A program made the translations under genes and the position numbers. A stretch of 64,000 nucleotides of DNA from a virus. The stretch is taken from the IMG/VR virus record IMGVR_UViG_3300019487_000023, positions 1-64,000 of that record. One strand, given 5' to 3'. This document shows positions 1 to 64,000 of this stretch, piece by piece. Position 1 is the first letter of the stretch, and every line of letters begins with the position of its first letter. The notes under the pieces were generated by a model. That model was given only the letters and a program-made list of their open reading frames with translations. It ran no database searches and was not told where the DNA came from.

Positions 1-14
1 CCACTTAGTTGACA

Positions 15-227
15 TTACTTGATACCGAACTTTGCCTTGAGTGCAGCGGGAAGAGCCGCGGTATTCACCACAGTCTCGACAACCACGGTCGTTTCAGGTT
101 CGCCATAGAACGAACGAGGATAACGCTTGACTGCTTCGCGAGTAGGGCACTTTTTCACTTTGCCACCGTTGGCCAGAAACGCTTGGGTATTTTGGGTCAA
201 CTGCTCACGAGTCTTTGCCTTGTTCAT
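15..227 (-). CDS. Small protein with KFGI C-terminal tail
   Basis: A 70-residue protein of unknown function. The start is supported by an AAGGAG ribosome binding site about 6 bases upstream. The last 17 residues (VNTAALPAALKAKFGIK) match the tail of three longer paralogues at 3023-3514, 10016-10501 and 11766-12251, but the N-terminal 50 residues do not. The N-terminal part (FLANGGKVKKCP) is basic and looks globular. The shared tail may be a docking or sorting peptide (inference). It is the last gene seen at the left edge of the leftward cluster. Confidence 0.75.
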   Translation of the reverse strand: MNKAKTREQLTQNTQAFLANGGKVKKCPTREAVKRYPRSFYGEPETTVVVETVVNTAALPAALKAKFGIK

Positions 228-262
228 ATCATTCTCCTTATAGTGAATAATAGGATCGGGAT

Positions 263-562
263 TTAGTCGCTGATGCCGAGTTGTGTGTCCAGTCGTTCGT
301 CAAATATCTGACGCGCAAGGGTGTCTAAGCCACCCCTATACTCTTGTTTAGAGTCTTTGTAGTTATCGGGATTAGCCACGATCTCTAGGCGCTGATTGGT
401 GAGAGACTTAAACCAGTCACCTACATGACCTTCTTTGCCGTTACGTGCTTGTGTGTTGCAATAGATAATCCATACAGTCTGCCAAAGATAGTTGCAAGCA
501 TCTTGCATCCTACCCTCAGCGACCATACGATTGAAATGCTGCTTGCGCTGTTTAGCGTTCAT
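263..562 (-). CDS. Hypothetical protein, 99 aa
   Basis: Not recognised. The chosen start (MNAKQRKQH) overlaps the last 11 bases of the upstream gene at 552-767, the usual arrangement in this cluster; a longer reading frame upstream lies inside that gene and is not used. The product is a soluble, mixed-charge protein with aromatic clusters (NYLWQTVWIIYC) and no membrane segment. It lies between two other small leftward genes and is probably cotranscribed with them. Confidence 0.55.
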   Translation of the reverse strand: MNAKQRKQHFNRMVAEGRMQDACNYLWQTVWIIYCNTQARNGKEGHVGDWFKSLTNQRLEIVANPDNYKDSKQEYRGGLDTLARQIFDERLDTQLGISD

Positions 563-767
563 CGGAGTTAACTGCACCGTTGCCAGACTCCCATTGATCC
601 AGCTCTTCTTCGATCCACATGCTAGCGTCACGAGCGTTGCGAAGCTTCTCGTTCTCTTTAACGATATCGAAGTTTGGACGACCTGGTTCCTTCTTCAGGA
701 TAACAGCGGTAACTCCACCACTTACGTTCTTGATGATTTGTCCGTCATACCTATAGGTCTTCTTCAT
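552..767 (-). CDS. Hypothetical protein, 71 aa
   Basis: Not recognised. The start MKKTYRYDG is preceded by GGAGGG at a spacing of 8 bases, better than an in-frame ATG five codons upstream that would contain this site. The N-terminal half is beta-rich (YDGQIIKNVSGGVTAVIL), the C-terminal half acidic and helical. It is the first gene after repeat copy 1 (815-831), so that element may drive it. Confidence 0.6.
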   Translation of the reverse strand: MKKTYRYDGQIIKNVSGGVTAVILKKEPGRPNFDIVKENEKLRNARDASMWIEEELDQWESGNGAVNSDER

Positions 768-814
768 CACGCAACCCTCCATAGATAGATAGTATCGGTA
801 CTGAGTGGGGTGCG

Positions 815-831
815 GGCGTAGCAGTGTCAGT
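815..831 (-). repeat. 17-bp intergenic element, copy 1
   Basis: The plus-strand sequence is GGCGTAGCAGTGTCAGT, identical to copies at 9916, 10618 and 11705. It lies 48 bases upstream of the 552-767 gene. The stop codon TGA of the small gene at 827-985 falls inside it. A leftward promoter or processing site is possible. Confidence 0.85.
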
Positions 832-985
832 AGGGCCGGTGGGCAGATGCTGCTCGCATGCGGATGCAGTAGTCTCGGCGAGTTGTGTGAGATTCGAGAT
901 GAGCGGTCTTGAAGCCAAGACGCTCTAAGACGAGAATGAATTTATAAAGGGCGATATAGCGTTCGCGCACTCCATCTATTGCCAT
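827..985 (-). CDS. Leaderless small protein with LxRLGFKT motif, 52 aa
   Basis: A short frame that starts ATG only 6 bases after a TATAAT hexamer and has no ribosome binding site, so the mRNA would be leaderless. The protein begins MAIDGVRERYIALYK and contains a hydrophobic helix ending LERLGFKTAHLESHT. The same pattern is present in several other tiny proteins here (13306, 13858, 14541, 15145). The C-terminus is basic. The stop lies within the 17-bp repeat. Function unknown. Confidence 0.6.
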   Translation of the reverse strand: MAIDGVRERYIALYKFILVLERLGFKTAHLESHTTRRDYCIRMRAASAHRPY

Positions 986-991
986 TAGTGG

Positions 992-997
992 ATTATA
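992..997 (-). promoter_or_regulatory. TATAAT promoter, leaderless gene 827-985
   Basis: TATAAT on the minus strand, 6 bases before the ATG at 985, directly after a terminator hairpin. No clear -35 box is visible. Confidence 0.6.
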
Positions 998-1006
998 CAA
1001 ATAGAA

Positions 1007-1034
1007 ACGGGAGCGATACGCTGGTCGCTCCCGT
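1007..1034 (-). terminator. Intrinsic terminator after 1057-1299
   Basis: A perfect 10-bp stem (ACGGGAGCGA / TCGCTCCCGT) with an 8-base loop, followed on the minus strand by TTTC. It closes the operon running from 2858 to 1057. Confidence 0.75.
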
Positions 1035-1056
1035 ACTCATGATACCACCGCTGGTA

Positions 1057-1299
1057 TTACGTGAATTCTTCTTGACGATGCAGCTGAGGATGACTGCAAC
1101 GAGGACAGATGGTCCAAGAGTCGCGAGCGAGTTGCTCGAACTGACGTTCGCAGCGACCAGTCTCTTTACCTTCCTTATCTCGGAAGATAGTGACACAAGT
1201 TGAGACCTTCACTGGTGCGGTTCCAGGCGAGAGGACTCCGCGAGCAATAAGACTCTGACGAATAGATTCACCCTTCGAAACCTGCTTAGTGACGTTCAT
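1057..1299 (-). CDS. Putative zinc-binding protein, 80 aa
   Basis: A small protein with cysteines at CERQ and CPRCSH near the C-terminus plus an additional Cys in the middle, consistent with a zinc ribbon (inference). The start has an AGGAGGG site 5 bases upstream, whose first bases include the TAG stop of the preceding gene. It is the last gene of the 2858-1057 operon, followed by a terminator. The specific role is unknown. Confidence 0.65.
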   Translation of the reverse strand: MNVTKQVSKGESIRQSLIARGVLSPGTAPVKVSTCVTIFRDKEGKETGRCERQFEQLARDSWTICPRCSHPQLHRQEEFT

Positions 1300-1307
1300 T
1301 GTCCCTC

Positions 1308-1562
1308 CTAAGGACGTTTGTCTTCGTTAGCTCTCCACTCAAGAAATCGCAACATTACGATGTCTTGAATAGAGATTGTTTCAGACACTTCTGGTCTCTT
1401 TGCTGCGACATAAAGCGCAGTGATAAGGATTGAGAGTACTAACCCGAGGAATAAAGCCGCTCCAAGGTTATATACCCAAAAAGGGTGAACTTTAAAAAAT
1501 AGGTAGGATACCACGGTTAGTGCTATCCAGCTAATCCACAGTACCCTACCTGCTTTAGTCAC
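1308..1562 (-). CDS. Small two-helix membrane protein
   Basis: An 84-residue protein with two hydrophobic segments (about residues 7-23 and 28-52: VLWISWIALTVVSYLFF and the region LGAALFLGLVLSILITALY), so it is probably an inner-membrane protein. The GTG start has GGAG 7 bases upstream and overlaps the stop of the upstream gene. A short C-terminal tail is charged. It ends with TAG, rare in this window. A holin-like or superinfection role is possible, but no specific family is recognised. Confidence 0.65.
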   Translation of the reverse strand: MTKAGRVLWISWIALTVVSYLFFKVHPFWVYNLGAALFLGLVLSILITALYVAAKRPEVSETISIQDIVMLRFLEWRANEDKRP

Positions 1563-1767
1563 GACACAACTCCTGAAGTTCTTTAAGTAATTCTTGCAAT
1601 TGTCCATGCATGGTGCTTAAGCGTTTTAGGTTTGCCTTGAGTGACTCCGTTGGAGTCTTTGGACCTTGCTGAACCACTACAGGAGCGGACTCTTTGCCCT
1701 TGTACACTCGGTACAAGTTTGAATACAGAAACACTACCTTCTGCGAGTGATCGCGCTTTGCGCTCAC
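1555..1767 (-). CDS. Small coiled-coil protein, 70 aa
   Basis: Starts at GTG overlapping the upstream stop (GTGA), with AAGGTG as ribosome binding site. The N-terminal half is basic and beta-like (KVVFLYSNLYRVYKG). The C-terminal half is a predicted amphipathic helix (LQELLKELQELC) that could form a coiled coil. Its end overlaps the start of the membrane protein gene 1308-1562. Function unknown. Confidence 0.6.
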   Translation of the reverse strand: MSAKRDHSQKVVFLYSNLYRVYKGKESAPVVVQQGPKTPTESLKANLKRLSTMHGQLQELLKELQELCRD

Positions 1768-1964
1768 GACACCTTGCCGGCGAGTTGGTCGGCGACTTCG
1801 CGACACACGAGTGCTTCGCGAACGATCTCCGTTCCTCGACCGATCTCCTTGTCCTTGTTATCCCGAGTCTTCACCGTGTAAATACGTTCCCGAGTTTCGA
1901 GAACGACACGAACCGGCTTTTCACCCGGAACAGACACCCGACCAGAAAGTTCACACTTGAACAT
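1764..1964 (-). CDS. Hypothetical protein, 66 aa
   Basis: Not recognised. The start MFKCELSG follows GAGGTAA with normal spacing. The sequence alternates in a beta pattern (CELSGRVSV, RVVLETRERIYTV), suggesting a small barrel or RNA/protein-binding fold (inference). Its stop overlaps the GTG of the next gene. A CTGAAACTAT motif lies about 30 bases upstream, a motif recurring before other leftward genes. Confidence 0.6.
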   Translation of the reverse strand: MFKCELSGRVSVPGEKPVRVVLETRERIYTVKTRDNKDKEIGRGTEIVREALVCREVADQLAGKVS

Positions 1965-2154
1965 GTTTGTTTACCTCTTGGTGATGTATAGTTTCAGAAA
2001 ACAGTCTCTTATTCAGAGTAATTCTGTATCCTAAACCACCAGCGTGTATTGTGGGAGTGAGAGTTAGAGTGGACATGTGCACTCGGACACCTAGCTTAGT
2101 CATTACTGCCAGTAGATTTCCGAGTGCACGCATTTGCTTTTCGTTGACGAACAT
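1951..2154 (-). CDS. Hypothetical protein, 67 aa
   Basis: Starts by stop-start overlap (TAATG) with the lipoprotein gene upstream, so it is translationally coupled to it. It contains LGNLLAVMTKLGVRV, similar in pattern to the LxxLxRLG helix of other tiny proteins here, followed by a beta-rich Thr/Leu section. Its 3' end overlaps the 1764-1964 gene by 14 bases. Function unknown. Confidence 0.55.
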   Translation of the reverse strand: MFVNEKQMRALGNLLAVMTKLGVRVHMSTLTLTPTIHAGGLGYRITLNKRLFSETIHHQEVNKHVQV

Positions 2155-2858
2155 TAGTGGTAGAAGTTCGCAGCCGGAATGTATCCGCCATTGGCTTGCA
2201 GACTCAGGCTTTGAGATCCACCGACTTGGACATAATCAAACCTGAACGCATGTACACCACGACGAAGGAACTTCGAGCCAGAGCGAGTATTGGTTCCATG
2301 AGTTGGAGAAGGATCTGCGATGAGCTTCGAGCCATCGAGATACAACTCTGACCCATCATCGGACGTTAGATCGAACTGATAGTAAGCAGTCTCAGTGACC
2401 ACCACTTGTCCTTGGCAGATAAGTCTCGTGTTGTTGTTCTTGTAAACGCTTTGCATACCAACAGGCAAGATAGCGAGACCTACGGACCTATCGCTTTCAG
2501 CTTGATAATTGGTTGGCAAATCAAGCAGGAACGATCCAGCAGTGGCGAGAGTAGTGAATGTACTCATGTTCGTGACAGAGGCGAACGTCTGCAGAGAGCA
2601 GCTCAATCCTCGCGTCAACGCTGTTTGTCCGAGCAGGAGACGATAGTCGTTCTCATCTGCTACGAGCAACTCGATATCCGAAGGTTCGGCAGGAGCAGGA
2701 GGACTCACACCAGGTTCACCCTGAGGGCCTTGAGCTCCATCAACACCTGCAACACCTTGCGGACCTTGTGCGCCTGCAGGTCCAGCGGGACCTTGACCAC
2801 ACGATGCAAACAGAAACAAAGAACAAGCCAAAGCCAACAACGATAGCTTATTATTCAT
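2154..2858 (-). CDS. Collagen-like PA14-domain lipoprotein
   Basis: A 234-residue secreted lipoprotein. Residues 1-19 form a signal peptide ending in the lipobox LFASC with Cys20 as lipid attachment site. Residues 21-49 are Gly-X-Y collagen-like repeats (GPAGPAGAQGPQG and following). Residues about 75-234 resemble a PA14 beta-barrel: YYQFDLTSDDGSELYLDG and RRGVHAFRFDY are its typical signatures. PA14 domains bind carbohydrate in many known proteins. Such a phage-encoded surface lipoprotein could alter receptors and block superinfection (inference). The start has AAAGGAAA 6 bases upstream. It opens a six-gene leftward operon. Confidence 0.85.
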   Translation of the reverse strand: MNNKLSLLALACSLFLFASCGQGPAGPAGAQGPQGVAGVDGAQGPQGEPGVSPPAPAEPSDIELLVADENDYRLLLGQTALTRGLSCSLQTFASVTNMSTFTTLATAGSFLLDLPTNYQAESDRSVGLAILPVGMQSVYKNNNTRLICQGQVVVTETAYYQFDLTSDDGSELYLDGSKLIADPSPTHGTNTRSGSKFLRRGVHAFRFDYVQVGGSQSLSLQANGGYIPAANFYH

Positions 2859-3022
2859 ACTTTTCCTTTTTGTTTAAGATACGACGAATTACTTCGCCAA
2901 AGAAGACACTCACCAACAGACAGTAACCAAAATAATATAGTAAGATCATATGGTTAGATGGCAGACAGCATTATGCTGAGCACGCTGCCACCTATGGGAT
3001 CGCCGTGCCAACGAGTGTTCCC

Positions 3023-3514
3023 TTAGTTCGAGAACTTGGCACGAAGAGCTTCGGGCAGAGCTTCCATGTTGACAGAAGCACCCTTCGAAGCCTTGGAAGC
3101 GCTGAGCTCAGCGACGCGTGCGTCGATGTAGCCTTGCACTTCGGCTTTCTCTTCAGCCGTGGAACGGGTCTTGAGGAACAGACGGAGGTTCTTAAGCTGC
3201 TCATCACCAGAACCAACGCGGGAACCAGGATTCTTGGGAGAATACTTGGTGCCACCGTTGAGGCGAGAATCCTTGCGGATCCAGTTGCTCTGAAGACCAG
3301 AGACGTACGTGCGAAGACCGGCGTCATCGAACTCCTTGTCGAGCTCGATATTGCCAGCACGGAAACCCTCGACGAGGATCTCAGTGACCTGCGCACGACG
3401 CTCACGCGTCATGTGGGACGACACGGATTCACCTTCGGAAACCGTGATACCAGCTTCGGCGAGAACCGAAGTGATTGCGCTGTGAACAGCGTCTTTCTGC
3501 GATTGCTTAGACAT
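3023..3514 (-). CDS. KFG-tail family protein, paralogue A
   Basis: A 163-residue protein that aligns along its length with the products of 10016-10501 and 11766-12251. Shared blocks are KDAVxxAxTSVL, EYVSGLQSNWIRKD, KNPGSRxGxGDEQLKNL, EKAEVQxYIDARVAEL and the tail LPxxLxxKF. The start MSKQSQKDAV is chosen by that alignment and by an AAGGAAGG site; an earlier in-frame ATG would be read through an inverted repeat. All three are acidic, helical and without membrane segments. Function unknown. This copy ends KFSN rather than KFGI and is the most divergent. Confidence 0.8.
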   Translation of the reverse strand: MSKQSQKDAVHSAITSVLAEAGITVSEGESVSSHMTRERRAQVTEILVEGFRAGNIELDKEFDDAGLRTYVSGLQSNWIRKDSRLNGGTKYSPKNPGSRVGSGDEQLKNLRLFLKTRSTAEEKAEVQGYIDARVAELSASKASKGASVNMEALPEALRAKFSN

Positions 3515-3540
3515 AAAAAGTCTACCTTCCTTAACGTTGA

Positions 3541-3560
3541 TGTACAGACAATTCTGTACA
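3541..3560. promoter_or_regulatory. Inverted repeat in the leader of 3023-3514
   Basis: TGTACAGA / TCTGTACA arms of 8 bp with a 4-base centre, 27 bases upstream of the start. It could be a repressor operator or an RNA hairpin in the leader. The other paralogues lack it. Confidence 0.55.
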
Positions 3561-3561
3561 T

Positions 3562-3915
3562 TCATTTGTTTGTTTCAGTATCAACAGCCTGAGTCAAACA
3601 ATCTTCTAAAGCTTTCGTGGCTTCATCGTCCACTATTTTGGAGAGCATCTTGTGGTACTCTCTCACCGAGTCAGATGCAGCAGGACTTTGGGCATAGCGT
3701 GACAACATGTCACGATACTCAACGAACGTACGTTTCGCATAAAACCAATTAGCGGTTTGGTTTTTACGTGCGGCAAGCTCTTCAGCAGCTCTGTCTTTTT
3801 CTAAATGATTAGTGTTATAGCGAGAACGTAAGTCAATATACTTCTCAAGATATGCAGCTCTATCCAACATCTTGCAGATGGTAATCCACACGTCAGGTAC
3901 TTGTTCATCGCGCAT
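3562..3915 (-). CDS. Leaderless helical protein, 117 aa
   Basis: Not recognised. The start codon is 7 bases after a TATAAT hexamer and no ribosome binding site is present, so the transcript is probably leaderless. The product is almost entirely helical and rich in charged residues (RAAYLEKYIDLRSRYN, DRAAEELAARKN), without membrane segments. It lies just upstream of paralogue A. Confidence 0.65.
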   Translation of the reverse strand: MRDEQVPDVWITICKMLDRAAYLEKYIDLRSRYNTNHLEKDRAAEELAARKNQTANWFYAKRTFVEYRDMLSRYAQSPAASDSVREYHKMLSKIVDDEATKALEDCLTQAVDTETNK

Positions 3916-3922
3916 ATAATAG

Positions 3923-3928
3923 ATTATA
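3923..3928 (-). promoter_or_regulatory. TATAAT promoter for leaderless 3562-3915
   Basis: GTATAATC on the minus strand with 7 bases between hexamer and ATG. Confidence 0.65.
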
Positions 3929-3941
3929 CGAATTCAAAAAT

Positions 3942-4313
3942 CTACTTCTTCTCGTTGCTGTCGCCCAAGATACCTCTGCGAGCAAGCTCCATCTCAACAA
4001 CATGAAGAGTATCAGCGCGACGCCTATATTTACCAGCGTTATGGGCTATAAGGATCTCTTCTAAATCCTTAGAAGGAAGTTTGGTGAGTTCTTCCTTATA
4101 TAACTCAGATACTTCATCTTGCTCTTCAGGTGAGAGATCGCTGTTGATCATGTAGGCAATACGCTTAGCGAACCCTTGTTGGGAATTGTCCCACCTACCC
4201 TTTGATGTTAGGTATTCCTCCTTAACCCTCTGATATATCTCAGTAGTTAAGGTCTTGGTGCGCTGAACGAGTTTCTCAGTCGCTCTTCGTTTCTTTTGAA
4301 TCATCTCGGACAT
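3942..4313 (-). CDS. Helical hypothetical protein, 123 aa
   Basis: Not recognised. The start MSEMIQKKRR has GGAAG 5 bases upstream; a longer frame with poor context is rejected. It is basic at the N-terminus and acidic in the middle (LSPEEQDEVSELYKEEL), all helical. It overlaps the HAD-like gene upstream by 38 bases and is the last gene of the long leftward operon beginning near 9860. The stop is TAG. Confidence 0.65.
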   Translation of the reverse strand: MSEMIQKKRRATEKLVQRTKTLTTEIYQRVKEEYLTSKGRWDNSQQGFAKRIAYMINSDLSPEEQDEVSELYKEELTKLPSKDLEEILIAHNAGKYRRRADTLHVVEMELARRGILGDSNEKK

Positions 4314-4701
4314 AGTGCTTCCTTTTATCCTTGGAATAGAATCGGGCAAATGGAGTCTTAAAGAAATATCCATAAGCATCTGAGTCATCAAAGTGAAGAT
4401 CGATGTTATGCTTGAGACAGTATTCACCCTTAGTTTTGTCCCAAAGGTACTCATTCAGGAATGGGTTTCCCTTGGCATCGAAAGTCATCGGAGTTCCAAT
4501 CTCTTGATGATACGATGCGATACTGAATAGATGAGTGTAACTCAGGTCATACTTCTTAATCTCAGCGTATAACCTCTCACCAAGGAATGGTCCGGTGATG
4601 ATATGAACCTCATGCCCGTTGTCTACAAGCATCTTAGTGAACTCTTTGAAGAACTCAGGTCTATCAGTTACAACTCCATGTAAATCAATGCCGATCTTCA
4701 T
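4276..4701 (-). CDS. HAD-fold phosphatase/nucleotidase-like protein
   Basis: A 141-residue protein with a HAD-superfamily layout: motif I IGIDLHGVVTD at residues 3-13, motif II HIITG near residue 33-37, and a motif IV-like HFDDSDAY near residue 103-110. It resembles the 5'(3')-deoxyribonucleotidase-like HAD proteins of phages. Known HAD phosphatases use DxD in motif I; here the second Asp is His (D-L-H), so catalysis may be altered. A role in nucleotide metabolism is likely but not shown. It overlaps neighbours on both sides. Confidence 0.75.
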   Translation of the reverse strand: MKIGIDLHGVVTDRPEFFKEFTKMLVDNGHEVHIITGPFLGERLYAEIKKYDLSYTHLFSIASYHQEIGTPMTFDAKGNPFLNEYLWDKTKGEYCLKHNIDLHFDDSDAYGYFFKTPFARFYSKDKRKHYVRDDSKETKSD

Positions 4702-5092
4702 TCTTCTTTCTCCTCAGTCGAGATACGAAGTACTCGTAATACCCATTCTTAAACTTTGCGCCCATCATCGTCCCATATCTACCATAATGGAATGTGTATG
4801 CTTTAGTGATGACTCCAATTCCCTCATCAGGACATCCGATAACTTCTACTTCATCCCCGACCCGAAGACAATCCACAGGATCACATTTGCCACTAGGGTT
4901 AGGGGGAATATCACGAAAACAAACAGTGCAGCGAAAACTGCTATACAGACTAGGGTCGAAACGAACCTCATAACGCGGTTCATAAACTTCAAGCTTTCTA
5001 ACGAGACTTTCGATAATAGAGCGATAGTGCTCTAATGTCCTATCCTCGTCCGACATAAAAGATATCTTTGGAGGAACAAAGTCGTCGCTCAT
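4685..5092 (-). CDS. Putative zinc/SH3-like protein, 135 aa
   Basis: Begins MSDDFVPPK with GAGGG upstream. A Cys set (FRCTVCF, then GKCDPVDC) could bind zinc at about residues 54-75. It is followed by an SH3/KOW-like beta segment (LRVGDEVEVIGCPDEGIG) near residues 76-95. Such combinations occur in small nucleic-acid or protein-binding adaptors; the family is not identified. It overlaps the HAD gene by 17 bases. Confidence 0.6.
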   Translation of the reverse strand: MSDDFVPPKISFMSDEDRTLEHYRSIIESLVRKLEVYEPRYEVRFDPSLYSSFRCTVCFRDIPPNPSGKCDPVDCLRVGDEVEVIGCPDEGIGVITKAYTFHYGRYGTMMGAKFKNGYYEYFVSRLRRKKNEDRH

Positions 5093-5100
5093 TAAACCCT

Positions 5101-5424
5101 CTATTCTTGCTCCTCAATGATTGAATCAGGATCTTCACCGAGAAGCATGTAATCAATCTGTCGATCAGTGTGCCATTGCTGGAACTCTTTTTGAATCGAG
5201 CCTTGGATGTATGTTAGATTACCATCTTTCGACTTCATGTATAGGTTCACGTCGCCATTCTTTTCTTTAATAGCTTTGATGCGACCAAATGAGTCGTTAG
5301 AGGAGCTGGTTCCTCTAATCCACTCTGGTGCCCACCAATAATGAACTCCACGTTTACTTACGTGATCTTGATCTCGGTAGGGCTTTTGAATCACTTCTTT
5401 TGCGGGTGACTTTCTTTTTGCCAT
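5101..5424 (-). CDS. Hypothetical protein, 107 aa
   Basis: Not recognised. It has an AGGAGG site 5 bases before ATG. The N-terminus is very basic (MAKRKSPAKEV), the centre contains a WW-rich segment (GVHYWWAPEWIRG), and the C-terminus is acidic. It overlaps the preceding gene 5354-5650 by 71 bases. The stop is TAG. Confidence 0.6.
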   Translation of the reverse strand: MAKRKSPAKEVIQKPYRDQDHVSKRGVHYWWAPEWIRGTSSSNDSFGRIKAIKEKNGDVNLYMKSKDGNLTYIQGSIQKEFQQWHTDRQIDYMLLGEDPDSIIEEQE

Positions 5425-5650
5425 CGTTTCCTCCTAAAACAAAATATTCGAACATCCAATGTTCATATGCCTTAGTTGCTCTATTGGCACAGATCAACCA
5501 AAGTCCTCTGTCGGTTTCCCACTGTAAAGTCTTATTAGTGTATGAGATCTTACTAATATGACCCGCAACAGCGCATAACATTTCTTTAAACCAATAGCAA
5601 AGACCAGCTTCAATATAATCTGGCTCTCTGCTTGGCAACTTCGGCTTCAT
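5354..5650 (-). CDS. Hypothetical protein, 98 aa
   Basis: Not recognised. It has a Trp/Tyr-rich core (LCYWFKEMLCAVAGH, HWMFEYFVLGG) and a strongly basic tail (KKKVTRKRSDSKALPRSRSRK). The tail overlaps the start of the next gene in another frame, so the last 24 residues may be constrained by the overlap. It overlaps 5610-5846 at its own start. Confidence 0.5.
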   Translation of the reverse strand: MKPKLPSREPDYIEAGLCYWFKEMLCAVAGHISKISYTNKTLQWETDRGLWLICANRATKAYEHWMFEYFVLGGNDGKKKVTRKRSDSKALPRSRSRK

Positions 5651-5846
5651 GTATTTGACCTCTCAGAACCCTATCTGCATTAGATTTTAGATATCTAGTC
5701 CGTAAATGGTAGTCATCCACTATCTCATCAACCTGTCTTTGACTGATAACTTTTAAAACTCTAAGTATCTCTAGCAGATGACCTAATGAAAACTCCATTC
5801 TGTTGGACATTTTCATTAGGTCGATCTGATTATATGGAGGTTTCAC
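5610..5846 (-). CDS. Small helical protein, 78 aa
   Basis: A GTG start with AGGTGGG upstream, overlapping the end of the receiver-like gene. It contains LGHLLEILRVLKVISQRQV, which fits the hydrophobic LLxxLxxL-x-S/T helix pattern of the small-protein group in this arm. The rest is charged and helical. Function unknown. Confidence 0.6.
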   Translation of the reverse strand: MKPPYNQIDLMKMSNRMEFSLGHLLEILRVLKVISQRQVDEIVDDYHLRTRYLKSNADRVLRGQIHEAEVAKQRARLY

Positions 5847-6183
5847 GTTCCCACCTAATTCCGTCGATGGACTTATAGTTCATCTTAGTGAGAGCAGACT
5901 GCATCTTCTGCCTCGCAGAGGAATTAGAGGTGAGGAGATTAACAACCTTTGGATACTGAGAATTCATGAATGCAGCTTCAATAAGCACGAGCACATCGTA
6001 TCCTTCGTATGGCTTACCAGTAAGAGAATACTGTTGCTCAACAGCTCCAATATCATTGTCAAGGTGTAGTTCATCCCACGGACCCATTTTGCAGAGTGCA
6101 TCGACTCCATCTTTATAGGTTCGTGCCACCACATTAGCGTAGTCACAAGCGCGGACATCATCAATTGCTAGAATTTTCTTCAT
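5830..6183 (-). CDS. Cyclic-phosphate receiver-like protein
   Basis: A 117-residue single-domain protein resembling the cREC family (receiver fold linked to cyclic-nucleotide or cyclic-phosphate processing). Signs are the N-terminal LAIDDVR with Asp8-Asp9, an ARTYKDG helix, the second acidic strand DELHLDNDIG at residues 37-46, GYDVLVLIE, and a C-terminal Asn/Ser-rich loop followed by ARQKMQ. cREC domains occur in anti-phage and conflict systems, so a counter-defence role is possible (inference). No output domain is present. Confidence 0.7.
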   Translation of the reverse strand: MKKILAIDDVRACDYANVVARTYKDGVDALCKMGPWDELHLDNDIGAVEQQYSLTGKPYEGYDVLVLIEAAFMNSQYPKVVNLLTSNSSARQKMQSALTKMNYKSIDGIRWERETSI

Positions 6184-6502
6184 AAAATCCGTTCATTCTC
6201 TTTACTGCAAGAGATGCCAAGAACTTATCTTTCCTCTTCTTAATAACCTCATCTATGTGTCGAACATAATTAGGTATTGAAGGAATTGTCCATTCTTGTT
6301 TTGTTACCCTTAATTTATACAAAAGGATCTGTAATCGGTGTAATGCCATCTGTTTGTTCATGAAGTCATCTGATGCTTGCTTAGAAGCTGCGCAAGTGTG
6401 ATAATCGCCATTAGGCATGATGAGGTATCGATATTTTCCATCGACCTCCCATGTCATATTCTTAGCATCACAGTACTTGCATTTAGCTTCAATCTTAGTC
6501 AA
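6161..6502 (-). CDS. Zinc-finger small protein, paralogue 1
   Basis: The N-terminal segment CKYC...MTWEVDGKYRYL...PNGDYHTC (residues 8-37) matches the corresponding part of the 6902-7213 product, giving a CxxC/HxC zinc site. A helical region follows with LHRLQILLYKLRVTKQ. The start is TTG overlapping the upstream stop; a later ATG would lose the first two cysteines, so TTG is preferred. Function unknown. Confidence 0.6.
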   Translation of the reverse strand: MTKIEAKCKYCDAKNMTWEVDGKYRYLIMPNGDYHTCAASKQASDDFMNKQMALHRLQILLYKLRVTKQEWTIPSIPNYVRHIDEVIKKRKDKFLASLAVKRMNGFYEENSSN

Positions 6503-6905
6503 GCAAAGCTCTTTCCATCACTGCATTCTTCACTGCTGTGATGAATTCTTCAGCTCCACTCTCCTGAGAGTGACTAAACGAAATCACCTTATATGCTTGT
6601 CTATTGCGATCAGTGACTGCAGTACATAGAACGTCGTCGATCACAACAGCAATGTGGATCGGTGAAGTTGGGATCCAGTCTGTACTGTGGAATGCAAGAA
6701 TATCGTATCCTTGGTGATTACCAATGTGCCATACAGTAAGAATCTGAGCAGGTTTGTCTTGCTCTCTACGTTCTTTCCTAAACTCGAAGTCCAAAATAGA
6801 TACGTTGCGTGGCCTATCTGGCCACAATCCACCATTCTCTGCTATCCATTGACCAACGATATTAGAACACCTGATCGCTCTTGGTAGGTCTTGTGGGTTG
6901 ATCAT
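6495..6905 (-). CDS. Hypothetical protein, 136 aa
   Basis: Not recognised. It starts by ATGA overlap with the zinc-finger gene 6902-7213. The sequence looks like a compact alpha/beta domain (ILTVWHIGNHQGYDILAF, IHIAVVIDDVLC) ending in a helix. No catalytic motif is evident. Confidence 0.6.
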   Translation of the reverse strand: MINPQDLPRAIRCSNIVGQWIAENGGLWPDRPRNVSILDFEFRKERREQDKPAQILTVWHIGNHQGYDILAFHSTDWIPTSPIHIAVVIDDVLCTAVTDRNRQAYKVISFSHSQESGAEEFITAVKNAVMERALLD

Positions 6906-7213
6906 GTAGGTCTCTTAGGTTTAAACATATTAGGCCACAACTGCTTACGATAACGAAATAGATGCTGTGACTTCATTTGCGGAGACATTTGAGTCTCAGG
7001 AATAGCGTTGATTCGTTCCTTCTCACGAGCGTATGCCTCTTTTAAGCCCTTGTTGTGAGCTTCGCGTTCGGCTTTTACTCTTGCCATGCGAACTTCACAT
7101 GCGTGAGGCAAACCATGAGGTTCGTTAAGAACCCAGCGACCGTTCTCTTGAGTCCAATGCAGATCCTCCATTTCGCAGTCTCTGCATTTAGTGAACTTAA
7201 TTCCGCTGCTCAT
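6902..7213 (-). CDS. Zinc-finger small protein, paralogue 2
   Basis: The N-terminal CRDC...LHWTQENGRWVL...HGLPHAC (residues 10-39) is the same CxxC/HxC module as in 6161-6502. The C-terminal part is a long charged helix followed by a basic tail (KQLWPNMFKPKRPT). ATG has AGGAG at 6 bases. It overlaps the upstream gene by 17 bases. Function unknown; nucleic-acid or protein binding is plausible. Confidence 0.65.
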   Translation of the reverse strand: MSSGIKFTKCRDCEMEDLHWTQENGRWVLNEPHGLPHACEVRMARVKAEREAHNKGLKEAYAREKERINAIPETQMSPQMKSQHLFRYRKQLWPNMFKPKRPT

Positions 7214-7553
7214 CGTTGTCTCCTAGGAGGATAGAATCTGGTGTAATTACAGTGACTTCGAATGTAGCATCGATGTATTCGCCATTCACCAACTCATGAC
7301 CCAATGACTTCTCAATCATGGATGCAGTTTGATCATCGAGATACCTGATCTGCCTTCCCTCTTTGCGATCTCTAAGATCTTTAAACTCTTGACGCGAATA
7401 GTCAAGCTCCACATGATTTGTTTCGCAGTTGTCGCAATAATATGTGTTCAACTCAGTCTTAAATGGTAACAAAGTCCAACAGACCATCTCTTCACAGCAA
7501 TCGTCATACATCGTATCTTGGCGATATGCAAAACCCTGATAAGTGAACTTCAT
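7197..7553 (-). CDS. Cys-rich hypothetical protein, 118 aa
   Basis: Not recognised. Two Cys pairs (DDCCEEMVC and YYCDNCETNH) in the first 47 residues suggest metal binding. The C-terminal part is beta-rich (ATFEVTVITPDSILLG). The start overlaps the stop of the upstream gene (ATGA type). Confidence 0.6.
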   Translation of the reverse strand: MKFTYQGFAYRQDTMYDDCCEEMVCWTLLPFKTELNTYYCDNCETNHVELDYSRQEFKDLRDRKEGRQIRYLDDQTASMIEKSLGHELVNGEYIDATFEVTVITPDSILLGDNDEQRN

Positions 7554-7840
7554 TGTGCCTCCAGTTTAAAGGACGAAAGGTCCATTTCGCTTGGCAATAT
7601 CAACTTACCCAACACAACGTACATGCAAGGCATCTGTCTGCGATCCTCTCTACTCAACTTCTTACCTCTCAGCATAAAGTGATCAGAGACAGTCTTGCCT
7701 AATCTTTGATGACAATCGTGACAAGTGAGCTCACGATCTATAGCATACTCAAACTCGAATAGGTCGAAGTTAAACCCATGTTGGGTAAACACTGACCTAA
7801 GGTATTCTAATTCTTCTGGTTTTGCTTTATATCGCATCAT
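7550..7840 (-). CDS. Hypothetical protein with CxxC pair, 96 aa
   Basis: Not recognised. A single pair CHDC at about residue 41-44 lies in an otherwise mixed alpha/beta protein. The start MMRYKAK overlaps the TGA of the preceding gene and has GGAAG upstream. Neighbours on both sides overlap by 4 bases. Confidence 0.6.
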   Translation of the reverse strand: MMRYKAKPEELEYLRSVFTQHGFNFDLFEFEYAIDRELTCHDCHQRLGKTVSDHFMLRGKKLSREDRRQMPCMYVVLGKLILPSEMDLSSFKLEAQ

Positions 7841-8244
7841 TCTTCACTTCCTTCATATGACCACGTGTGATGCGATGCTTCCATCCACGCAGGATCTGGG
7901 GTAACCGTTGAACACCAGGTGCGTTTGCCTGCCTTAATTTCAATATCTGCTCTTATGAGGATATATGCTTTGTATGCTCTCCAATAGCCATATCTTGGTC
8001 CATACTTCTTGACGTATTCAATTAGGGACAATGATTTCGTTCGCTTGCGTCTTGTGACTCCATCCTCTACCCTCCCTATATAATCTGTGACGAACTTATT
8101 AAGTTGATCCACTGTATCTTGGTAGCTCACCCACTTAATCGGAGGGAAGAAGATCCTTGGGTTAGCACTCTCAACTCTGAGTGCTTGGAGCGTCAACAGG
8201 AGCTTCCCTAACGACTGAGCTTTAGGATTATTTGTTGGGTCCAT
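7837..8244 (-). CDS. Hypothetical protein, 135 aa
   Basis: Not recognised. The start MDPTNNPKAQ is chosen because GGTGG precedes it and it overlaps the upstream gene by only 17 bases; a much longer frame would run inside that gene. The N-terminus contains LGKLLLTLQALRVESAN, matching the hydrophobic helix pattern of other small proteins here. A basic centre (GVTRRKRTKSLS) and a Tyr/Trp-rich C-terminal half follow. Confidence 0.6.
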   Translation of the reverse strand: MDPTNNPKAQSLGKLLLTLQALRVESANPRIFFPPIKWVSYQDTVDQLNKFVTDYIGRVEDGVTRRKRTKSLSLIEYVKKYGPRYGYWRAYKAYILIRADIEIKAGKRTWCSTVTPDPAWMEASHHTWSYEGSEE

Positions 8245-8527
8245 CTTCCACCCGCTGAACAAAGTCTTTGATAGTGGATTGCAAAGATAAAAACCTAGCG
8301 AATCCAATAGGACCAAAGTCCTCACGTACGCATTTGAACTTAAGTTTAAGCAAGAAGTGTAATAAGCGAGCAGTGACCTGAAGACCATCTGCATGTCTTC
8401 GTTCAAGAATGTGCTTATCATGAACGTTCGGATCGATTGGGTTGGTTGCCAAGATGCTCCGAGTGAACATCAACTTTACGCTATAACGATCGACCATGGA
8501 CGACTTATTATTTACTTGTTTACTCAT
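8228..8527 (-). CDS. Hypothetical protein, 99 aa
   Basis: Not recognised. It has an AAGGAG site 5 bases upstream of ATG. It includes TARLLHFLLKLKFKCVRED, again the short hydrophobic helix ending in a basic/Ser position. No membrane segment or catalytic motif is visible. Confidence 0.6.
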   Translation of the reverse strand: MSKQVNNKSSMVDRYSVKLMFTRSILATNPIDPNVHDKHILERRHADGLQVTARLLHFLLKLKFKCVREDFGPIGFARFLSLQSTIKDFVQRVEDGPNK

Positions 8528-8560
8528 ACCTTCTCCTTTGGTTTGTTTAGATTTGTCTGC

Positions 8561-8782
8561 TTAGATCTTGTTAAGTTCGACCTTCAGTTCGTAGATATCA
8601 AGTTCCGGAAACATTTTCTGATATCTTTGCGCTTCTTCCAGGCTAGTCCATATGTGAGCTTCAGAAAATGTTTCCGGCGCCCATGGATAACCACCTGAGT
8701 TATAGTCTATAGCTACAAACTTGTCTTTGTAGCTAGTATGATTTCCTGTTCCTTTTCTTTCCGACCACTTCATTATGTACAT
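8561..8782 (-). CDS. Hypothetical protein, 73 aa
   Basis: Not recognised. The ATG (MYIMKWSERK) is preceded by GGTGAG; a GTG three codons upstream is the alternative. The sequence has an alpha/beta character with a Pro/Tyr-rich middle (NSGGYPWAPETF) and a C-terminal helix-strand (FPELDIYELKVEL). This resembles small phage 'KTxxxxxY' type domains only loosely. Confidence 0.55.
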   Translation of the reverse strand: MYIMKWSERKGTGNHTSYKDKFVAIDYNSGGYPWAPETFSEAHIWTSLEEAQRYQKMFPELDIYELKVELNKI

Positions 8783-8805
8783 TAGACTCACCTTTCGATA
8801 AAAGG

Positions 8806-9222
8806 TTAGAACGACAGGCCAACACCAGCGTGATACTGAGTGGCCGACAATGAACCAGCTGCATGATAAAGAATCCCACCGATCACCTGTAGCTTGGGAT
8901 TCAGATTATATCCAGTATTGATCTTTAGTGCAGCATCCGCTCCTTTCCATAAATCCAGCCCAACTCCAACTTCCGTAAATAGCTTCTCGTTGATATTGAA
9001 GCCACCAAGTGCTCCAACGTTGAGTGTCAGCTTGTTCTCCGCCTTGTTTGTACGGATCGGCATGAATCCCAGTTGGCCCATCGCGTAGAACTTATCCAAG
9101 TTCAGCTTAGGGTTCCAAGACGCCGCTGCAGTCAACAGCCCGCCATTAGTCTGCGTGATGTACACTGCCGAAAACCGAAATCGTCGACGATCCCTATCGA
9201 TGTCTTCCTCATCTCTACTCAT
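8806..9222 (-). CDS. Outer-membrane beta-barrel-like protein, 138 aa
   Basis: The sequence is a series of amphipathic strands (FYAMGQLGFMPI, KLTLNVGALGGFNI, LFTEVGVGLDLW, YHAGVGLSF) and ends in Phe, the usual C-terminal signature of barrels inserted by the BAM machinery. No signal peptide is present: the N-terminus is MSRDEEDIDRDRRR. It may be a truncated or captured host porin fragment, a cytoplasmic mimic, or a misassigned start. Known phages use outer-membrane proteins to block superinfection, but that is inference here. Confidence 0.55.
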   Translation of the reverse strand: MSRDEEDIDRDRRRFRFSAVYITQTNGGLLTAAASWNPKLNLDKFYAMGQLGFMPIRTNKAENKLTLNVGALGGFNINEKLFTEVGVGLDLWKGADAALKINTGYNLNPKLQVIGGILYHAAGSLSATQYHAGVGLSF

Positions 9223-9551
9223 GCATCATCTCCTAGAGGGAATAACCCTCTATCCCAATGCCAAACCTTACCTCTACGAGCCCTATCCTGACGAATAAGT
9301 AGGCCTATCGTATAGGCCACACCTTCAGCCAGATACCACCCCACTGCGATGCAACCTGGACATATACCCTCTATATGTCCTATATTGTAGTAATACTCAC
9401 CCGACTCTACCTTATTTGCCACGTTATTCAGCAGGTCTTCCCTACCCTCTCTAGCTACTATTAGGGCCTTTCCAGCATCTGCCACAGGACACCAGGGGAA
9501 TCCGTAACTTGTTGAATTTGCTAGAACACACTGACGAATAGGATGGGCCAT
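9219..9551 (-). CDS. Hypothetical protein, 110 aa
   Basis: Not recognised. It has Cys at CVLAN, FPWCPVAD and ICPGCIAVGW, with a moderately hydrophobic segment (CIAVGWYLAEGVAYTIGLL) that may be a buried helix or a weak membrane anchor. The start is preceded by GGAG at 9 bases. It overlaps the barrel-like gene by 4 bases (ATGA). Confidence 0.55.
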   Translation of the reverse strand: MAHPIRQCVLANSTSYGFPWCPVADAGKALIVAREGREDLLNNVANKVESGEYYYNIGHIEGICPGCIAVGWYLAEGVAYTIGLLIRQDRARRGKVWHWDRGLFPLGDDA

Positions 9552-9596
9552 GGCACGCCTCTCCGAGGGTCTTGCTTCTCCCCTCTCCTATTCCGG

Positions 9597-9860
9597 TCAG
9601 TCGTAGAAGTGCTCTCCTGCATGATCTCCTACGGCAAAATTCATATTCTCTAGAAGGACTCGGATATTGTTTAGATCTGCATCATCTCCTCTTCCTTCGG
9701 ATAGTTCTTTTAAGGAATGTTCTGCTATGGGGAGATTGTTGACGATTATCTTAAGGTGATGCAGGAGGACTTTTGAGGCCAGGATGGTTAGTTCCGTCTT
9801 GGGCTCTGCGTTGGCTTCGGCCATCTGTTGGGCGAGGATAGACATTTCGACTTCGTTCAT
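9597..9860 (-). CDS. Helical acidic protein, 87 aa
   Basis: Not recognised. It is helical throughout, with a hydrophobic central helix (LLHHLKIIVNNLPI) and an acidic C-terminus. AAAGGTG lies upstream of ATG. It is the first gene after repeat copy 2 and is likely the first gene of the long leftward operon 9860-3942. Confidence 0.6.
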   Translation of the reverse strand: MNEVEMSILAQQMAEANAEPKTELTILASKVLLHHLKIIVNNLPIAEHSLKELSEGRGDDADLNNIRVLLENMNFAVGDHAGEHFYD

Positions 9861-9915
9861 ATTGTGGACACACCTTTCCGTTGATGGTATTGGTTCGGGA
9901 CAGGGTAGGGGGAGT

Positions 9916-9932
9916 GGCGTAGCAGTGTCAGT
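9916..9932 (-). repeat. 17-bp intergenic element, copy 2
   Basis: Identical to the copy at 815. It sits between the terminator of 10016-10501 and the start of 9597-9860, 56 bases upstream of that start. Confidence 0.9.
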
Positions 9933-9957
9933 ATATAGGCGTAGGAGATAAGGGAAA

Positions 9958-9987
9958 GGCCCAACCCAGGTTTCTCCAGGTTGGGCC
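9958..9987 (-). terminator. Terminator after paralogue B
   Basis: A 9-bp stem GGCCCAACC / GGTTGGGCC followed on the minus strand by TTTCCCTT, 28 bases beyond the stop of 10016-10501. Confidence 0.8.
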
Positions 9988-10015
9988 AGTTGGAGATGCG
10001 ACTTACGGACTTGAG

Positions 10016-10501
10016 TTACTCGGTGATGCCGAACTTCTCGCGAAGCGAGGCAGGGAGAACCGAGGTGTTGACGGCGACCTTGGAGGCTTTGAGAGCTGCG
10101 AGCTCAGCGACTCGGGCGTCGATGTAGCTCTGGACTTCAGCTTTCTCCTCGGCGGTCGAGCGAGTGGCGAGGAAGAGCTTCAGGTTCTTGAGTTGTTCAT
10201 CGCCTTGGCCAGCACGACTTCCCGGGTTCTTGGGTTCGTACTTGGTGTTGCCGTTGAACCGAGGATCTTTGCGAATCCAGTTCGACTGCAGACCAGAGAC
10301 GTACTCCTTGAGTTCCTCGTCGGTGAAGGACTTGGTGAGGTCGATTTTGCCCGCTCGGAAACCTTCGAAGAGGATCGCGTTCACCTGAGTGCGACGCTCC
10401 TTGGTCATCTCGGCGGAGATGTTCATCCCATCTTCGAAGTGGACGTTGGCGGAGTCGAGGACGGAAGTGATTGCCATGTAGACTGCGTCTTTCTGCTTCA
10501 T
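10016..10501 (-). CDS. KFG-tail family protein, paralogue B
   Basis: A 161-residue homologue of 3023-3514 and 11766-12251 (closest to the latter). Conserved blocks are MKQKDAVYMAITSVL, KEYVSGLQSNWIRKDPRF, NPGSRAGQGDEQLKNL, EKAEVQSYIDARVAEL and the C-terminal VNTSVLPASLREKFGI. It is acidic, helical and soluble. It forms a single-gene unit: repeat copy 3 and a long leader lie upstream, a terminator and repeat copy 2 downstream. Conservation of an internal NWxRKDxRxNGxTKYxPKN block suggests a binding surface. Function unknown. Confidence 0.85.
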   Translation of the reverse strand: MKQKDAVYMAITSVLDSANVHFEDGMNISAEMTKERRTQVNAILFEGFRAGKIDLTKSFTDEELKEYVSGLQSNWIRKDPRFNGNTKYEPKNPGSRAGQGDEQLKNLKLFLATRSTAEEKAEVQSYIDARVAELAALKASKVAVNTSVLPASLREKFGITE

Positions 10502-10617
10502 AGTATTCCTTTGTTTGTTTGGTTATAGTTGATGATTGTTTCAGTATCATCGACTTGTCACTGTCGTTCAGTGATGACTACATATAGTATCGGGAACTGT
10601 TAAGTGCCGAGGTGGGT

Positions 10618-10634
10618 GGCGTAGCAGTGTCAGT
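10618..10634 (-). repeat. 17-bp intergenic element, copy 3
   Basis: Identical 17-mer, 117 bases upstream of the 10016-10501 start. Its CTGAC end pairs with GTCAG 15 bases away to form a stem (GTCAG-CGCC / GGCG-A-CTGAC), which could be the terminator of 10695-10979. Confidence 0.9.
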
Positions 10635-10694
10635 CGCCTGGTGGGCGCTGACCTACTGCTTAGTAACGGAAGTCGTGACCTTTAACGAAATGAT

Positions 10695-10979
10695 CTACGT
10701 ATTTGTCACAGCGGCCTTACGGAGGATAACTCGTGGCTTCATCGGCGGTACCTTCATAAAGGTAGAGATGCGAATGAGGTATACTTTCTCGTTCTTGTGG
10801 AGCTTCATTGTATCCTTGTGGTGTTGGACAAACCAAGACCAAGTGAGGATACCCAACGTCTTACCAGTCTCGATATCCCTTACAACCATCGGTAACCTAT
10901 CCTTTGACCACTCAATGATCTGGTCCCTGTTGAGCGAGATCGTATTCTCATAGTGAGTCCGAATTGTGCGGCATTGCAT
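10695..10979 (-). CDS. Hypothetical protein, 94 aa
   Basis: Not recognised. It has GAGGTG 5 bases before ATG. Mixed strands and helices (LGILTWSWFVQHH, EKVYLIRISTFMKV) with a basic C-terminus. It is the last gene of a five-gene overlapping chain starting at 11656. The stop is TAG. Confidence 0.6.
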   Translation of the reverse strand: MQCRTIRTHYENTISLNRDQIIEWSKDRLPMVVRDIETGKTLGILTWSWFVQHHKDTMKLHKNEKVYLIRISTFMKVPPMKPRVILRKAAVTNT

Positions 10980-11005
10980 ATATCACCTCGTGTTGGTTAA
11001 TAGTT

Positions 11006-11113
11006 TCAGCTCAGACTATTCAACTCGATAAGTATCACTCCAGCCTCGTACACAGCATACCCAGCGAGTACGATCAATCCACCTTCAATCATGCGGTCAA
11101 ACCAGGTTCTCAT
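11006..11113 (-). CDS. Tiny membrane protein, 35 aa
   Basis: A 35-residue frame with GGAG 6 bases upstream, starting by ATGA overlap with the preceding small gene. One hydrophobic segment (GGLIVLAGYAVYEAGVILI) spans most of it, so a single-pass membrane peptide is likely. Its stop forms part of the CTGAAACTATTA motif that precedes 10695-10979. Function unknown. Confidence 0.55.
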   Translation of the reverse strand: MRTWFDRMIEGGLIVLAGYAVYEAGVILIELNSLS

Positions 11114-11229
11114 AAAGTCTCCTTCAGTTTAAGGTCCTTGTAGTCCTTGCCGTTGAGTCGGCACCATCGGATGGTATTGGAGGAGAGGTCGTCGTTGCAA
11201 CCCATCAACCAATACCATATCGTCCACAT
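11110..11229 (-). CDS. Small Trp-rich protein, 39-43 aa
   Basis: A short frame coupled to the upstream gene by TGATG (start 11229) or starting four codons earlier at 11241. The N-terminus is MWTIWYWLMGC, followed by a basic segment (IRWCRLNGKDYKDLKLK). It overlaps the next start by 4 bases. This chain of overlaps is the main evidence that it is translated. Function unknown. Confidence 0.5.
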   Translation of the reverse strand: MWTIWYWLMGCNDDLSSNTIRWCRLNGKDYKDLKLKETL

Positions 11230-11483
11230 CACTCTTGCCATATCGCGTTCACTCGCAGTTGGGTTTGGACCTGACGGAGAGTGATGATGCCTTCGTTGAT
11301 TGCTTGGGCGATCTCATTCTCAGTGAGCGACTCGAGGTTAAACAAGACGAAGTCCTCCATCATCTCGCGGTCGCACGCAGCGCACTGATGTCCGATGAAG
11401 GTGTTGTGCTTGCAGCGCTCGTCGTTCTTGAGTTGGGTTTCGATAAACGATTCAAATGCTTTCATGTCTTTTCTCGAGGTCAT
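11229..11483 (-). CDS. Hypothetical protein with Cys/His cluster, 84 aa
   Basis: It starts by ATGA overlap with 11480-11656 and has GGAAAG upstream. It contains CKHNTFIGHQCAACDREM (residues 19-36), a possible zinc site, followed by an acidic helical C-terminal half (LTENEIAQAINEG). Function unknown. Confidence 0.6.
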   Translation of the reverse strand: MTSRKDMKAFESFIETQLKNDERCKHNTFIGHQCAACDREMMEDFVLFNLESLTENEIAQAINEGIITLRQVQTQLRVNAIWQE

Positions 11484-11656
11484 GCGACTTTCCTTTCGTT
11501 GAGGTTGATTTGTTTCAGCTCGATGTTCTGGAGGTGGATGATACTCTTCATTATCTCAATCCGAGCTATCAGGAGTTCAATTATTCGAGTACTTCTGCGT
11601 TCAGTGAGCAACTCTTGATCATTCTCAGCTAGGGCTTGATATAGTTCAGCTAGCAT
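11480..11656 (-). CDS. Small helical protein, 58 aa
   Basis: Starts MLAELYQALAEND with AAGGAG 6 bases upstream. All helical, with a hydrophobic stretch IIELLIARIEIMKSIIHL that could form a coiled coil. It is the first gene after repeat copy 4 and a TATAAATA-containing leader. It overlaps the next gene by 4 bases. Confidence 0.6.
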   Translation of the reverse strand: MLAELYQALAENDQELLTERRSTRIIELLIARIEIMKSIIHLQNIELKQINLNERKVA

Positions 11657-11704
11657 AACGTTCTCCTTATTTATAATTATTTATAGGTTCGGCAACTCCC
11701 TATA

Positions 11705-11721
11705 GGCGTAGCAGTGTCAGT
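11705..11721 (-). repeat. 17-bp intergenic element, copy 4
   Basis: Identical 17-mer, 49 bases upstream of the 11480-11656 start and immediately after a terminator hairpin. Two TATAAAT-like hexamers lie between it and the gene. Confidence 0.9.
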
Positions 11722-11722
11722 G

Positions 11723-11750
11723 GGTGGGGACAGCTTGCGCCATCCCCACC
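11723..11750 (-). terminator. Terminator-like hairpin after paralogue C
   Basis: GGTGGGGA / TCCCCACC arms with a 12-base loop just beyond the stop of 11766-12251. No T-tract follows on the minus strand; the 17-bp element starts directly. Confidence 0.6.
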
Positions 11751-11765
11751 GTACCGACTTACCTA

Positions 11766-12251
11766 TCAGCTGATACCGAACTTGGCCTTCAGGCTGTCGG
11801 GCAATACCGAGGTATTGACCTCGACCGACTTGGCCTTCTCAGCAGCGAGCTCGGCAACCCGAGCATCGATGTACTGCTGCACTTCGGCCTTCTCAGCAGC
11901 GGTCGTCCTCGTGTTGAGGAACAACCGGAGGTTCTTGAGCTGCTCGTCACCTTGTCCCGCTCTCGAACCGGGGTTCTTCGGAGTGTACTTCGTGTTCCCG
12001 TTGAAGCGAGGGTCCTTGCGAACCCAGTTGCTCACGAGACCGGAGACGTATTCCTTGAGACCGCTCTCGTCAGGAAGGTCGCCGCTGTAGTCGATCGTTC
12101 CCTTCTGGAATCCCGCGATGAGGATGGCAGAGACCTGAGCGCGAGTCTCGCGGGTCATCAGGGACTTGATGTCCATCCCGTCTTCGAAGGCATGACCTTG
12201 CTCGTTGAGGACGGAGGTAACCGCTTGATACACAGCATCTTTCTGTTTCAT
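11766..12251 (-). CDS. KFG-tail family protein, paralogue C
   Basis: A 161-residue homologue of the proteins at 10016-10501 and 3023-3514, with the same blocks and the tail VNTSVLPDSLKAKFGIS. The start MKQKDAV is taken because AAGGAG lies 8 bases upstream; an ATG two codons earlier is too close to that site. Codon use is more GC-rich than in the other copies. A CCGAAACTATTAATCC motif lies about 30 bases upstream. Function unknown. Confidence 0.85.
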   Translation of the reverse strand: MKQKDAVYQAVTSVLNEQGHAFEDGMDIKSLMTRETRAQVSAILIAGFQKGTIDYSGDLPDESGLKEYVSGLVSNWVRKDPRFNGNTKYTPKNPGSRAGQGDEQLKNLRLFLNTRTTAAEKAEVQQYIDARVAELAAEKAKSVEVNTSVLPDSLKAKFGIS

Positions 12252-12289
12252 TCGCATTCTCCTTGTTATGTGGATTAATAGTTTCGGTA

Positions 12290-12400
12290 TTAATCCGGTT
12301 TCCCGTAAGACTTGGCATGGTTTTTGGTACCCGCTATCCTCGCCTTACAAGGGATCCCTTGAGTCGGTACCGGTACTCGCCGCGCGCCTACCCTGTACAT
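12290..12400 (-). CDS. Basic small peptide, 36 aa
   Basis: A GC-rich frame beginning MYRVGARRVPVP with AGGAG about 10 bases upstream. Strongly basic (KARIAGTKNHAKSYGK) with no hydrophobic helix. It lies between the HNH gene and paralogue C and ends about 40 bases before the latter. It may be a nucleic-acid binding peptide or an untranslated leader; support is limited to start context and length. Confidence 0.35.
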   Translation of the reverse strand: MYRVGARRVPVPTQGIPCKARIAGTKNHAKSYGKPD

Positions 12401-12426
12401 GAGCTTTTTCTCCTAATAGGCAAAAC

Positions 12427-12837
12427 TTAACTGGTACTTGGAATTAAATTTAAAAATATAAGTTTTTCTGGCTCTACAACCTCATACCAACTTTTTAAAT
12501 TATGGCAATTATGACATAACGTTTGCAAATTCTCTTTAGAGTTATTGTTTCTGTTCTTATCAATATGAGCTACTGTTAACTGACAATCTTTCTCTGGCAT
12601 AAATCCACAGCGCCTGCACTTATCTTCTCTAAACTTTAAATAGGGTCTCTTCTTTAACTGTGACTTTGTTCTAACATAGTTCTTATTCTTAGCGTCTTGA
12701 ATCCATTTCTTTTGATATTCACTGGCCTTTACTCGCACACATACCTTACAACGATGCGCCAATCCATCTTTCGTTGTTGGATGCTTATAAAATTCACTAA
12801 CGTCTTTATTTTCTTTACACAAAGTACAACATTTCAT
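12427..12837 (-). CDS. HNH endonuclease
   Basis: A 136-residue HNH nuclease of the homing type. N-terminal zinc ribbon CTLC...CKVC (residues 4-33), second pair CRRCGF near residue 75, core LTVAHIDKNRNNNSKENLQTLC and the final CHNCHN. Such enzymes cut DNA and spread by gene conversion. The start has no ribosome binding site and lies 7 bases after TACAAA, so it may be leaderless. The gene is AT-rich compared with its neighbours, typical of an inserted mobile gene. Confidence 0.85.
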   Translation of the reverse strand: MKCCTLCKENKDVSEFYKHPTTKDGLAHRCKVCVRVKASEYQKKWIQDAKNKNYVRTKSQLKKRPYLKFREDKCRRCGFMPEKDCQLTVAHIDKNRNNNSKENLQTLCHNCHNLKSWYEVVEPEKLIFLNLIPSTS

Positions 12838-12911
12838 CTTACATTTGTACCCTGGCCCGCTATCAACCTATTAGGCTACATCAGGCACCAGTACTCATTT
12901 TCCTATTAGGG

Positions 12912-12917
12912 TATAAA
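12912..12917 (+). promoter_or_regulatory. TATAAA promoter for leaderless 12924
   Basis: GTATAAATT with 6 bases to the ATG and no ribosome binding site. Confidence 0.55.
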
Positions 12918-12923
12918 TTTTCC

Positions 12924-13091
12924 ATGGCCATTAAAGTGAATTTCGCCAACGCAACAATCCACCTTCCTGGGCGCTACGGTCCTCACCAAGACTTATTTCC
13001 TACTCTGCGTTTCTTCACCGTACTGAAACTTCTTAACATTTGCAAGGCCTCCACATTGCGAGCCTATATCCGTAACAAGAGGCTCACCTAA
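12924..13091 (+). CDS. Leaderless small protein, 55 aa
   Basis: A short frame immediately after a TATAAA hexamer (6 bases). It encodes MAIKVNFANATIHLPGRYG followed by a hydrophobic helix (LRFFTVLKLLNICKAS) and a basic tail. The stop overlaps the next start as TAATG, which supports translation. The helix resembles the LxxLxRLGxKS group. Function unknown. Confidence 0.6.
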   Translation: MAIKVNFANATIHLPGRYGPHQDLFPTLRFFTVLKLLNICKASTLRAYIRNKRLT

Positions 13092-13309
13092 TGTGCATCG
13101 GCTGCTCCCCATCAAACAAACTCAAGAACCATTTCCTTTATATCTTGGTGGATTTAGGCCTCACCAAGGCTGAAGAGCTAGGTGCCATCACCAGCTACCA
13201 CACTCCCGCAACGAAACCCGCACTTGCCCACTCCTTTTGGTCCATCTGGTACCAGCACCCGCAGGACGACGCGTGGAAGGCCTCGCTACTTGACAAGGAG
13301 GAGTCGTGA
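13091..13309 (+). CDS. Small protein, 72 aa
   Basis: Coupled to the upstream gene by TAATG. It contains LYILVDLGLTKAEELG, another version of the hydrophobic helix plus Gly/Lys motif. The C-terminal half is Trp/His-rich (HSFWSIWYQHPQDDAW). The gene ends inside an AAGGAGGAG ribosome binding site that serves the next gene. Confidence 0.6.
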   Translation: MCIGCSPSNKLKNHFLYILVDLGLTKAEELGAITSYHTPATKPALAHSFWSIWYQHPQDDAWKASLLDKEES

Positions 13310-13512
13310 TCGATAGACGATTGTCGTACCCTCACCTCGGCCGCGATGATGTAGCCTACCAGCTCAACCTCATGAAGTATCGCGGAGCCCACTACCAGCG
13401 TCTCTTCGTATTCTTAGCTCGCTTAGGTTTGAAGACTCCGCGCGAGTATTTGCCTGTCGGCTGGCAGTATCGTCCCATCAACCCTTTGAAGGGCTGGAAG
13501 TACGGGTTATAA
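13306..13512 (+). CDS. Small protein with ARLGLKTP motif, 68 aa
   Basis: GTG start overlapping the upstream TGA, with AAGGAGGAG just before it. The core LFVFLARLGLKTPREYL is closely similar to DCLDRLGLKSPKKFL in the gene at 13858-14013, so the two are probably paralogues. Pro/Trp-rich C-terminus. Function unknown. Confidence 0.65.
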   Translation: MIDRRLSYPHLGRDDVAYQLNLMKYRGAHYQRLFVFLARLGLKTPREYLPVGWQYRPINPLKGWKYGL

Positions 13513-13513
13513 T
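13508..13513 (+). promoter_or_regulatory. TATAAT promoter for leaderless 13520
   Basis: TATAAT overlapping the stop of 13306-13512, 6 bases before the next ATG. Confidence 0.6.
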
Positions 13514-13519
13514 AGGGAT

Positions 13520-13813
13520 ATGCGCGAGTGGTTAACCTTTAGTAAATCTGGGCAGTGGGTGTTGCATAAGGCAACCGCACCCAACTCACCTGACGAGCAT
13601 CCGCCTGCGGATGACTACACCAGTCACAATAAGCCCTACAAATCTTTTCGAACAAATCAGGGCGAGCTTCACGAGGACCACGGACAGAGGGGTACCCTTC
13701 ATGACTTTGGCGGCGGCAAGCAACCCAAGCACCCAAACCAGCGCAAGGCTACAACGCCATCTCAAAAAGTTCAAAGCTTCTACAACGAGCGCAACCCGGG
13801 CGTTGGCGACTGA
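13520..13813 (+). CDS. Hydrophilic hypothetical protein, 97 aa
   Basis: Starts MREWLTFSKSGQW 6 bases after TATAAT; GGG lies close to the ATG, so initiation may be leaderless. The product is very hydrophilic and His/Pro/Gly-rich (DEHPPADDYTSHNK, GGGKQPKHPNQRK), probably disordered. Function unknown. Confidence 0.5.
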   Translation: MREWLTFSKSGQWVLHKATAPNSPDEHPPADDYTSHNKPYKSFRTNQGELHEDHGQRGTLHDFGGGKQPKHPNQRKATTPSQKVQSFYNERNPGVGD

Positions 13814-13857
13814 TCGTATAATCAGGGCATATATACAACATCTCTGATCGGATTCGC

Positions 13858-14013
13858 GTGATATTTGCGCTTATGGATTGTTTAGACCGTTTAGGTTTGA
13901 AGTCCCCGAAGAAGTTTTTAGGTACTGAGATACGGTATGTGTGCGGCACAGACGACGTGCAGGTGCGCATCTTCCAGAAGGAAGACGGTTCTTGGTGGGA
14001 GACGATGTACTAA
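13858..14013 (+). CDS. Small protein with DRLGLKSP motif, 46-51 aa
   Basis: A short frame beginning at GTG 13858 or ATG 13873; neither has a clear ribosome binding site. The helix FALMDCLDRLGLKSPKKFL matches 13306-13512, followed by a beta-like C-terminal part (VRIFQKEDGSWWETMY). The stop overlaps the next ATG (TAATG). A TATAAT hexamer lies near 13818, about 40 bases upstream. Confidence 0.6.
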   Translation: MIFALMDCLDRLGLKSPKKFLGTEIRYVCGTDDVQVRIFQKEDGSWWETMY

Positions 14014-14222
14014 TGCTTAACTTCAATACTCTCAAGGCTGTACATATTGCGAACGGTGTTGCACAGTGCAGCGAAGGTATTAACAAGCGTCACTACATTG
14101 CTAACAAAGCTAGAGGTAGGGCTGGCGGCATCGAGTACATGCAGCACTCTAGCAATCACAAGCTGTATGCGTTAGAGGATGACTTTGATCGCAACAGTAG
14201 GCCAGCACAGAGGATGCAGTGA
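14013..14222 (+). CDS. Small protein, 69 aa
   Basis: Starts MLNFNTLKAVHIANG by TAATG coupling to the upstream gene. The sequence has a His/Asn-rich middle (KRHYIANKARGRAGG) and a charged end. It is the last rightward gene before a converging leftward group. Function unknown. Confidence 0.5.
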   Translation: MLNFNTLKAVHIANGVAQCSEGINKRHYIANKARGRAGGIEYMQHSSNHKLYALEDDFDRNSRPAQRMQ

Positions 14223-14269
14223 CAGGTTTAATTATCCTGAGAACTCTTAGGAACATTACAAACTCAATG

Positions 14270-14554
14270 CTAGCTTGAAGCTTGAGGATATCTGACTCGA
14301 AAGACTTGGTCAAGGCGGTCCTCCAAGGACAGTCGTCCTTTCCACGAGGGATCATATCCATAATACACTAGTCGATAGTTGCGACTGAGTTCATCGCCAT
14401 GATCTAAGTCATAGAAGTCTATGTAGCTTGACATGGATTCGGTCTGCACGTGAAGTAGGCCAATTACCCTAAGACGTCTAAGAACCTTCAGTAGCCTGAA
14501 GAAGGACGTCACTTGCTGCATGTTGAGATTGTCGAACGGTTTACCAGGCTCCAC
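14270..14554 (-). CDS. Small protein, 94 aa
   Basis: GTG start overlapping the end of 14541-14705 by 14 bases. It contains VTSFFRLLKVLRRLRVIGLLHVQ, the hydrophobic/basic helix of the small-protein group, then a Tyr/Asp-rich region (YIDFYDLDHGDELS). The stop is TAG. Function unknown. Confidence 0.5.
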   Translation of the reverse strand: MEPGKPFDNLNMQQVTSFFRLLKVLRRLRVIGLLHVQTESMSSYIDFYDLDHGDELSRNYRLVYYGYDPSWKGRLSLEDRLDQVFRVRYPQASS

Positions 14555-14705
14555 TTTTAGTCCCTGCCAGTGTTAGAAGTTGCATATACTCTTCCCATAC
14601 TTTAACAGAGGGCGTAGCTGCGCTCTTGATCCCAAGATCCCTTAGGACAAACAGTAGTCGCATTGTGCGCTCAGTAGAGATGATCTTATAAGTCAGCGGG
14701 TCCAC
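14541..14705 (-). CDS. Small protein with RDLGIKS motif, 54 aa
   Basis: A GTG-initiated short frame (MDPLTYKIISTERT) with overlaps of 14-20 bases to both neighbours. The core LLFVLRDLGIKSAATPSV matches LARLGLKTP and DRLGLKSP in other small genes here. The ribosome binding site is weak; an internal ATG 12 codons later is possible. Confidence 0.45.
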   Translation of the reverse strand: MDPLTYKIISTERTMRLLFVLRDLGIKSAATPSVKVWEEYMQLLTLAGTKSGAW

Positions 14706-14841
14706 TTAGTGGAGTTATACTTCCACGTCTGGAGTGCTGGTAGAGTAGTTTCCACATAAAATACAATAGCTCGAGCCTGTAGTGGCAATCGATTAGGTGC
14801 TTGTGGTCCGCTTTGGAGATGCGATCTATTTGACGCTCCAT
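14686..14841 (-). CDS. Small helical protein, 51 aa
   Basis: Starts MERQIDRISK with AAAAGGA 8 bases upstream. It has LELLYFMWKLLYQHSRRGSI, again a hydrophobic helix followed by basic/Ser residues. An overlapping frame starting at 14896 has a strong AGAGGAGG site and competes for the same DNA; which is translated is uncertain. Confidence 0.45.
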   Translation of the reverse strand: MERQIDRISKADHKHLIDCHYRLELLYFMWKLLYQHSRRGSITPLSGPADL

Positions 14842-14947
14842 AACACAGTCCTTTTGTAATATTGATGTGGAAGGAGGCGGATTGAAGTTCAGACATGATA
14901 AAGCCTCCTCTAGGTTGGTCAACCTAATGGCTGACTATAATATTTTA

Positions 14948-15148
14948 TCACGAGGTGGGATTGTCTGAATCGAATAGGGTGCGTTCGATGATTTCATCTT
15001 CGACCCAAGCTTTTTGCAGCTCGCAGTCAAATTTCTTCACAGAAAGTATAGAGTTGTGGGGACCGCAGTAGCGGTTAAGTACCCAATGGAGTTCCCCAAG
15101 TGGCATGGCGTGCAACAATGCTTTAATACGATCTGGGCATTCTCTCAT
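14948..15148 (-). CDS. Small protein, 66 aa
   Basis: Starts MRECPDRIKALLHAM by ATGA overlap with 15145-15282 and only 6 bases after TAAAAT, so it may be expressed both by coupling and from a leaderless transcript. The first half is a hydrophobic helix (ALLHAMPLGELHWVLNRY); the second half is acidic. Function unknown. Confidence 0.55.
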   Translation of the reverse strand: MRECPDRIKALLHAMPLGELHWVLNRYCGPHNSILSVKKFDCELQKAWVEDEIIERTLFDSDNPTS

Positions 15149-15282
15149 GCAGATATTTTACCATTATTGTATTTTCGGTAAATTCTGTTGCCTATGAGTT
15201 TCATTAGGATGATATAGAGGGCGTACTTGTGGAAGTCGTCCTCAGCCTTATCAATTGGGTTGGTTCTTACTTTTTGTCCCAT
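15145..15282 (-). CDS. Small protein, 45 aa
   Basis: Starts MGQKVRTNPID with GGAGGA 7 bases upstream. Contains YALYIILMKLIGNRIYRKY, a hydrophobic helix followed by basic residues, like the other tiny proteins of this arm. It overlaps 15267-15518 by 16 bases and the next gene by 4. Function unknown. Confidence 0.6.
   Translation of the reverse strand: MGQKVRTNPIDKAEDDFHKYALYIILMKLIGNRIYRKYNNGKISA
15155..15160 (-). promoter_or_regulatory. TAAAAT hexamer upstream of 14948-15148
   Basis: GGTAAAATA on the minus strand, 6 bases before ATG, inside the 3' end of the 15145-15282 gene. Confidence 0.45.
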
Positions 15283-15518
15283 GCGAATTCCTCCTTTGCC
15301 TCCTCAATGGTGATATCGTCGTCAATTAGGTAGTTATGCGCCAATATATCCATAGCCATTTGGAGTCGTTGTGGTTGTGATGGTGGGTTGGGGTTTAAAA
15401 ATTCTGGTAAACATGCGGATCGAAACGGGCATTTTTGACAGCGCTTAGAATCTAAGCAAGCCCCTTGGGTATCTATGATCTCCTGCATCGTTTGCTTATC
15501 TGAATCGCTTAAGGGCAT
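15267..15518 (-). CDS. Cys4 small protein, paralogue 1
   Basis: An 83-residue protein with a Cys cluster GACLDSKRCQKCPFRSAC (residues about 19-36), which could bind zinc or an iron-sulfur cluster. The order EII-x-QG-C-xx-CxxCP-x(4)-C followed by an RLQMAMDIL helix matches the upstream gene 15518-15769, so the two are tandem paralogues. TAATG coupling joins them. Function unknown. Confidence 0.65.
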   Translation of the reverse strand: MPLSDSDKQTMQEIIDTQGACLDSKRCQKCPFRSACLPEFLNPNPPSQPQRLQMAMDILAHNYLIDDDITIEEAKEEFAWDKK

Positions 15519-15769
15519 TACTCTTCCCTCAGCATTTTGTCTACTTCAGAGTCAAGGAGTATCTGAGTAGCGACCTCTTTATACCTAATATCTGCTTCTT
15601 CCTCTTTCATGTCCTGTGCTCCAATAGCCTCAATGCAACTTACATAGCTGCCGTCGACTCTCTGCTTAAGCCTACTTAAAGGACATGATCGACACAGGGA
15701 TTTGTTAGCCCAGCCAGAGCAATTGCCATCTTGAGCTATAATCTCTTTTAGGATTTCCATCCCTGTCAT
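15518..15769 (-). CDS. Cys4 small protein, paralogue 2
   Basis: An 83-residue protein with CSGWANKSLCRSCPL and a further Cys, the same layout as 15267-15518. The start MTGMEILKEI has GGAAGG about 11 bases upstream; a TTG seven codons earlier is an alternative. A TATAAT promoter precedes it at 15796, back to back with the rightward late promoter at 15827. Confidence 0.6.
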   Translation of the reverse strand: MTGMEILKEIIAQDGNCSGWANKSLCRSCPLSRLKQRVDGSYVSCIEAIGAQDMKEEEADIRYKEVATQILLDSEVDKMLREE

Positions 15770-15795
15770 TCGTTTCAGGATCCTTCCCAAGTTCC

Positions 15796-15801
15796 ATTAT
15801 A
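15796..15801 (-). promoter_or_regulatory. TATAAT promoter, leftward
   Basis: CGTATAATGG on the minus strand upstream of 15518-15769. The leftward and rightward hexamers are only 25 bases apart. Confidence 0.55.
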
Positions 15802-15826
15802 CGACGGGCCACACGGGGTAGCAAGG

Positions 15827-15832
15827 TATAAT
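15827..15832 (+). promoter_or_regulatory. TATAAT late promoter, leaderless 15841
   Basis: GGTATAATG, 8 bases before the ATG of the first virion gene, without a ribosome binding site. Confidence 0.65.
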
Positions 15833-15840
15833 GAGTTAAT

Positions 15841-16656
15841 ATGGCAATGGACCCACCAAATCAGATATATCCACCTCCAGCACAGTCGATTACGTCAACG
15901 CCGTCGCCTATGCCGCTGTACCTTCCTGATCCTTCGATCAAGGGTATTAGCTTTGATCAACTTTTGAATCAACGTGGAATTCGCTTCTTTCACCAGAAAG
16001 CTTTGCCATGCCCAAACATCCTTACAGTGGATACTAACGCTCATCAGCCAGATTGCAAATTCTGCGACGATAGCGGCATCATCTACTACGATAACAAGGA
16101 GTGCTGGGGAATTTTCCAAGGCAACAGCATTGAGAAAACTTTTGAAGCTCACGGTATCTGGGAAATCGGCACTGCAGTAGTGACGTTCCCCACTGAGTAC
16201 CCTGATGGTAGCGGTCAGGCAGACTTTAATACCTATGATAGGTTAACAATGCCTGATTTTGAAGTTCGCCTGTGGGAACTTAAGGAATACGAGCCTCGTC
16301 CCGACGGCCAAGAACTCAGGTATCCAATCCGCAAGGTCGAGTACGCTTCTTCAATTATCAACAATGTTCAGAAGTTCTATTACCCTGGGGTTGATTTTAA
16401 CGTAACGCCCGACGGGAAGATCCAATGGATTTACGGAAAAGAACCTTCTTACGACGCAGATGAGGAAAAGGGCGAGGTCATCGCCTGGTCATATTTTGCC
16501 AACCCTGTTTATGTCGTAGTACAGTCTCTAAGAGAACTCAGAATCACGCAGGAGCTAGTTAACGGCCAAAAAGTCTCTAAGCGTCTGCCACAACAGATCC
16601 TAGTGAAGCGTGACTTCATGTTCGGAGCTGGGGAGAAATTGTTACAGAGTCCGTAA
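15841..16656 (+). CDS. Virion structural protein, head-tail connector-like
   Basis: A 271-residue protein opening the virion operon. The N-terminus is Pro-rich (DPPNQIYPPPAQS) and followed by a Cys set (ALPCPN, DCKFCDDSG at residues 53-82) that may bind zinc. The rest is beta-rich. By position, upstream of terminator and sheath genes, it is probably a neck or head-completion component (inference from gene order; family not certain). Initiation looks leaderless. Confidence 0.6.
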   Translation: MAMDPPNQIYPPPAQSITSTPSPMPLYLPDPSIKGISFDQLLNQRGIRFFHQKALPCPNILTVDTNAHQPDCKFCDDSGIIYYDNKECWGIFQGNSIEKTFEAHGIWEIGTAVVTFPTEYPDGSGQADFNTYDRLTMPDFEVRLWELKEYEPRPDGQELRYPIRKVEYASSIINNVQKFYYPGVDFNVTPDGKIQWIYGKEPSYDADEEKGEVIAWSYFANPVYVVVQSLRELRITQELVNGQKVSKRLPQQILVKRDFMFGAGEKLLQSP

Positions 16657-16680
16657 TCCTGAGTTAACCCAACGCTAAGT

Positions 16681-16686
16681 TATAAT
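16681..16686 (+). promoter_or_regulatory. TATAAT late promoter
   Basis: GTTATAATTGG, 35 bases upstream of the 16721 start, which has its own GGGAG site. Confidence 0.6.
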
Positions 16687-16720
16687 TGGTATAGAGTTAA
16701 CAGGGAGCCGATTCTTTCTT

Positions 16721-18250
16721 ATGCCTCAAGCAGTAAGTCGTAGACAATACAGAATGATGATGGCTATTCTTCACGGAAAGGCGAAGGATGGTCCGCGCGG
16801 TCGTCCTCCAAAGTCCGTCGCCGCGAAGTATACAGATCCAGGTAAAGATGCCCCAGAGCAGTCCGGTGAAGATCGTGGCGGTAGCTGGAATGAAGAGCAT
16901 CATGCAAAGGCCAAGGAACGTACCAAGGCAGCTCGCAAGGATCGCAAGAAGACAAAGAAAGAACTCCGTAAAGCACTAGAAGATTTTTATAAGGCCACCA
17001 AGAGCGGCGCAGCCGCGACCCTTGTGATGGATAACAATAACCGCATCCTACTTGGACAACATTGGGGTGACAAGAATTCTCTTGCTTTCCCTGGCGGACA
17101 CCTAGAACCAAATGAAGACTCTGCACTAGGCGCACTGCGCGAGCTGCAAGAAGAGACTGGTCTCATTGGACACAACCCACAAAAGATTATGGAACATAAG
17201 GACAGCGGCAGAGACGTCACTGTATACCTTATTGAGTCCTTCCGTGGAAAACCAGCATCTTCGAAAGAGCTCACCAACTTGAAGTGGTATGAGCCTCAGG
17301 ATATCGAGTGGAATAAAGTTCGTAACTGCTGCATCGCTCCTTTGAAATATGTAGTTGAGCAAAAGCTTGGTAAGAGTATCAAGGGAATGCTCGCGATTGA
17401 GAAGCTAGAGAAGAATATCATCCGTCAAAGAGGGGACGCAGTTTTCGAAGTCACTCACGGCGACGCGCTAAAGCTTGTTGGCAATGGCGTCTTTAGAATG
17501 TTGCGCGAAGCTGTGCGTGATATGAAGGATGAAGATTTTAAAGATGTTCACATCGACACGTACACGGTTTCAATCCGTCGTCATATGTCTGATGTCTATT
17601 CTGGTCGCGTAAGCGACGGACACAAGGTCGTATACCAGTTCACTAACAAGTCGCTCCCTGAACTCACCGCTGGCTTGATGTCTGTGTTCGAGTGGTATCT
17701 TCCTGAAGACCAAAAGGACCTAGAACTCCTTGACGAAGGTCTTCTACAAGACGACGCCATCCACGGCGGCATCAATGAGCTTGTAGACAATTATCGTCGC
17801 CACAATATCGGCAACATCTATGAAGAGATGGAAACTATCCGCTCGCACATGCGCAACGGTATGGCTATCGACCTTCAGCAAACAGAAGCAAAGATTATGA
17901 CTCTGTTTGATAAGCTTGAAGACGTTGTTCATGATGTTGTTGGAAAGCATAACATGCTTGCTCAAGAAGCAGGCAAAGAGATCGAAGAGCTTGAAAGAAA
18001 GCTTCGCGAGCTACAGAGCAAGATTGAAGAAATGGACAAGAAGCCAGAAGTAGTAGAAGCCTACTCTTCCAATCCTGCTAACAAAGATAAAGTCATCGAT
18101 GAGTACTACTCATATCTACCTAAGCCATCTATCGAAATTTCCCCTAACGGAAAGATTCGCATCTCTTTTGGCTCCGACTGGAATACGCTTGAAAAAGAAA
18201 ACTTCTTGAAGGATATGAGAGCTCGTGTCATCAAGAAGGCGAGCAAGTAA
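16721..18250 (+). CDS. Structural-operon protein with Nudix hydrolase domain
   Basis: A 509-residue protein. Residues 1-90 are strongly basic (SRRQYRMMM, GRPPKSVAAKY, KDRKKTKKELRKAL). Residues 98-215 form a Nudix domain with a complete box G-x5-E-x7-RE-xx-EE-x-GL starting at Gly126. The remainder is helical with a coiled coil near residues 410-445 (EIEELERKLRELQSKIEEMD). Nudix enzymes hydrolyse nucleoside diphosphate derivatives. Its place among virion genes suggests a virion-associated or morphogenesis protein that carries a catalytic domain (inference). Confidence 0.8.
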   Translation: MPQAVSRRQYRMMMAILHGKAKDGPRGRPPKSVAAKYTDPGKDAPEQSGEDRGGSWNEEHHAKAKERTKAARKDRKKTKKELRKALEDFYKATKSGAAATLVMDNNNRILLGQHWGDKNSLAFPGGHLEPNEDSALGALRELQEETGLIGHNPQKIMEHKDSGRDVTVYLIESFRGKPASSKELTNLKWYEPQDIEWNKVRNCCIAPLKYVVEQKLGKSIKGMLAIEKLEKNIIRQRGDAVFEVTHGDALKLVGNGVFRMLREAVRDMKDEDFKDVHIDTYTVSIRRHMSDVYSGRVSDGHKVVYQFTNKSLPELTAGLMSVFEWYLPEDQKDLELLDEGLLQDDAIHGGINELVDNYRRHNIGNIYEEMETIRSHMRNGMAIDLQQTEAKIMTLFDKLEDVVHDVVGKHNMLAQEAGKEIEELERKLRELQSKIEEMDKKPEVVEAYSSNPANKDKVIDEYYSYLPKPSIEISPNGKIRISFGSDWNTLEKENFLKDMRARVIKKASK

Positions 18251-18891
18251 TGGTGAATCTTTACTTTGAACTCGATCGCCTAAGAGCTACTCTAAAAAGT
18301 CGTGGACTCTCTGAAAACGCAATCGAGAAAATTACAACGCAAGCGAGACTTGAGATCCTCACGGAGTTCCAGAATCAGGCTGAATCTGCGATGGAGCTAG
18401 CTGTTGAAGCTGGTGTTCAGAAGGACTCTGTTGACTTCATTAATGAGATCCGCCCTAACGCTATCACTATGGAACTGATGACAGACTCTGGTAATCTAGA
18501 GTTCTCAGAACCTCCATATCCTATGTTGCCTTGGCTTCTTAAGAATGCTAAGCCAATGAAGGATGGTAGTGGCGTTTATAAAGTTATCCCTGTAGGTGCT
18601 CCTTCAAAGAACCCTAAGCCCTCTATGGCTGGCAATATCTTTGATGCCCAGAAAGCTATCATGACTGCGCGTGCAGAAGAAGCTAAACGCCAGTATGACA
18701 GGGTGAAACCAAAGAATTCAAAGGCTACGTTCCGTACGGCTTCAAGTAAGCAGAGTGCTGAGACTAAGTGGGTAAAACCTGCTAAAGAAGTGGACTTCAC
18801 AGATGATGTGAAGGGCATCAACAATGAGTTGACCGAGACTATGGAACAAGCTATTAAGAGAATCATCGAATCTTACGTGGAGGCCTTCTAA
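18250..18891 (+). CDS. Putative neck/connector protein, 213 aa
   Basis: Coupled to the upstream gene by stop-start overlap (TAATG). N-terminal helices (RATLKSRGLSENAIEKI), a middle with Pro-rich strand segments (FSEPPYPMLPWLLKNAKP), and a helical C-terminus. No family is recognised. Position between the Nudix-domain gene and the tail terminator candidate suggests head-tail joining (inference). Confidence 0.5.
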   Translation: MVNLYFELDRLRATLKSRGLSENAIEKITTQARLEILTEFQNQAESAMELAVEAGVQKDSVDFINEIRPNAITMELMTDSGNLEFSEPPYPMLPWLLKNAKPMKDGSGVYKVIPVGAPSKNPKPSMAGNIFDAQKAIMTARAEEAKRQYDRVKPKNSKATFRTASSKQSAETKWVKPAKEVDFTDDVKGINNELTETMEQAIKRIIESYVEAF

Positions 18892-18892
18892 C

Positions 18893-19636
18893 ATGCCGTT
18901 TGTAATGCCTGAAATTGTAGTACACAAGATTCTTAAAGATGGCCTTAAGGACCTAAGGGCTAATCGTCCTGCCTTCAACGACCTCTTCTGTCAAATGACA
19001 CAAGATGAGTTGGGCAAGGAGTATGGTCAAGCTTATGTTGACAGCATCTGGGATTGGTTTACAACCACCAAGATTCCTGTTGTTCAGGCTTGGTCGCTAA
19101 ATGCTCAGAAGATCCCTTGCATTAGCGTTCATCTTGCCAACGAAACAGAAGATGAATCCAAGGCTACCTTGAATGACTTTGCAGGCATCTTTGATGAGGA
19201 TGCAGAAACTGGCACCGGAGTGTTTACGGTGATGGTTGATATTGGGTTGCACTCTAATAGAGCTGGTGACCAAGTATTATGGCTTTATTACATTGTTAGC
19301 TATATTCTTTTTAAGCACAAACTTAAGGCACATAGGTTAGGTCTTAAGTTACACACCTACAGCGCTTCCGATTACAATAAGGATGCCGCTAAGATGGGTG
19401 AGAACATTTGGACTAGGTGGATTAGGTTTAGATGTACAACTGAGAACTTTTGGTCTGGAGATGCATTGGGTGAAGCCGATGGCGTCAACCTTGATCCAGC
19501 GATTGGCAATGAGCCAGCCTCTTCTGTGGCTACCTCTCTAGACGTTGACATCGAAGAGGTAGACATCACCGCTAACACCGGTTTACAGGCTGGCAGGGTA
19601 GGGGATGAAGAAGATGACGAGTTGGTAGATATTTAA
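18893..19636 (+). CDS. Tail terminator-like protein
   Basis: A 247-residue protein immediately upstream of the tail tube/sheath genes, where contractile-tailed phages carry the tail terminator/neck gene. The fold appears alpha/beta: N-terminal helix (ILKDGLKDLRANRP), strands around PCISVHLANE and GVFTVMVDIGLHS, helix LWLYYIVSYILFKHKLK, then YNKDAAKMGENIWTRWIRF. The C-terminal 60 residues are acidic and probably flexible. Function is assigned by position and fold pattern only. Confidence 0.55.
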   Translation: MPFVMPEIVVHKILKDGLKDLRANRPAFNDLFCQMTQDELGKEYGQAYVDSIWDWFTTTKIPVVQAWSLNAQKIPCISVHLANETEDESKATLNDFAGIFDEDAETGTGVFTVMVDIGLHSNRAGDQVLWLYYIVSYILFKHKLKAHRLGLKLHTYSASDYNKDAAKMGENIWTRWIRFRCTTENFWSGDALGEADGVNLDPAIGNEPASSVATSLDVDIEEVDITANTGLQAGRVGDEEDDELVDI

Positions 19637-19650
19637 CCACTTAAGTCGGA

Positions 19651-19656
19651 TAAAAT
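19651..19656 (+). promoter_or_regulatory. TAAAAT promoter-like hexamer
   Basis: GGATAAAATC, 18 bases before the 19674 ATG, overlapping an AAGGAG site region. Confidence 0.4.
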
Positions 19657-19673
19657 CAATTAAGGAGTAGCAT

Positions 19674-19919
19674 ATGGCTAAGAAAAAGAAAGAACAAAAG
19701 GTAGCTCAAGAGCAACAGGCACCTGCCGGCGCTCCAGAAGCAACTGGTAATCAGAAGCTAGATTTTGATGCATGGTGGGCGCTAAGGGGCAAAAAGCTTC
19801 CTAAGCATCATCACAAAGAAATCATCAAGGCAGACTTCGCCGGTCGTGGTCTAGACGACAAAGAAAGCATGGAAGATTTTGATAGAGCGCTTGAGATGTA
19901 CGGCGTTAAGCTTGACTAA
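19674..19919 (+). CDS. Small protein before sheath, 81 aa
   Basis: Basic, disordered N-terminus (MAKKKKEQKVAQEQQAP) followed by a compact helical part (FDAWWALRGKKLPKHHHKEIIK). AAGGAG lies upstream. Small proteins at this site in other phages may take part in tail assembly, but this one is not recognised. Confidence 0.6.
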   Translation: MAKKKKEQKVAQEQQAPAGAPEATGNQKLDFDAWWALRGKKLPKHHHKEIIKADFAGRGLDDKESMEDFDRALEMYGVKLD

Positions 19920-19929
19920 GCCTCTATGT

Positions 19930-19935
19930 TATAAT
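19930..19935 (+). promoter_or_regulatory. TATAAT late promoter for sheath
   Basis: GTTATAATTGG, the same extended form as at 16681, 37 bases before the sheath ATG. Confidence 0.65.
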
Positions 19936-19971
19936 TGGTTGGTATACAAAACCTGACTCAGGAGATGCAAC

Positions 19972-22170
19972 ATGGCAATTAATGTAAGTTTTAACGGGGC
20001 AACAATTTATAAGCCTGGCGCTTACTCCAAGACTTCGATTGATCTTGGTGGTGGTTTTCCACTATCACCAACTGGTCTAGTCGCTATTTTTGGTGAAGCG
20101 GACGCAGGTGCTCCAGGCGCAAACGAAGTAAATATCGCTGACAACGTGTTCAGCCCAGAACAACTTCCTGCTATCAAGCAGAAGTATCGCAGCGGTCCAC
20201 TTGTTGATGCATGCGCGTTCTTGTTCGCACCAGGTGCCGATGGCGCAATTCCTGGCGGAGCAAGCGCTGTCTATATCTACAAGACAAACGCTTCTGTTCG
20301 CGCAACGCTCGCACTTGACAATACTTGGGGAACTCTACGTTCTCTTGAGTGGGGTGCAGGCGGCAACAAGCTCACCTACAAAAACGTTCTCACTCCAGCT
20401 GTAAGCGCTACTCGCGCTTCGTCTGCTCCATTCGACGTCACTGGTGACGTTGCAACGGAAACCCTTGTGCTTCGCGTACAAGGCGGCGCAGACAATACGT
20501 TCACTGCTCCTGCAAGCACCACGACTCGTGCATTGCTTCAGACTGCGTTGAACACTGCTGGTAACTGGTCTGGCGGTCTTCCTTCAGGCGTCACTCTCAC
20601 TGTTGGCGGTGCATCTGATGCAGCTGCTACTTTGACGATTGCTCGCTCTGCAGCTGGTACTCCAAACCGTGAAGGATACGGTCGCAACTTCCAGATTGTT
20701 AGCGGTACGCTAGCAGCTTCTGCAAATCTTGCAACTGGTCTCGTAACCTCTTCTTCTGAAGATATGGCTACGATCACTATCTCTAACAAGCGTGACCTCA
20801 TCGACGAAAGTGAAACTATCGGCGGAGATCTAGTTTTGAAGCTTGGTCGCAGCGGCGGCGTGACTCCACAAGTCACCGTCAACGCTACTCAAGTTCTCTT
20901 GATTAACAACTCTGTCACTGAGTATGCTATCACTAAGTCTGATTTCGGTACTCTTGCAGAAATGTTGGCATGGATCAACAGCACCGCAACCAACTGGTCC
21001 GGTGAACTTGGTTCAACCTTGTTCGGTCAACTAAGCCCAAGCATCCTTGATCGCGTAACCGGTCTTGGCGCTCTTGGTTCTGCTTCGATTCGTCCAGCTC
21101 AGATCAAGCGCGATGCACAACTTGCTCGTGACATGTTTGCTCAAAGCTCTATGATCAGCCAGAGCATCGTAGGCGCAAACGCTTACGCTGGTCTTCCTGA
21201 TGCAGCTGCTGAGATCTTCCTAACTGGTGGATCTAAGGGCGGCACTCAGACTGCTGAGATCGCTTCTGCTCTAAGCAAGTTCGAAAAGTTCCGCGTGAAT
21301 AGCGTTGTTCCTTTGATGTCTCGCGACGCAACGGACGATGCTGCTGACGGTCTTACTGACCCAAGCTCTAACTACACCATCGATGGTATTCATCAGGCTG
21401 TGAAGACTCACTTGAGCTTGATGGCAACCACCAAGAAGAAGTCTGAGCGTCAAGGATACTTGTCTTACAAGGCAAGCTACTCTGATTGCAAACAGAAGTC
21501 TCAAGACTTGGCATTCCAACGCATTCAACTTGCGATCCAAGACGTTCGTCAAGCTGACAGCGATGGCAACATCAAGTGGTTCCAGCCATGGGCTGGTTCT
21601 GCTCTCCTAGCCGGAGCTCGTGGTGGTAGCCCAGTCGGTCTTCCAATGACCTTTAAGTATTTCAACATGTCTGGTATTCGTCAGACTGCTCAGCCAATGA
21701 GCACTGCCGAAGCTGATATCGTGGTGGATTTCGATCCTGATACTCAGTATGATGATGCAATTCAAAACGGCATCACCTTCTGGGAAGCTCCACAAACTGG
21801 CGGATTCCGCCTTGTTGTGGATAACACCACCTATGGTAAGGATGGAAACTGGGTGTTCAACCGCGGCAACGTTCAGTACGCTGCTGACGTTCTAGCCTAC
21901 GACTTCCGTAACCAACTTGAGAATATCTATGTTGGCGTGAAGAACACTATCACTGCAGCCGAAGTTAAGTCAACATGCGAAGCTATCCTAGGTACCTACC
22001 TAGCTCAAGGTATTACGGTTTCGACCTCTGATGCCAAGAACGGCTTCAAGCAGCTTGTAGTACAGATCAACGGCAACACTATCAACATCTCAGTTGTAGT
22101 TAAGCTTGTTGAGGGTATCGACTTCATCTTGGCCGACATCACTCTTCAAAGAGCTCAGCAAACAGCTTAA
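19972..22170 (+). CDS. Tail sheath protein
   Basis: A 732-residue contractile sheath subunit. The N-terminus (VSFNGATIYKPGAYSK and GLVAIFGEADAGAPG) is the usual sheath start; the C-terminal domain contains IRQTAQPMSTAEADIVVDF, FWEAPQTGGFRLVVDN, NVQYAADVLAYDFRNQLE and a final ISVVVKLVEGIDFILADI strand set. Residues about 110-330 are a variable beta domain inserted in the core. The sheath surrounds the tube and contracts at infection. ATG has CAGGAG upstream. A hairpin terminator follows at 22200. Confidence 0.93.
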   Translation: MAINVSFNGATIYKPGAYSKTSIDLGGGFPLSPTGLVAIFGEADAGAPGANEVNIADNVFSPEQLPAIKQKYRSGPLVDACAFLFAPGADGAIPGGASAVYIYKTNASVRATLALDNTWGTLRSLEWGAGGNKLTYKNVLTPAVSATRASSAPFDVTGDVATETLVLRVQGGADNTFTAPASTTTRALLQTALNTAGNWSGGLPSGVTLTVGGASDAAATLTIARSAAGTPNREGYGRNFQIVSGTLAASANLATGLVTSSSEDMATITISNKRDLIDESETIGGDLVLKLGRSGGVTPQVTVNATQVLLINNSVTEYAITKSDFGTLAEMLAWINSTATNWSGELGSTLFGQLSPSILDRVTGLGALGSASIRPAQIKRDAQLARDMFAQSSMISQSIVGANAYAGLPDAAAEIFLTGGSKGGTQTAEIASALSKFEKFRVNSVVPLMSRDATDDAADGLTDPSSNYTIDGIHQAVKTHLSLMATTKKKSERQGYLSYKASYSDCKQKSQDLAFQRIQLAIQDVRQADSDGNIKWFQPWAGSALLAGARGGSPVGLPMTFKYFNMSGIRQTAQPMSTAEADIVVDFDPDTQYDDAIQNGITFWEAPQTGGFRLVVDNTTYGKDGNWVFNRGNVQYAADVLAYDFRNQLENIYVGVKNTITAAEVKSTCEAILGTYLAQGITVSTSDAKNGFKQLVVQINGNTINISVVVKLVEGIDFILADITLQRAQQTA

Positions 22171-22199
22171 TAAGAATCATTATTTAAAGTTTCTAGTGA

Positions 22200-22220
22200 A
22201 CCCCGACCAAAAGTCGGGGT
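22200..22220 (+). terminator. Terminator after sheath gene
   Basis: ACCCCGAC / GTCGGGGT 8-bp stem with a 5-base loop, 30 bases after the sheath stop; only a weak T-tract follows. Confidence 0.7.
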
Positions 22221-22267
22221 CCTACTTTCTGGTATATTAAGTTTAAACTTTATAAAGAGAGTGACAC

Positions 22268-22966
22268 ATGTTATCGAAAGCAGCAAGACACAGATTAGTA
22301 ATAGCCCTTACTTCTGAAAAAGTTGGAGAAGAGGTCGCTGATGCAATTGACACAGAAGATTCAGGCGATGGTACTATCCTACCAAATTTCACTAATAACC
22401 AATTATTAAGAGGCAACGGAACCAACATTCCAATAACAGATGGCCAACTTCAGTTTGATCCAGGATCAAACAGACTGTATGTTGGTGCATATGCAAGTAG
22501 CTCAAACGGTATTATTACAGTCGGTGGCTCTGGAACTGGCATCGGAACTATTGATGGTGGCGGCGGAGCACTTAATGTAACTGGTGGTCCACTTACAATG
22601 ACCACTCATGTAAGTGCTCAACCTATTGTTTTTAAGCCAGGCACTACTGAATCCTTTAGGTTTCTTGGAACTGGCCAATCTGTGTTCAACAACGCTATTC
22701 GTGTTAAGACTAGAGTTGTTGCTGGTGCAACTGTAACTATTGCCGATACAGACTATGCTGTATTTTGCACTGCTGGCGGTAGCGTTACTGCTAATCTTCC
22801 TGTAGGAGTAGATGGTATGGAAATTAAGGTTGTAAGCAGGAACACCTCTTTAGTCGACATAACACCAAACGGTTCAGATACAATAAACGGCACAGGCGCT
22901 CCTTATCAGATGAGTGCCGCAGTAACGCTGATATTTGCAGCGGGCGATTGGGCTGTCTTTAACTAA
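22268..22966 (+). CDS. Virion fibre/decoration-like protein, 232 aa
   Basis: N-terminal helix (MLSKAARHRLVIALTSEKVGEEVADAI), then Gly/Thr-rich beta repeats (IITVGGSGTGIGTIDGGGG) and a C-terminal fibre-tip-like strand domain (AVFCTAGGSVTANLPVG, DGMEIKVVSR, NGSDTINGTGAPY) of the type at the ends of trimeric tail fibres. It is unusually placed between sheath and tube genes, with a terminator before it, so it may be an independently expressed accessory virion protein. Host-surface binding or decoration is inferred. Confidence 0.65.
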   Translation: MLSKAARHRLVIALTSEKVGEEVADAIDTEDSGDGTILPNFTNNQLLRGNGTNIPITDGQLQFDPGSNRLYVGAYASSSNGIITVGGSGTGIGTIDGGGGALNVTGGPLTMTTHVSAQPIVFKPGTTESFRFLGTGQSVFNNAIRVKTRVVAGATVTIADTDYAVFCTAGGSVTANLPVGVDGMEIKVVSRNTSLVDITPNGSDTINGTGAPYQMSAAVTLIFAAGDWAVFN

Positions 22967-23134
22967 AAATAAATAATTATGAATGAAATTTTAAAGATGG
23001 ACAAGAACGGTCAATGGTCCTCTCCAAAATAGGCTATTTGCTTAACCTAAAACCTGATATTCTAGACTTAAGTTACAATTAAGTGACTTCAAAAATGCTC
23101 GGTAAAGGGAACCGCACCCTAAAAGGAGAAATCA

Positions 23135-23701
23135 ATGGCTTCTAAACTGCCATCGTTTGTCACAGGTGCAAACGCTAAAATCAAAGTCGGAGGCAAGACG
23201 TTCGCGTATGCTTCTGATGTCTCGTACAACGTTGTTGTGGACGTGGTACCAATCGAAACAATGGGTCGTTACGAAGCAGTCACCAATGAGCCAGTTAACT
23301 ATTCAGTTAGCGGCGAGTTGAGTGTCGTTCGTTACACCGGCATTGCTAAGACCAACAACATGCCAGGAACTAACACTGGTGGTAACGGTCTTGGTAAGGT
23401 TGACATGGGCACTGTGGGCGGCATCGGTTCGCATCACATTAACCCAGGCAATATGCTGTTGTCTCAGACTTGGGATCTTGCTGTATTCCAGAAGACTCAA
23501 ACTGCTGCAACTGCTGCTGGAGATACCGCAGTCACCGTTGATGCTGTTGAATTCATCACCATCAAGGACTGCCGTTTCACTCGCAAGAGTGCAGGTATTA
23601 ACAAGCGTGGTATCCTCGTTGATCGCCTAAGCTTTGTTGGTATTCTTGCAGACGATGAGTCGTTCGACGCTTCGTACTCTGGCGATACGGATCTGACCTA
23701 A
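23135..23701 (+). CDS. Tail tube protein, copy 1
   Basis: A 188-residue tube subunit. The start motif FVTGANAKIKVGGKTFAYASDVSY and strands ETMGRYEAVTNEPVNYSVSGELSVVRY are repeated in the next two virion genes. Subunits of this kind stack into the rigid inner tube. AAAAGGAG precedes ATG. The stop overlaps the stop of a leftward HNH gene. Length is typical for a contractile-tail tube protein. Confidence 0.85.
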   Translation: MASKLPSFVTGANAKIKVGGKTFAYASDVSYNVVVDVVPIETMGRYEAVTNEPVNYSVSGELSVVRYTGIAKTNNMPGTNTGGNGLGKVDMGTVGGIGSHHINPGNMLLSQTWDLAVFQKTQTAATAAGDTAVTVDAVEFITIKDCRFTRKSAGINKRGILVDRLSFVGILADDESFDASYSGDTDLT

Positions 23702-24753
23702 ACTGTTCGTAAAAAAGCAAGAACCTCGCTAGATGTGCCACTGAACACGGCTCCTTTAGCGAGGTTCTTCATTCTCTTAATTCTTTGCCTTACTGAATTA
23801 GTAATTTGCCCGCCTCGGGCCATCAACCTTGTGCTAATCGTCAACTCATCTTCAACAATAACAATTAATTTAATGTCGAATATATCTTTATTTCTTTTTA
23901 TAAACGAGGAGACGTGCGTGGTGGGGTCATAGATCACAGTGGATGTTTCGTTCCAAAGTATAGACCTTGTTTGATCTTTAGGTGTTTTATCGTACGAAAC
24001 ATATTTAAATTTATTAATTACTTGATTGCAAATCCAACTCTTTCCAGCTCCAGACGCACCTGCAATAACATAAACAATCTTCTTTGTTCCTACTGATCTA
24101 TTGGCTAAAAAATTTTCCATTTGGTCTTTAGTGTTAGGTTTTTCTTTACCATTGCCATGTATTGCGTGAAACAATCTGTGACACGGTATACAAAGCGACA
24201 CTAGATTGTCTATATTGAATCTTTCGGTCGGATGATGCTTCCAAGATTTTACGTGATGTGCATTTAATGTAACCCCACTGATTGAGCAAGCAACGCAAGT
24301 AAAGTTATCGACCTTAAATCTTTCAACATGTAATTTTAAATCTGCAAACCTATTGCGCTCTGCTCTTGCAGCCGGTGTTTTAAGTTCGTCAAAATCTGAT
24401 AACTTAATGCCTCTCAGAGTGCAACTAATTTTTACTTTTTGATCAAAAGTTAACTTCTTGCCTTTATTAGTCGGTGATCTGCCGCGCTTTACAGCGCTCA
24501 TTTTATCAATAACTTCTCGCCTAGTCTCCTTCTTTCCTTTATTCCACGGCACATGATTAACCTTTGCAAGACTCATTTTTAACTTAGATTCTGTAGTGTG
24601 CCTAATACAGCATTTAGTGCAGTTTGGTTTAGAAGCGTTAACTTTATTGAGATATCCTCGATCTTTGCCGCACGTATCGCAGGTGGCCCTATATTTTGTT
24701 CTATAGTGTGCGCTGTCAATAGGTTCTTTTATGGTATCATTTAAGTTAATCAT
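23698..24753 (-). CDS. HNH endonuclease fused to P-loop domain
   Basis: A 351-residue antisense insert between two tube genes. N-terminal zinc pairs (CDTC, CTKC, residues 25-48); two NUMOD3-type DNA-binding segments (PWNKGKK and TNKGKK, residues 69-110); an HNH core with CVAC, HH and CIPCH (153-192); and a C-terminal P-loop kinase-like domain with GASGAGKS at 232-239. HNH/NUMOD3 proteins are homing endonucleases; the appended P-loop domain is unusual. The start MINLND lies 10 bases after TATAAT. The stop TAG overlaps the tube stop. A terminator lies inside the coding end. Confidence 0.85.
   Translation of the reverse strand: MINLNDTIKEPIDSAHYRTKYRATCDTCGKDRGYLNKVNASKPNCTKCCIRHTTESKLKMSLAKVNHVPWNKGKKETRREVIDKMSAVKRGRSPTNKGKKLTFDQKVKISCTLRGIKLSDFDELKTPAARAERNRFADLKLHVERFKVDNFTCVACSISGVTLNAHHVKSWKHHPTERFNIDNLVSLCIPCHRLFHAIHGNGKEKPNTKDQMENFLANRSVGTKKIVYVIAGASGAGKSWICNQVINKFKYVSYDKTPKDQTRSILWNETSTVIYDPTTHVSSFIKRNKDIFDIKLIVIVEDELTISTRLMARGGQITNSVRQRIKRMKNLAKGAVFSGTSSEVLAFLRTV
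23719..23769 (-). terminator. Terminator inside HNH/P-loop gene end
   Basis: A perfect 13-bp stem (AAGAACCTCGCTA / TAGCGAGGTTCTT) with a 25-base loop, followed on the minus strand by GCTTTTTTA. It codes for part of the HNH C-terminus and could also stop rightward transcripts after tube copy 1. Confidence 0.75.
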
Positions 24754-24763
24754 AATTATTATG

Positions 24764-24769
24764 ATTATA
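24764..24769 (-). promoter_or_regulatory. TATAAT promoter of HNH/P-loop gene
   Basis: GGTATAATC on the minus strand, 10 bases before ATG, so the leader would be only a few bases. Confidence 0.6.
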
Positions 24770-24792
24770 CCTTGTATCAGGAACAAACGCTA

Positions 24793-25389
24793 ATGGCAGG
24801 TATAAAGCCGTTTTTCATCACAGGCGCAAACGCTAAGGTAAAGCTCAACGACAAGACGCTAGCCTTCTGTACCGATCTTTCCTATTCCGTAACGATCAAC
24901 ACTCAAGCTCCTAAAATCTTAGGCATGTATGAAGGCAGCTCTGTCGAGCCGCTGGGATATACCGTTAATGGCAGCTTCACTGTCATTCGCTACGCTAAAG
25001 ACGTAAAAAGCAGTGTCGGTGGAACTATCCCAAATGGGATTGCACAGAACGACGCCGGCAACGGTGTTGGAAACTGGGGCGGAGTATGGGGTGGAAAAGC
25101 TGGAGACTTCTTTGCTCGCAATGGTATCGGCAACGACGGCCGCGCAAACGAAGCTCTAGATCCTAGCAAATATCAAAGTGGAACTACTTTTGATATCCAA
25201 GTTTATCAAAAGCTTCCTAATGGCAACATCCTAGGTGTTGCAAACATCAGGAACGCTCGTATTACTAAGGCTGACTTTCAATTAACCAAGAAAGGCGCCG
25301 CTGTACAAAGATTTGAGTTCACTGCATTGTATGCAGATGAAGATAGTTTCGTAGCAGATGCCTCTGGTAGAGGACAACAGTTCACATAA
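24793..25389 (+). CDS. Tail tube-like protein, copy 2
   Basis: A 198-residue paralogue of 23135-23701: FFITGANAKVKLNDKTLAF, DLSYSVTINTQAPKILGMYE, EPLGYTVNGSFTVIRYAKD. It has a Gly/Asn-rich insertion (NDAGNGVGNWGGVWGGKAG) in the middle, perhaps an external loop. The start MAGIKPFF is chosen over an ATG seven codons upstream because it aligns with copy 1. It may be a tube-initiator, a second tube component or an adaptor to the baseplate (inference). Confidence 0.8.
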   Translation: MAGIKPFFITGANAKVKLNDKTLAFCTDLSYSVTINTQAPKILGMYEGSSVEPLGYTVNGSFTVIRYAKDVKSSVGGTIPNGIAQNDAGNGVGNWGGVWGGKAGDFFARNGIGNDGRANEALDPSKYQSGTTFDIQVYQKLPNGNILGVANIRNARITKADFQLTKKGAAVQRFEFTALYADEDSFVADASGRGQQFT

Positions 25390-25398
25390 GGGTGATTT

Positions 25399-26031
25399 AT
25401 GGCAGATGGCTTTAACAATCGCCCCCCCGGTGCGATACAGCAAATCACAGATAATATCGTTGGCGGCAATGCTGCTGGCATCATCTCTACACGTCCTACT
25501 GCAAAATATGCTTCTGGCGCTCGCTGCATCATGAAGATAAACGACCAAGTTGTTGGTTTTGCATTTGGTGTTTCGTGGAGAATCACCACGAACTTCGTAG
25601 AAGTCACCACTATTGACGACTATCTTCCTTATGAATTAGCTCCGCAAAGAGTATCGGTAGAAGGAACGATCTCTGCACTGCACATCCCTGGCCAAAGTGC
25701 TACTACACAGCTATGGCAAGGCGATACACTCTCCTTCATGTTCAACAGGTACTTCACGCTGGAAGTGAGAGACTCGCAGACTGATGCCTTGTTGTTCCAG
25801 GCTCCTAGGTGTGTTATCACTTCTCGTACTGAAGAAGTGAGAGTTGATCAACTCAACAATGTTTCGTTGAGTTGGAAGGCTATTGGCTGGCTTGATGAGA
25901 AGAAGCCTGAACTTCCAAATAACTTTGATCAACCTAAGAAGCCTTCAGCCGCTGAAACCACTAACCAAGGTGGTATTGCAGCTACGCTTAGCAACGTAGC
26001 TAATGCTATTCGCGGCTTTAATATTCCATAA
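25399..26031 (+). CDS. Tail tube-like protein, copy 3
   Basis: A 210-residue, more divergent paralogue: YASGARCIMKINDQVVGFAFGVSWRI and LAPQRVSVEGTISALHIPG align with the tube start of copies 1 and 2. The C-terminal 35 residues are Pro/Ala/Asn-rich and probably flexible. Following two tube genes and preceding the chaperone genes, it may be a tube terminator or tube-baseplate adaptor. Known phages often have separate tube-tip proteins of tube fold. Confidence 0.7.
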   Translation: MADGFNNRPPGAIQQITDNIVGGNAAGIISTRPTAKYASGARCIMKINDQVVGFAFGVSWRITTNFVEVTTIDDYLPYELAPQRVSVEGTISALHIPGQSATTQLWQGDTLSFMFNRYFTLEVRDSQTDALLFQAPRCVITSRTEEVRVDQLNNVSLSWKAIGWLDEKKPELPNNFDQPKKPSAAETTNQGGIAATLSNVANAIRGFNIP

Positions 26032-26051
26032 GTAGTCTACTTTTCCCAAGG

Positions 26052-26057
26052 TATAAT
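26052..26057 (+). promoter_or_regulatory. TATAAT late promoter before chaperones
   Basis: GGTATAATCG, 27 bases before the 26084 ATG, which has AAGGAG. Confidence 0.65.
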
Positions 26058-26083
26058 CGCATAGTATACCTTAAGGAGAAAGC

Positions 26084-26476
26084 ATGGAGCTACCTAAAAA
26101 CGAAGCAACCTTCACATTCGAGCACACTGGTCAGGCTACTGGCCAAGAGTACAAGGGACAATTCACTGTCTTGTGTGTTCTTAACATGGCTCAAAAGCAT
26201 GCCATGGAACTCGAGAAAACTCGCTTGATGGGTAACTACATTACGCCAACAGCTGGTCTCGAAGGCATCGCGACGGTCCTCGCAACCCTTAGAGCTAAGA
26301 TTGTTAAAGCCCCTGATTGGTGGACTCAAAGCACCGGCGGCCTTGAAATCCTAGACGAAGACGCTCTTGTTGTTCTCTACAATAAGATCGAGGAATCGGA
26401 GAAAGAATGGCGTACGAAGCTGAAGGAAAAGGGCAAGAAGGCACAGGAAGCATCGACAACACCGTCGACGCCGTAA
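26084..26476 (+). CDS. Tail assembly chaperone, frame 0
   Basis: A 130-residue protein located directly before the tape measure module, where tailed phages encode the G-type chaperone. It is an alpha/beta protein (ATFTFEHTGQATGQEYKG, FTVLCVLNMAQKHAMELEKT) ending in a basic/Ser-Thr-Pro tail. Near its end the slippery heptamer A-AAG-GGC could direct a fraction of ribosomes into the -1 frame (26407-26895) to give a G-T-like fusion. The chaperones coat the tape measure before tube polymerisation. Confidence 0.75.
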   Translation: MELPKNEATFTFEHTGQATGQEYKGQFTVLCVLNMAQKHAMELEKTRLMGNYITPTAGLEGIATVLATLRAKIVKAPDWWTQSTGGLEILDEDALVVLYNKIEESEKEWRTKLKEKGKKAQEASTTPSTP

Positions 26477-26895
26477 AGGCCATTGCCGCTCATAACGCCA
26501 GAGCCGATCTAAGCAATCCAGAACAACTAATCCTATTCCTTAGGAGTTGGTGGTCTCGTACCTATAACCGCCCACTTAAAGATCCGCTTCTATTGTCATA
26601 CACCACAGAAGAGCTCCTATACGAGTTCTTTGACCGTATTGAGCGTGTCAAGGCTCAAGAAGAGCAAGCTAATAAAGCTAATGATAAGATAGAAGAGGAT
26701 AAGGAAAAGGCTGCCTTAGACTGGGCACAAAAAGAAGAACTTAAAGAACTTAAACAAGAACTTAAACTTGCTAAAGTTGATCCAACTAAAGATCCAGCAA
26801 ACATTAAGTGGATGGAAGAACAGCTTCAAAAAGCCAAAACTCAGTTTGGGGAAGATTTTGGAGAAGACATAAATGAAAACTTTGAAGACATGTAA
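26407..26895 (+). CDS. Tail assembly chaperone extension, -1 frame
   Basis: A 162-residue frame overlapping the end of the previous gene by 70 bases in the -1 frame. It can be reached by frameshift at 26428-26434 or from its own ATG, which has GGAG 6 bases upstream, so both modes are possible. The content is helical with acidic/basic coiled-coil segments (EEQANKANDKIEEDKEKAAL, KEELKELKQELKLAK), like T domains of lambda-type chaperones. Overlaps the HNH gene that follows by 23 bases. Confidence 0.7.
   Translation: MAYEAEGKGQEGTGSIDNTVDAVKAIAAHNARADLSNPEQLILFLRSWWSRTYNRPLKDPLLLSYTTEELLYEFFDRIERVKAQEEQANKANDKIEEDKEKAALDWAQKEELKELKQELKLAKVDPTKDPANIKWMEEQLQKAKTQFGEDFGEDINENFEDM
26428..26434 (+). 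promoter_or_regulatory. Candidate -1 frameshift site A AAG GGC
   Basis: AAAGGGC fits X-XXY-YYZ exactly in the zero frame (GA A-AAG-GGC) and lies within the 70-base overlap of the two chaperone frames. No long stable hairpin was identified after it by eye. Confidence 0.6.
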
Positions 26896-27478
26896 ATCTT
26901 GCAAAATACTTCTATCATTATCTTGTTTTAATAAAAACAAAGGCGGTCTGCTTGGTTTAAGAGCTAGATGTATCTTGTGTGAAAAAAGTCGTAAAGCAAA
27001 TTTCTATTCACAAAATAGACTTAAAATTTTAGCTAACAAAAAAACTTACCAAACCATTAATGCCGAATCTAGAAAAGCGTACAGTTACGCATATTGTAAA
27101 AACCGTTTAAAAAACGATAAACTATATAAACTAAAAATCAATATAGCCTCATTAATTAGAAATTCTATAAAATCTAAAACAACAAAAAGAGCCTTAAAAA
27201 CAATAGACTTATTGGGTTGTTCTGTTGAGTGTTTTAAACAACACATAGAATCAAGTTTTTCCCCAGACATGAATTGGAACAACTATGGATCCTATTGGTC
27301 TATTGATCATATTTGCCCATGTGATCAGGCGCAAACGGCAGCTGAAATAATAAAATTACAGCATTATTCTAACCTAAGACCGATGACAGTAACCGACAAT
27401 ATCGTTAAATCCAATAAAGCAACCACAGAAGCGACATTCAAGTGCCAAGAACTATTAAATAGAGCCTGGATTGAATAA
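26873..27478 (+). CDS. HNH endonuclease between chaperone and tape measure
   Basis: A 201-residue HNH protein. N-terminal zinc ribbon CKSCKILL...CILCEKS; basic AT-rich middle; HNH core with SIDHICPCDQ near residue 143 and NLRPMTVTDNIVKSNK, the usual C-terminal His/Asn part. AT content is clearly higher than in neighbours. It overlaps the chaperone frame and ends in TAATG with the tape measure start, so it sits exactly at a gene junction without breaking either neighbour, as homing genes often do. Confidence 0.85.
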   Translation: MKTLKTCKSCKILLSLSCFNKNKGGLLGLRARCILCEKSRKANFYSQNRLKILANKKTYQTINAESRKAYSYAYCKNRLKNDKLYKLKINIASLIRNSIKSKTTKRALKTIDLLGCSVECFKQHIESSFSPDMNWNNYGSYWSIDHICPCDQAQTAAEIIKLQHYSNLRPMTVTDNIVKSNKATTEATFKCQELLNRAWIE

Positions 27479-30375
27479 TGAGTAAACCAAACCAGTCAGA
27501 TAATCAAAACGCGCAGAATATGTTGGCGCAGGAGCAAGACTTAAAGTTTGAGTCTATTGCTCGTCGACACTCTACTCCTTACGCTTCTGAAATGCGCATG
27601 ATCATGCGCTCAGGTACACTTGAATCTGAAATGGAAGAGTTATCTCCATTTGTGGGTCAAGGTAGTGCTAAAGAACAACTGCAAATTCAAGAAAAACTCA
27701 AGGCTCGTCAAGTTGAGTTTGACAGAGTTGAAGAAAAACTAAGACGCGAAGAGCAGCGCCGTGTTTCTACTGGCGTCACTCGTATGCGTGCTGAAGTTAA
27801 TAGCACCATGGGCCTTGGAGGCATGCGCTCATATATTGGCGCAGCCACAGAAGAACTTGGAATGAGCGGAGTTGGAGTTGCTCAGCAGCGCTCAACCTCT
27901 GAATTAGAAGTTCAACGCAAACAAGCAATGATTATGGCTGCACAGCAAAGAGATATTGCGATGCAGAATGTCAACGTCTTCGATGCCAGCGGCTCTCTCG
28001 ACACGAACAAGATGGGAGTCCTTAATCAGGCTCGTTCTACTCAACGTAACTATCTTGAACAGGTTGCACAGGCTGAAAGTGCCCTAAGGGCTCAAAAGAA
28101 ACTTGGCATCGACACAGAGTCCAGATACTACGGAGCTCAGCGTCAAAGCGCCTCTGTTGAACGCGACTTGATGAAGGCCGGTATTGCTAAAGAAATCGAA
28201 TCTGGTAATGCTCCTAGCCTTAATGATGCTCGTAAAGAAGAATTACGTCTCTTAGAACAATTCTCTAAGCAGATGAAAGAGGTTAATGAGGCTACCGAGA
28301 AAACCGGTCCTGCTTTTGAACAACTTCTTGGCAAAGTAGAACAAACTTCAAAAGATTTAGATAAAACTCAGGAAGTTATTCGTCAGCGCTCCTCTGGTGG
28401 AGGTGGCGATAGTAACACCATGAAACTCGGTCGTAACCTTTATGCGGCCAGCAACATTATCAGTCAGCTAGGCAACACCTATCGTGAGATTACGGTTGGC
28501 CAAACAAATGCTATCACTGGCAACAGAATCACTGCTGCTAGCATGACAAATAGCCTTTATGAACGTAGAAATGCCGCTCTTGCAGGTGACATGACTCAAC
28601 TTGGTCTCCTAAGTGGTGACGCTTTTCAGCGTGCTGCTGGCGAAGGCAAGATCAACGAGAGAAATACTAACGTTGCAAACGTAGCGACAACTGCTGCTGG
28701 TGGTCTAGGTGTTATTGCAGGTGGTTTGATGACCGCTGGCGCAATTGCAGGTGGCACCGGTATCGGTATGCCAGTAGGCGTCGCTCTCGCAGGTGCAGGA
28801 GCTTTAGCTTATGGTCTTAGTGACCTTACTCGCGGCGGTGGAATTAGCGGTACTGCAGAAAACCTCGCTGAGCAACAGAGACAAATTCAGTTGCAAGAAG
28901 AGATGAGTCGCATCACTGGCGCTCAACGTCAAAAACTTTATAACTACTCAATGAGCAGCAGAACCGCCGCATTGACAGCTGGTGGAGCTCAAGGCCAATC
29001 GTACTTTGATCAGTATGCTGGTCCAGGCGGAGATGCAATGCTTGCTAAGATGGCAAACATGCGAATCGGCGCTGACCAATTCGCAGAACTATCTGCTCAG
29101 GGTTTCCAACAGGGTGGAAGTACATTCAATCCGAACTCTATCTTCACTGCTCGTGAAATGGAAAGTCGTGGCTATGGAACAATGTCACAAAACGTTGGTC
29201 GCATTAGTCAACTAGCTGCTGCAGGATCGCAGAATCCGCAAGCAAGCTTTGGTTCCGTCCTTGAAGCTGCATTCAGTAAGAGCTTAGATTCCTCTAAGGC
29301 CCTTGACATGATGGTGCAGAATACTGCTGCTCTAGTACAAGTAAGTGCTGGTGCTGCTCGTGGCATGGACACGACTGCATCCTCTGCTGCTATCATCTCT
29401 GGATTGGTCGACAGCAATAACCCAAACAAAGAGTTTGCTATTCAGCGCGCTACTAACGCAGCCGATATCCTTAACCAGATCAATACTGGCACAGGTGTGA
29501 ACTTCGCAGATATGTCTGGTATCGCAGCTATTGCCGCAGGTACTGGCGTCGGACAAATGGGCGCTGTTAACCTCAAGAAACTAGATAATCAAACTCGTGC
29601 TGCAATTGGTGCTCGCCTAGATGACATCGACAAGATGGATCCTAAGGAACGCGGAGCTGCAGAAGCTCAATTGCGCAGTGACATGACACTCAAGTATGGC
29701 TTGGGTTCGTTCTTGAACAAAGACACAGGCGATATCAATAAACAGGCTTTAAGAAAAGGTCTTGACCTCACCTCTGAATCTATCTTCAGGAAGGGTGAAT
29801 TCATCGCCAACGTTGATCCTAACTTGCCTGGCTATCAGGAATTTACTCAAGGTAAACTGACTGCTGATGAGTTGATGAAGCGCTTTCCTAATACTGCTGT
29901 GAAGGTCGGTGAATCGGCTGCGGCATTGGGTCTTACAGTTGATGAAGTCGCATCTGGAGGGAGAGCAGCTTCTACTGCTGCAGGTGCTGCAAAAGCTGCA
30001 GAAGTTCAAGGCAAAGCAATGGGTCCAGAACCTAAAACTGCATTTAGCGATGCAGACAAACTGGCTACTGCTGCGATGCAAAATATGACTAAGGAAGCAA
30101 TGCTTGCTGCTAAAGAACTTGGTGGCGTTGCTCAAGCGCTTAGCAAGATCTCAGAGGCTACTGAGAAACTTGGTGGAAAACTTAACGAATCTACGTCTGA
30201 TGAGTTCCGTGGAGCAGCCGCTAAGGCAGCTGCCGATTTCAAGATTGCTGCTGATACATTTACGGGCGGAGTTAGTCAGTTTGGTACCTTCCTGAAGACC
30301 TACTCTGAGAGAGCAAATATTAAGTTACCTAGCTCAGATAGTAAAACCAGTAAGGTTGGTATGCCAGGTGAATAA
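27478..30375 (+). CDS. Tape measure protein
   Basis: A 965-residue protein, long, helical and Ala/Gln-rich, with coiled coils (EKLKARQVEFDRVEEKLRRE, residues about 75-100; EATEKTGPAFEQLLG near 270) and a hydrophobic Gly/Ala segment at about residues 400-445 (GGLGVIAGGLMTAGAIAGG). These are typical of tape measures, which set tail length and enter the host envelope. Position after the chaperones agrees. About 965 residues would correspond to a tail in the 130-150 nm range by the usual 1.5 angstrom per residue rule (inference). Confidence 0.88.
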   Translation: MSKPNQSDNQNAQNMLAQEQDLKFESIARRHSTPYASEMRMIMRSGTLESEMEELSPFVGQGSAKEQLQIQEKLKARQVEFDRVEEKLRREEQRRVSTGVTRMRAEVNSTMGLGGMRSYIGAATEELGMSGVGVAQQRSTSELEVQRKQAMIMAAQQRDIAMQNVNVFDASGSLDTNKMGVLNQARSTQRNYLEQVAQAESALRAQKKLGIDTESRYYGAQRQSASVERDLMKAGIAKEIESGNAPSLNDARKEELRLLEQFSKQMKEVNEATEKTGPAFEQLLGKVEQTSKDLDKTQEVIRQRSSGGGGDSNTMKLGRNLYAASNIISQLGNTYREITVGQTNAITGNRITAASMTNSLYERRNAALAGDMTQLGLLSGDAFQRAAGEGKINERNTNVANVATTAAGGLGVIAGGLMTAGAIAGGTGIGMPVGVALAGAGALAYGLSDLTRGGGISGTAENLAEQQRQIQLQEEMSRITGAQRQKLYNYSMSSRTAALTAGGAQGQSYFDQYAGPGGDAMLAKMANMRIGADQFAELSAQGFQQGGSTFNPNSIFTAREMESRGYGTMSQNVGRISQLAAAGSQNPQASFGSVLEAAFSKSLDSSKALDMMVQNTAALVQVSAGAARGMDTTASSAAIISGLVDSNNPNKEFAIQRATNAADILNQINTGTGVNFADMSGIAAIAAGTGVGQMGAVNLKKLDNQTRAAIGARLDDIDKMDPKERGAAEAQLRSDMTLKYGLGSFLNKDTGDINKQALRKGLDLTSESIFRKGEFIANVDPNLPGYQEFTQGKLTADELMKRFPNTAVKVGESAAALGLTVDEVASGGRAASTAAGAAKAAEVQGKAMGPEPKTAFSDADKLATAAMQNMTKEAMLAAKELGGVAQALSKISEATEKLGGKLNESTSDEFRGAAAKAAADFKIAADTFTGGVSQFGTFLKTYSERANIKLPSSDSKTSKVGMPGE

Positions 30376-32123
30376 TGGCCAATTCAAATTTTAGGATTCA
30401 AACACCACATGCAGCTATCATCATTTGGAACTATGATGACAGAGTGAGCGCTGATCCAGCTGCTTCACCGGCTTCTATTAATAAGACAGATAAACGCATC
30501 ATCTCTACCCTTTCTTGCACCGAGATTAGAACCTCTAAGTCCAAGTCAAATCCTCAGGGATCTTTTCAGATCGCTCTTGCTCCTACTAAGAATTGGATCT
30601 CAGCCATCACAGTAGGAAGCTGGTGCGCGATCTTGATGTCTGATGAGCCAATTACTCAAAAAGACTTTGATCAAGCAGATCACAACAAGGTGAAGATGAT
30701 TGGCAAAATTGAGAGTGTCCGTTGTGACACGCAAGCAGGTCCAGATGGCGCTCGCACTACTCGCTACTTGGTTGCAGGCGTTGACTGGGGTTACATTTTT
30801 AATAACGTCATCTACATTGACAATTACCTATCACTACAAAGTGAACCAAGAACGCTTGGAAATGCTACTGCAGTGGCTATCGACAAGATTTTATTCGGTG
30901 AGAGAGGACTTCCTAAGTCTTTCTCGACGCACGATAACCTAAGTTCTCTCATCAACATCTTTGGTAAGACTATTGCATTCCAGAAGCAGGGCGACATCAT
31001 CAATCGTCTCGCAAATGCTGCTTACGACTTCACGATGCCAACAGAGATGGTGAACTACTTTAAGTTTGTCGACGAAGAAGGAAGCTCCTTGTCGGGAACT
31101 ACCATTAACTCAGTATTGAACTTAGTATATGGAACTCTAAAAGGACAGGACGAGTACGACTTCCAATCTGAATCCTTGGGATTCATTGATCCATTCTCTC
31201 TTCAAGGTAGTCATACGTTTTGGCAAGTGTTGCTGGAGAACAGCAACCCAGCAATGAATGAGATGTTTAGCGAGATTCGTTGGAACGAGAATGGTAGACC
31301 TCAGCTTGCTCTATATAACAGAATTAAGCCTTTTGCGTTCCAAGACTTCACTGGTTCAGCCGGACCATACAATAAGTCATATCAAGCTGGTGCACCAAAG
31401 AGTTTGAAGTCATACATGCAACTTGTTAGGACCCATGACATCGATGCGGTCACCGTTAAGAGTGTAAACGCCGGCACCAACTGGCGCGATAAGTACAACT
31501 TCGTGGAAATCAAGCCTCAGTTTCAAGAGTTTCAAATCTTCGCCAACTGGTACAAGCAGAAGAGTCAGCAGTTTGATCAAGTGGCTTTCTCAAGAGAAGG
31601 TTTCAGGCCTCTTATTGTTGAAACCAAGCAGTTTCCGGGCGATATTGGGAACGGTCAGAAGCGCGAAGGGAAGCCAAACTGGGAAACACTTGCTTCATGG
31701 GCAAAGACCTTGAAGGAATGGTATTTCGATACGCATCGCATGCTCAACGGTACTATCAGCATGACTGGCACCACTGAGTACATTGGCGTGGGCGATAACA
31801 TTAAGTTTGATGCAGGACTCATTAATCCAACCACTAACCTTAAATCTGCTCAAAAGAGGGCAGCCAAGAATGGCTATATCCTTGCGCACGTCGAGAACGT
31901 AGAGCACTCCTTCTCTGTTAGCTCAGATGGAGCCCGTGAATACTCTACGACGATTCAGTTCGTTCGCGGAATCTTGATCGATGACAATGGTATTCCACAA
32001 GGTTGGGGCGTATTGGACAAGAATGCTTCGCAACTCACTGTTCCAGAACAAAAGAACACTAAGAACACTCTTGGAACCTCTGATTCTCAGGACCCAGATC
32101 CTCAGAAAGTGAGAGGTAACTAA
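30375..32123 (+). CDS. Baseplate hub protein
   Basis: A 582-residue protein following the tape measure and preceding the spike, the position of gp27/gpD-like hubs. The N-terminal half is beta-rich with hub-like features (GSFQIALAPTKNW, ITVGSWCAILMSDE, MIGKIESVRCDTQAG). The C-terminal part includes MTGTTEYIGVGDNIKF and AHVENVEHSFSVSSDG, like the second hub barrel. Hub proteins form the trimeric platform that carries the spike. Start and end overlap neighbours by TAATG. Confidence 0.7.
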   Translation: MANSNFRIQTPHAAIIIWNYDDRVSADPAASPASINKTDKRIISTLSCTEIRTSKSKSNPQGSFQIALAPTKNWISAITVGSWCAILMSDEPITQKDFDQADHNKVKMIGKIESVRCDTQAGPDGARTTRYLVAGVDWGYIFNNVIYIDNYLSLQSEPRTLGNATAVAIDKILFGERGLPKSFSTHDNLSSLINIFGKTIAFQKQGDIINRLANAAYDFTMPTEMVNYFKFVDEEGSSLSGTTINSVLNLVYGTLKGQDEYDFQSESLGFIDPFSLQGSHTFWQVLLENSNPAMNEMFSEIRWNENGRPQLALYNRIKPFAFQDFTGSAGPYNKSYQAGAPKSLKSYMQLVRTHDIDAVTVKSVNAGTNWRDKYNFVEIKPQFQEFQIFANWYKQKSQQFDQVAFSREGFRPLIVETKQFPGDIGNGQKREGKPNWETLASWAKTLKEWYFDTHRMLNGTISMTGTTEYIGVGDNIKFDAGLINPTTNLKSAQKRAAKNGYILAHVENVEHSFSVSSDGAREYSTTIQFVRGILIDDNGIPQGWGVLDKNASQLTVPEQKNTKNTLGTSDSQDPDPQKVRGN

Positions 32124-33136
32124 TGGCTGTTCAGAATCCATTCGACATCGTTAAAGATAGTAGCGTCTGGTACAGTCCTAAGAATTTCGCTGCAATGACT
32201 GAGAAGGACCCATACTTGCGTATTGGCGTTGTTCAGAAGTCATTTATAGATGAAGAGAATAGTGACATTCGGTACCTTGTTCAGATCTTTGATCGCAACG
32301 ATAAGATTCAGGTAAGTTGCCGCCTAATGAGGCGCTTTGGTGGTGTATACAACTACGAAGACGAGACCCTCAGAGGTTACAACACTACCGATAAGCCAGA
32401 TCCTGTTGATGACTTTAGCGCTAAAGCTGGAGATTGCGTTCTTGTAGCATTCATGAACGGTGAAGCCCGCGAAGGTATCATCCTTGGTGGTCTCACTCAT
32501 GCCGCACGTGCGATGACTATTAAGCCAACGGATGGTCCACAATACCTCTCTGAGTTTAATGGAGTCGAAACCTCTATCAATAAGGATGGAGAGTACAAGT
32601 TGACGTTTAAGGGTCAACCCACAAACCTTGCACGCCTAGCAGATATTCCTAACGCTAAGATTGCAGCACCGCAATACAACACAGATGTTGGCGGTAGCTA
32701 CTGGACCTTTAATAAGACCGGTGGTTGGAAGGTTAACGACGCTGCTAAAGAGAATCCTCAAGGAATTGAGATTGACAAAGCTGGTGGAACCCTCACCGTC
32801 ACTTCTGGAAAAGTTGTTATAAAGATCACAAAAGCTTCAGAAACTGTTACGGTTACGAGTAAAGTTCTGGATATTACATCCACCGACAAGATTAACGCGA
32901 CTACCAAAGAGTGGGCTGTTAAGGCTGAAACCTCTATCAAGATGAACTCTCCTAAGATTGCCATCGGTCAAGATGGCGTAGAGTTGCTAGACCAAATCTT
33001 CCAACTCGTTGAGAAGTTAGGTATGGTTCAACCTATTTCACCTCTTGGACCTTGCACTCCATTGATGGCTACACCTCAATGGGCTCAAGTTAAGCAGGTT
33101 CAATCTAAGGTTAAGCAGATTACTGGAACCTTCTAA
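32123..33136 (+). CDS. Baseplate spike protein, gp5/VgrG-like
   Basis: A 337-residue protein. Residues about 30-135 resemble an OB-fold (RIGVVQKSFIDEENSDIRY, CVLVAFMNGEAREGIILGG), as in gp5/gpV/VgrG. Residues about 213-285 are short alternating strands (TLTVTSGKVVIKITKASETV, LDITSTDKINATTKEW) fitting a triangular beta-helix spike. No lysozyme domain is inserted, unlike T4 gp5. The C-terminus (PLGPCTPLMATPQW) may form the tip or bind a cap. It pierces the outer membrane. Confidence 0.82.
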   Translation: MAVQNPFDIVKDSSVWYSPKNFAAMTEKDPYLRIGVVQKSFIDEENSDIRYLVQIFDRNDKIQVSCRLMRRFGGVYNYEDETLRGYNTTDKPDPVDDFSAKAGDCVLVAFMNGEAREGIILGGLTHAARAMTIKPTDGPQYLSEFNGVETSINKDGEYKLTFKGQPTNLARLADIPNAKIAAPQYNTDVGGSYWTFNKTGGWKVNDAAKENPQGIEIDKAGGTLTVTSGKVVIKITKASETVTVTSKVLDITSTDKINATTKEWAVKAETSIKMNSPKIAIGQDGVELLDQIFQLVEKLGMVQPISPLGPCTPLMATPQWAQVKQVQSKVKQITGTF

Positions 33137-33148
33137 TTTAAGTTAAGA

Positions 33149-33154
33149 TATAAT
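33149..33154 (+). promoter_or_regulatory. TATAAT promoter, leaderless 33161
   Basis: AGATATAATGAACTT: 6 bases between hexamer and ATG, no ribosome binding site. Confidence 0.6.
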
Positions 33155-33160
33155 GAACTT

Positions 33161-34126
33161 ATGAGTTTTACGTCACTTTTAGACAGATTTAGCAAGCCAG
33201 CGCAAGCGGCTACACAACCTGGTCCGGTGTTGAGCGAAGATATCGACAACCTTACGGAGCAGAACTCTAACTTTTTCTATAAGACCGACCCAAAGAATTG
33301 GTACTCTGCAAGGCCATATGGCTTCAAGATGAACATGAGGGATGGCAAACGTACCTTCATCTTCTTCTTGCCTATCAACCCAAGCAATATTGTAACGACC
33401 ACGCATTTTGCGACAAATATGGTCTCTACACTGTATGGTACTGTTGAAGAACACTCTGACATCAGGTACTTTGATATCGAAATCAGAGGAAGCACAGGCT
33501 TCGTGCCAATGTACACGCGTCATGCTTCTGGCACTACTCCTGCTGTTGCCGCAGAGCTCATTAAGAAAGATTTTGGAACTCCAGGAAGAGCTTCGTATTC
33601 CGCTCTTACTAAGGTTCCACTCGGTGGATTCTTCGCTAAGACAGTTGGTGCGATTAACCAGATCAAGAATAAAGCCGCTGACTTGTTAGATGGTGGTCCA
33701 AAACCAGAAACAGGCGTCTACACAGAGCAAACTGGTTACTTTGCCTTCCATAACCTATATAAGTTCCTCATGCGTCACAAGAAAGATGCCTCTGGTGCTG
33801 ACGGTGGCGTTGGCGAGCGCTCTAAGCATCCGTTGACATTCTTTAACTACAAAGACAATCAACAATATGACGTAGTTGTCCGAAACTTTACGCTGACTCG
33901 TAGTGCCGAAAATCCGATGATCTATAACTACGCTATCAGCTTGCGTGGATATAACCTAAGAGGCCTAGATGACAAGATAAGCGATGATTTAACACAGCGT
34001 CTTAAGGATCTAGGGCTTAATGGGGTTGATACTTCATCTCTATTGGGCGACATTAAAGATATTTCTAGTTCAGCAAAGGCTATCATTGGATCGGCAGTAG
34101 CTGGCATTAACGTATTGGGTAGATAA
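33161..34126 (+). CDS. Baseplate protein, 321 aa
   Basis: Structural protein in the baseplate cluster. Strand motifs FIFFLPINPSNIVTTTHFATNMVSTLYG and HSDIRYFDIEIRGSTGFVP, and a C-terminal FTLTRSAENPMIYNYAIS, resemble hub-associated or tail-tip proteins that occur between spike and LysM genes in large myoviruses. The middle is Gly/Lys-rich and probably flexible. Exact component not identified. It appears to be translated from a leaderless transcript as well as from read-through of the operon. Confidence 0.55.
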   Translation: MSFTSLLDRFSKPAQAATQPGPVLSEDIDNLTEQNSNFFYKTDPKNWYSARPYGFKMNMRDGKRTFIFFLPINPSNIVTTTHFATNMVSTLYGTVEEHSDIRYFDIEIRGSTGFVPMYTRHASGTTPAVAAELIKKDFGTPGRASYSALTKVPLGGFFAKTVGAINQIKNKAADLLDGGPKPETGVYTEQTGYFAFHNLYKFLMRHKKDASGADGGVGERSKHPLTFFNYKDNQQYDVVVRNFTLTRSAENPMIYNYAISLRGYNLRGLDDKISDDLTQRLKDLGLNGVDTSSLLGDIKDISSSAKAIIGSAVAGINVLGR

Positions 34127-35721
34127 TGGCTACAGTGAATGAGGCCTATACGGCCATGGCAGATTTGAACTTGTGGTTGAAGTCGCGCAGCGGCGACCCT
34201 CTCGTTCTCTCTGACCTTCCACAGATCATTCCTCTCCGTTGGAACTACTTCAAAACGGAGTGGGAGTATATTAAGTCTGACTTGCAGTCGAAAGTTCCTT
34301 CGTACAGCAACCCAGATTTCTTAAACCAACAGATTAAGGACTTCGACAGCTTCATTCAGTCGCAGCGCATCATCTCTAAGATCATCAATCCGTTTCAGGA
34401 TAGTCAGACCTTCTATAAGTACTATGCTGTATTCGATAACATCTTCATCGATGCTATTAACCTCACCAACGAAGAAGCTCGCATTGTTAAGCAAAAAACA
34501 GACACGATCGCAGCGCTCTCTAAGAATGACTTCTTAAGAATCAAGAGTGCTATCACGGAGTATAGAGATCGCTATGCAGACTCTGTTAACCTAAGTGATG
34601 CCACTTACGACCATGCATTTAACAGAAGCTCTATTCCTCCTCAGTTGGATGCTAGCATCACCGATGCTAATAAGCTTCTAGTGCTTCAACAGAGTATCTC
34701 TAACGTGGACTTCGTTTTGGCTAACCTATTTGCGGTTGATGCCTTTGTAGACCCATTTGCTCTAGCTCGTCAGAATGCTAACAATCCAGATATCGATATT
34801 GGGTCATACGCTTCAGGTCGCCTAGTAAAGATTAACTATGGCGAAGACCTACAAGGACTTGCTAATAGGTTCTTTGGCAACCCCGACAAGTGGATCGATA
34901 TTGCTATCGCCAACGGATTGAAGCCACCCTACATCGACGAAGTAGGAGAGAAGCTTTTCTTGATCTCTAACGGTAGTGGTAACCAAATCAACCTCCCAAA
35001 GACCAGTAACACTACACTTAACGTTGATAAGATCTACATCAATCAGCCTGTATACTTACAGAGCACTACACGGGTATTCCCAGATCAACGCACGATCATC
35101 AATATTAAGCAGATCCCAGTATCGGGCGAAATCGTTCTAGAACTTGATGGCGAACCAGATCTTGACAAGTACAAGTTATCAGAATTGGCCAATATCAGGG
35201 TCTATAAACCAAACACCATCAACAGCGGTCTGTACGTTCTAATTCCTTCCCAGGAGCCATTGGATGACCAGAGACGTGAAGAAACGCCATGGTTCTTGGC
35301 CAAGAGTGCAGAAGATGAGAAACGCGCTAAAGTGGATATCGCAGTAGATGATAAGGGTGAAATTAACTTCACTACCAATGGTGACATCAGATTAAGTTAC
35401 GGCTTAGAGAATGCTATCCAAGCTATTCAACTTAAAATGCTCACCGAGCTAGGCACCTTAAAAAGGCACCCAACATATGGCCTCATCAATGTGGCTGGTA
35501 GCAAGAACAATGACATCGACGCTATCAGGACGCAGCTCATTGAGTCGATCTCTGCCCAAATTGAGGCCGATGATAGGTTTGACCGTATTGAGAACCTATC
35601 CGTTGACTACCTAGTGAGCAACGCCACCAACCAGGGAGTGGCTGCCTTTGGCATTACCCTATCAGTTAGGCTAGCCGGGGGATCAAGAGTGATCCCAATT
35701 AGCTTTTCAGTGAACGTATAA
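34126..35721 (+). CDS. Baseplate protein with LysM-like and gp25-like domains
   Basis: A 531-residue fusion. Residues about 235-285 form a LysM-like segment (VKINYGEDLQGLANRFFG, NGLKPPYIDEVGEKLFL), as in gp53-type hub proteins. Residues about 415-531 match the gp25/W family (RLSYGLENAIQAIQLKMLTE, GTLKRHPTYGLINVAG, QIEADDRFDRIENLSV), the wedge-sheath connector. The N-terminal 230 residues are helical. Having gp53-like and gp25-like parts in one chain would fix wedge and hub together. The stop is directly followed by an HNH gene. Confidence 0.75.
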   Translation: MATVNEAYTAMADLNLWLKSRSGDPLVLSDLPQIIPLRWNYFKTEWEYIKSDLQSKVPSYSNPDFLNQQIKDFDSFIQSQRIISKIINPFQDSQTFYKYYAVFDNIFIDAINLTNEEARIVKQKTDTIAALSKNDFLRIKSAITEYRDRYADSVNLSDATYDHAFNRSSIPPQLDASITDANKLLVLQQSISNVDFVLANLFAVDAFVDPFALARQNANNPDIDIGSYASGRLVKINYGEDLQGLANRFFGNPDKWIDIAIANGLKPPYIDEVGEKLFLISNGSGNQINLPKTSNTTLNVDKIYINQPVYLQSTTRVFPDQRTIINIKQIPVSGEIVLELDGEPDLDKYKLSELANIRVYKPNTINSGLYVLIPSQEPLDDQRREETPWFLAKSAEDEKRAKVDIAVDDKGEINFTTNGDIRLSYGLENAIQAIQLKMLTELGTLKRHPTYGLINVAGSKNNDIDAIRTQLIESISAQIEADDRFDRIENLSVDYLVSNATNQGVAAFGITLSVRLAGGSRVIPISFSVNV

Positions 35722-35726
35722 GTAAG

Positions 35727-35732
35727 TACAAT
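35727..35732 (+). promoter_or_regulatory. TACAAT hexamer, leaderless HNH 35740
   Basis: AGTACAATC, 7 bases before ATG; no ribosome binding site. Confidence 0.5.
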
Positions 35733-35739
35733 CAACTTT

Positions 35740-36246
35740 ATGCGATATTGCTTAGAGTGTAATAGTTCCATAAATCATAAATATAAGTTGGCTAAGTTTT
35801 GTACTGTTAAATGCAAAAATCATTACTGGCAAATCAACAATTGGACAAAGGTTTTGGCAACCGCTAAAAGATATCGTCAATCACATAAACGCTCAGAATT
35901 AGCGAAAAATCAAATAAAAGAGTGGCACCGCATCAATAAAGACAAGGTTGTACAACTTAATAAGGCTTACCATCAACGAATGAAAGGCAATATTGAGTAT
36001 TTGGCCAAAAGAAGGCACCATGAAGCTCTCCGACGAGCCCGTAAATTACAGGCCACACCTAAATGGCTCTCTAAAGAACAAATACAAACTATTAAAGATA
36101 TTTATTTTAAGTGCCCTATTGGATATCATGTAGATCACATTGTTCCCTTAAGTAGTAAAGAAGTTAATGGACTACACGTGCCTTGGAATCTTCAGTACTT
36201 ACCTGGTATAGTTAATAAGATAAAGTCTAATAAGGCGAACATTTGA
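35740..36246 (+). CDS. HNH endonuclease between baseplate genes
   Basis: A 168-residue HNH protein. N-terminal zinc pair CLEC and CTVKC (residues 4-27), a long basic helix with Lys/Arg/His/Tyr, then the HNH core YHVDHIVPLSSKEVNGLH and NLQYLPGIVNKIKSNKA. AT-rich relative to neighbours. Its TGA overlaps the ATG of the giant J-like gene (TGATG). It interrupts the gp25-like/J-like pair, a junction usually intact in myoviruses. Confidence 0.85.
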   Translation: MRYCLECNSSINHKYKLAKFCTVKCKNHYWQINNWTKVLATAKRYRQSHKRSELAKNQIKEWHRINKDKVVQLNKAYHQRMKGNIEYLAKRRHHEALRRARKLQATPKWLSKEQIQTIKDIYFKCPIGYHVDHIVPLSSKEVNGLHVPWNLQYLPGIVNKIKSNKANI

Positions 36247-39200
36247 TGTCTATTGAAATTAGATCATTTAACCAAATCCTTGGTGACATGATTAGAAAAA
36301 TAATTAGCGAAACCCCTTTGAACGACCTAAATGCTGGGTCTGTTCTCCTATCGCTTTTGGAAGCTTGCGCATCTAATGACTTCGAAAATAACACTGCAAT
36401 CCTTAACGTTCTTGAGCTTCTAAATATTGATGCCGTTAAGAATAATGACCTAGATAGTAGAGCTGGCGATTATGGCTTGAGCCGTAATGCTGCAATTAAG
36501 GCGTCCGGTCAGGTAAGCATTCTAAACACTAACATCGTCAAGCGTAGTACTGGTTTGTATGTTATTAAGCCAGCACCTATTCAAGGTCAAACTACAATTT
36601 ATGTGAACAACACAACTGGTTGGGCTCCAACCGGCGCATTGTTCATCGGTCGCGATACTGAATCTTTCGAAGGTCCAATCAACTACACTGCGATCACTCA
36701 GTTTCCTACTTACTCTGCAATTACACTTGCGTCCGCTCTTCAGAAGGATCACTTGATCTCTGATACTGTTATTGACTCTCAAGGTCAACCAGATCGCGTC
36801 ATTGCCGCTGGCACTGTTGTTAAGATTCCTGCCAACAATCAGAACCCAGAAATTAACTACACTACACTTCGTGACGCTGTCATCCCTTCCGGTGAAGATC
36901 GCGTAGATGGCGTAGACGTCATTGCGGTGCTTCCTGGTTCTCAGGGCAATGCGATGATCAACACGATCACCCAATTTAACACCCTTCCTTTCAGCGGCGC
37001 AGCAGTCACAAACACCTCTGCCTTCTCAAACGGTCGCGATGTTGAAACCGATACTGAGCTTCGCAACAGGATTAAGTCTTATTCGATCACTCTTGCTCGC
37101 GGTACTGCCCCAGCGATCCTCTCTGCTGTTATCGGCGTCTCTGACCCAGATGAATCTAAGCAGGTAGCCTCTGCAGTTCTCACCGAACCTGTTAAGGTCG
37201 GTGACCCATCGATCATGTACATTGACGATGGTAGCGGATTTGAACCTTCTCAGGCTGGTCAATCCGTTGACTTGATGTTGCCATTTGCTTCTGGAACTGA
37301 AGAGTTCTTGCAGCTTGCTAACTACCCAGTTCCACGTCCACAGGTTGTTAACGTAGTAGAAGGTCCTTTCACTCTTACCGACGGCATGTACCTACGTGTT
37401 GTTGTTGACGGCAATGAAGAGACTGTCTTCTTTCAAACCTCTGACTTCTTGAACATTGCCGCTGCTACTGTAGCTGAAGTAATTGTAGCAATTAACACTC
37501 GTTCAACTCTATTTAAAGTTCGTTTCACTGACAACAGCCAACACATGCTCATGTATCCTGTTGCCTCTGATGCTGAGATTATCCAAGTTTCTCCTCTAAG
37601 AAGCTCTGATAATCCTCTCTTCTATGTGAACACAATTTTGAAGTTCCCAACAAACGAATTCTCTTACATCTCGCTATATCAAAATAGCACTCGTTTGAAA
37701 GAGAAGCCAAAGAATGCATCGTTGGAGACTTCTCCGTTTGCATCTTGGAACGTCACCGTTGCAAGCAATATCATCATCGCTGTAGACAATACTCCTGCTC
37801 AGGATCGCCCTTTCGCTATTACTGATTTCCCAGGAGCATCATCGTTTGCAGCTCTAAGTCTTGACGACTGGGTGACTGCATTCAATCAGAAGTTTGCTGG
37901 TCTTACCGCTACTGCCACCCCAAGTCAGACGATGAAGATTACCTCCAACAAGGTTGGAACCGAATCTGCTATCAATGTCACTGGCGGTTCGCTACTCAAT
38001 AAGTGGTTCCCTAACCTTCCATTGACCTCTGTAGGTCAAACTGCTCAGTTCGAATTGAACAGACAGACTGGTAACCTACGTATCCTAAGTGATATCCTCC
38101 CAGGAGATGCAATCTCCGCTGGTGTTGAGGACGCAAAGGGTTTCTCTATCTCTAGCGAAACTACCTCTGGCACATACAACGTCTCGAATGATGGCTTCGG
38201 TCGTCCTGCTGAGATGGTTGTTGTTGTGGATTCGACATATTGCGATCAACGTGCAGTACCACTCTTGATTGGTTCAACAATCACTATCTCTGACGAAGGC
38301 AGCAGCGTAATGCGCATCTTGTCTTCTGCTCCAGATACCTTCACCGGTCTATTGCCTGGTGACTTCATCTACATGGTCTCAAGAACCTCAGGATGGTTGT
38401 CTGCTGGTAACACTGGTTTATATAAGATTATTCGCAAGGGTCCTCACCTAACTGCAAACGTAGATACCTATGTTGAAGTTTTGAATGACTCGATCGTTGC
38501 TCCAGAAACAGTATCTGTTGCTGACTCTCAAGACATTAAAGCATTTACCACTGATGTCTATCCTCAAATCTGGAGAGGTTCATACGTTACAAACCCACCA
38601 GCAGAACCGCTATCTGGTATCGTCACATCTTTGAATCGTGACCTTGCAGGCGTTAAGGCATCAGTCTTTAAATCTAAAGCTATTAAACTTACTTCTGCAA
38701 CTGAAACTAACGGCAGCATTGCTATCCCAGTTTCTATCGGTCTTGCAAGTGTATTATTCGCAGAAACAACTTCTGCTCAACTTGGAAACCCAAGTCACAT
38801 CGCGCACAGAATCTCTGACAAGAGCTTGTTGGCATTCTTCCGCAGGACAGTGCCAACTGCTACAAACGTATTCCTAGGTCGCCATACTTATGTTGACGTC
38901 AAGGGCCCATTACTATCTAACGGTACTCGCGATGTTCCTCCGTTCTCTGCAACCTACTCTGATCAGGTTGAAGTGGGCAGCACGATTGCCAATCAATTGA
39001 GTTACGATGACATCCTATCGTTAACGCATGGAAATAATAAGGATCAGTTTAGAAGCATTAAGGCTATCATCACCGGCGACACCATTGGAACACAGCAAGG
39101 CGTTGCTCGTACTGAATTCGACCACATTGCTGGCGATCAGTTCGAGATCATGCGTCCATTGCAGTTCTCTACCGATGACAGTATGGTTGTTGTCATGGAT

Positions 39201-42200
39201 GGACAACCAACTACTAAGACTGTCGATATTAAGTTATCTCGTATTGGTTTGATTAACTCTGGTTCTGGCGGTGGAACATTCATTCCAACCACAACTGAAT
39301 TCTCTGCTAATGACTACGACAATGAGCCAGGTATTGACTTCAGTAATGTGACTGTTTGGGGAACCACTGTCAACAATACTGACTTCAGTGACTATGCAGT
39401 TTGGATGCGTTCACGCAACTGGTACTCAACTGACGGCGTAGCAGGAATCGCGGGCAAGATGATTGTTCGTGCAGTTCAGTATGGTCCAAACGGCGACAAG
39501 CTTCGCTTTGCAATCATTCATCCTCAGACTCCAAACCAGAGTCCAACGACCACGTTCATCAACACTCCTTCTTACAGTACGATTTCATACGTGTTCGGAT
39601 CTGGAGCTGCTCGCCCAATTGCTCTAACAGCCGGCGACACGATGGCAGTCGATGGTCCATATCCTGATGACTCTACAAATTTCCCAGCAGGTGCTTCAAG
39701 CACTGGTGAATACTATGACTACACCTTCTCTGCTGGTAACTTTGCGCCAGTAGTTGTTGGCGATGTTATCAGTATTGCAACAATCTCAGGAATTAGCTCT
39801 GGTAACAGAGGTCAATTCAGGGTCGCAAACGTAAGTGGTAATACAGTTCGTGTGTTCAACCCTAATGGATCAACAACTCTTGCTCCAGTGGCCGAATCTA
39901 CGCCTATCACCGTTACAGGTGAAACCCTTGGTTCCCAGACTGCCTACAACGTAACCACTGTTGCAGACGTCGCTGGATCATTGCATCAAACTTACTTCAT
40001 CATCTACGATACCGCCGGCTCTGTGGCTGTTTGGTTTGACGTTGGAAACGTTAATCCAGTGCCACCAGCTCACGGTGCTGCTCGTGCTATTCGCGTCGCT
40101 ACAATCATTGCTAACGACTCTGCAAACACTGTTGCAAGCAAGATCCAAACGTACTTGAACAACGATCCTGCATTTACTGCGTCAGTGGGCGGCAACACTG
40201 TCACGATCACTAATAAGCAAGAAGGCATCACTGGCGCTTCTTCTGCAGGTACTTCTGGTTTCGTCACTGCAGACATCTTCGGCACAAATCCTGTTACACT
40301 TGCAGGAAAGTACTTCATCATTTATGATGACAATGGCTCTGTGGCTGTTTGGTTTGATCCAGGCAGCGAAGGCAACCCTGAACCTTTCCACGGCGCTCAG
40401 CGTTCTATTAAGGTTGATGGATATGCTCCAGGCTCTAACGCCAATACTGTGGCTTCTGCAGTAGTTGCTGCTGTTAATCCAGATACTAAATTCAATGCTT
40501 CTGCTCTTGGCGCTGTTGTCACTGTTGTAAATAGCTTCTTCGGAAATGTCCCAGATGCAACCCCAGGTAACTCTAGTTTCACAATCGGTGTTATTACACC
40601 TGGTTCACTAGGAAGCGCAGAGTTGATCACCAATGCTGGTGGCATCAACCTATTCCCACTCACTGGTACTGATGTCACAACCATCACTGCAACCATTAAC
40701 GACAGCGATGTTCTAGTAGCTGCTGCCGTTGGCAACCCAGCTCTGTTAATTGAAAAAGCCACAGTAGAAGAAGACTATGCTTATAGCGGTAACTCTAGTG
40801 CACTTGGATACGGACACAATCCTACAGATCCTGCCCTAAGGTCGTTCATTGGCTTGTATGATGGTGTCAACTGGGTGAAGACATTCCAGAATGCAAACCC
40901 AAATTTCACGATGAAGACTGCCTTCATCTTGAACAACGTTGCTCCTTCTGTTTATCAGATGGATACTACACCAAATCCAAACACTGCGGATCTTGGTGAA
41001 TTCTTCAAGTTGATCCCAACCACTGTTAAGAATTTCCATCATCACTTGACTCAGAAGGCTCTATCGCAGCTTCCGATCGTCTCTGACATTGACATCTCTA
41101 ATAACAGGAGAAACGTGCAGATCAAGTCTAAGCAACTTGGTTCTAACGGCGTTGTTGAAATCATCGGTGGACAAGCTAACAAGGCTAAAGCCTACATCTT
41201 AAGTGAATCTGAAGTTGCCAATGACAGCAGCGGAAATTATCTACAAGTAAGTGTTCCTGCGTTCCCAGATACTTTCAACTCTGGCGACGTTATTAAGATT
41301 GAAAACGACGCAGGCGTTAAGCGCTTCTCTCGTTTGATTAGCTCGGACACAATCGACGTTACAAACCCTTCTGCTGGTATCATCGAATACAACTATAATC
41401 CTAAGAGCATCAACGTAAACTCTGGCACATTGATCACAATCACTGATGTTTCTGGTACATATGGTCGCCCAGCAGGATATGTGTGGCGTTGGACCCACAA
41501 TGGTGGCGGTCCATCGTTAGCTCAAGTTCGCACAGGCGATCTACTAGCGTTCACTGGAACCCCATCGGGATGGGATCAGGGTAACAAGGCACGTATCGGT
41601 GGCGACGGTAGAGTGAGCGGTCTAACAATTGTTGCTGTCAACGACGGTGCAAACTGGGTGGATGTCATCAACCCATATGGTCGTGCAATGAGTTCCACTG
41701 CTATTAGCACGGGATCTCTTCAGATCTTCCCAACACCTATTAACAAATGGAACCTAAATCACGCTGCTCGTGCTAAGGTCTCATCGATGTCTCGTGTAAC
41801 AAATGTTATTACAATCACCACGTTTGGCGCGCATATGCTAAATACCGGTGACAGTATTGATGTGATTGACTCTGATAACCTAATAGACGGCATTTACGGA
41901 CCAGTGACGGTCTTGAATGCAAGTCAGTTCACGTTCGCTAGCGTTGGTTCAAACTTTAGCGAAGGCGCAGTTAATGCTTCGATCCTAAATATCGGAAACA
42001 CTCAGACTCGTTACAAGATCGAGAAGCTTGGATTCAACAGTCTCACTCGCATTAGCAGAGTAGATGGCCAAAGTCCAAGGTTCTTGGATTGCGGTGTTGC
42101 CGTTGATGACTATTTCATCATCACAGGATCAACCTTTAAGTCTAATAACAACGGTAGGTTCCGTGTCATCGCCGTTGACAATGACTCTGTCATTTACCTC

Positions 42201-43337
42201 AACGACACTGCTTCGGACGAGATGAACACGATTGTTCCTTTCAACAACAAAACCCTTGTTGCTGATTGGGTTTCTAACTCCCCAATTGTTACTGGCGTTG
42301 CTGGAACATTCAAGAACTTGAACGTTGGTGATTGGGTTAAGAAGGCTGAAGATCCTGAAACCTACTATCGTCAAATCCTATCGATGAACGCAGCTCCTGC
42401 ATCTGCAACCTCTATCACTCTTGGTGGTAACTATGGTGGCAGTACTGCTTCTGCAGCTGGTGTTTTTTACGATCAATTGAATAATGCCGATGAAGGCGTT
42501 GTTCTGCAGGATATTGAGGATCTTCAAGTACTAGAAGGCGACGCATCGACCGTTGGTGATTCACTATTCGTTCAAAACATCATCAACAGTAACTGGTTCA
42601 GTGTGAATAACATTGGAACATTTGGAGTTACCGAAGTTGGAACTAACCCAACTACACAGAAGCCATTCATCAGAATCAATAATTCTAATGGCGTAGCTGA
42701 AACCAATCGCTTGATGTCGATCAACCCAGCAGGCTTCTATCTAATTGAAGGTCTAACTTATAAGTTCTACTCTATTAGACAAGTTTCGCATATTGTCCTA
42801 GATGACCTAAATCAAGATCGTCGTTCGATCTATATTACTCCTTCGAACCGTTCTTATAAGTTCTCAAGTGCTAACACTACAAGTGTTTCACACATGGGTA
42901 AACTTGGGTACAATACTGACGTAACAACTGGTATCGACGGTTACTTGTACTACACAGGCTTGCTACGCAGAGTACAACGCATCGTTGACGGATATGAGCC
43001 AGATGCTGACAACTTCCCAGGAAGAAGAGCTGTTGGTGGTGCTATCGAGATCTTGCCTCCGCTTATTAAGCGTATCAACATCTCTATCAACGTTACAACC
43101 GATGAAGGTATTAACCTTGGTGACATCTCTAACATCATCAAGTCTGTCATCATCCAATACGTTCAAGGTTTGGGCGTAGGTGAAGACGTCATCTTGTCAG
43201 AGATCATTGCTAACGTTATGCAGGTGAAGGGTGTTGCTGCTGTGACATTCACTAACCCAGTACCAAGCACTGAACGTATCGTCATCGCCGACAACGAGAA
43301 GGCTACAATCGTTCCTGAGAATATCGGAATCGCTTAA
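36246..43337 (+). CDS. Giant baseplate J-like protein, 2363 aa
   Basis: The largest gene. The N-terminal ~300 residues are J/gp6-like (FNQILGDMIRKIISETPLND, DVETDTELRNRIKSYSITLARGTAPAILSAV). The last ~130 residues are again J-like (PPLIKRINISINVTTDEGIN, GVGEDVILSEIIANVMQVKG). Between them lie about 1900 residues of beta-rich modules, including a tandem duplication at residues about 1249-1450. J-like proteins dimerise in the baseplate wedge. At 2363 residues it is several times the usual J length, so the insertion probably forms peripheral domains (inference). Confidence 0.8.
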   Translation: MSIEIRSFNQILGDMIRKIISETPLNDLNAGSVLLSLLEACASNDFENNTAILNVLELLNIDAVKNNDLDSRAGDYGLSRNAAIKASGQVSILNTNIVKRSTGLYVIKPAPIQGQTTIYVNNTTGWAPTGALFIGRDTESFEGPINYTAITQFPTYSAITLASALQKDHLISDTVIDSQGQPDRVIAAGTVVKIPANNQNPEINYTTLRDAVIPSGEDRVDGVDVIAVLPGSQGNAMINTITQFNTLPFSGAAVTNTSAFSNGRDVETDTELRNRIKSYSITLARGTAPAILSAVIGVSDPDESKQVASAVLTEPVKVGDPSIMYIDDGSGFEPSQAGQSVDLMLPFASGTEEFLQLANYPVPRPQVVNVVEGPFTLTDGMYLRVVVDGNEETVFFQTSDFLNIAAATVAEVIVAINTRSTLFKVRFTDNSQHMLMYPVASDAEIIQVSPLRSSDNPLFYVNTILKFPTNEFSYISLYQNSTRLKEKPKNASLETSPFASWNVTVASNIIIAVDNTPAQDRPFAITDFPGASSFAALSLDDWVTAFNQKFAGLTATATPSQTMKITSNKVGTESAINVTGGSLLNKWFPNLPLTSVGQTAQFELNRQTGNLRILSDILPGDAISAGVEDAKGFSISSETTSGTYNVSNDGFGRPAEMVVVVDSTYCDQRAVPLLIGSTITISDEGSSVMRILSSAPDTFTGLLPGDFIYMVSRTSGWLSAGNTGLYKIIRKGPHLTANVDTYVEVLNDSIVAPETVSVADSQDIKAFTTDVYPQIWRGSYVTNPPAEPLSGIVTSLNRDLAGVKASVFKSKAIKLTSATETNGSIAIPVSIGLASVLFAETTSAQLGNPSHIAHRISDKSLLAFFRRTVPTATNVFLGRHTYVDVKGPLLSNGTRDVPPFSATYSDQVEVGSTIANQLSYDDILSLTHGNNKDQFRSIKAIITGDTIGTQQGVARTEFDHIAGDQFEIMRPLQFSTDDSMVVVMDGQPTTKTVDIKLSRIGLINSGSGGGTFIPTTTEFSANDYDNEPGIDFSNVTVWGTTVNNTDFSDYAVWMRSRNWYSTDGVAGIAGKMIVRAVQYGPNGDKLRFAIIHPQTPNQSPTTTFINTPSYSTISYVFGSGAARPIALTAGDTMAVDGPYPDDSTNFPAGASSTGEYYDYTFSAGNFAPVVVGDVISIATISGISSGNRGQFRVANVSGNTVRVFNPNGSTTLAPVAESTPITVTGETLGSQTAYNVTTVADVAGSLHQTYFIIYDTAGSVAVWFDVGNVNPVPPAHGAARAIRVATIIANDSANTVASKIQTYLNNDPAFTASVGGNTVTITNKQEGITGASSAGTSGFVTADIFGTNPVTLAGKYFIIYDDNGSVAVWFDPGSEGNPEPFHGAQRSIKVDGYAPGSNANTVASAVVAAVNPDTKFNASALGAVVTVVNSFFGNVPDATPGNSSFTIGVITPGSLGSAELITNAGGINLFPLTGTDVTTITATINDSDVLVAAAVGNPALLIEKATVEEDYAYSGNSSALGYGHNPTDPALRSFIGLYDGVNWVKTFQNANPNFTMKTAFILNNVAPSVYQMDTTPNPNTADLGEFFKLIPTTVKNFHHHLTQKALSQLPIVSDIDISNNRRNVQIKSKQLGSNGVVEIIGGQANKAKAYILSESEVANDSSGNYLQVSVPAFPDTFNSGDVIKIENDAGVKRFSRLISSDTIDVTNPSAGIIEYNYNPKSINVNSGTLITITDVSGTYGRPAGYVWRWTHNGGGPSLAQVRTGDLLAFTGTPSGWDQGNKARIGGDGRVSGLTIVAVNDGANWVDVINPYGRAMSSTAISTGSLQIFPTPINKWNLNHAARAKVSSMSRVTNVITITTFGAHMLNTGDSIDVIDSDNLIDGIYGPVTVLNASQFTFASVGSNFSEGAVNASILNIGNTQTRYKIEKLGFNSLTRISRVDGQSPRFLDCGVAVDDYFIITGSTFKSNNNGRFRVIAVDNDSVIYLNDTASDEMNTIVPFNNKTLVADWVSNSPIVTGVAGTFKNLNVGDWVKKAEDPETYYRQILSMNAAPASATSITLGGNYGGSTASAAGVFYDQLNNADEGVVLQDIEDLQVLEGDASTVGDSLFVQNIINSNWFSVNNIGTFGVTEVGTNPTTQKPFIRINNSNGVAETNRLMSINPAGFYLIEGLTYKFYSIRQVSHIVLDDLNQDRRSIYITPSNRSYKFSSANTTSVSHMGKLGYNTDVTTGIDGYLYYTGLLRRVQRIVDGYEPDADNFPGRRAVGGAIEILPPLIKRINISINVTTDEGINLGDISNIIKSVIIQYVQGLGVGEDVILSEIIANVMQVKGVAAVTFTNPVPSTERIVIADNEKATIVPENIGIA
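39988..40600 (+). repeat. Tandem module duplication in J-like gene
   Basis: Two copies about 316 bases apart: TYFIIYDTAGSVAVWFDVG... and KYFIIYDDNGSVAVWFDPG..., each continuing through HGAxRxIxV and NTVASxxxxxxNxDxxFxAS. A stretch around SVAVWFD is identical in DNA over more than 20 bases in the two copies. Confidence 0.85.
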
Positions 43338-45853
43338 TGGCTACTAATAAGACAGCTGTTGATAGAATTCATGACTTGCTTCCTAAGCATCTCAATACCC
43401 GCACCAACATCAACTGGAAGGGTATCATTGACGCTATTGGTTCACAAGATCAACTTACATCTGACTTAGTGAGTGATGTTCGCAAGCAATTCTTTGTTAA
43501 GACAGCATCGCGTCCGTACATTGACAGGTTAGCTGCCAACAACAGGATTAGCCGTCCTCGTTTGGTTGGTATGGATGATACATCATTTCGCGAATATATC
43601 CCGGTTCTTTCTTATAGTCCTAAGCAAGTGAAGCTCATCATCGATGAACTTCTCGACATCTTCTTTTTTAAGGAAAGCACGACCGCTTACATGACTACTA
43701 CTGTTTCTGCCCCATTTGCTTTGCAAGATGGGTGGGAACTAGAATACATAGTTGACGAGAACGAATCTGAGCGCATTGAGTTCAATACTGCTGACTTCGT
43801 CAATATTGCTGCTGCAACGGCCAACGAAGTAGTGAGCGCCATCAATAGACAGGCTACCAAGAGCTATGCTACTGCCTTTTACGACAGCGTTAGCAAGAAC
43901 ACCTATATTAGGTTGTTCACTAAAACTGTTGGTTCTAAGGGATCTTTGAGGATCACAGGTGGAAGAGCAGATATTGCGCTTCGCTTTAACGGTTTCATTG
44001 CTACTGCTGGAAATGGTAACAACACTCAGTGGAGCGTTACAAAGATCGGTGATGAAGTCACCATGCAACATATTGCTGGCGTGTCTCCTGGCATTGACCA
44101 ATTACAGACTGGCGATATCATCATCAGCAATCTAACAAACAACATTGGATCGTTTGTACTCACTGAAGTCAACCTCTCTGACTCATTAATCAAGTTTAAG
44201 AACCTATTTGGAACTCCAGGTACGTTCACCCAAACCAGCAGCGATGATGTTAAGTTCGTTCGCGCTAGTAAGATTGTGGCCTATACAAATCCAAGACGTG
44301 CTATGACCTGGGAAACTTCTCCAGGCGAAATCGTCGTTGAGATGCCAACATCTCCCCCTGTCGTGAAGCGTTCTTTGCAGGGTTCCTATCACATCAACGG
44401 TCCCGTTGGTGTTATGACAAGTCGCGATAGCGATACATCCCTAACACTTGTAGGCGCAAGTACGTTCCCAAACTCAGGAACCTTCTATCTTGAAGAGCAG
44501 ACTGAAATTCAGACTCGCATCAAGACCAGTACCGAAAACACTGTCATCACTAGACAGCAGGGCGGAAGAATTCAATACCCAATTCAAAAGTATGAATTCA
44601 CTAGTCGCACAATCCTTACTACCACAGGTGACATTGTTGCAGGACAAAGCCAGATTATCAACCTAGCTTCAACGATTGGCCTAGCAATTGGACAAAGCAT
44701 TGAGATGGATGGTGTACCTTTGTATGCCACAATTACAAACGTAGCAGGCCCTGTGGTGACTATGTCGTTTCCAGCGACAAAAACCGCTAACGGAGAAGCA
44801 GTTTCGTTTTTAGGCAATCAGCTCACGGGCATCACACCTCCGCTTCCTGCGGTATCAAGCCTAAACGAGTTTAGCTTATCGTCTCTATCAAGAGCTTCAA
44901 ATCTTATTGTTACTGGCGTAACTAGTGCCCCTCATGGATTCTTAGAGGGTGAAACAGTAGTTATCTCAGACAATAGTGGCATCCTAGTGTTTACAACTAC
45001 AGGAAATACGGCTATTGGCAGCAATCAACTTACTGCTTTGGCCGGTGTTTCTGGAATTGGTTCTGGTCAACTCATCGACATGAGCGGTGTTCCGGCTGGA
45101 ACAACTGTTCTATCGATCTTGGGCAATACTGTTACGATGTCTGCAAATGCTACCGCTGCTAACACAGGTGCATCAGTTACTTTTAATGAAAATCTAAATG
45201 TTTCTGCTGCACTAACGAGTGCATCAGGTTCTACTTTTACATTCAATCTAATCGGTGCAGACGGTTCCACCACGACTCCTGGAGGTGCTCGCGTTGAGCG
45301 CATCGGTATGTCAAACTCTGGCTCTAAGGTCATCCTTTCGGACGCTATCAGCAGAGATCAGTCCCGTATCACGGGGGCGTACGTTTGGGACTTAGCTGCT
45401 CCATTCGTTTTGTCGTCTTTGAAGGCCGATATTCAGGACGAAATTAAGGCCGGTACCATCGTTAGGTTGCTCAATACGTCGGCTAGCGATATCCCTGCAG
45501 AGGGCGGTTTTGTTATCTTTGACTATGGTCTAAATACCCAAGAAGGTCCAGTAAGGTATCTTTATAAGCCTACCGCTACCACTATTGCTATCGACCCATC
45601 GTATACGTTCCAAAAGAACCATGACATTGGGAGCGCCGTCGTGTCTATTAGATCTAAAGGCCCTCATCTTATGAGCACTGTGGGTTCCGAGTACCCACCT
45701 TATATCACCGACCCTTCACAGGCTAGGTTCATTCTGCAGGATTTGATTAGGTCAGTTAAGTCCGCTGGTATCTTTGTCAACTTCTTGATTAGGTATCCTG
45801 AGCAGCTTTATGCTACCCTTGATGTCTATAGTAGTGGCGTTGATCCAGGTTAA
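43337..45853 (+). CDS. Baseplate wedge-like protein, 838 aa
   Basis: Coupled to the J-like gene by TAATG. The N-terminal ~110 residues are helical (VDRIHDLLPKHLNTRTN, LTSDLVSDVRKQFFVK). Residues about 130-200 carry the module DFVNIAAATANEVVSAINRQ that also occurs in the J-like protein near residue 390. Residues about 420-620 hold two copies of a GDIVAGQSQIINL / GNTAIGSNQLTAL module. The rest is beta-rich. Gene order suggests a wedge or fibre-attachment protein. Confidence 0.6.
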   Translation: MATNKTAVDRIHDLLPKHLNTRTNINWKGIIDAIGSQDQLTSDLVSDVRKQFFVKTASRPYIDRLAANNRISRPRLVGMDDTSFREYIPVLSYSPKQVKLIIDELLDIFFFKESTTAYMTTTVSAPFALQDGWELEYIVDENESERIEFNTADFVNIAAATANEVVSAINRQATKSYATAFYDSVSKNTYIRLFTKTVGSKGSLRITGGRADIALRFNGFIATAGNGNNTQWSVTKIGDEVTMQHIAGVSPGIDQLQTGDIIISNLTNNIGSFVLTEVNLSDSLIKFKNLFGTPGTFTQTSSDDVKFVRASKIVAYTNPRRAMTWETSPGEIVVEMPTSPPVVKRSLQGSYHINGPVGVMTSRDSDTSLTLVGASTFPNSGTFYLEEQTEIQTRIKTSTENTVITRQQGGRIQYPIQKYEFTSRTILTTTGDIVAGQSQIINLASTIGLAIGQSIEMDGVPLYATITNVAGPVVTMSFPATKTANGEAVSFLGNQLTGITPPLPAVSSLNEFSLSSLSRASNLIVTGVTSAPHGFLEGETVVISDNSGILVFTTTGNTAIGSNQLTALAGVSGIGSGQLIDMSGVPAGTTVLSILGNTVTMSANATAANTGASVTFNENLNVSAALTSASGSTFTFNLIGADGSTTTPGGARVERIGMSNSGSKVILSDAISRDQSRITGAYVWDLAAPFVLSSLKADIQDEIKAGTIVRLLNTSASDIPAEGGFVIFDYGLNTQEGPVRYLYKPTATTIAIDPSYTFQKNHDIGSAVVSIRSKGPHLMSTVGSEYPPYITDPSQARFILQDLIRSVKSAGIFVNFLIRYPEQLYATLDVYSSGVDPG

Positions 45854-45870
45854 GCTAATGCAGTTCATAG

Positions 45871-45876
45871 TATAAT
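45871..45876 (+). promoter_or_regulatory. TATAAT late promoter before fibre genes
   Basis: AGTATAATG, 24 bases before a GTG start with AGGAG. Confidence 0.6.
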
Positions 45877-45899
45877 GTTTAAGTTATAGGAGATTTCCC

Positions 45900-48800
45900 G
45901 TGGCTGTATTAGGTCGCCTACTTGTAAGTTCAGCAGAACGTTTAGATTTACCGGACCTCTTGAGCGTTGATTCGTACTCAGGCGGCGACTGGAAGTATTT
46001 CGTTCGCTCTCTCGTGGGCGGAGATACGCCTTATGTTCTAAAGGGCTTTGATGTCATCGATCCTCAAAATGCTATCGGTACGCAAAGCTGCTCTATCAGA
46101 GTTGCAGACTCTGTAGTCTACTATCCTGGTTCTAATTCTGGTTCTTTCTTCCATGGTCTTGAAGATGGCAACGCTAATGCACTCCCATTGGTTCCAGAAT
46201 TGCGTAAGAACGCTGTTAACTACGTCTATTTGACCTTCAGTACCTTCAATACCTCTATCGATACCAGAGCATTCTGGGATCCAGATAAAGACGGTGGCGT
46301 TGGTGGTGAGTTTACGCAGGATGTCAACACAGAGGCTGTTCTAAAGGTTGACGTTAACGTTTCAACCGGTTCATTCCCAGCTAATACAATCCCAGTAGCA
46401 AAGATCACTGTTGGTCCAGTTGTTATCACTGCAATTGAAGATGCTCGCGACTTGATGTTCCGTCTTGGTACTGGCGGCATTAACCCAGATCCTTTCAGCC
46501 GTTACAATTTCCGTAGTTTGCCTTCTTCGCCTTATAAGCGCTCTGAACCACCTACTACGATGACTTCGCCTTCGGATCCAAATCCGTTCCAAGGCGCCGA
46601 TAAGAACATCCTCACCCTTAAGGAGTGGATGGACGTTGTTATGACTAAGCTCACTGAGCTTGGTGGTAGCGTCTTCTGGTACGAAGATGCTGCAACATAC
46701 AACCTTGTTGCAAACTTTCAAGATGCTCTTGCAACCAGCTTCAAATCTAAGGGTCAATGGATCCACGACAGCTCTACTCCTGGTCTTGTAACCTGGACAG
46801 AAGATATCGTCGTTAAGACCACACAAGACACTCGCGACACATATATTCGCGCTGGTTCTAAAACACTTGTTGATGAGCAGGTGATGTATGTTCCTCTTGT
46901 TCGTCAACAGCCCCTAAACGGCTCTGATCAAGAAGTGATGTTCATTAACAGCCAAAACTATCTCAATACCGTTGGTGGTAGCCTTGGATTGTTTACTAAC
47001 CTTCGCAAAGGCGATTGGGTAAAGAAGATCACCGATCCAAACCACATGTATTTGCAGGTTCAGGAGTTTTATGACACCATTAACCTTGGTGGCTCAGTAA
47101 CTACTGCCGCCAATGCTCGCTCTGTTCGCTTGAGCGGTAACTACCTTGGATCTACTGGCGTTGAAAAAGGTCGCTTCGATAGAGGTGAATACCTTGTCTC
47201 TGACGTTGTGGTTTCAAACCGCAATAACACTAATTTGAGTCTTGCTGGTGGTAACTTCCACTGGATGGCAATTCGCTCTGACACCATCGAAGATGTTGGT
47301 AGCGCACAGTCATACACTCTCTCTGGTACTCTAAGTGAGCCAGATGGACAAACCGCTAAGGTCACTGTCACAGCGCACGGTCTCGTTGATGGCGATATCA
47401 TCGCTGTTTCTGCTCCTGCTGCTCAAGCTGGTGCATACTCTGTTGAAGTAGAAGATGCAAACACCTTCTATATCCAGACCACAAACATGACCACTGGCGC
47501 CTTTGCGGCAACCTATGCTATCATTACTACTGCTGCTCGCAGCAACGGTTATGGTTTCCAACTTGAATCTGCTAACCACGGATTCGAAACTGGTGAAACC
47601 ATCATCATCACTGGTACTACTAATTACAACGGTACGTGGGTAATTAAGAAGCGTGATGCAACTCATTTCCAGTTTGCATTAAACTCTGCTCCTGCAACTG
47701 AAACACCTGCAGCAGATACTGCATTTGCAACTCTTGCTCGTGTTAACGTTCGTGCAGAACAAGGCATCATTAAGCTTGTTCAGGGCGAAAGTGCTGACAT
47801 TGGTGAACTTGAAACTCAAAACATCAAGTCGTTCATCGGCATGCAGTCAATTGCAGAAACTTATCCGTTCTACTCTATTCCTGGAGGCTATAACGCTCTT
47901 CAAGGAATGCAGAATTACAATAGCCTTGCAACTGACAGCTTGACAACCCGTGCAAGCCGTCTATCTGCAATGATGGCCGACAAGGCACAAGACAAGACTA
48001 TTAAGGCTCTTCCAAGCAATATTCACTTTGTTCTTAATACAACAAATGGTGCTGCTCAGGAGATAAGCTTCTTGCCTGCTGCGAGCACACTGACATTTGT
48101 GCAACCAGGTTCTCCAAACGGTAATGCTGTTGTTACGCTTCCAGATACTGCCCCTGGTATCAGTTTGGCTGTTAATCAGGTAGCATACATTCTTCTTGAT
48201 AGAAATGCTGCTACAACCCCAAGTATCCTAGTCTCTGATCTTGCAACTGCACCAATTGGCGAAAACGTATTTGTTGTTGCAATGCGTCTTACAGACACAG
48301 AAATTTATCTTTGGGACGGCTCTCTGTGGAGAGCTGGAAAGAATGCAACTCCAGCATTTAAGGCTCAACAAGACCTAGACATGACCTTAGTTGGTGGTGG
48401 CACATGGAGTTGGGACATAAACACCAATCTTCTCACATGGGATGCTGCTGCCTACATTCAAATGCAAGGTTTGCACCCTAACAGAAACTCGTTTGGTGCA
48501 AGCAACGTTTCATTGCTCAACGATGGCGATTGCGCATACGTCACTGTCAACCGCGACGAAGCAATTATTGCTGGACTTACAGTAACGGCAACTCCACTTT
48601 ACCTAGTTCCAGAAGACGTAAACACTAAAGTTATTGCTGTTAGATTTGATAATGTCATCTACGTGGGCGACACCATGATGTTGATACATGGTGAAAGCAA
48701 GCAACTTTATGCTGGCGCTTCTGATCAGACACTTACCTTTATTGGTGCAACCGACGAAGCAGATGACGCCCCAGCTTACACAGCGGTCTCTGCCGGCTCA

Positions 48801-49178
48801 CTCAACCTTCCTGACTACAATGGAACTCCAGGAGAAAGCTTAACGGCTCGTCTGGCAAAAGTTACCGCAATGTTAGCGGATGCTCGTCAAGACTTCAATA
48901 TCGCTCTAGATCCAGGCATAATCACTTGGGATGGTACTAACGTGACCATTTCTTCTGCACAACTCTCTATCCCTGGCACCACCATCGGTGCAGCTCCTGT
49001 CTCGATCAACAACCTAGTATCGACGGCGGTGCCCGCTAATTCGTGTTTGTATGTAGATATCGACAGGGTTACAGGCGCTGCTTTGACATTGGCTGTAAGT
49101 ACGTTGGCAGCATTAACCCCATCTCAACAGCGTCTAGTTGTAGCTAGAAACGTCGCTGGATCGTTGTTGGTGAGATAA
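45900..49178 (+). CDS. Tail fibre/baseplate periphery protein, 1092 aa
   Basis: GTG start with AGGAG 8 bases upstream. Residues 1-200 are a conserved attachment region (LGRLLVSSAERLDLPDLLSV, VDVNVSTGSFPANTIPVAKI). It shares the module GDWVKKxxDPxxxYxQ...GNYxGST with the J-like protein. Two AHG-type beta modules lie at about 490-620 (TVTAHGLVDGDIIAVSAP, ANHGFETGETIIITG). Two related segments near 680 and 970 (SLTTRASRLSAMMADKAQDK, SLTARLAKVTAMLADARQDF) precede anchor-like strand domains. It probably links the baseplate to the fibres. Confidence 0.65.
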   Translation: MAVLGRLLVSSAERLDLPDLLSVDSYSGGDWKYFVRSLVGGDTPYVLKGFDVIDPQNAIGTQSCSIRVADSVVYYPGSNSGSFFHGLEDGNANALPLVPELRKNAVNYVYLTFSTFNTSIDTRAFWDPDKDGGVGGEFTQDVNTEAVLKVDVNVSTGSFPANTIPVAKITVGPVVITAIEDARDLMFRLGTGGINPDPFSRYNFRSLPSSPYKRSEPPTTMTSPSDPNPFQGADKNILTLKEWMDVVMTKLTELGGSVFWYEDAATYNLVANFQDALATSFKSKGQWIHDSSTPGLVTWTEDIVVKTTQDTRDTYIRAGSKTLVDEQVMYVPLVRQQPLNGSDQEVMFINSQNYLNTVGGSLGLFTNLRKGDWVKKITDPNHMYLQVQEFYDTINLGGSVTTAANARSVRLSGNYLGSTGVEKGRFDRGEYLVSDVVVSNRNNTNLSLAGGNFHWMAIRSDTIEDVGSAQSYTLSGTLSEPDGQTAKVTVTAHGLVDGDIIAVSAPAAQAGAYSVEVEDANTFYIQTTNMTTGAFAATYAIITTAARSNGYGFQLESANHGFETGETIIITGTTNYNGTWVIKKRDATHFQFALNSAPATETPAADTAFATLARVNVRAEQGIIKLVQGESADIGELETQNIKSFIGMQSIAETYPFYSIPGGYNALQGMQNYNSLATDSLTTRASRLSAMMADKAQDKTIKALPSNIHFVLNTTNGAAQEISFLPAASTLTFVQPGSPNGNAVVTLPDTAPGISLAVNQVAYILLDRNAATTPSILVSDLATAPIGENVFVVAMRLTDTEIYLWDGSLWRAGKNATPAFKAQQDLDMTLVGGGTWSWDINTNLLTWDAAAYIQMQGLHPNRNSFGASNVSLLNDGDCAYVTVNRDEAIIAGLTVTATPLYLVPEDVNTKVIAVRFDNVIYVGDTMMLIHGESKQLYAGASDQTLTFIGATDEADDAPAYTAVSAGSLNLPDYNGTPGESLTARLAKVTAMLADARQDFNIALDPGIITWDGTNVTISSAQLSIPGTTIGAAPVSINNLVSTAVPANSCLYVDIDRVTGAALTLAVSTLAALTPSQQRLVVARNVAGSLLVR

Positions 49179-49179
49179 T

Positions 49180-51921
49180 ATGTCGCAATATAAGTTAAAA
49201 TCAGGTTCGATCTTAGTAAATCCAACCAACCTGCAACAGGGTTCGGTACAGGATCAACTTGAAGACAGATCTTCGTACCTGCGCTCTGATGAGCCTATAA
49301 CATGGACAGGTTCCGAACTTCAGTTCACTCAGGACATAGTTATTGAGATCGTTCACTCTGCTAACGGCACAGTGACAGAGCATATTGTTCAGCTCGCTGA
49401 CAGCCCAATTCAACTTGCAGATCTTGAAAGCGCTTGGGTCGAGATCGATCGCTCAGCTGCTACTGAAAACTTAACGGTAAGCCTCTCTGGAACTCTTCCA
49501 GTTCCTGCTCACAGCGCTCAAGATAAAGACGTCATCATCCTCTTCAGGAGAGTTGACGCTGGTGGCGCTGGCTACCTACACATTCCTTTCCACAAACAAG
49601 TCCTCGAACCGGGTCAGACTGTTCGTCTTGGCGCTTCTGGTTCTGGATCTGGTGCTGGCGACGGTCTTGCTGGCGACTATAAAAGACGTCTCGTCCTTTC
49701 TCCGTTCGATTATGTGACCCCGAACATCTTCGAGACCGACAAGGTCACGAAGATCGCTTCAGGAACCGGCGAATACGATCCCGCGAAGAAGGCCTTCCTG
49801 ATGAACATCGGTCAGAACATGGTCTCGACCCAGAATCTCGACCCCGAGTTTCTGGCGACCGGAACTGACGTCGCGACCCTCGAGCTGTACCTCAACTGGC
49901 TCGAAGGCTTCGTCGACTTGGCTGCAACCTATGAAGTTTCCCGCGATGGTGGCGTGAATTGGCAACCGATCACGATGTCCCGCGTCGGTCTCTCTGAGAC
50001 CTTCCGTGGATACCTCAACGTGGTCACCGAAGGCGCCAACAACGACCTCGAGGGTTATTCCGTAGCCAACGCCGACACCAACCTCGCTTTGAACGCGACG
50101 ACTACCCAGCAACGCGCTGGATCGTTCGTGGCGACCAACTCTGAGATCGCCAAGACCGTTGAAGTGTACCTCAACAAGACGGGCTCCCCGACCGGTAACT
50201 ACAAAGTTCAGGTCGTCAAGGACTCGGCTGGTTCTCCTTCTACCTCCGTCCTCGACGTGATCTCCGAGAGCGACCTTCTCCCGATTGCCAGCCTAAGCGC
50301 TGGTAACAACACGGTTATCGTCGACATCTCTGACATCGGCCTCGTCGCTGGAACGTACTGGATCGTCTTCGTGACGGACGCGACCTACAAGGGTGTATTC
50401 TCGGCTGGCGTGACCCAATTGGCGGTCAGAGCTGATACCTCCGCTCCTACGGGTGGAGCTTCCGCTCAGTATAACGGCACGGCTTGGTCTGCTACGGCAT
50501 CGACCTCGACTTGCTTCCAGTTCAAGGGACGTGTTCTCGACGTTCGCGTGAGAGTGACCGCTGGCACTAACGGAGTCTACCTCCGCGGATATGGCTTGTA
50601 CTACGGCGTCGTTCAAGGTGTCACCACCCAGAACGTTCGCAAGTACCACAAGACTTCCTTCGCTGGCGTTGCCGGCGTCGTGACCGTCAACTTACCTTTT
50701 ATTCCCGATCCCTACCTCCTCACCGTGTACGACGTGTACCGAGGCCAAGTCTACGTGGCTGACTCCGAGATCTTCCGCATCGATGGTTCTTCGGTCACTT
50801 TCATCAGTGACTTGTTCAACTTCATCGGTGAGACCGTAGTTCTCGTATTCCGTCAGAACGACGTTCCGGCAGCTCAGGACACCAGCGATTCCAATGCTAC
50901 GCTGATCCAAGCGAATACAAACCGCATCGACGACAATGATTTGCTGGAAACAAACTACGCAACCAACGCGCAGTTTCGGGGTTTTCAGCGCCAAGTTCCT
51001 GCCACTTTGACCACAAAATCTGATGCTGCGTACGGCCCAGACCGTTGGAAATTGTTGACGTCTCACACTACTAACGTTCAAAGCGCGCGTGTAGTTGATT
51101 CTCCATCCAACTCTCCTTCTAAAAATGCAGTCCAAGTCAGACAAGCAGACGCCACTGCAAGACAGTTTGGCATGGTCCAATACTTAGATTCTGATCGCGT
51201 TTGGGAACTTCGCGGAAGACGAGTAACGTATGGTTTTTGGGTCAAAGCGACCGCAGCGAACATCCCAAATATTCGCGCGTCCATAGTCGAATGGAACGGT
51301 ACAGAAAACAGCCTAACCTCAGATCCAGTAGCGACGTGGGCAGCCACTCCTACTCTCGCGGCCAACTTCTCGCACGCATCTTCTGTATCAGACTTGGCCA
51401 TGACTGGTAACTGGGTCTACTTTGAAGTCTCGACGACGTTGTCGGGTTCATTTAATAACTTGGCTCTGATGATTTGGACTCCTGCGACTGCCGCTCAGAA
51501 CTCTGATCTTTATGTGACTCAGGTTCAGTTAGTTTCTGGCTCAAAGGCTAGACAATTTACTCGCATTGCACTTAAACCCGCAGAAGACATAACTGAGATG
51601 GAGCGCTTCTATCAAAAAAGCTATAATTTCGACACAGCTCCTGGAGCAGTTGGCGTACAAAATGGTGCGATTCAGGTCGAAGAGAAAGGGGCCGCTGGTA
51701 CCTCAGGGCTCCAAATTCATTTTAGATCTCGACTATTTAAAGATCCCGCTGTCGTTGGGTATTCGGATGTAACGGGCGCGTCTGGTGTGTTTAATAGAGC
51801 CACGATCGATACGGCTATTGGGTCGATTCAAAACACTGGTCAAAATGGATTTATCATTACTGGCGGTGCGGGGGCAAGTACGTTCTCACGCGTGCATTAT
51901 ACGGCTGAAGCAGAACTTTAA
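49180..51921 (+). CDS. Mosaic tail fibre protein, 913 aa
   Basis: Residues 1-160 resemble the anchor segments of 45900-49178. Residues about 167-565 are encoded by clearly more GC-rich DNA, with C/G-ending codons. Residues 570-600 are a helical linker (NATLIQANTNRIDDNDLL). Residues 600-800 look like a carbohydrate-binding jelly roll (YGPDRWKLLTSHTTNV, RVTYGFWVKATAANIP). The final 110 residues (ERFYQKSYNF ... VHYTAEAEL) match the tip of 54467-55564. The protein is a receptor-binding candidate assembled from recombined parts. Confidence 0.75.
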   Translation: MSQYKLKSGSILVNPTNLQQGSVQDQLEDRSSYLRSDEPITWTGSELQFTQDIVIEIVHSANGTVTEHIVQLADSPIQLADLESAWVEIDRSAATENLTVSLSGTLPVPAHSAQDKDVIILFRRVDAGGAGYLHIPFHKQVLEPGQTVRLGASGSGSGAGDGLAGDYKRRLVLSPFDYVTPNIFETDKVTKIASGTGEYDPAKKAFLMNIGQNMVSTQNLDPEFLATGTDVATLELYLNWLEGFVDLAATYEVSRDGGVNWQPITMSRVGLSETFRGYLNVVTEGANNDLEGYSVANADTNLALNATTTQQRAGSFVATNSEIAKTVEVYLNKTGSPTGNYKVQVVKDSAGSPSTSVLDVISESDLLPIASLSAGNNTVIVDISDIGLVAGTYWIVFVTDATYKGVFSAGVTQLAVRADTSAPTGGASAQYNGTAWSATASTSTCFQFKGRVLDVRVRVTAGTNGVYLRGYGLYYGVVQGVTTQNVRKYHKTSFAGVAGVVTVNLPFIPDPYLLTVYDVYRGQVYVADSEIFRIDGSSVTFISDLFNFIGETVVLVFRQNDVPAAQDTSDSNATLIQANTNRIDDNDLLETNYATNAQFRGFQRQVPATLTTKSDAAYGPDRWKLLTSHTTNVQSARVVDSPSNSPSKNAVQVRQADATARQFGMVQYLDSDRVWELRGRRVTYGFWVKATAANIPNIRASIVEWNGTENSLTSDPVATWAATPTLAANFSHASSVSDLAMTGNWVYFEVSTTLSGSFNNLALMIWTPATAAQNSDLYVTQVQLVSGSKARQFTRIALKPAEDITEMERFYQKSYNFDTAPGAVGVQNGAIQVEEKGAAGTSGLQIHFRSRLFKDPAVVGYSDVTGASGVFNRATIDTAIGSIQNTGQNGFIITGGAGASTFSRVHYTAEAEL

Positions 51922-51933
51922 GCCCAGATCGGA

Positions 51934-51939
51934 TAAAAT
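51934..51939 (+). promoter_or_regulatory. TAAAAT promoter, leaderless 51946
   Basis: GGATAAAATA, 6 bases before ATG and no ribosome binding site. Confidence 0.55.
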
Positions 51940-51945
51940 AGAGTT

Positions 51946-52686
51946 ATGGGACAAAAGCTTTACACAGATAGGATTGGCGCACTGAGCTTCAGCACTCCAA
52001 ACGTGCTGCTGGCTGCGTCTATTCTGACTATCGGAGGTCAGCAATACGTGACTTCCGCGTTGTCGGTATCCGTACCGGTCATGACCGCCAACACGCTCTA
52101 CATGGTCTACGCCGTACAAACCGCCGGCGTCGTGTCCTTGGTCATTTCTGTCAACGTCAACTCTGTGGGACCTACGGGATACTCCTCGTGGAAGCTGGTG
52201 GGCGCGTTTTATACGGATGGCACTGTATCGCCCACGTTGGGTACTTTCGTAACGATCGATGGAGTTCCTACCGCTCAAACTCCAGTCACTGTAACTTTGA
52301 CCGTTTCGAATATCCCGCTCACTTCCCAATCCTTCAAGATGCGTCGGGTTGGAGACAAGGCTTGGATCGAAGGGTATTGCGTAGCTTCAGGTGCTGCCAC
52401 GGGTAACATTCAATTCGCGCTCCCGTTCGTTCCAGATACCTCTAAACTAGCCCGCTCGGATTTTCCTACCTTAGGCACCGCCAAGGGTAATGATGGCACC
52501 GGCGACCACACTGGTGTCGTATTCAACTTTGGTGGAACTGGAACGTGCGGAATGTCAGGTGATGATGGCGCATCGAACTGGAACCCGACAGTGCCATTCA
52601 CTTGGGCCAATACCAGAATCCTTGAGATCTTTCTTCCAGGTGTTCCTAATTCTGCGTGGACCAACACTCCACTGAAGGACCTGTAA
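51946..52686 (+). CDS. Tail fibre tip protein, paralogue 1
   Basis: A 246-residue fibre protein homologous to 55960-56694. Shared features are an N-terminal strand region with TANTLYxxY, LVGAFYTDG, GTFVTIDGVPT, an MRRVGDKAWIEGY middle, GDDGASNWNPTVPF and the C-terminus TPLKDL. It lacks a long stalk and may attach to another fibre. A likely receptor-binding tip; probably leaderless. Confidence 0.65.
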   Translation: MGQKLYTDRIGALSFSTPNVLLAASILTIGGQQYVTSALSVSVPVMTANTLYMVYAVQTAGVVSLVISVNVNSVGPTGYSSWKLVGAFYTDGTVSPTLGTFVTIDGVPTAQTPVTVTLTVSNIPLTSQSFKMRRVGDKAWIEGYCVASGAATGNIQFALPFVPDTSKLARSDFPTLGTAKGNDGTGDHTGVVFNFGGTGTCGMSGDDGASNWNPTVPFTWANTRILEIFLPGVPNSAWTNTPLKDL

Positions 52687-52687
52687 T

Positions 52688-53986
52688 ATGTCAGGCATAA
52701 CTGGAAAAGATTCCCTCTCTTATAAGAAACAAGACGTAGCCCAGTCCCGCGTTCCGGCACTCGGCTTCAAGAAGACCGTGTTCGCCCACAAGGCGACCGC
52801 AGGTCAGACCGTCATTTCTCTTTCCTCGCTCACGACTCCCACGGAGATGACCGCCAACGGGTTTCAACAAGCCTCACTAGCTGAACTCACCTCGGTCAAC
52901 ATCCGTCAGTTCAAGGAGAACTTCACTTTAAGCTCTTCACTCCGCGGCATCCTTCAGCCCTTCTTGGGATACGTGGTGACCGGCGGAACCTCGATCAAAC
53001 TCTTGTTCTCAGCCGAAGACGGCGAGATCTTCACGGGTGTATTCGACGCCAACCCCCGCACCTTCACCAGCGCCGCCGATGCCATTCCGATTTCCGTATC
53101 CGGAACCTTGCTCGCTGGCCAAACTGACTTCAACGTCGGCACGGCCTTCAACGTAGGCCTTTTCCCTGGCTCTCAGCACGGCGCGATCCTAGTGTTCGCC
53201 AACGACCGCTTGGTCTACCGCAACGCTTCGTCCCCGACCGGTCCTGGAACGGACGGTGACTACTACGAAGTCCCAGCTGGAAACGGTCTCGGCGTCATGA
53301 TCCGTTTCAACGTCGCCGATCCGGTCTACGACCGTTCCATTTCGGTCGTCTCGATCGGTTCCTTGATTCAAGCTCCGAGTGGTTCTGAAGTGGCCCTCAT
53401 CGAGGCTCTGCAAGGTCAAGTCGATTCGATCATTCCTACGCTCGCCGCTCTCGCTGGCGTTCCAGAGTCCACCTTCCAAGGCGCGCCCAACAACGTCAAT
53501 CTCAAGGCTTTCGGTGACACGGTTCTAAGCAACACGACTCGGATCACGGCGCTTGAGAATCCAACGCAAAGCGAAGTCTGGGTATACGTCGGCAACGGGT
53601 ACGGCTCGACCAACACTGTAATCCGTAGATTCACCACGGTTGGGAAGAACGTTGGGGCTGGGATCAACTACGTCGATTCAGCTACTCTAGGCGCTTCCTT
53701 TACGATCGTCGAAGCTGGAATTTACGCCATCGAGTACTCTGACGAATTTAACGCTGGATCTAACTTTGGCATCAGTTGCAACTCTAACCAGCTCACGACT
53801 CAGATCGCCACTATCACGGCCGCTCATCGACTGGTCGCCTCGAACACCCTGAACGCCAATGAGGGCAAGACGGTGACGGTAACCTTGCGACTGGAAATTG
53901 GCGACGTCATTCGTCCTCACGCCCAAGGAACTGCTGGCGGAGCTGCGACGTGGATCGACAGCTTCAGAATCACGAAGGTGAGATAA
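52688..53986 (+). CDS. Tail fibre protein, 432 aa
   Basis: N-terminal attachment region with beta strands (FAHKATAGQTVISLSSL, LTSVNIRQFKENFTLS), then ISVVSIGSLIQAPSGSEVAL, a short coiled coil (VALIEALQGQVDSIIPTLAAL) and a C1q/TNF-like C-terminal jelly roll (SFTIVEAGIYAIEYSDEF, TLRLEIGDVIRPHAQG). The gene is GC-rich. It is probably a trimeric fibre whose globular tip binds the host surface. Confidence 0.7.
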   Translation: MSGITGKDSLSYKKQDVAQSRVPALGFKKTVFAHKATAGQTVISLSSLTTPTEMTANGFQQASLAELTSVNIRQFKENFTLSSSLRGILQPFLGYVVTGGTSIKLLFSAEDGEIFTGVFDANPRTFTSAADAIPISVSGTLLAGQTDFNVGTAFNVGLFPGSQHGAILVFANDRLVYRNASSPTGPGTDGDYYEVPAGNGLGVMIRFNVADPVYDRSISVVSIGSLIQAPSGSEVALIEALQGQVDSIIPTLAALAGVPESTFQGAPNNVNLKAFGDTVLSNTTRITALENPTQSEVWVYVGNGYGSTNTVIRRFTTVGKNVGAGINYVDSATLGASFTIVEAGIYAIEYSDEFNAGSNFGISCNSNQLTTQIATITAAHRLVASNTLNANEGKTVTVTLRLEIGDVIRPHAQGTAGGAATWIDSFRITKVR

Positions 53987-53989
53987 TTT

Positions 53990-54454
53990 ATGGCAAAAGC
54001 CCGCAGACAATCGAACAACACTATCACCGGCATTCAAACCGACATTTCCGCATGTGTGGAAGGGATCGGCCCGCTAGGCTCTGATGGAATCGAGTCAGAT
54101 CTTACGACTGGCACGGAAGTCATTGACACCGCCGGGGCTATGAGCTCCTCGCTAGTTTTCACTTGTCCTCCGGGGCAAGGCGGCAGGTATTTTGTGGCCG
54201 GCGTCATCGAGTTTAACGGATCATTTTCCGGCGACGAATCTTGTTTCATCCGCATCAAAAAGAACGGGGTGACAAAAACTACAGGATGGGGCGGTTCTGC
54301 TACGGCCAACGTCGAAATCGGAGCTCAGGTCATGACGCTATTAGATTTGGTCCCAGGTGACACGGTGACCTTTTCTAAGCGTTGGAACGGTATCTCTAGC
54401 GCTAGCATCAATGGTTCGGTCAGCATCTTCAAGCTAACCGGGACGGCGGCGTAA
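53990..54454 (+). CDS. C1q-like fibre tip protein, 154 aa
   Basis: Mostly one jelly-roll domain of the C1q/TNF type: GRYFVAGVIEFNGSFSGDES, FIRIKKNGVTK, LDLVPGDTVTFSKRWNG, SVSIFKLTG. The N-terminal 40 residues are a short connector. It resembles the tip domain of 52688-53986 without its stalk, so it may be an alternative or supplementary tip. AAGGTGAG lies upstream. Confidence 0.65.
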   Translation: MAKARRQSNNTITGIQTDISACVEGIGPLGSDGIESDLTTGTEVIDTAGAMSSSLVFTCPPGQGGRYFVAGVIEFNGSFSGDESCFIRIKKNGVTKTTGWGGSATANVEIGAQVMTLLDLVPGDTVTFSKRWNGISSASINGSVSIFKLTGTAA

Positions 54455-54466
54455 AGGAAATAAATC

Positions 54467-55564
54467 ATGGGATCTCAACTGCTTACTCCAAGAATCAATC
54501 GGCTCGAACCCAACGTCCTCATTAACGGGGCGATGGAGCTTCGTCAGCGTGTCGCAGCTACGGGTGGACTTTCCAACGCTTACGCCATGGATCGTTTCTA
54601 CGTCAACAACTTGAACACCTCCATGACGACCCTGGTCGATCAATCGGCCACCGTACCATCAATCGGAGCTCTGGCCTCGTCCCAGCGCGTCTATAACACC
54701 ACTACGGGATCGCTCGTGGCTGGCACTCAGTGCGACGTGAGGTACCGGGTCGAAGGCTACGACATTCTGCCCTTGGTCACCTCCGAATGGACTCTGATCT
54801 TCTGGGCGCGTTCTTCGGTGGCAGGCACATATTCCGTCGCCGTCAAGAACGGAGCCACGACTCATTCTTACGTTCGTCAGTACACCATCTCCACGATCAA
54901 TACGTGGGAGCTGAAGTGCATCAAGTTCCCGGCGCTCTCGACTTGCCCAGGCGCGCTACTCCGCACCAACGGCATCGGTCTTGAGATCAAGTGGTCCATC
55001 GTGACTGGTACGACTTTCCAGACTGGCTCCTTGAATCAATGGGCCGCGGGCAACTTCGAAGCGGGTGCAGGCCAAGTCAGCAGCTGGCTCACTTCCGGCA
55101 ACGAATTCTTAATGACCGGAATCATGGCTCTCCCAGGCGACTGGGAAGCTCTCACCTCGGCTGGGTACCAGTTCGTGAGATGCGGCCGTAACTTTCAAGA
55201 AGAGCTCGCCAAGGCTCAGCGGTACTACGAGAAGTCGTACGACCAAGCCCAAGTGCCCGGAACGGGCGCCGGTAACTTCAACGGATCGTGGTGCGGTTCA
55301 ACTCCTTCCGTCACGGGCGGCGGTGACCGTCTGACTGGACCTCACTTCGCGGTCCTCAAGCGCGCTACTCCTTCAGTAGTGATCTACAACCCGAACACGG
55401 CCGGTACCTCGGCTGTCTACGAGGTGAACACGGGCGCCAACAAGGCGACGACCGGATTCGTCGGGACAGGCGAGCACGGTGTTGGTCAGATCGGCGCCAC
55501 GGGTAACTCCCTGATCGTCAACAACACGTACCTAATGCACTGGACTGCGGACGCGGAGCTGTAA
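54467..55564 (+). CDS. Tail fibre protein with jelly-roll and tip domain
   Basis: A 365-residue protein. N-terminus LEPNVLINGAMELRQR and AYAMDRFYVNN is the usual start of phage fibre modules with a carbohydrate-binding-like fold (residues about 15-230: EWTLIFWARSSVAGTYSVAV). The tip module begins AQRYYEKSYD and ends MHWTADAEL, like the tip of 49180-51921. GC-rich. A likely receptor-binding protein. Confidence 0.72.
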   Translation: MGSQLLTPRINRLEPNVLINGAMELRQRVAATGGLSNAYAMDRFYVNNLNTSMTTLVDQSATVPSIGALASSQRVYNTTTGSLVAGTQCDVRYRVEGYDILPLVTSEWTLIFWARSSVAGTYSVAVKNGATTHSYVRQYTISTINTWELKCIKFPALSTCPGALLRTNGIGLEIKWSIVTGTTFQTGSLNQWAAGNFEAGAGQVSSWLTSGNEFLMTGIMALPGDWEALTSAGYQFVRCGRNFQEELAKAQRYYEKSYDQAQVPGTGAGNFNGSWCGSTPSVTGGGDRLTGPHFAVLKRATPSVVIYNPNTAGTSAVYEVNTGANKATTGFVGTGEHGVGQIGATGNSLIVNNTYLMHWTADAEL

Positions 55565-55565
55565 G

Positions 55566-55919
55566 ATGAGAACGTGGGTGATCGCAGACATTCAGAGCCT
55601 AGAGATCCTGACGACGTATCGTTCAGATTTTTCTCAGCAATCGACCTACGGTGGTCCTTGGGGTGACACCTCCAAGACCGTCCACTTGCCCGTTCCTCAG
55701 GACCTAGAGAACAAGAAGATTCAAGTCTTGGCTCTGGAGTCGACTGAGCTCCAGGACGAAGAAGGCGACACCATCGTGGACCTTTCGCCTGGTCCCACTC
55801 AGGTAGCTCACGACTCGCAAGGCCGGATCATTCTCAACGAACTGGGCAAGCCAACGCTCGTCTCGTCCTGGGAGTGGCGTCCTCGAATGGGAGCGGCCCT
55901 CAAGGTCGTCCTGAAATAA
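55566..55919 (+). CDS. Fibre-linked small protein, 117 aa
   Basis: Located between two fibre genes, starting one base after the preceding stop. Strands with Asp/Glu and Pro (TVHLPVPQDLENKKIQVLAL, DDxxxDEEGDTIVDLSPG-like region) and a C-terminal strand (RPRMGAALKVVLK). It could be a fibre assembly chaperone or a small tip component; neither is shown by sequence. Confidence 0.5.
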   Translation: MRTWVIADIQSLEILTTYRSDFSQQSTYGGPWGDTSKTVHLPVPQDLENKKIQVLALESTELQDEEGDTIVDLSPGPTQVAHDSQGRIILNELGKPTLVSSWEWRPRMGAALKVVLK

Positions 55920-55936
55920 AGTTAAGTTGTCCTAGG

Positions 55937-55942
55937 TATAAT
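55937..55942 (+). promoter_or_regulatory. TATAAT late promoter
   Basis: GGTATAATTAGG, 17 bases before the ATG of 55960, with GGAG between. Confidence 0.6.
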
Positions 55943-55959
55943 TAGGATGGAGATTCAAG

Positions 55960-56694
55960 ATGGCTTCTAAACAACTCAAAGCGACACACCTGATTCCGAA
56001 CTCGCTCTCCCATTCGGGCGGGACGATCACGGCTGTCTTCAACTCCGGTACGCGCCAGGTCGTGTTGTCGGCTCTCACGGCCAACACGCTTTACTTTCTG
56101 TACCTTCGAACCGTTTCAGGTACGCCAACCCTTTTCTTTGTTACCACGATTCCTAGCACGTACCACGCATCCTTCTCTGACGCTATTTTGGTAGGCGCCT
56201 TCATGGCAAACGGCCTTACATCTGTTTCTTTTGGTTCTTTCGTCAACATCGAAGGCACTCCCACTTCTGACGAGATCCAGTTCAACTCTACCATGACGAA
56301 CGGCGGTAACGGAGTCTTGAACGCCTACTACGTCCGCCGAGGCAAGCTTGCTGATATATTTTGGTACTTCTCAGTTGGTTCTTCTATTCCTACCGGTTCA
56401 ATGTCTTTTGCGATGCCCTTAAATTTGGCTCATGACCAAGCTGCCAGAAGCGGCGATTTCGGTATTGGTGGTACAGCCTGGGCTCGCGGCGCTGGTGGCA
56501 ACGACACCCACATGGGTACCCCTAACATTAACGGCGGGACTCTAATTGTTCCTGGCTATGGTGACGATGGCGCCGCAGGTTGGTCCAACACCGTTCCCGT
56601 GAATCCGCTCACTGCCAGCACGTCAGTATTCGGCGGCATTCTCCAAGATGTCGGCATTACTGGATGGACGTCTACCCCTCTGAAGGATCTATAA
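55960..56694 (+). CDS. Tail fibre tip protein, paralogue 2
   Basis: A 244-residue homologue of 51946-52686, with the shared LTANTLYFLY, LVGAFMANG, SFGSFVNIEGTPT, YVRRGKLAD, GDDGAAGWSNTVPV and the ending TPLKDL. Divergence is greatest in the central and loop regions, as expected for alternative host-binding tips. It is followed by a truncated frame and the G9 tract. Confidence 0.65.
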   Translation: MASKQLKATHLIPNSLSHSGGTITAVFNSGTRQVVLSALTANTLYFLYLRTVSGTPTLFFVTTIPSTYHASFSDAILVGAFMANGLTSVSFGSFVNIEGTPTSDEIQFNSTMTNGGNGVLNAYYVRRGKLADIFWYFSVGSSIPTGSMSFAMPLNLAHDQAARSGDFGIGGTAWARGAGGNDTHMGTPNINGGTLIVPGYGDDGAAGWSNTVPVNPLTASTSVFGGILQDVGITGWTSTPLKDL

Positions 56695-56695
56695 C

Positions 56696-56788
56696 ATGAT
56701 CTCCATGCAAGAACTCCTCTCGGGGGGGGGACAAGCAGACCCCCAGAGTGTTGCCAATTGGCACAACAAACCCTACACTGTGCTTTAA
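56696..56788 (+). pseudogene. Truncated 5' fragment of a lost late gene
   Basis: A 30-residue frame (MISMQELLSGGGQADPQSVA...) placed like the next fibre-cassette gene, one base after the preceding stop and with AGGA upstream. It contains a run of nine G (56722-56730) and ends within sequence that reads as the end of an antisense HNH remnant. It looks like the beginning of a gene whose remainder was deleted. Confidence 0.45.
56722..56730 (+). repeat. G9 homopolymer tract
   Basis: Nine consecutive G in the short frame at 56696; unique in the window. Possible slippage site, recombination scar or sequencing artefact. Confidence 0.8.
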
Positions 56789-56867
56789 CGCCAAATAAAC
56801 CATTTTTCTTTTTATGAAAATCAGAAACAGGTTTCTCTAAGCCACAACCTTTACACTTTTTAATCAT
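56744..56867 (-). pseudogene. HNH endonuclease remnant (zinc ribbon only)
   Basis: The first 41 codons (MIKKCKGCGLEKPVSDFHKK ... CRVCCA) encode the N-terminal CxxC...CxxC ribbon typical of HNH homing enzymes, with the same spacing as the intact copy at 12427-12837. The homology then stops, and the frame continues as unrelated sequence antisense to the fibre gene. ATG overlaps the TGA of the primase gene. It is therefore a truncated mobile gene. Confidence 0.7.
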
Positions 56868-57739
56868 ACTTTTTTGACTTTACTTAAGAAGTAACTTGCT
56901 AATTCTTCAAAAGAAAGCTCCTTTAACATGTCATTCCAGTCTTTGTCTGTATCTTCGGTGAAAGCCACATGAGACACAGATTGATGATCATTGAATTTCT
57001 GGAACATCTTGACGCCGGCTTCATCAGTATCCGGTGCGACGATGGTCTTTACTCCTTCGTCTCGGAGTTCTTTGATTGCGTCTTTTTGATGATCCGTGGC
57101 ACCAGCACCGGAGCAAGCAATAGCCCTCCAGGGATTACGAGCAATACCGCCGTAACGCAAATTAAGCGCTTGTTGGAGGCTAAGCGCATTAATGGCTCCC
57201 TCTGTGATGATAACACCTTTAACGTTCCCGACAAAACGGCTCTGATTCCAGCCATAAAACAACAACCCTAAACGAGTGCCAGGAATAGTGTCCATCTTTT
57301 GGAACTCTCCGTCCCCTAGATCTTTTGGGACGATCAACCTGATCTGCGCACCTACAAAATGATTTCCGAAGTAGTACGGAAACACAATTCCGTTCCTATC
57401 CATATCATAATACATGTCGCCTTCAAGAGACATCTTGCGGACGTTTTTTAGATAGTCAACTGCTGGTTCTGCACGAGGATCCGACAATGGAATGAACGAA
57501 GCGGGCCATGCCATGGCTTGCACTTCATTGGGGCGGGCTTCTTCGATTTGGAAATCGCCCTTCAAGAAGTCAGCAAGTTCAATGCCAGCCTTATAGCAAT
57601 AGTCATGTAAGGAATAAGCTCGGTCACACTTGTTGCAATAGCACCAAATGTCATTAGTTTCCGCATTCTTGTGCCAGTATAGGGTCCTATTCTTAGGACG
57701 GCAGATTAGGCACCACCTGTTATCTTTCGGAGTAGCCAT
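56864..57739 (-). CDS. DNA primase (zinc finger plus Toprim)
   Basis: A 291-residue DnaG-type primase. An N-terminal zinc site (Cys10-x2-Cys13 and Cys35-x2-Cys38) recognises template. The Toprim domain has Glu180 in VIITEGAINALS and the DxD of APDTDEAG (residues 236-242), which bind magnesium. Shorter than cellular DnaG; the C-terminal helicase-binding domain is absent. It overlaps the helicase gene by one base (TAATG on the minus strand). It synthesises primers for lagging-strand replication. Confidence 0.85.
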   Translation of the reverse strand: MATPKDNRWCLICRPKNRTLYWHKNAETNDIWCYCNKCDRAYSLHDYCYKAGIELADFLKGDFQIEEARPNEVQAMAWPASFIPLSDPRAEPAVDYLKNVRKMSLEGDMYYDMDRNGIVFPYYFGNHFVGAQIRLIVPKDLGDGEFQKMDTIPGTRLGLLFYGWNQSRFVGNVKGVIITEGAINALSLQQALNLRYGGIARNPWRAIACSGAGATDHQKDAIKELRDEGVKTIVAPDTDEAGVKMFQKFNDHQSVSHVAFTEDTDKDWNDMLKELSFEELASYFLSKVKKV

Positions 57740-58743
57740 TATTCCTCCGCAGTGTGATCGTGGATCTCTTCTCCAGATTCGATCATCTCTAACTTACGTT
57801 CTGCCAAGAAACGCTCAACATCATCAGGTTGCCTTAAGAAGCGACCCTTCTCAAAGGGACAGATAATCTTCTTGCCTTGGGCACCGAATCGGTCTTTGTG
57901 GATCAAGAAGGCGGACGTCTTGGTCTCAAAGTCAGGTACGACTTCGATGATGACAGTGGCCGGTTCAACAACCGCTGGACATTCCTTGATTCGAGCATCC
58001 ATCTCTTTCACACCGCCCTTCTTACCAGTGGAGTGAAGTTGAACGAACAGAACAATTGGGATATTAGAGTCCTTGATATATTGACCCATCCAGATCCTTA
58101 GGTCATTGAGGACGTCATACCTAGTACGCGACTTATCTTCAACTGAGTATTGAATAAGTTGATAATAGTCAATAAGAACGCAGGAGTATTGGCTAGTCTT
58201 CACCGCTGAAAGCGCATTCTTAACGCCCTCAAGTTTAGTGGTGATGCCATTCTTAAAGTTAACGTCTACGACCTTAACATAGTCAGAGATAGAGGGGAAC
58301 AACTTGAAGAGCTCCATTTGCTCTTCCTTAGACATGAGACCCTTCTTGTAATCGTTAAAGCTAGAGCCGTGCTCAAGACACGCAATACGCATGATGACGT
58401 CTTGGGCTGATTCTTCGTTCGAGATAACGAGAACCTTCTTATTTTGTTTCCAGAGAGGATACGAGATGTTCGCAGCTACAGTGGATTTACCAGAGCCCGT
58501 ATATGCGCAGAACAGGTATAGGTTCTCACGCGTAAACGGAACGGTGGCTGTTAAAGACTCATTCACTAGAGTGATGCGCTCGGAGAGCATCTTGTTGTAA
58601 GCTGCTACTCGCTTAATCATCTCACGAAGTGAGTCTTTGTTACCAAAAGAGTCAATGTCATCGAATGACACAGCCATAGCATCACTCTTATCTGCTTCAC
58701 CCTTTATGATCTTATTGATCTGATCCGCTGTCAATTTCGCCAT
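57739..58743 (-). CDS. DnaB-like replicative helicase
   Basis: A 334-residue RecA-fold ring helicase. Walker A TGSGKST at residues 82-88, motif VISNEES at 106-112, Walker B CVLIDYYQL at 188-196, then IPIVLFVQLHS (sensor-like) and the conserved C-terminal basic segment (IHKDRFGAQGKK). The N-terminal primase-binding domain of DnaB is absent, as in several phage helicases. It acts with the primase encoded just downstream. Confidence 0.85.
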   Translation of the reverse strand: MAKLTADQINKIIKGEADKSDAMAVSFDDIDSFGNKDSLREMIKRVAAYNKMLSERITLVNESLTATVPFTRENLYLFCAYTGSGKSTVAANISYPLWKQNKKVLVISNEESAQDVIMRIACLEHGSSFNDYKKGLMSKEEQMELFKLFPSISDYVKVVDVNFKNGITTKLEGVKNALSAVKTSQYSCVLIDYYQLIQYSVEDKSRTRYDVLNDLRIWMGQYIKDSNIPIVLFVQLHSTGKKGGVKEMDARIKECPAVVEPATVIIEVVPDFETKTSAFLIHKDRFGAQGKKIICPFEKGRFLRQPDDVERFLAERKLEMIESGEEIHDHTAEE

Positions 58744-59254
58744 TTGTGTATCCCAAAACGTTTAAAATATCATCGATGTTCATGTCGGCCAACTCTTTAA
58801 TTTTGGCCTCAATTTCTGAAACATTCACCGTTTCAAATGATTCTACATATCGTTGTTGCTGACGGTGCTCCTTGAGGGTTAACCCTCCGTAGCGCTTTGG
58901 GGTTTCGTCTTCAGCCTTGATCTTGTAGAAAGAATAGAACGATTCAGTTGCAGCATCTTTGATGTTATTGTGCCAACCATCAATGAACTCCTTCTCCGTA
59001 TGTTCTGTGTGGTCCTTGCAGCGTTTATAGACTGCACGAGCTACAGCAGGAGGAGGAAGGTGAGCCTTGATAGCTTTTGGCAATACTTCTTCGTGAGCAA
59101 CTTCAAATGGGACATCTGCCTTATAGAGCTTCTCAAAAAGCTCGTCCATATTCCCAGGAACTTGTTTGTTGCTACGATCTCGCGATGGTAGAGATGCGAC
59201 CCATTTTTCAAGAATCAGAGACGCATTTCTTTTTGCGTCTTCATTCTTGTCCAT
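58712..59254 (-). CDS. Putative helicase-associated protein, 180 aa
   Basis: A helical, acidic protein upstream of the helicase gene and overlapping it by 32 bases. The start MDKNEDAKRN has GGAG 6 bases upstream; a longer frame begins inside the previous gene. Contains a basic region (HLPPPAVARAVYKRCKDH) and an acidic C-terminus. Phages often carry a helicase loader at this place, but sequence similarity is not visible. Confidence 0.5.
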   Translation of the reverse strand: MDKNEDAKRNASLILEKWVASLPSRDRSNKQVPGNMDELFEKLYKADVPFEVAHEEVLPKAIKAHLPPPAVARAVYKRCKDHTEHTEKEFIDGWHNNIKDAATESFYSFYKIKAEDETPKRYGGLTLKEHRQQQRYVESFETVNVSEIEAKIKELADMNIDDILNVLGYTNGEIDSGSDQ

Positions 59255-59453
59255 TAGAGTCTCCTTCGTCATCCACTGACGAAGCGATAGTTTCACCTGT
59301 TTTTAGGTTTGTAACTTTGATTTTAGCGGAGTTATTGTGCTTGTCGATGAACATCAACTCAAGTTTATACTCGTCGTTGATGATGAAGGGACGCTTCTTA
59401 CCAAGCCACCAGTAGAGGGTGTCTTTAAGCTTATCTGCATACGAAATTTGCAT
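59241..59453 (-). CDS. Small beta-rich protein, 70 aa
   Basis: First gene of the leftward replication operon, with AGGAGG 6 bases before ATG. Strand-rich (PFIINDEYKLELMFIDKH, NSAKIKVTNLKTGETI) and ending in acidic residues. A single-strand binding or regulatory role is conceivable; not recognised. Confidence 0.6.
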   Translation of the reverse strand: MQISYADKLKDTLYWWLGKKRPFIINDEYKLELMFIDKHNNSAKIKVTNLKTGETIASSVDDEGDSNGQE

Positions 59454-59481
59454 ACGATCCTCCTATAAATGGATCACAGTA

Positions 59482-59487
59482 ATTATA
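59482..59487 (-). promoter_or_regulatory. TATAAT promoter of replication operon
   Basis: CGTATAATTACTG on the minus strand, 28 bases before the 59453 ATG. Confidence 0.6.
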
Positions 59488-59511
59488 CGATCAGAAAAAC
59501 GACCGTATTAT

Positions 59512-59523
59512 GGTATGCATACC
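59512..59523. promoter_or_regulatory. Palindromic operator candidate GGTATGCATACC
   Basis: A perfect 12-bp palindrome between two divergent TATAAT promoters, overlapping the -35 region of the rightward one. Confidence 0.5.
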
Positions 59524-59543
59524 GAAGTAGTATTGTACCTTCG

Positions 59544-59549
59544 TATAAT
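59544..59549 (+). promoter_or_regulatory. TATAAT promoter, leaderless 59556
   Basis: CGTATAATTGC, 6 bases before ATG of the SF2 helicase gene; no ribosome binding site. Confidence 0.65.
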
Positions 59550-59555
59550 TGCACC

Positions 59556-60947
59556 ATGAACACAACAGTCAACAATGACCGCACGATAATTCAAGACCCA
59601 ACTCAAGATGTGGCAGACTTTATCGAGTCAACTCTAGTTTATCTTGACAAGAGCAAGCAATACCAACTCAAGAGAATGGCCAGAAATATTTGGCAACGTT
59701 CTACCCCTCTATATACGAAGTTGCAGAAAGAAGTGAATGGTCAACTGTTTGAAAAGCTAGCAGATGGCTCGTACTCTATTTCCTCTTGCTTCATCAATGC
59801 AATTGAAACAGAGTTTCCTGGCTTCGCCTATACAGATAAGCGTAAAGATACTGGTAAAACAGTCGCACTACCATGGGTTACTAAACCTCATAACATGAGG
59901 GATTATCAACAAGAGGCTTGCGACATTATGCTTAAGTCTCATCGTGGCGTTATCAATTTTGCAACAGGATTGGGAAAGACCCTTGTAGCTACTCACCTAG
60001 CGAAGCAGTGTCGGAAGAGAGCCCTTATCGTTTGTCCTTCAGAATCTGTAGCATCCCAATTCTATGAGATCTTCGTCAGTGCCTTTGGAAAACAGAAGGT
60101 CGGGTTTTATGGGGACGGCAAGAAGAAGCTGGGCGAATTAACGATCGGTATTGCTGCCTCTGTATCTAAACATATCGCAGATTTCCAGAACCATGAACTT
60201 GGACTTGTCATTATCGATGAGACACACCATACTCCTGCTACCACGTTCTTCACAATTGCTGAAGGGTTGGCAGGCGTAGGTAAAGTGTTTGGTCTTACTG
60301 CAACCGATTACAGATCCGACGGCAAAGATATTATGATCACTGGTGGATGTGGCCATGTGTTGATGCGCCGTGACATTAAGTGGGGCGTCGATAATCAGTG
60401 GTTGGCTGAACTATACTTTATCGTTCGTGAAGTTCAAACTGGTGGACGTGATTATAAAGATGACAAGTTGAAGTCCTATAAAGAGCATGTGCTCAATAAC
60501 CAGATTATGAAGGATCAGATTCTTGCTGACTGTCAGAAGATGATGGCCTCTGGCAAAACGATCCTATGTCTCGTAGATGAAGTAGCTCACGGTAAAGAGT
60601 TGAGCGCAGCTCTCGGTATCCCATTCGCCACAGGTCAAGATTCTAAATCGCAAGAATACGTAGACCAGCTAAATGCTGGGAAGATCAAGGGATTGATTGG
60701 TACAGATTCTAAGGTAGGCGAAGGAACAGATACAAGAAATGTGGATGTATTGATTATGGCCAACTTCGTAGCTTCAAAGGGTCCTGTTATCCAAGCAATT
60801 GGACGAGGACTCCGTAAACAGGGCACTAAAACGAAATGCATCATTCTCGACTATATTCCTATGGGTTCAACGATGCTCACTCGCCATGCCCATAATCGTA
60901 TTGTCTTCTATAGAGAGATCACTGATAAGGTAAAGGTTGTAAAATGA
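59556..60947 (+). CDS. SF2 DEAD/DEAH-box helicase
   Basis: A 463-residue helicase of superfamily 2. Motif Q/I region RDYQQEACDIML and ATGLGKT near residues 121-142, DETHH (DEAH-type box) near residue 222, GLTAT (motif III), and QAIGRGLR (motif VI) near residue 414. Related phage enzymes (UvsW-like) act in recombination and replication fork repair. The N-terminal 110 residues have no clear match. The start is chosen at the leaderless ATG because the upstream extension overlaps the promoter. Confidence 0.82.
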   Translation: MNTTVNNDRTIIQDPTQDVADFIESTLVYLDKSKQYQLKRMARNIWQRSTPLYTKLQKEVNGQLFEKLADGSYSISSCFINAIETEFPGFAYTDKRKDTGKTVALPWVTKPHNMRDYQQEACDIMLKSHRGVINFATGLGKTLVATHLAKQCRKRALIVCPSESVASQFYEIFVSAFGKQKVGFYGDGKKKLGELTIGIAASVSKHIADFQNHELGLVIIDETHHTPATTFFTIAEGLAGVGKVFGLTATDYRSDGKDIMITGGCGHVLMRRDIKWGVDNQWLAELYFIVREVQTGGRDYKDDKLKSYKEHVLNNQIMKDQILADCQKMMASGKTILCLVDEVAHGKELSAALGIPFATGQDSKSQEYVDQLNAGKIKGLIGTDSKVGEGTDTRNVDVLIMANFVASKGPVIQAIGRGLRKQGTKTKCIILDYIPMGSTMLTRHAHNRIVFYREITDKVKVVK

Positions 60948-61180
60948 ATTTCAAAAGACCAAAAGAAGAAGTAATTGAACGAGCATATATTGCAGCCGAC
61001 TCGGTTCTATATTCTCAACTTCATCAACTCGCGTATGCAGGAGCTAGTTATTCACCCAATGGTGTAATCAGCATGTTTCAGATGGCCATGAGTCATGCCA
61101 TTAAGGAAGCCATCCGATCAGTGGTTGAAGACACATATAGCCACGATGAATTTGAAAGAGACCTTGGCATAAAAGAGTGA
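60944..61180 (+). CDS. Small helical protein, 78 aa
   Basis: Starts by ATGA overlap with the SF2 helicase gene. Helical with a hydrophobic centre (VLYSQLHQLAYAGASY) and an acidic end. Possibly cooperates with the helicase because of coupling (inference). No family recognised. Confidence 0.6.
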   Translation: MNFKRPKEEVIERAYIAADSVLYSQLHQLAYAGASYSPNGVISMFQMAMSHAIKEAIRSVVEDTYSHDEFERDLGIKE

Positions 61181-61186
61181 TATAAT
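61181..61186 (+). promoter_or_regulatory. TATAAT promoter, leaderless endolysin
   Basis: TGATATAATGTGAG, overlapping the preceding gene's stop, 7 bases before the endolysin ATG. Confidence 0.6.
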
Positions 61187-61193
61187 GTGAGCT

Positions 61194-61730
61194 ATGCGTC
61201 AGCTTAGCTCTGAGGGTGTTAACCTAATTAAAAGTTTTGAAGGTCTATACTTGACCGCCTATCTAGACATCGTAGGAGTGCCTACGATTGGATATGGATG
61301 CACTGAAGGCGTTACCAAGGCCGACGTGCAGAACAAGCGTACAATCACTCCCCAACAAGCAGAAGACATGCTCCGCACTGAATTAGACAAGTTCTGTGTT
61401 GGTGTAGAGAAGTACGTTAAAGTCCCCCTCAATGACAATCAGTTTGCTGCTTTAGTATCTTTTAGCTACAACCTAGGTTTAGGTTCCCTACAAAAGTCAA
61501 CTCTACTTAAACTTCTTAACTCTGGCGACTATACTGGCGCTAGTAACGAATTTGTTAAGTGGAATAAGGCTGGTGGGAAAGAGGTCAACGGTCTCACCCG
61601 TAGACGCAATGCTGAACGCGACCTATTTTTGAAATCTTCAGGTACAATAAAATCAAATAGTCTTCTTCCAGATGGTCCATCAGATGATGAGATTCGCAAG
61701 AAGCTGGAAGCAGCGGAAGGAAAGAAGTAA
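61194..61730 (+). CDS. Endolysin, T4-type lysozyme (GH24)
   Basis: A 178-residue muramidase that cleaves the glycan of peptidoglycan at lysis. Catalytic triad Glu16 (KSFEGLY), Asp25 (YLDIVG) and Thr31 (PTIGYG), with the spacing of T4 lysozyme (9 and 6 residues). Other family features: DNQFAALVSFSYNLG and GLTRRRNAERDLF. The last 30 residues are a Ser/Pro/charged tail not found in T4 lysozyme. No signal peptide; a holin would be needed, and none is visible nearby. Confidence 0.92.
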   Translation: MRQLSSEGVNLIKSFEGLYLTAYLDIVGVPTIGYGCTEGVTKADVQNKRTITPQQAEDMLRTELDKFCVGVEKYVKVPLNDNQFAALVSFSYNLGLGSLQKSTLLKLLNSGDYTGASNEFVKWNKAGGKEVNGLTRRRNAERDLFLKSSGTIKSNSLLPDGPSDDEIRKKLEAAEGKK

Positions 61731-61814
61731 TGCATTAGGTTAATAGGCCTCCCTAAAGCTCGTGATTAAGTTTCCGTTATTTCTAATTAACAACTTACTT
61801 ACGAGGATAAACAA

Positions 61815-62366
61815 ATGAAAGAACAAATCAAAAAGCTTAAGCTCGAACTCAAAGAGTTGGCTAAGCAGATCAAAGAAAAGAAATCTCAAAGAAAATCGTC
61901 TAGCTGTGGCTATGTATCTGGTCTACACGAAGCCCGTGTTGCATTCAGACACAAACATGTTGCCTATTGTCTTGCGAGGGGCCGAACCCTTGAGCAAGTA
62001 GATAAGGGCGAACGTCTTAATATGGACCATGTCCAATGGTACATGGACTCCATGAAGCCAGAATCTAAGAAGAAACTATACGCTGTTGTTAGCGACAAGC
62101 TCACCCCATCTCAACAAGCAGTACAGGCCGGTCATGCTGTAGCGGAATTCTTGAAGAAGAACCCGCACACTCAGTGGGATAACGGCTACCTCATCTACCT
62201 CACCGAAGCACCAGGATTTGACGGGAACATGCGCGGTTATCGTTGGATGGTCGGTAGTCATCAATATGCAGAGTTCGTTGAACCTGACCTTGGGAATAAG
62301 ATCACCGCGTACGCGTTGTTCGGTCCTGAGGCTGAAAGGATTCTTCAGCGTCACAAACTCCTTTAA
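61815..62366 (+). CDS. Pth2-domain protein, 183 aa
   Basis: N-terminal basic coiled coil (KLKLELKELAKQIKEKKS), a middle domain LHEARVAFRHKHVAYCLARG (residues 38-57), and a C-terminal peptidyl-tRNA hydrolase 2-like domain (LYAVVSDKLTPSQQAVQAGH, residues about 88-107). Pth2 enzymes release peptides from peptidyl-tRNA. Here it could help translation under stress or recycle tRNA. GAGGAT lies upstream of ATG. The middle domain resembles a common T4-like phage module of unknown function. Confidence 0.75.
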   Translation: MKEQIKKLKLELKELAKQIKEKKSQRKSSSCGYVSGLHEARVAFRHKHVAYCLARGRTLEQVDKGERLNMDHVQWYMDSMKPESKKKLYAVVSDKLTPSQQAVQAGHAVAEFLKKNPHTQWDNGYLIYLTEAPGFDGNMRGYRWMVGSHQYAEFVEPDLGNKITAYALFGPEAERILQRHKLL

Positions 62367-62387
62367 TATTGATCTACCGGAGGTAAC

Positions 62388-62477
62388 ATGGAAGACAAAA
62401 TCGATATCAAGAAAGATCTGGAGCTTATGACGAATACCAGGAGGCACTATCCGATATTGAATAAGTATAATGATTGA
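62388..62477 (+). CDS. Small peptide, 29 aa
   Basis: A short frame (MEDKIDIKKDLELMTNTRRH) with a strong CCGGAGGTAAC site directly before ATG. It is coupled by TGATG to the next small frame. Too short to assign. Confidence 0.45.
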   Translation: MEDKIDIKKDLELMTNTRRHYPILNKYND

Positions 62478-62581
62478 TGTGCGGCATCTCGGATAGACGA
62501 GAGAACCGTTGGGATAGGATTAAAGAGTTACTAAACAATCCGAGGACGGTTCGAAACGAGCCCGCCAAAAATATCGGATAA
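62477..62581 (+). CDS. Small peptide, 34 aa
   Basis: Starts by TGATG overlap and also lies 5 bases after a TATAAT hexamer at 62466. Encodes MCGISDRRENRWDRIKEL, charged and helical. Support is from overlap only. Confidence 0.35.
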   Translation: MCGISDRRENRWDRIKELLNNPRTVRNEPAKNIG

Positions 62582-62638
62582 GGCCTTGATGACTCAGGTG
62601 ATCCAGTGAGTATAGCTTAACCTCACCCGCACAACAAT

Positions 62639-62716
62639 GCTCCATTAGCTCAGTTGGTCTAGAGCGGCGATCTCTAAAATCGTGCGTCGTGGGTTCGAAT
62701 CCCTCATGGAGCGCCA
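62639..62716 (+). tRNA. tRNA with anticodon CUA (amber suppressor type)
   Basis: All arms fold: 7-bp acceptor (GCTCCAT / ATGGAGC), D-stem GCTC/GAGC with GG in the loop, anticodon stem GCGAT/ATCGT (one G-U), loop CTCTAAA, and T-arm with TTCGAAT, followed by discriminator G and encoded CCA. The loop gives U33 and anticodon C-U-A at 62674-62676, which reads UAG. The T-stem has one T-T mismatch. The amino acid is not certain; G73 and U35 are compatible with glutamine. Confidence 0.88.
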
Positions 62717-62721
62717 AATTT

Positions 62722-63159
62722 ATGAAACTCGTTAAAGCACTACAAGATGCCCATGCTGGAGAACTTGCCGCGTATTACGCATACCAAGGGCACTGGAAGT
62801 CTCTCAAAGACCCTGGGGAACGAGTTAAAGTGCAAGAAATCCAAGAAGACGAACTAGAACACATCCTATTCCTGTCCCATTACCTTCACAAAATGGGATA
62901 TCAATCCTCTCCATATAAAGATTTCATCTGGACTCGTATTGGCAAGGCAATTGGTGCTCTTTGTCACATTACTGGTTGGTGGTTGCCGATGCGCATTGCT
63001 GGAATGATGGAAAGAATCGGCACTAAGAGTTATATCGAAATTTCAGTAATAGCTCGTGCCGAAGGGCATCCAGTGCTAGCAAGAAAACTTCTCGCAATGG
63101 CTGAAGTTGAGAAAAAAAACACGAAGAGTACTTCAATACCGTTTCAAGTTAAGATATAA
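62722..63159 (+). CDS. COQ7/ferritin-like di-iron protein, C-terminus frameshifted
   Basis: A four-helix di-iron protein like the demethoxyubiquinone hydroxylase family: Glu14 (HAGELAAYYAY), ExxH at Glu44-His47 (DELEH), Glu106 region, then the final helix. In frame the last motif reads VEKKN at residues 129-133, where ExxH is expected. Within an A8 run (63112-63119) a two-base deletion would read EKKHEEYFNTVSS and stop at 63152, restoring the motif. The start is 5 bases after the tRNA CCA; the tRNA acceptor stem contains GGAG, a possible ribosome binding site. Confidence 0.7.
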   Translation: MKLVKALQDAHAGELAAYYAYQGHWKSLKDPGERVKVQEIQEDELEHILFLSHYLHKMGYQSSPYKDFIWTRIGKAIGALCHITGWWLPMRIAGMMERIGTKSYIEISVIARAEGHPVLARKLLAMAEVEKKNTKSTSIPFQVKI

Positions 63160-63161
63160 GG

Positions 63162-63971
63162 ATGGATTCCTATCTTGACTTTCAAAAATATCGTGATCAA
63201 TATGGCCTCAACGGTCTTAACACCAACGGCATAGAGGGATTGCCTACTCAAAACGGCGCTCTATTCACCGTAGAGTACTTGCTCTGTCTTCTCGCAGATC
63301 CTAATGTTCCAGAGTCAATTAAAGTTTCTGAAGTTGAACGACTTAAACTCGTCTACAACTCCTTAGAGCTATTCCCTGGCATCTCTGTTCGAACCCCAAC
63401 CTCAAATGAATTCGATTCGATGGATAATGTAGGTGCAATTTGTGCCTTCTCTGGCCTATTCGATAACGGGAATTTCTCAAAGCGCTCGTATGAGCATGGG
63501 TCAAAAACTAGAGCTGAAGGAATAGATGACGGGCAGGATGCTAGCAATAACCACAAGTACTATCGCCTAGCTTGGGTATGGAATCTATTCAGAGCTCCTC
63601 TATTTTTCTGGAATAACAATAATCCAACTCTATTCTGTTTTCCAGGATGGCATGGTAGGTCGCCCGGCCACGTAGCGTTCATGAAAATGACCGCAGGAAA
63701 GTGGGTAGGTCCATTTGGGCAATTCGCAATCCTTATCAGTCAGTTCTTGGGATGCTTCAAAGATAAGGGAGATACAGACGCGCGAAAGCTCCCATATGTG
63801 AATTGGCAGTATCTCAAAACCAGAAACTTCGTATGGCGTCTCTTCTATAAGTTTTGGTGTTATATCTTGATGAAGCAATATCAAGATGGCATGCGTACCG
63901 TCTATTCAACCTACTATAACGATCCAGACCATCCGATCCGAAAATACTCAACTAAGTACATCTCTGGTTGA
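63162..63971 (+). CDS. Hypothetical protein, 269 aa
   Basis: Not recognised. ATAAGG precedes ATG. The protein is aromatic-rich, particularly in the centre (LAWVWNLFRAPLFFWNNN, LFCFPGWHGRSPGHVAF) and C-terminus (WRLFYKFWCYILMKQYQDG). The N-terminus (DSYLDFQKYRDQYG) is charged. The middle could be a hydrolase-like alpha/beta fold, but no catalytic set is evident. It appears complete, ending 29 bases before the window edge. Confidence 0.65.
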   Translation: MDSYLDFQKYRDQYGLNGLNTNGIEGLPTQNGALFTVEYLLCLLADPNVPESIKVSEVERLKLVYNSLELFPGISVRTPTSNEFDSMDNVGAICAFSGLFDNGNFSKRSYEHGSKTRAEGIDDGQDASNNHKYYRLAWVWNLFRAPLFFWNNNNPTLFCFPGWHGRSPGHVAFMKMTAGKWVGPFGQFAILISQFLGCFKDKGDTDARKLPYVNWQYLKTRNFVWRLFYKFWCYILMKQYQDGMRTVYSTYYNDPDHPIRKYSTKYISG

Positions 63972-64000
63972 TTTGGGCGGCCCACTCAACTTCCTTAGTC

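Follow-up and report, generated by a model that had tools for sequence, protein, structure and literature searches.

A candidate two-module promoter placed after terminator-like hairpins in an uncultured myophage family

Introduction

Late promoters of phage T4 are read by gp55, a sigma factor without region 4 that works with co-activators. T4 middle promoters depend on sigma appropriation, in which the MotA box wwwTGCTTtA replaces the -35 element at 12 +/- 1 bp from the -10 (PMC2988021). PeSLs (Arbiol 2010 and Comeau 2014, cited in PMC4503421) combine promoter and terminator in one unit in T4-like phages; as summarized in the citing paper, a stem-loop and a promoter are packed together between genes, where these are small and variable.

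Here we analyze a window of 64,000 nt, the first part of a 108,664-bp IMG/VR virus record, in which a short element (A) is followed by a second element (B) ahead of leftward genes. As at T4 middle promoters, a phage activator box would substitute for the -35 beside a sigma -10. Both A and the MotA box contain TGCT, and when A and B are 5-6 nt apart the end of A lies 12-13 bp from the -10 hexamer, a distance also seen for the MotA box. Unlike that box, A (CT-GACACTGCTACGCC) is longer, near-invariant and found at several helical turns rather than at one spacing, with only the 5-6-nt class at the MotA distance, and B carries a CCGA element. No match to the MotA-type domains PF09114 and PF09158 was found in 12 records, some of them incomplete, a search that divergent homologues could escape. 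As in PeSLs, a stem-loop and a putative promoter are packed between genes, in the order hairpin-A-B in most sites; compared through the citations in PMC4503421, PeSLs use early host-type promoters, whereas the A-B units add a near-invariant, helically phased element. Like T4 late promoters, B would be a -10-only promoter that is served by a sigma factor without -35-binding capacity and needs a second factor. In contrast to gp55, the phage sigma factor found here is clearly related to SigA (253 bits) and truncated ahead of region 4.2, and the B promoters lie in a small-gene block and seemingly receive their help from a bound upstream DNA site.

Results

Element A in the window and in related phages

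The plus-strand 17-mer GGCGTAGCAGTGTCAGT, which reads ACTGACACTGCTACGCC in the leftward direction of the genes, occurs with zero mismatches at 815, 9916, 10618 and 11705, where 0.10 matches are expected by chance at up to 3 mismatches. No fifth copy was found in the whole record, confirming the four identical copies of the initial annotation as exact, confined to one strand and the only ones present. They lie ~47, 56, 117 and 49 bases from the leftward gene starts, in agreement with the 48-117 bases given earlier. The copies had also been described as always intergenic, which does not hold at 815, where a possible 52-aa ORF (827-985) has its TGA stop inside the element. The terminator hairpin reported before most copies is strong at 11705 and 9916, weaker and overlapping at 10618, and absent just before 815.

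815..831, minus strand, element A copy 1 (17-mer), exact match; core GACACTGCTACGCC at 815-828
9916..9932, minus strand, element A copy 2, exact match
9958..9987, minus strand, terminator-like hairpin upstream of A copy 2; 12-bp stem, z -3.0
10618..10634, minus strand, element A copy 3, exact match; weaker hairpin over its CTGAC end
11705..11721, minus strand, element A copy 4, exact match
11723..11750, minus strand, terminator-like hairpin directly upstream of A copy 4; z -5.0, no U-tract

Across 138 non-redundant A sites the information is confined to CT-GACACTGCTACGCC, and we discarded the exact 17-mer as the unit; the leftward core, T-GACACTGCTACGCC, is shorter. Because the set of sites was built from near-exact matches, the invariance of A is partly a selection effect. 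Two-mismatch matches (GACACTGCTTCG.. and GACACTGCTACGG..) were rejected as a second class, being mostly within coding sequence and without B; two such matches that do bear B may be true variants of A. A search of published text for the motif returned a single, unrelated match.

The window belongs to a contractile-tail phage. Among isolates, Myxococcus phage Mx1 matches its tail sheath best (32% identity), and its major capsid protein is ~31% identical to those of SPO1-like phages. Mx1 contains matches to A at chance level only, and megablast of the window region against isolate phages gave no match. The exact 17-mer is present in 36 stretches of IMG/VR contigs. The window's sheath is encoded in 20/20 other A-bearing records tested (~51-79% identity), so that A marks one uncultured family, a large group of ~170-kb myophages in which many contigs carry it. 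Absence from related phages had been named as evidence that would count against the element. Such absence was not observed: among 13 large relatives (at least 100 kb) gathered by capsid-protein alignment without the use of A, 11 contain true A sites, defined as a core plus a hairpin or B; the two without, G026 (115 kb) and G027 (108 kb), may both be incomplete. Assignment of a host from two MAG bins (Cytophagales and Saprospiraceae) was rejected as too weak, as the phage genes carry Shine-Dalgarno sites, which are rarely used by Bacteroidota.

Element B and its spacing from A

A de novo motif search identified B, with the consensus CCGAnnC[T/G]ATATA, downstream of A. By de novo EM on the 90 nt downstream of the 138 A sites, a CCGATCCTATATA-like B is present in 93% of sites, with a log-likelihood of 531 as compared to 44 for shuffled sequence and 114 upstream of A. 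Scored at 8 bits or more within 120 nt of A, B was found at 120/138 sites (7/138 in shuffles), leaving 18 A sites without a good B. The shared downstream sequence that the initial annotation had noticed at two copies exists at all four, and four further B matches in the window stand without A.

786..798, minus strand, element B copy 1, de novo motif, CCGATACTATCTA, gap of 16 nt to A
9886..9898, minus strand, element B copy 2, CCGAACCAATACC, gap of 17 nt to A; weak, 9.4 bits
10581..10593, minus strand, element B copy 3, de novo motif, CCGATACTATATG, gap of 24 nt to A
11680..11692, minus strand, element B copy 4, de novo motif, CCGAACCTATAAA, gap of 12 nt to A
247..259, minus strand, B without A, CCGATCCTATTAT
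1985..1997, minus strand, B without A, CTGAAACTATACA
10997..11009, minus strand, B without A, CTGAAACTATTAA, before 10695-10979
12275..12287, minus strand, B without A, CCGAAACTATTAA, before 11766-12257

The A-B gap ranges from 4 to >60 nt and falls mainly into clusters of 5-7, 12-17 and 24-28 nt; gaps of 9-10, 20, 25 and 29-30 nt do not occur. The resulting periodicity of ~10-10.5 bp has a Rayleigh p of ~1e-9 (2e-7 when each combination of locus and gap is entered once), values that are optimistic since A sites are related by descent, yet each cluster holds diverse contigs. It was reached by 0/20,000 resamples of a smoothed-distribution null; the 26-28-nt group is slightly off phase. The ~10-bp periodicity argues for protein contact at the level of DNA, and the helix-turn distances to B suggest that a phage protein reads A.

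Helical phasing would also be expected if A were an operator, at which a phage regulator that contacts or loops to the polymerase represses or times the B promoter, and the presence of A at only about one fifth of B sites (21/105) would suit such special control. We regard an operator as unlikely, with most A sites upstream of the promoter core (gaps mostly 5-28 nt), the usual place of an activator, and at the heads of operons after terminators.

B resembles an extended -10 promoter

In three large genomes, B matches favor the coding strand of the small-gene block (33:11, 33:6 and 32:5, coding to other strand) and are often intergenic and shortly ahead of a start codon; B alone precedes many genes of the block. 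In the window's own record the total of B matches is not above the shuffled count, but the minus-strand matches cluster before leftward genes. Profiles of B sites contain CCGA, a C, an invariant A inside a KATATA -10 box and then an AT-rich stretch; at B+17/18 comes a YR step (Y ~0.87, R ~0.90), and no conserved -35 box is present. Given a YR step at start-site distance and no -35 box, B looks like an extended -10 promoter.

Alternatively, A could itself be the promoter, either of a phage single-subunit RNA polymerase or as the -35 box of a sigma factor: it is long, rigid and almost invariant, its CTGACA resembles TTGACA, and at the shortest gaps it sits at about -35. Gaps of 12-60 nt are unable to form a -35/-10 pair, though, and the A-B gaps lack the fixed ~17-bp spacing of sigma70 promoters; on this spacing A was discarded as a -35 box, and the poor fit to TTGACA and a -10 noted in the initial annotation is borne out. 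The AT-rich -10, the YR step and the start-codon distance are features of B, which also stands alone. The T7-like RNA polymerase domain PF00940 had no match in 15 records, with control genomes equally silent. That A is a promoter in its own right is highly improbable.

Another promoter-like motif, near KGTATAATT and distinct from A and B, precedes genes on the structural-gene side (window ~15800-56700 and record to 108 kb), on weaker evidence (log-likelihood of 62 as compared to 28 for shuffled sequence).

Hairpins upstream of A

The 40 nt upstream of A fold with a mean of -13.2 kcal/mol, as compared to -7.8 kcal/mol when shuffled. Upstream structure tends to be greater at B sites with A than at those without, a difference that is not significant (p 0.086, four genomes). 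The end of the hairpin 3' arm most commonly abuts or overlaps A, and TTTT occurs within the last 12 nt before A at only 13/133 sites, as might be seen if hairpin and A together formed a signal, acting in RNA, that terminates the upstream unit or sets its RNA end. We consider this quite unlikely: the distance from hairpin to A varies from overlap to 38 nt and more, some hairpins carry a U-tract of their own ahead of A, and the ~10-bp phasing with B would be left unexplained. RNA processing is likewise disfavored by the helical phasing between A and B and by the position of A behind terminators. Of the options raised in the initial annotation, transcription control stands, with an operator or activator site fitting best, while a polymerase promoter and RNA processing do not fare well.

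Genes near A and candidate readers

Genes of one multi-copy family, with just a handful of copies per genome, adjoin 54/133 A sites, including sites in the window.

3023-3565, minus strand, further member of the multi-copy family
10016..10501, minus strand, family member between A copies 3 and 2, adjoining A sites
11766..12257, minus strand, second family member, ending 50 nt before A copy 4, adjoining A sites

The structural model of this family, itself a possible reader of A, is all-helical and confident (pLDDT 93), with no fold match among solved structures. At the sensitivity used, no member of the family turned up in isolate phages. With one gene family flanking so many sites, and near-identical A beside unrelated neighbors in many genomes, the units might be mainly PeSL-like recombination cassettes in which A is kept as short homology for gene shuffling rather than for transcription. 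A match of 16 bp is short for homologous recombination, and homology alone predicts neither helical phasing with B nor the promoter-like profile of B. We find this very unlikely as the main role of A; recombination could be an added effect.

A 184-aa conserved early core protein was rejected as the reader of A, as it looks like an endonuclease, and the other conserved early proteins that were scanned showed no activator domain.

In the record we also observed a tRNA gene with anticodon CTA (window 62639-62716, plus strand; tRNA-Pyl by ARAGORN, plain tRNA by Rfam), which may be a phage amber-suppressor tRNA, and an ORF resembling NUMOD3/HNH homing endonucleases, which lies as an insertion within the structural genes but on the other strand (window 23698-24786, minus strand). 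Outside the window, an N6/N4-type DNA methylase (record 65499-66269) is 67-77% conserved across the family. The DNA polymerase is encoded in two ORFs ~510 bases apart (L161:11297-13567 and 14079-15443; record 75297-77567 and 78079-79443) and in one ORF in the relative G010; the gap between the two ORFs matches no known intron family.

A truncated sigma factor accompanies one type of B

B occurs in two genome-specific kinds that differ at positions 6-8, CGA and CTA. A full-length sigma gene (~230 aa) is present in 7/11 CGA records and 0/12 CTA records (Fisher p 0.0013), many of the records compared being fragments. After the pattern had appeared in a first set, the CGA-type G033 was found with the sigma gene and the CTA-type G034 and G035 without it; G013 (176 kb) is an exception, with CGA-type B and no full-length sigma. 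The correlation may rest on one evolutionary change, which the capsid tree allows. The phage sigma (74437-75123 in the CGA-type G001) aligns to residues 122-343 of the 390 of SigA, and so lacks region 4.2, the -35-binding part. This SigA-derived factor may also have a changed -12 preference, G instead of T. A occurs in both CGA and CTA genomes, so its reader is not the truncated sigma.

A 603-aa ORF outside the window (record 100195-102006; L162:16195-18006) has 32% identity over 123 aa to a protein of G001, a short sigma-region-2-like protein; such domains occur in genomes of both B types. This ORF is possibly a late sigma factor.

Discussion

We propose, with a probability of roughly 60%, that A and B form a two-module phage promoter, with A as the upstream and B as the downstream half, and that it is positioned behind a terminator. 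The ~16-bp element A (leftward CT-GACACTGCTACGCC) would be a protein-binding activator site that replaces the -35, and B the core extended -10 promoter without a -35 box, with transcription predicted to start ~18 nt after the first base of B. A factor bound at A, most likely phage-encoded, would contact RNA polymerase at B from a given face of the helix, and hence from one, two or three turns upstream of B. Transcription units would be headed by A-B promoters, right after the terminator hairpin of the preceding unit, while B alone would act as a promoter inside units. The phage sigma without region 4.2 is the probable reader of B in part of the family; in the rest, the window phage among them, B would be read by another sigma factor, probably that of the host. 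The sequences establish A and B as motifs, with their order, helical phasing, strand and distribution among genomes, as well as the truncated sigma and how it correlates with B type; from these we infer promoter activity, the start site, activation rather than repression, the nature of the reader and the timing of transcription. The initial annotation held neither element B, nor the link to sigma, nor the family-wide distribution of A.

More tentatively, and with somewhat less than even odds, these promoters could represent an undescribed class of phage transcription, in which a conserved activator at a near-invariant 16-bp site drives -35-less promoters from several helical turns, with a SigA-derived sigma in part of the family. 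From the A and B sites, putative promoters can be mapped by sequence across a widespread phage family that lacks a close isolate. If correct, the changed -12 preference would separate phage promoters from those of the host, in what is apparently a natural case of a sigma factor and a -10 box changing together across related genomes. Should the activator be found, the -35 contact would have been dispensed with by truncation of sigma, and not by T4-style remodeling of the host sigma.
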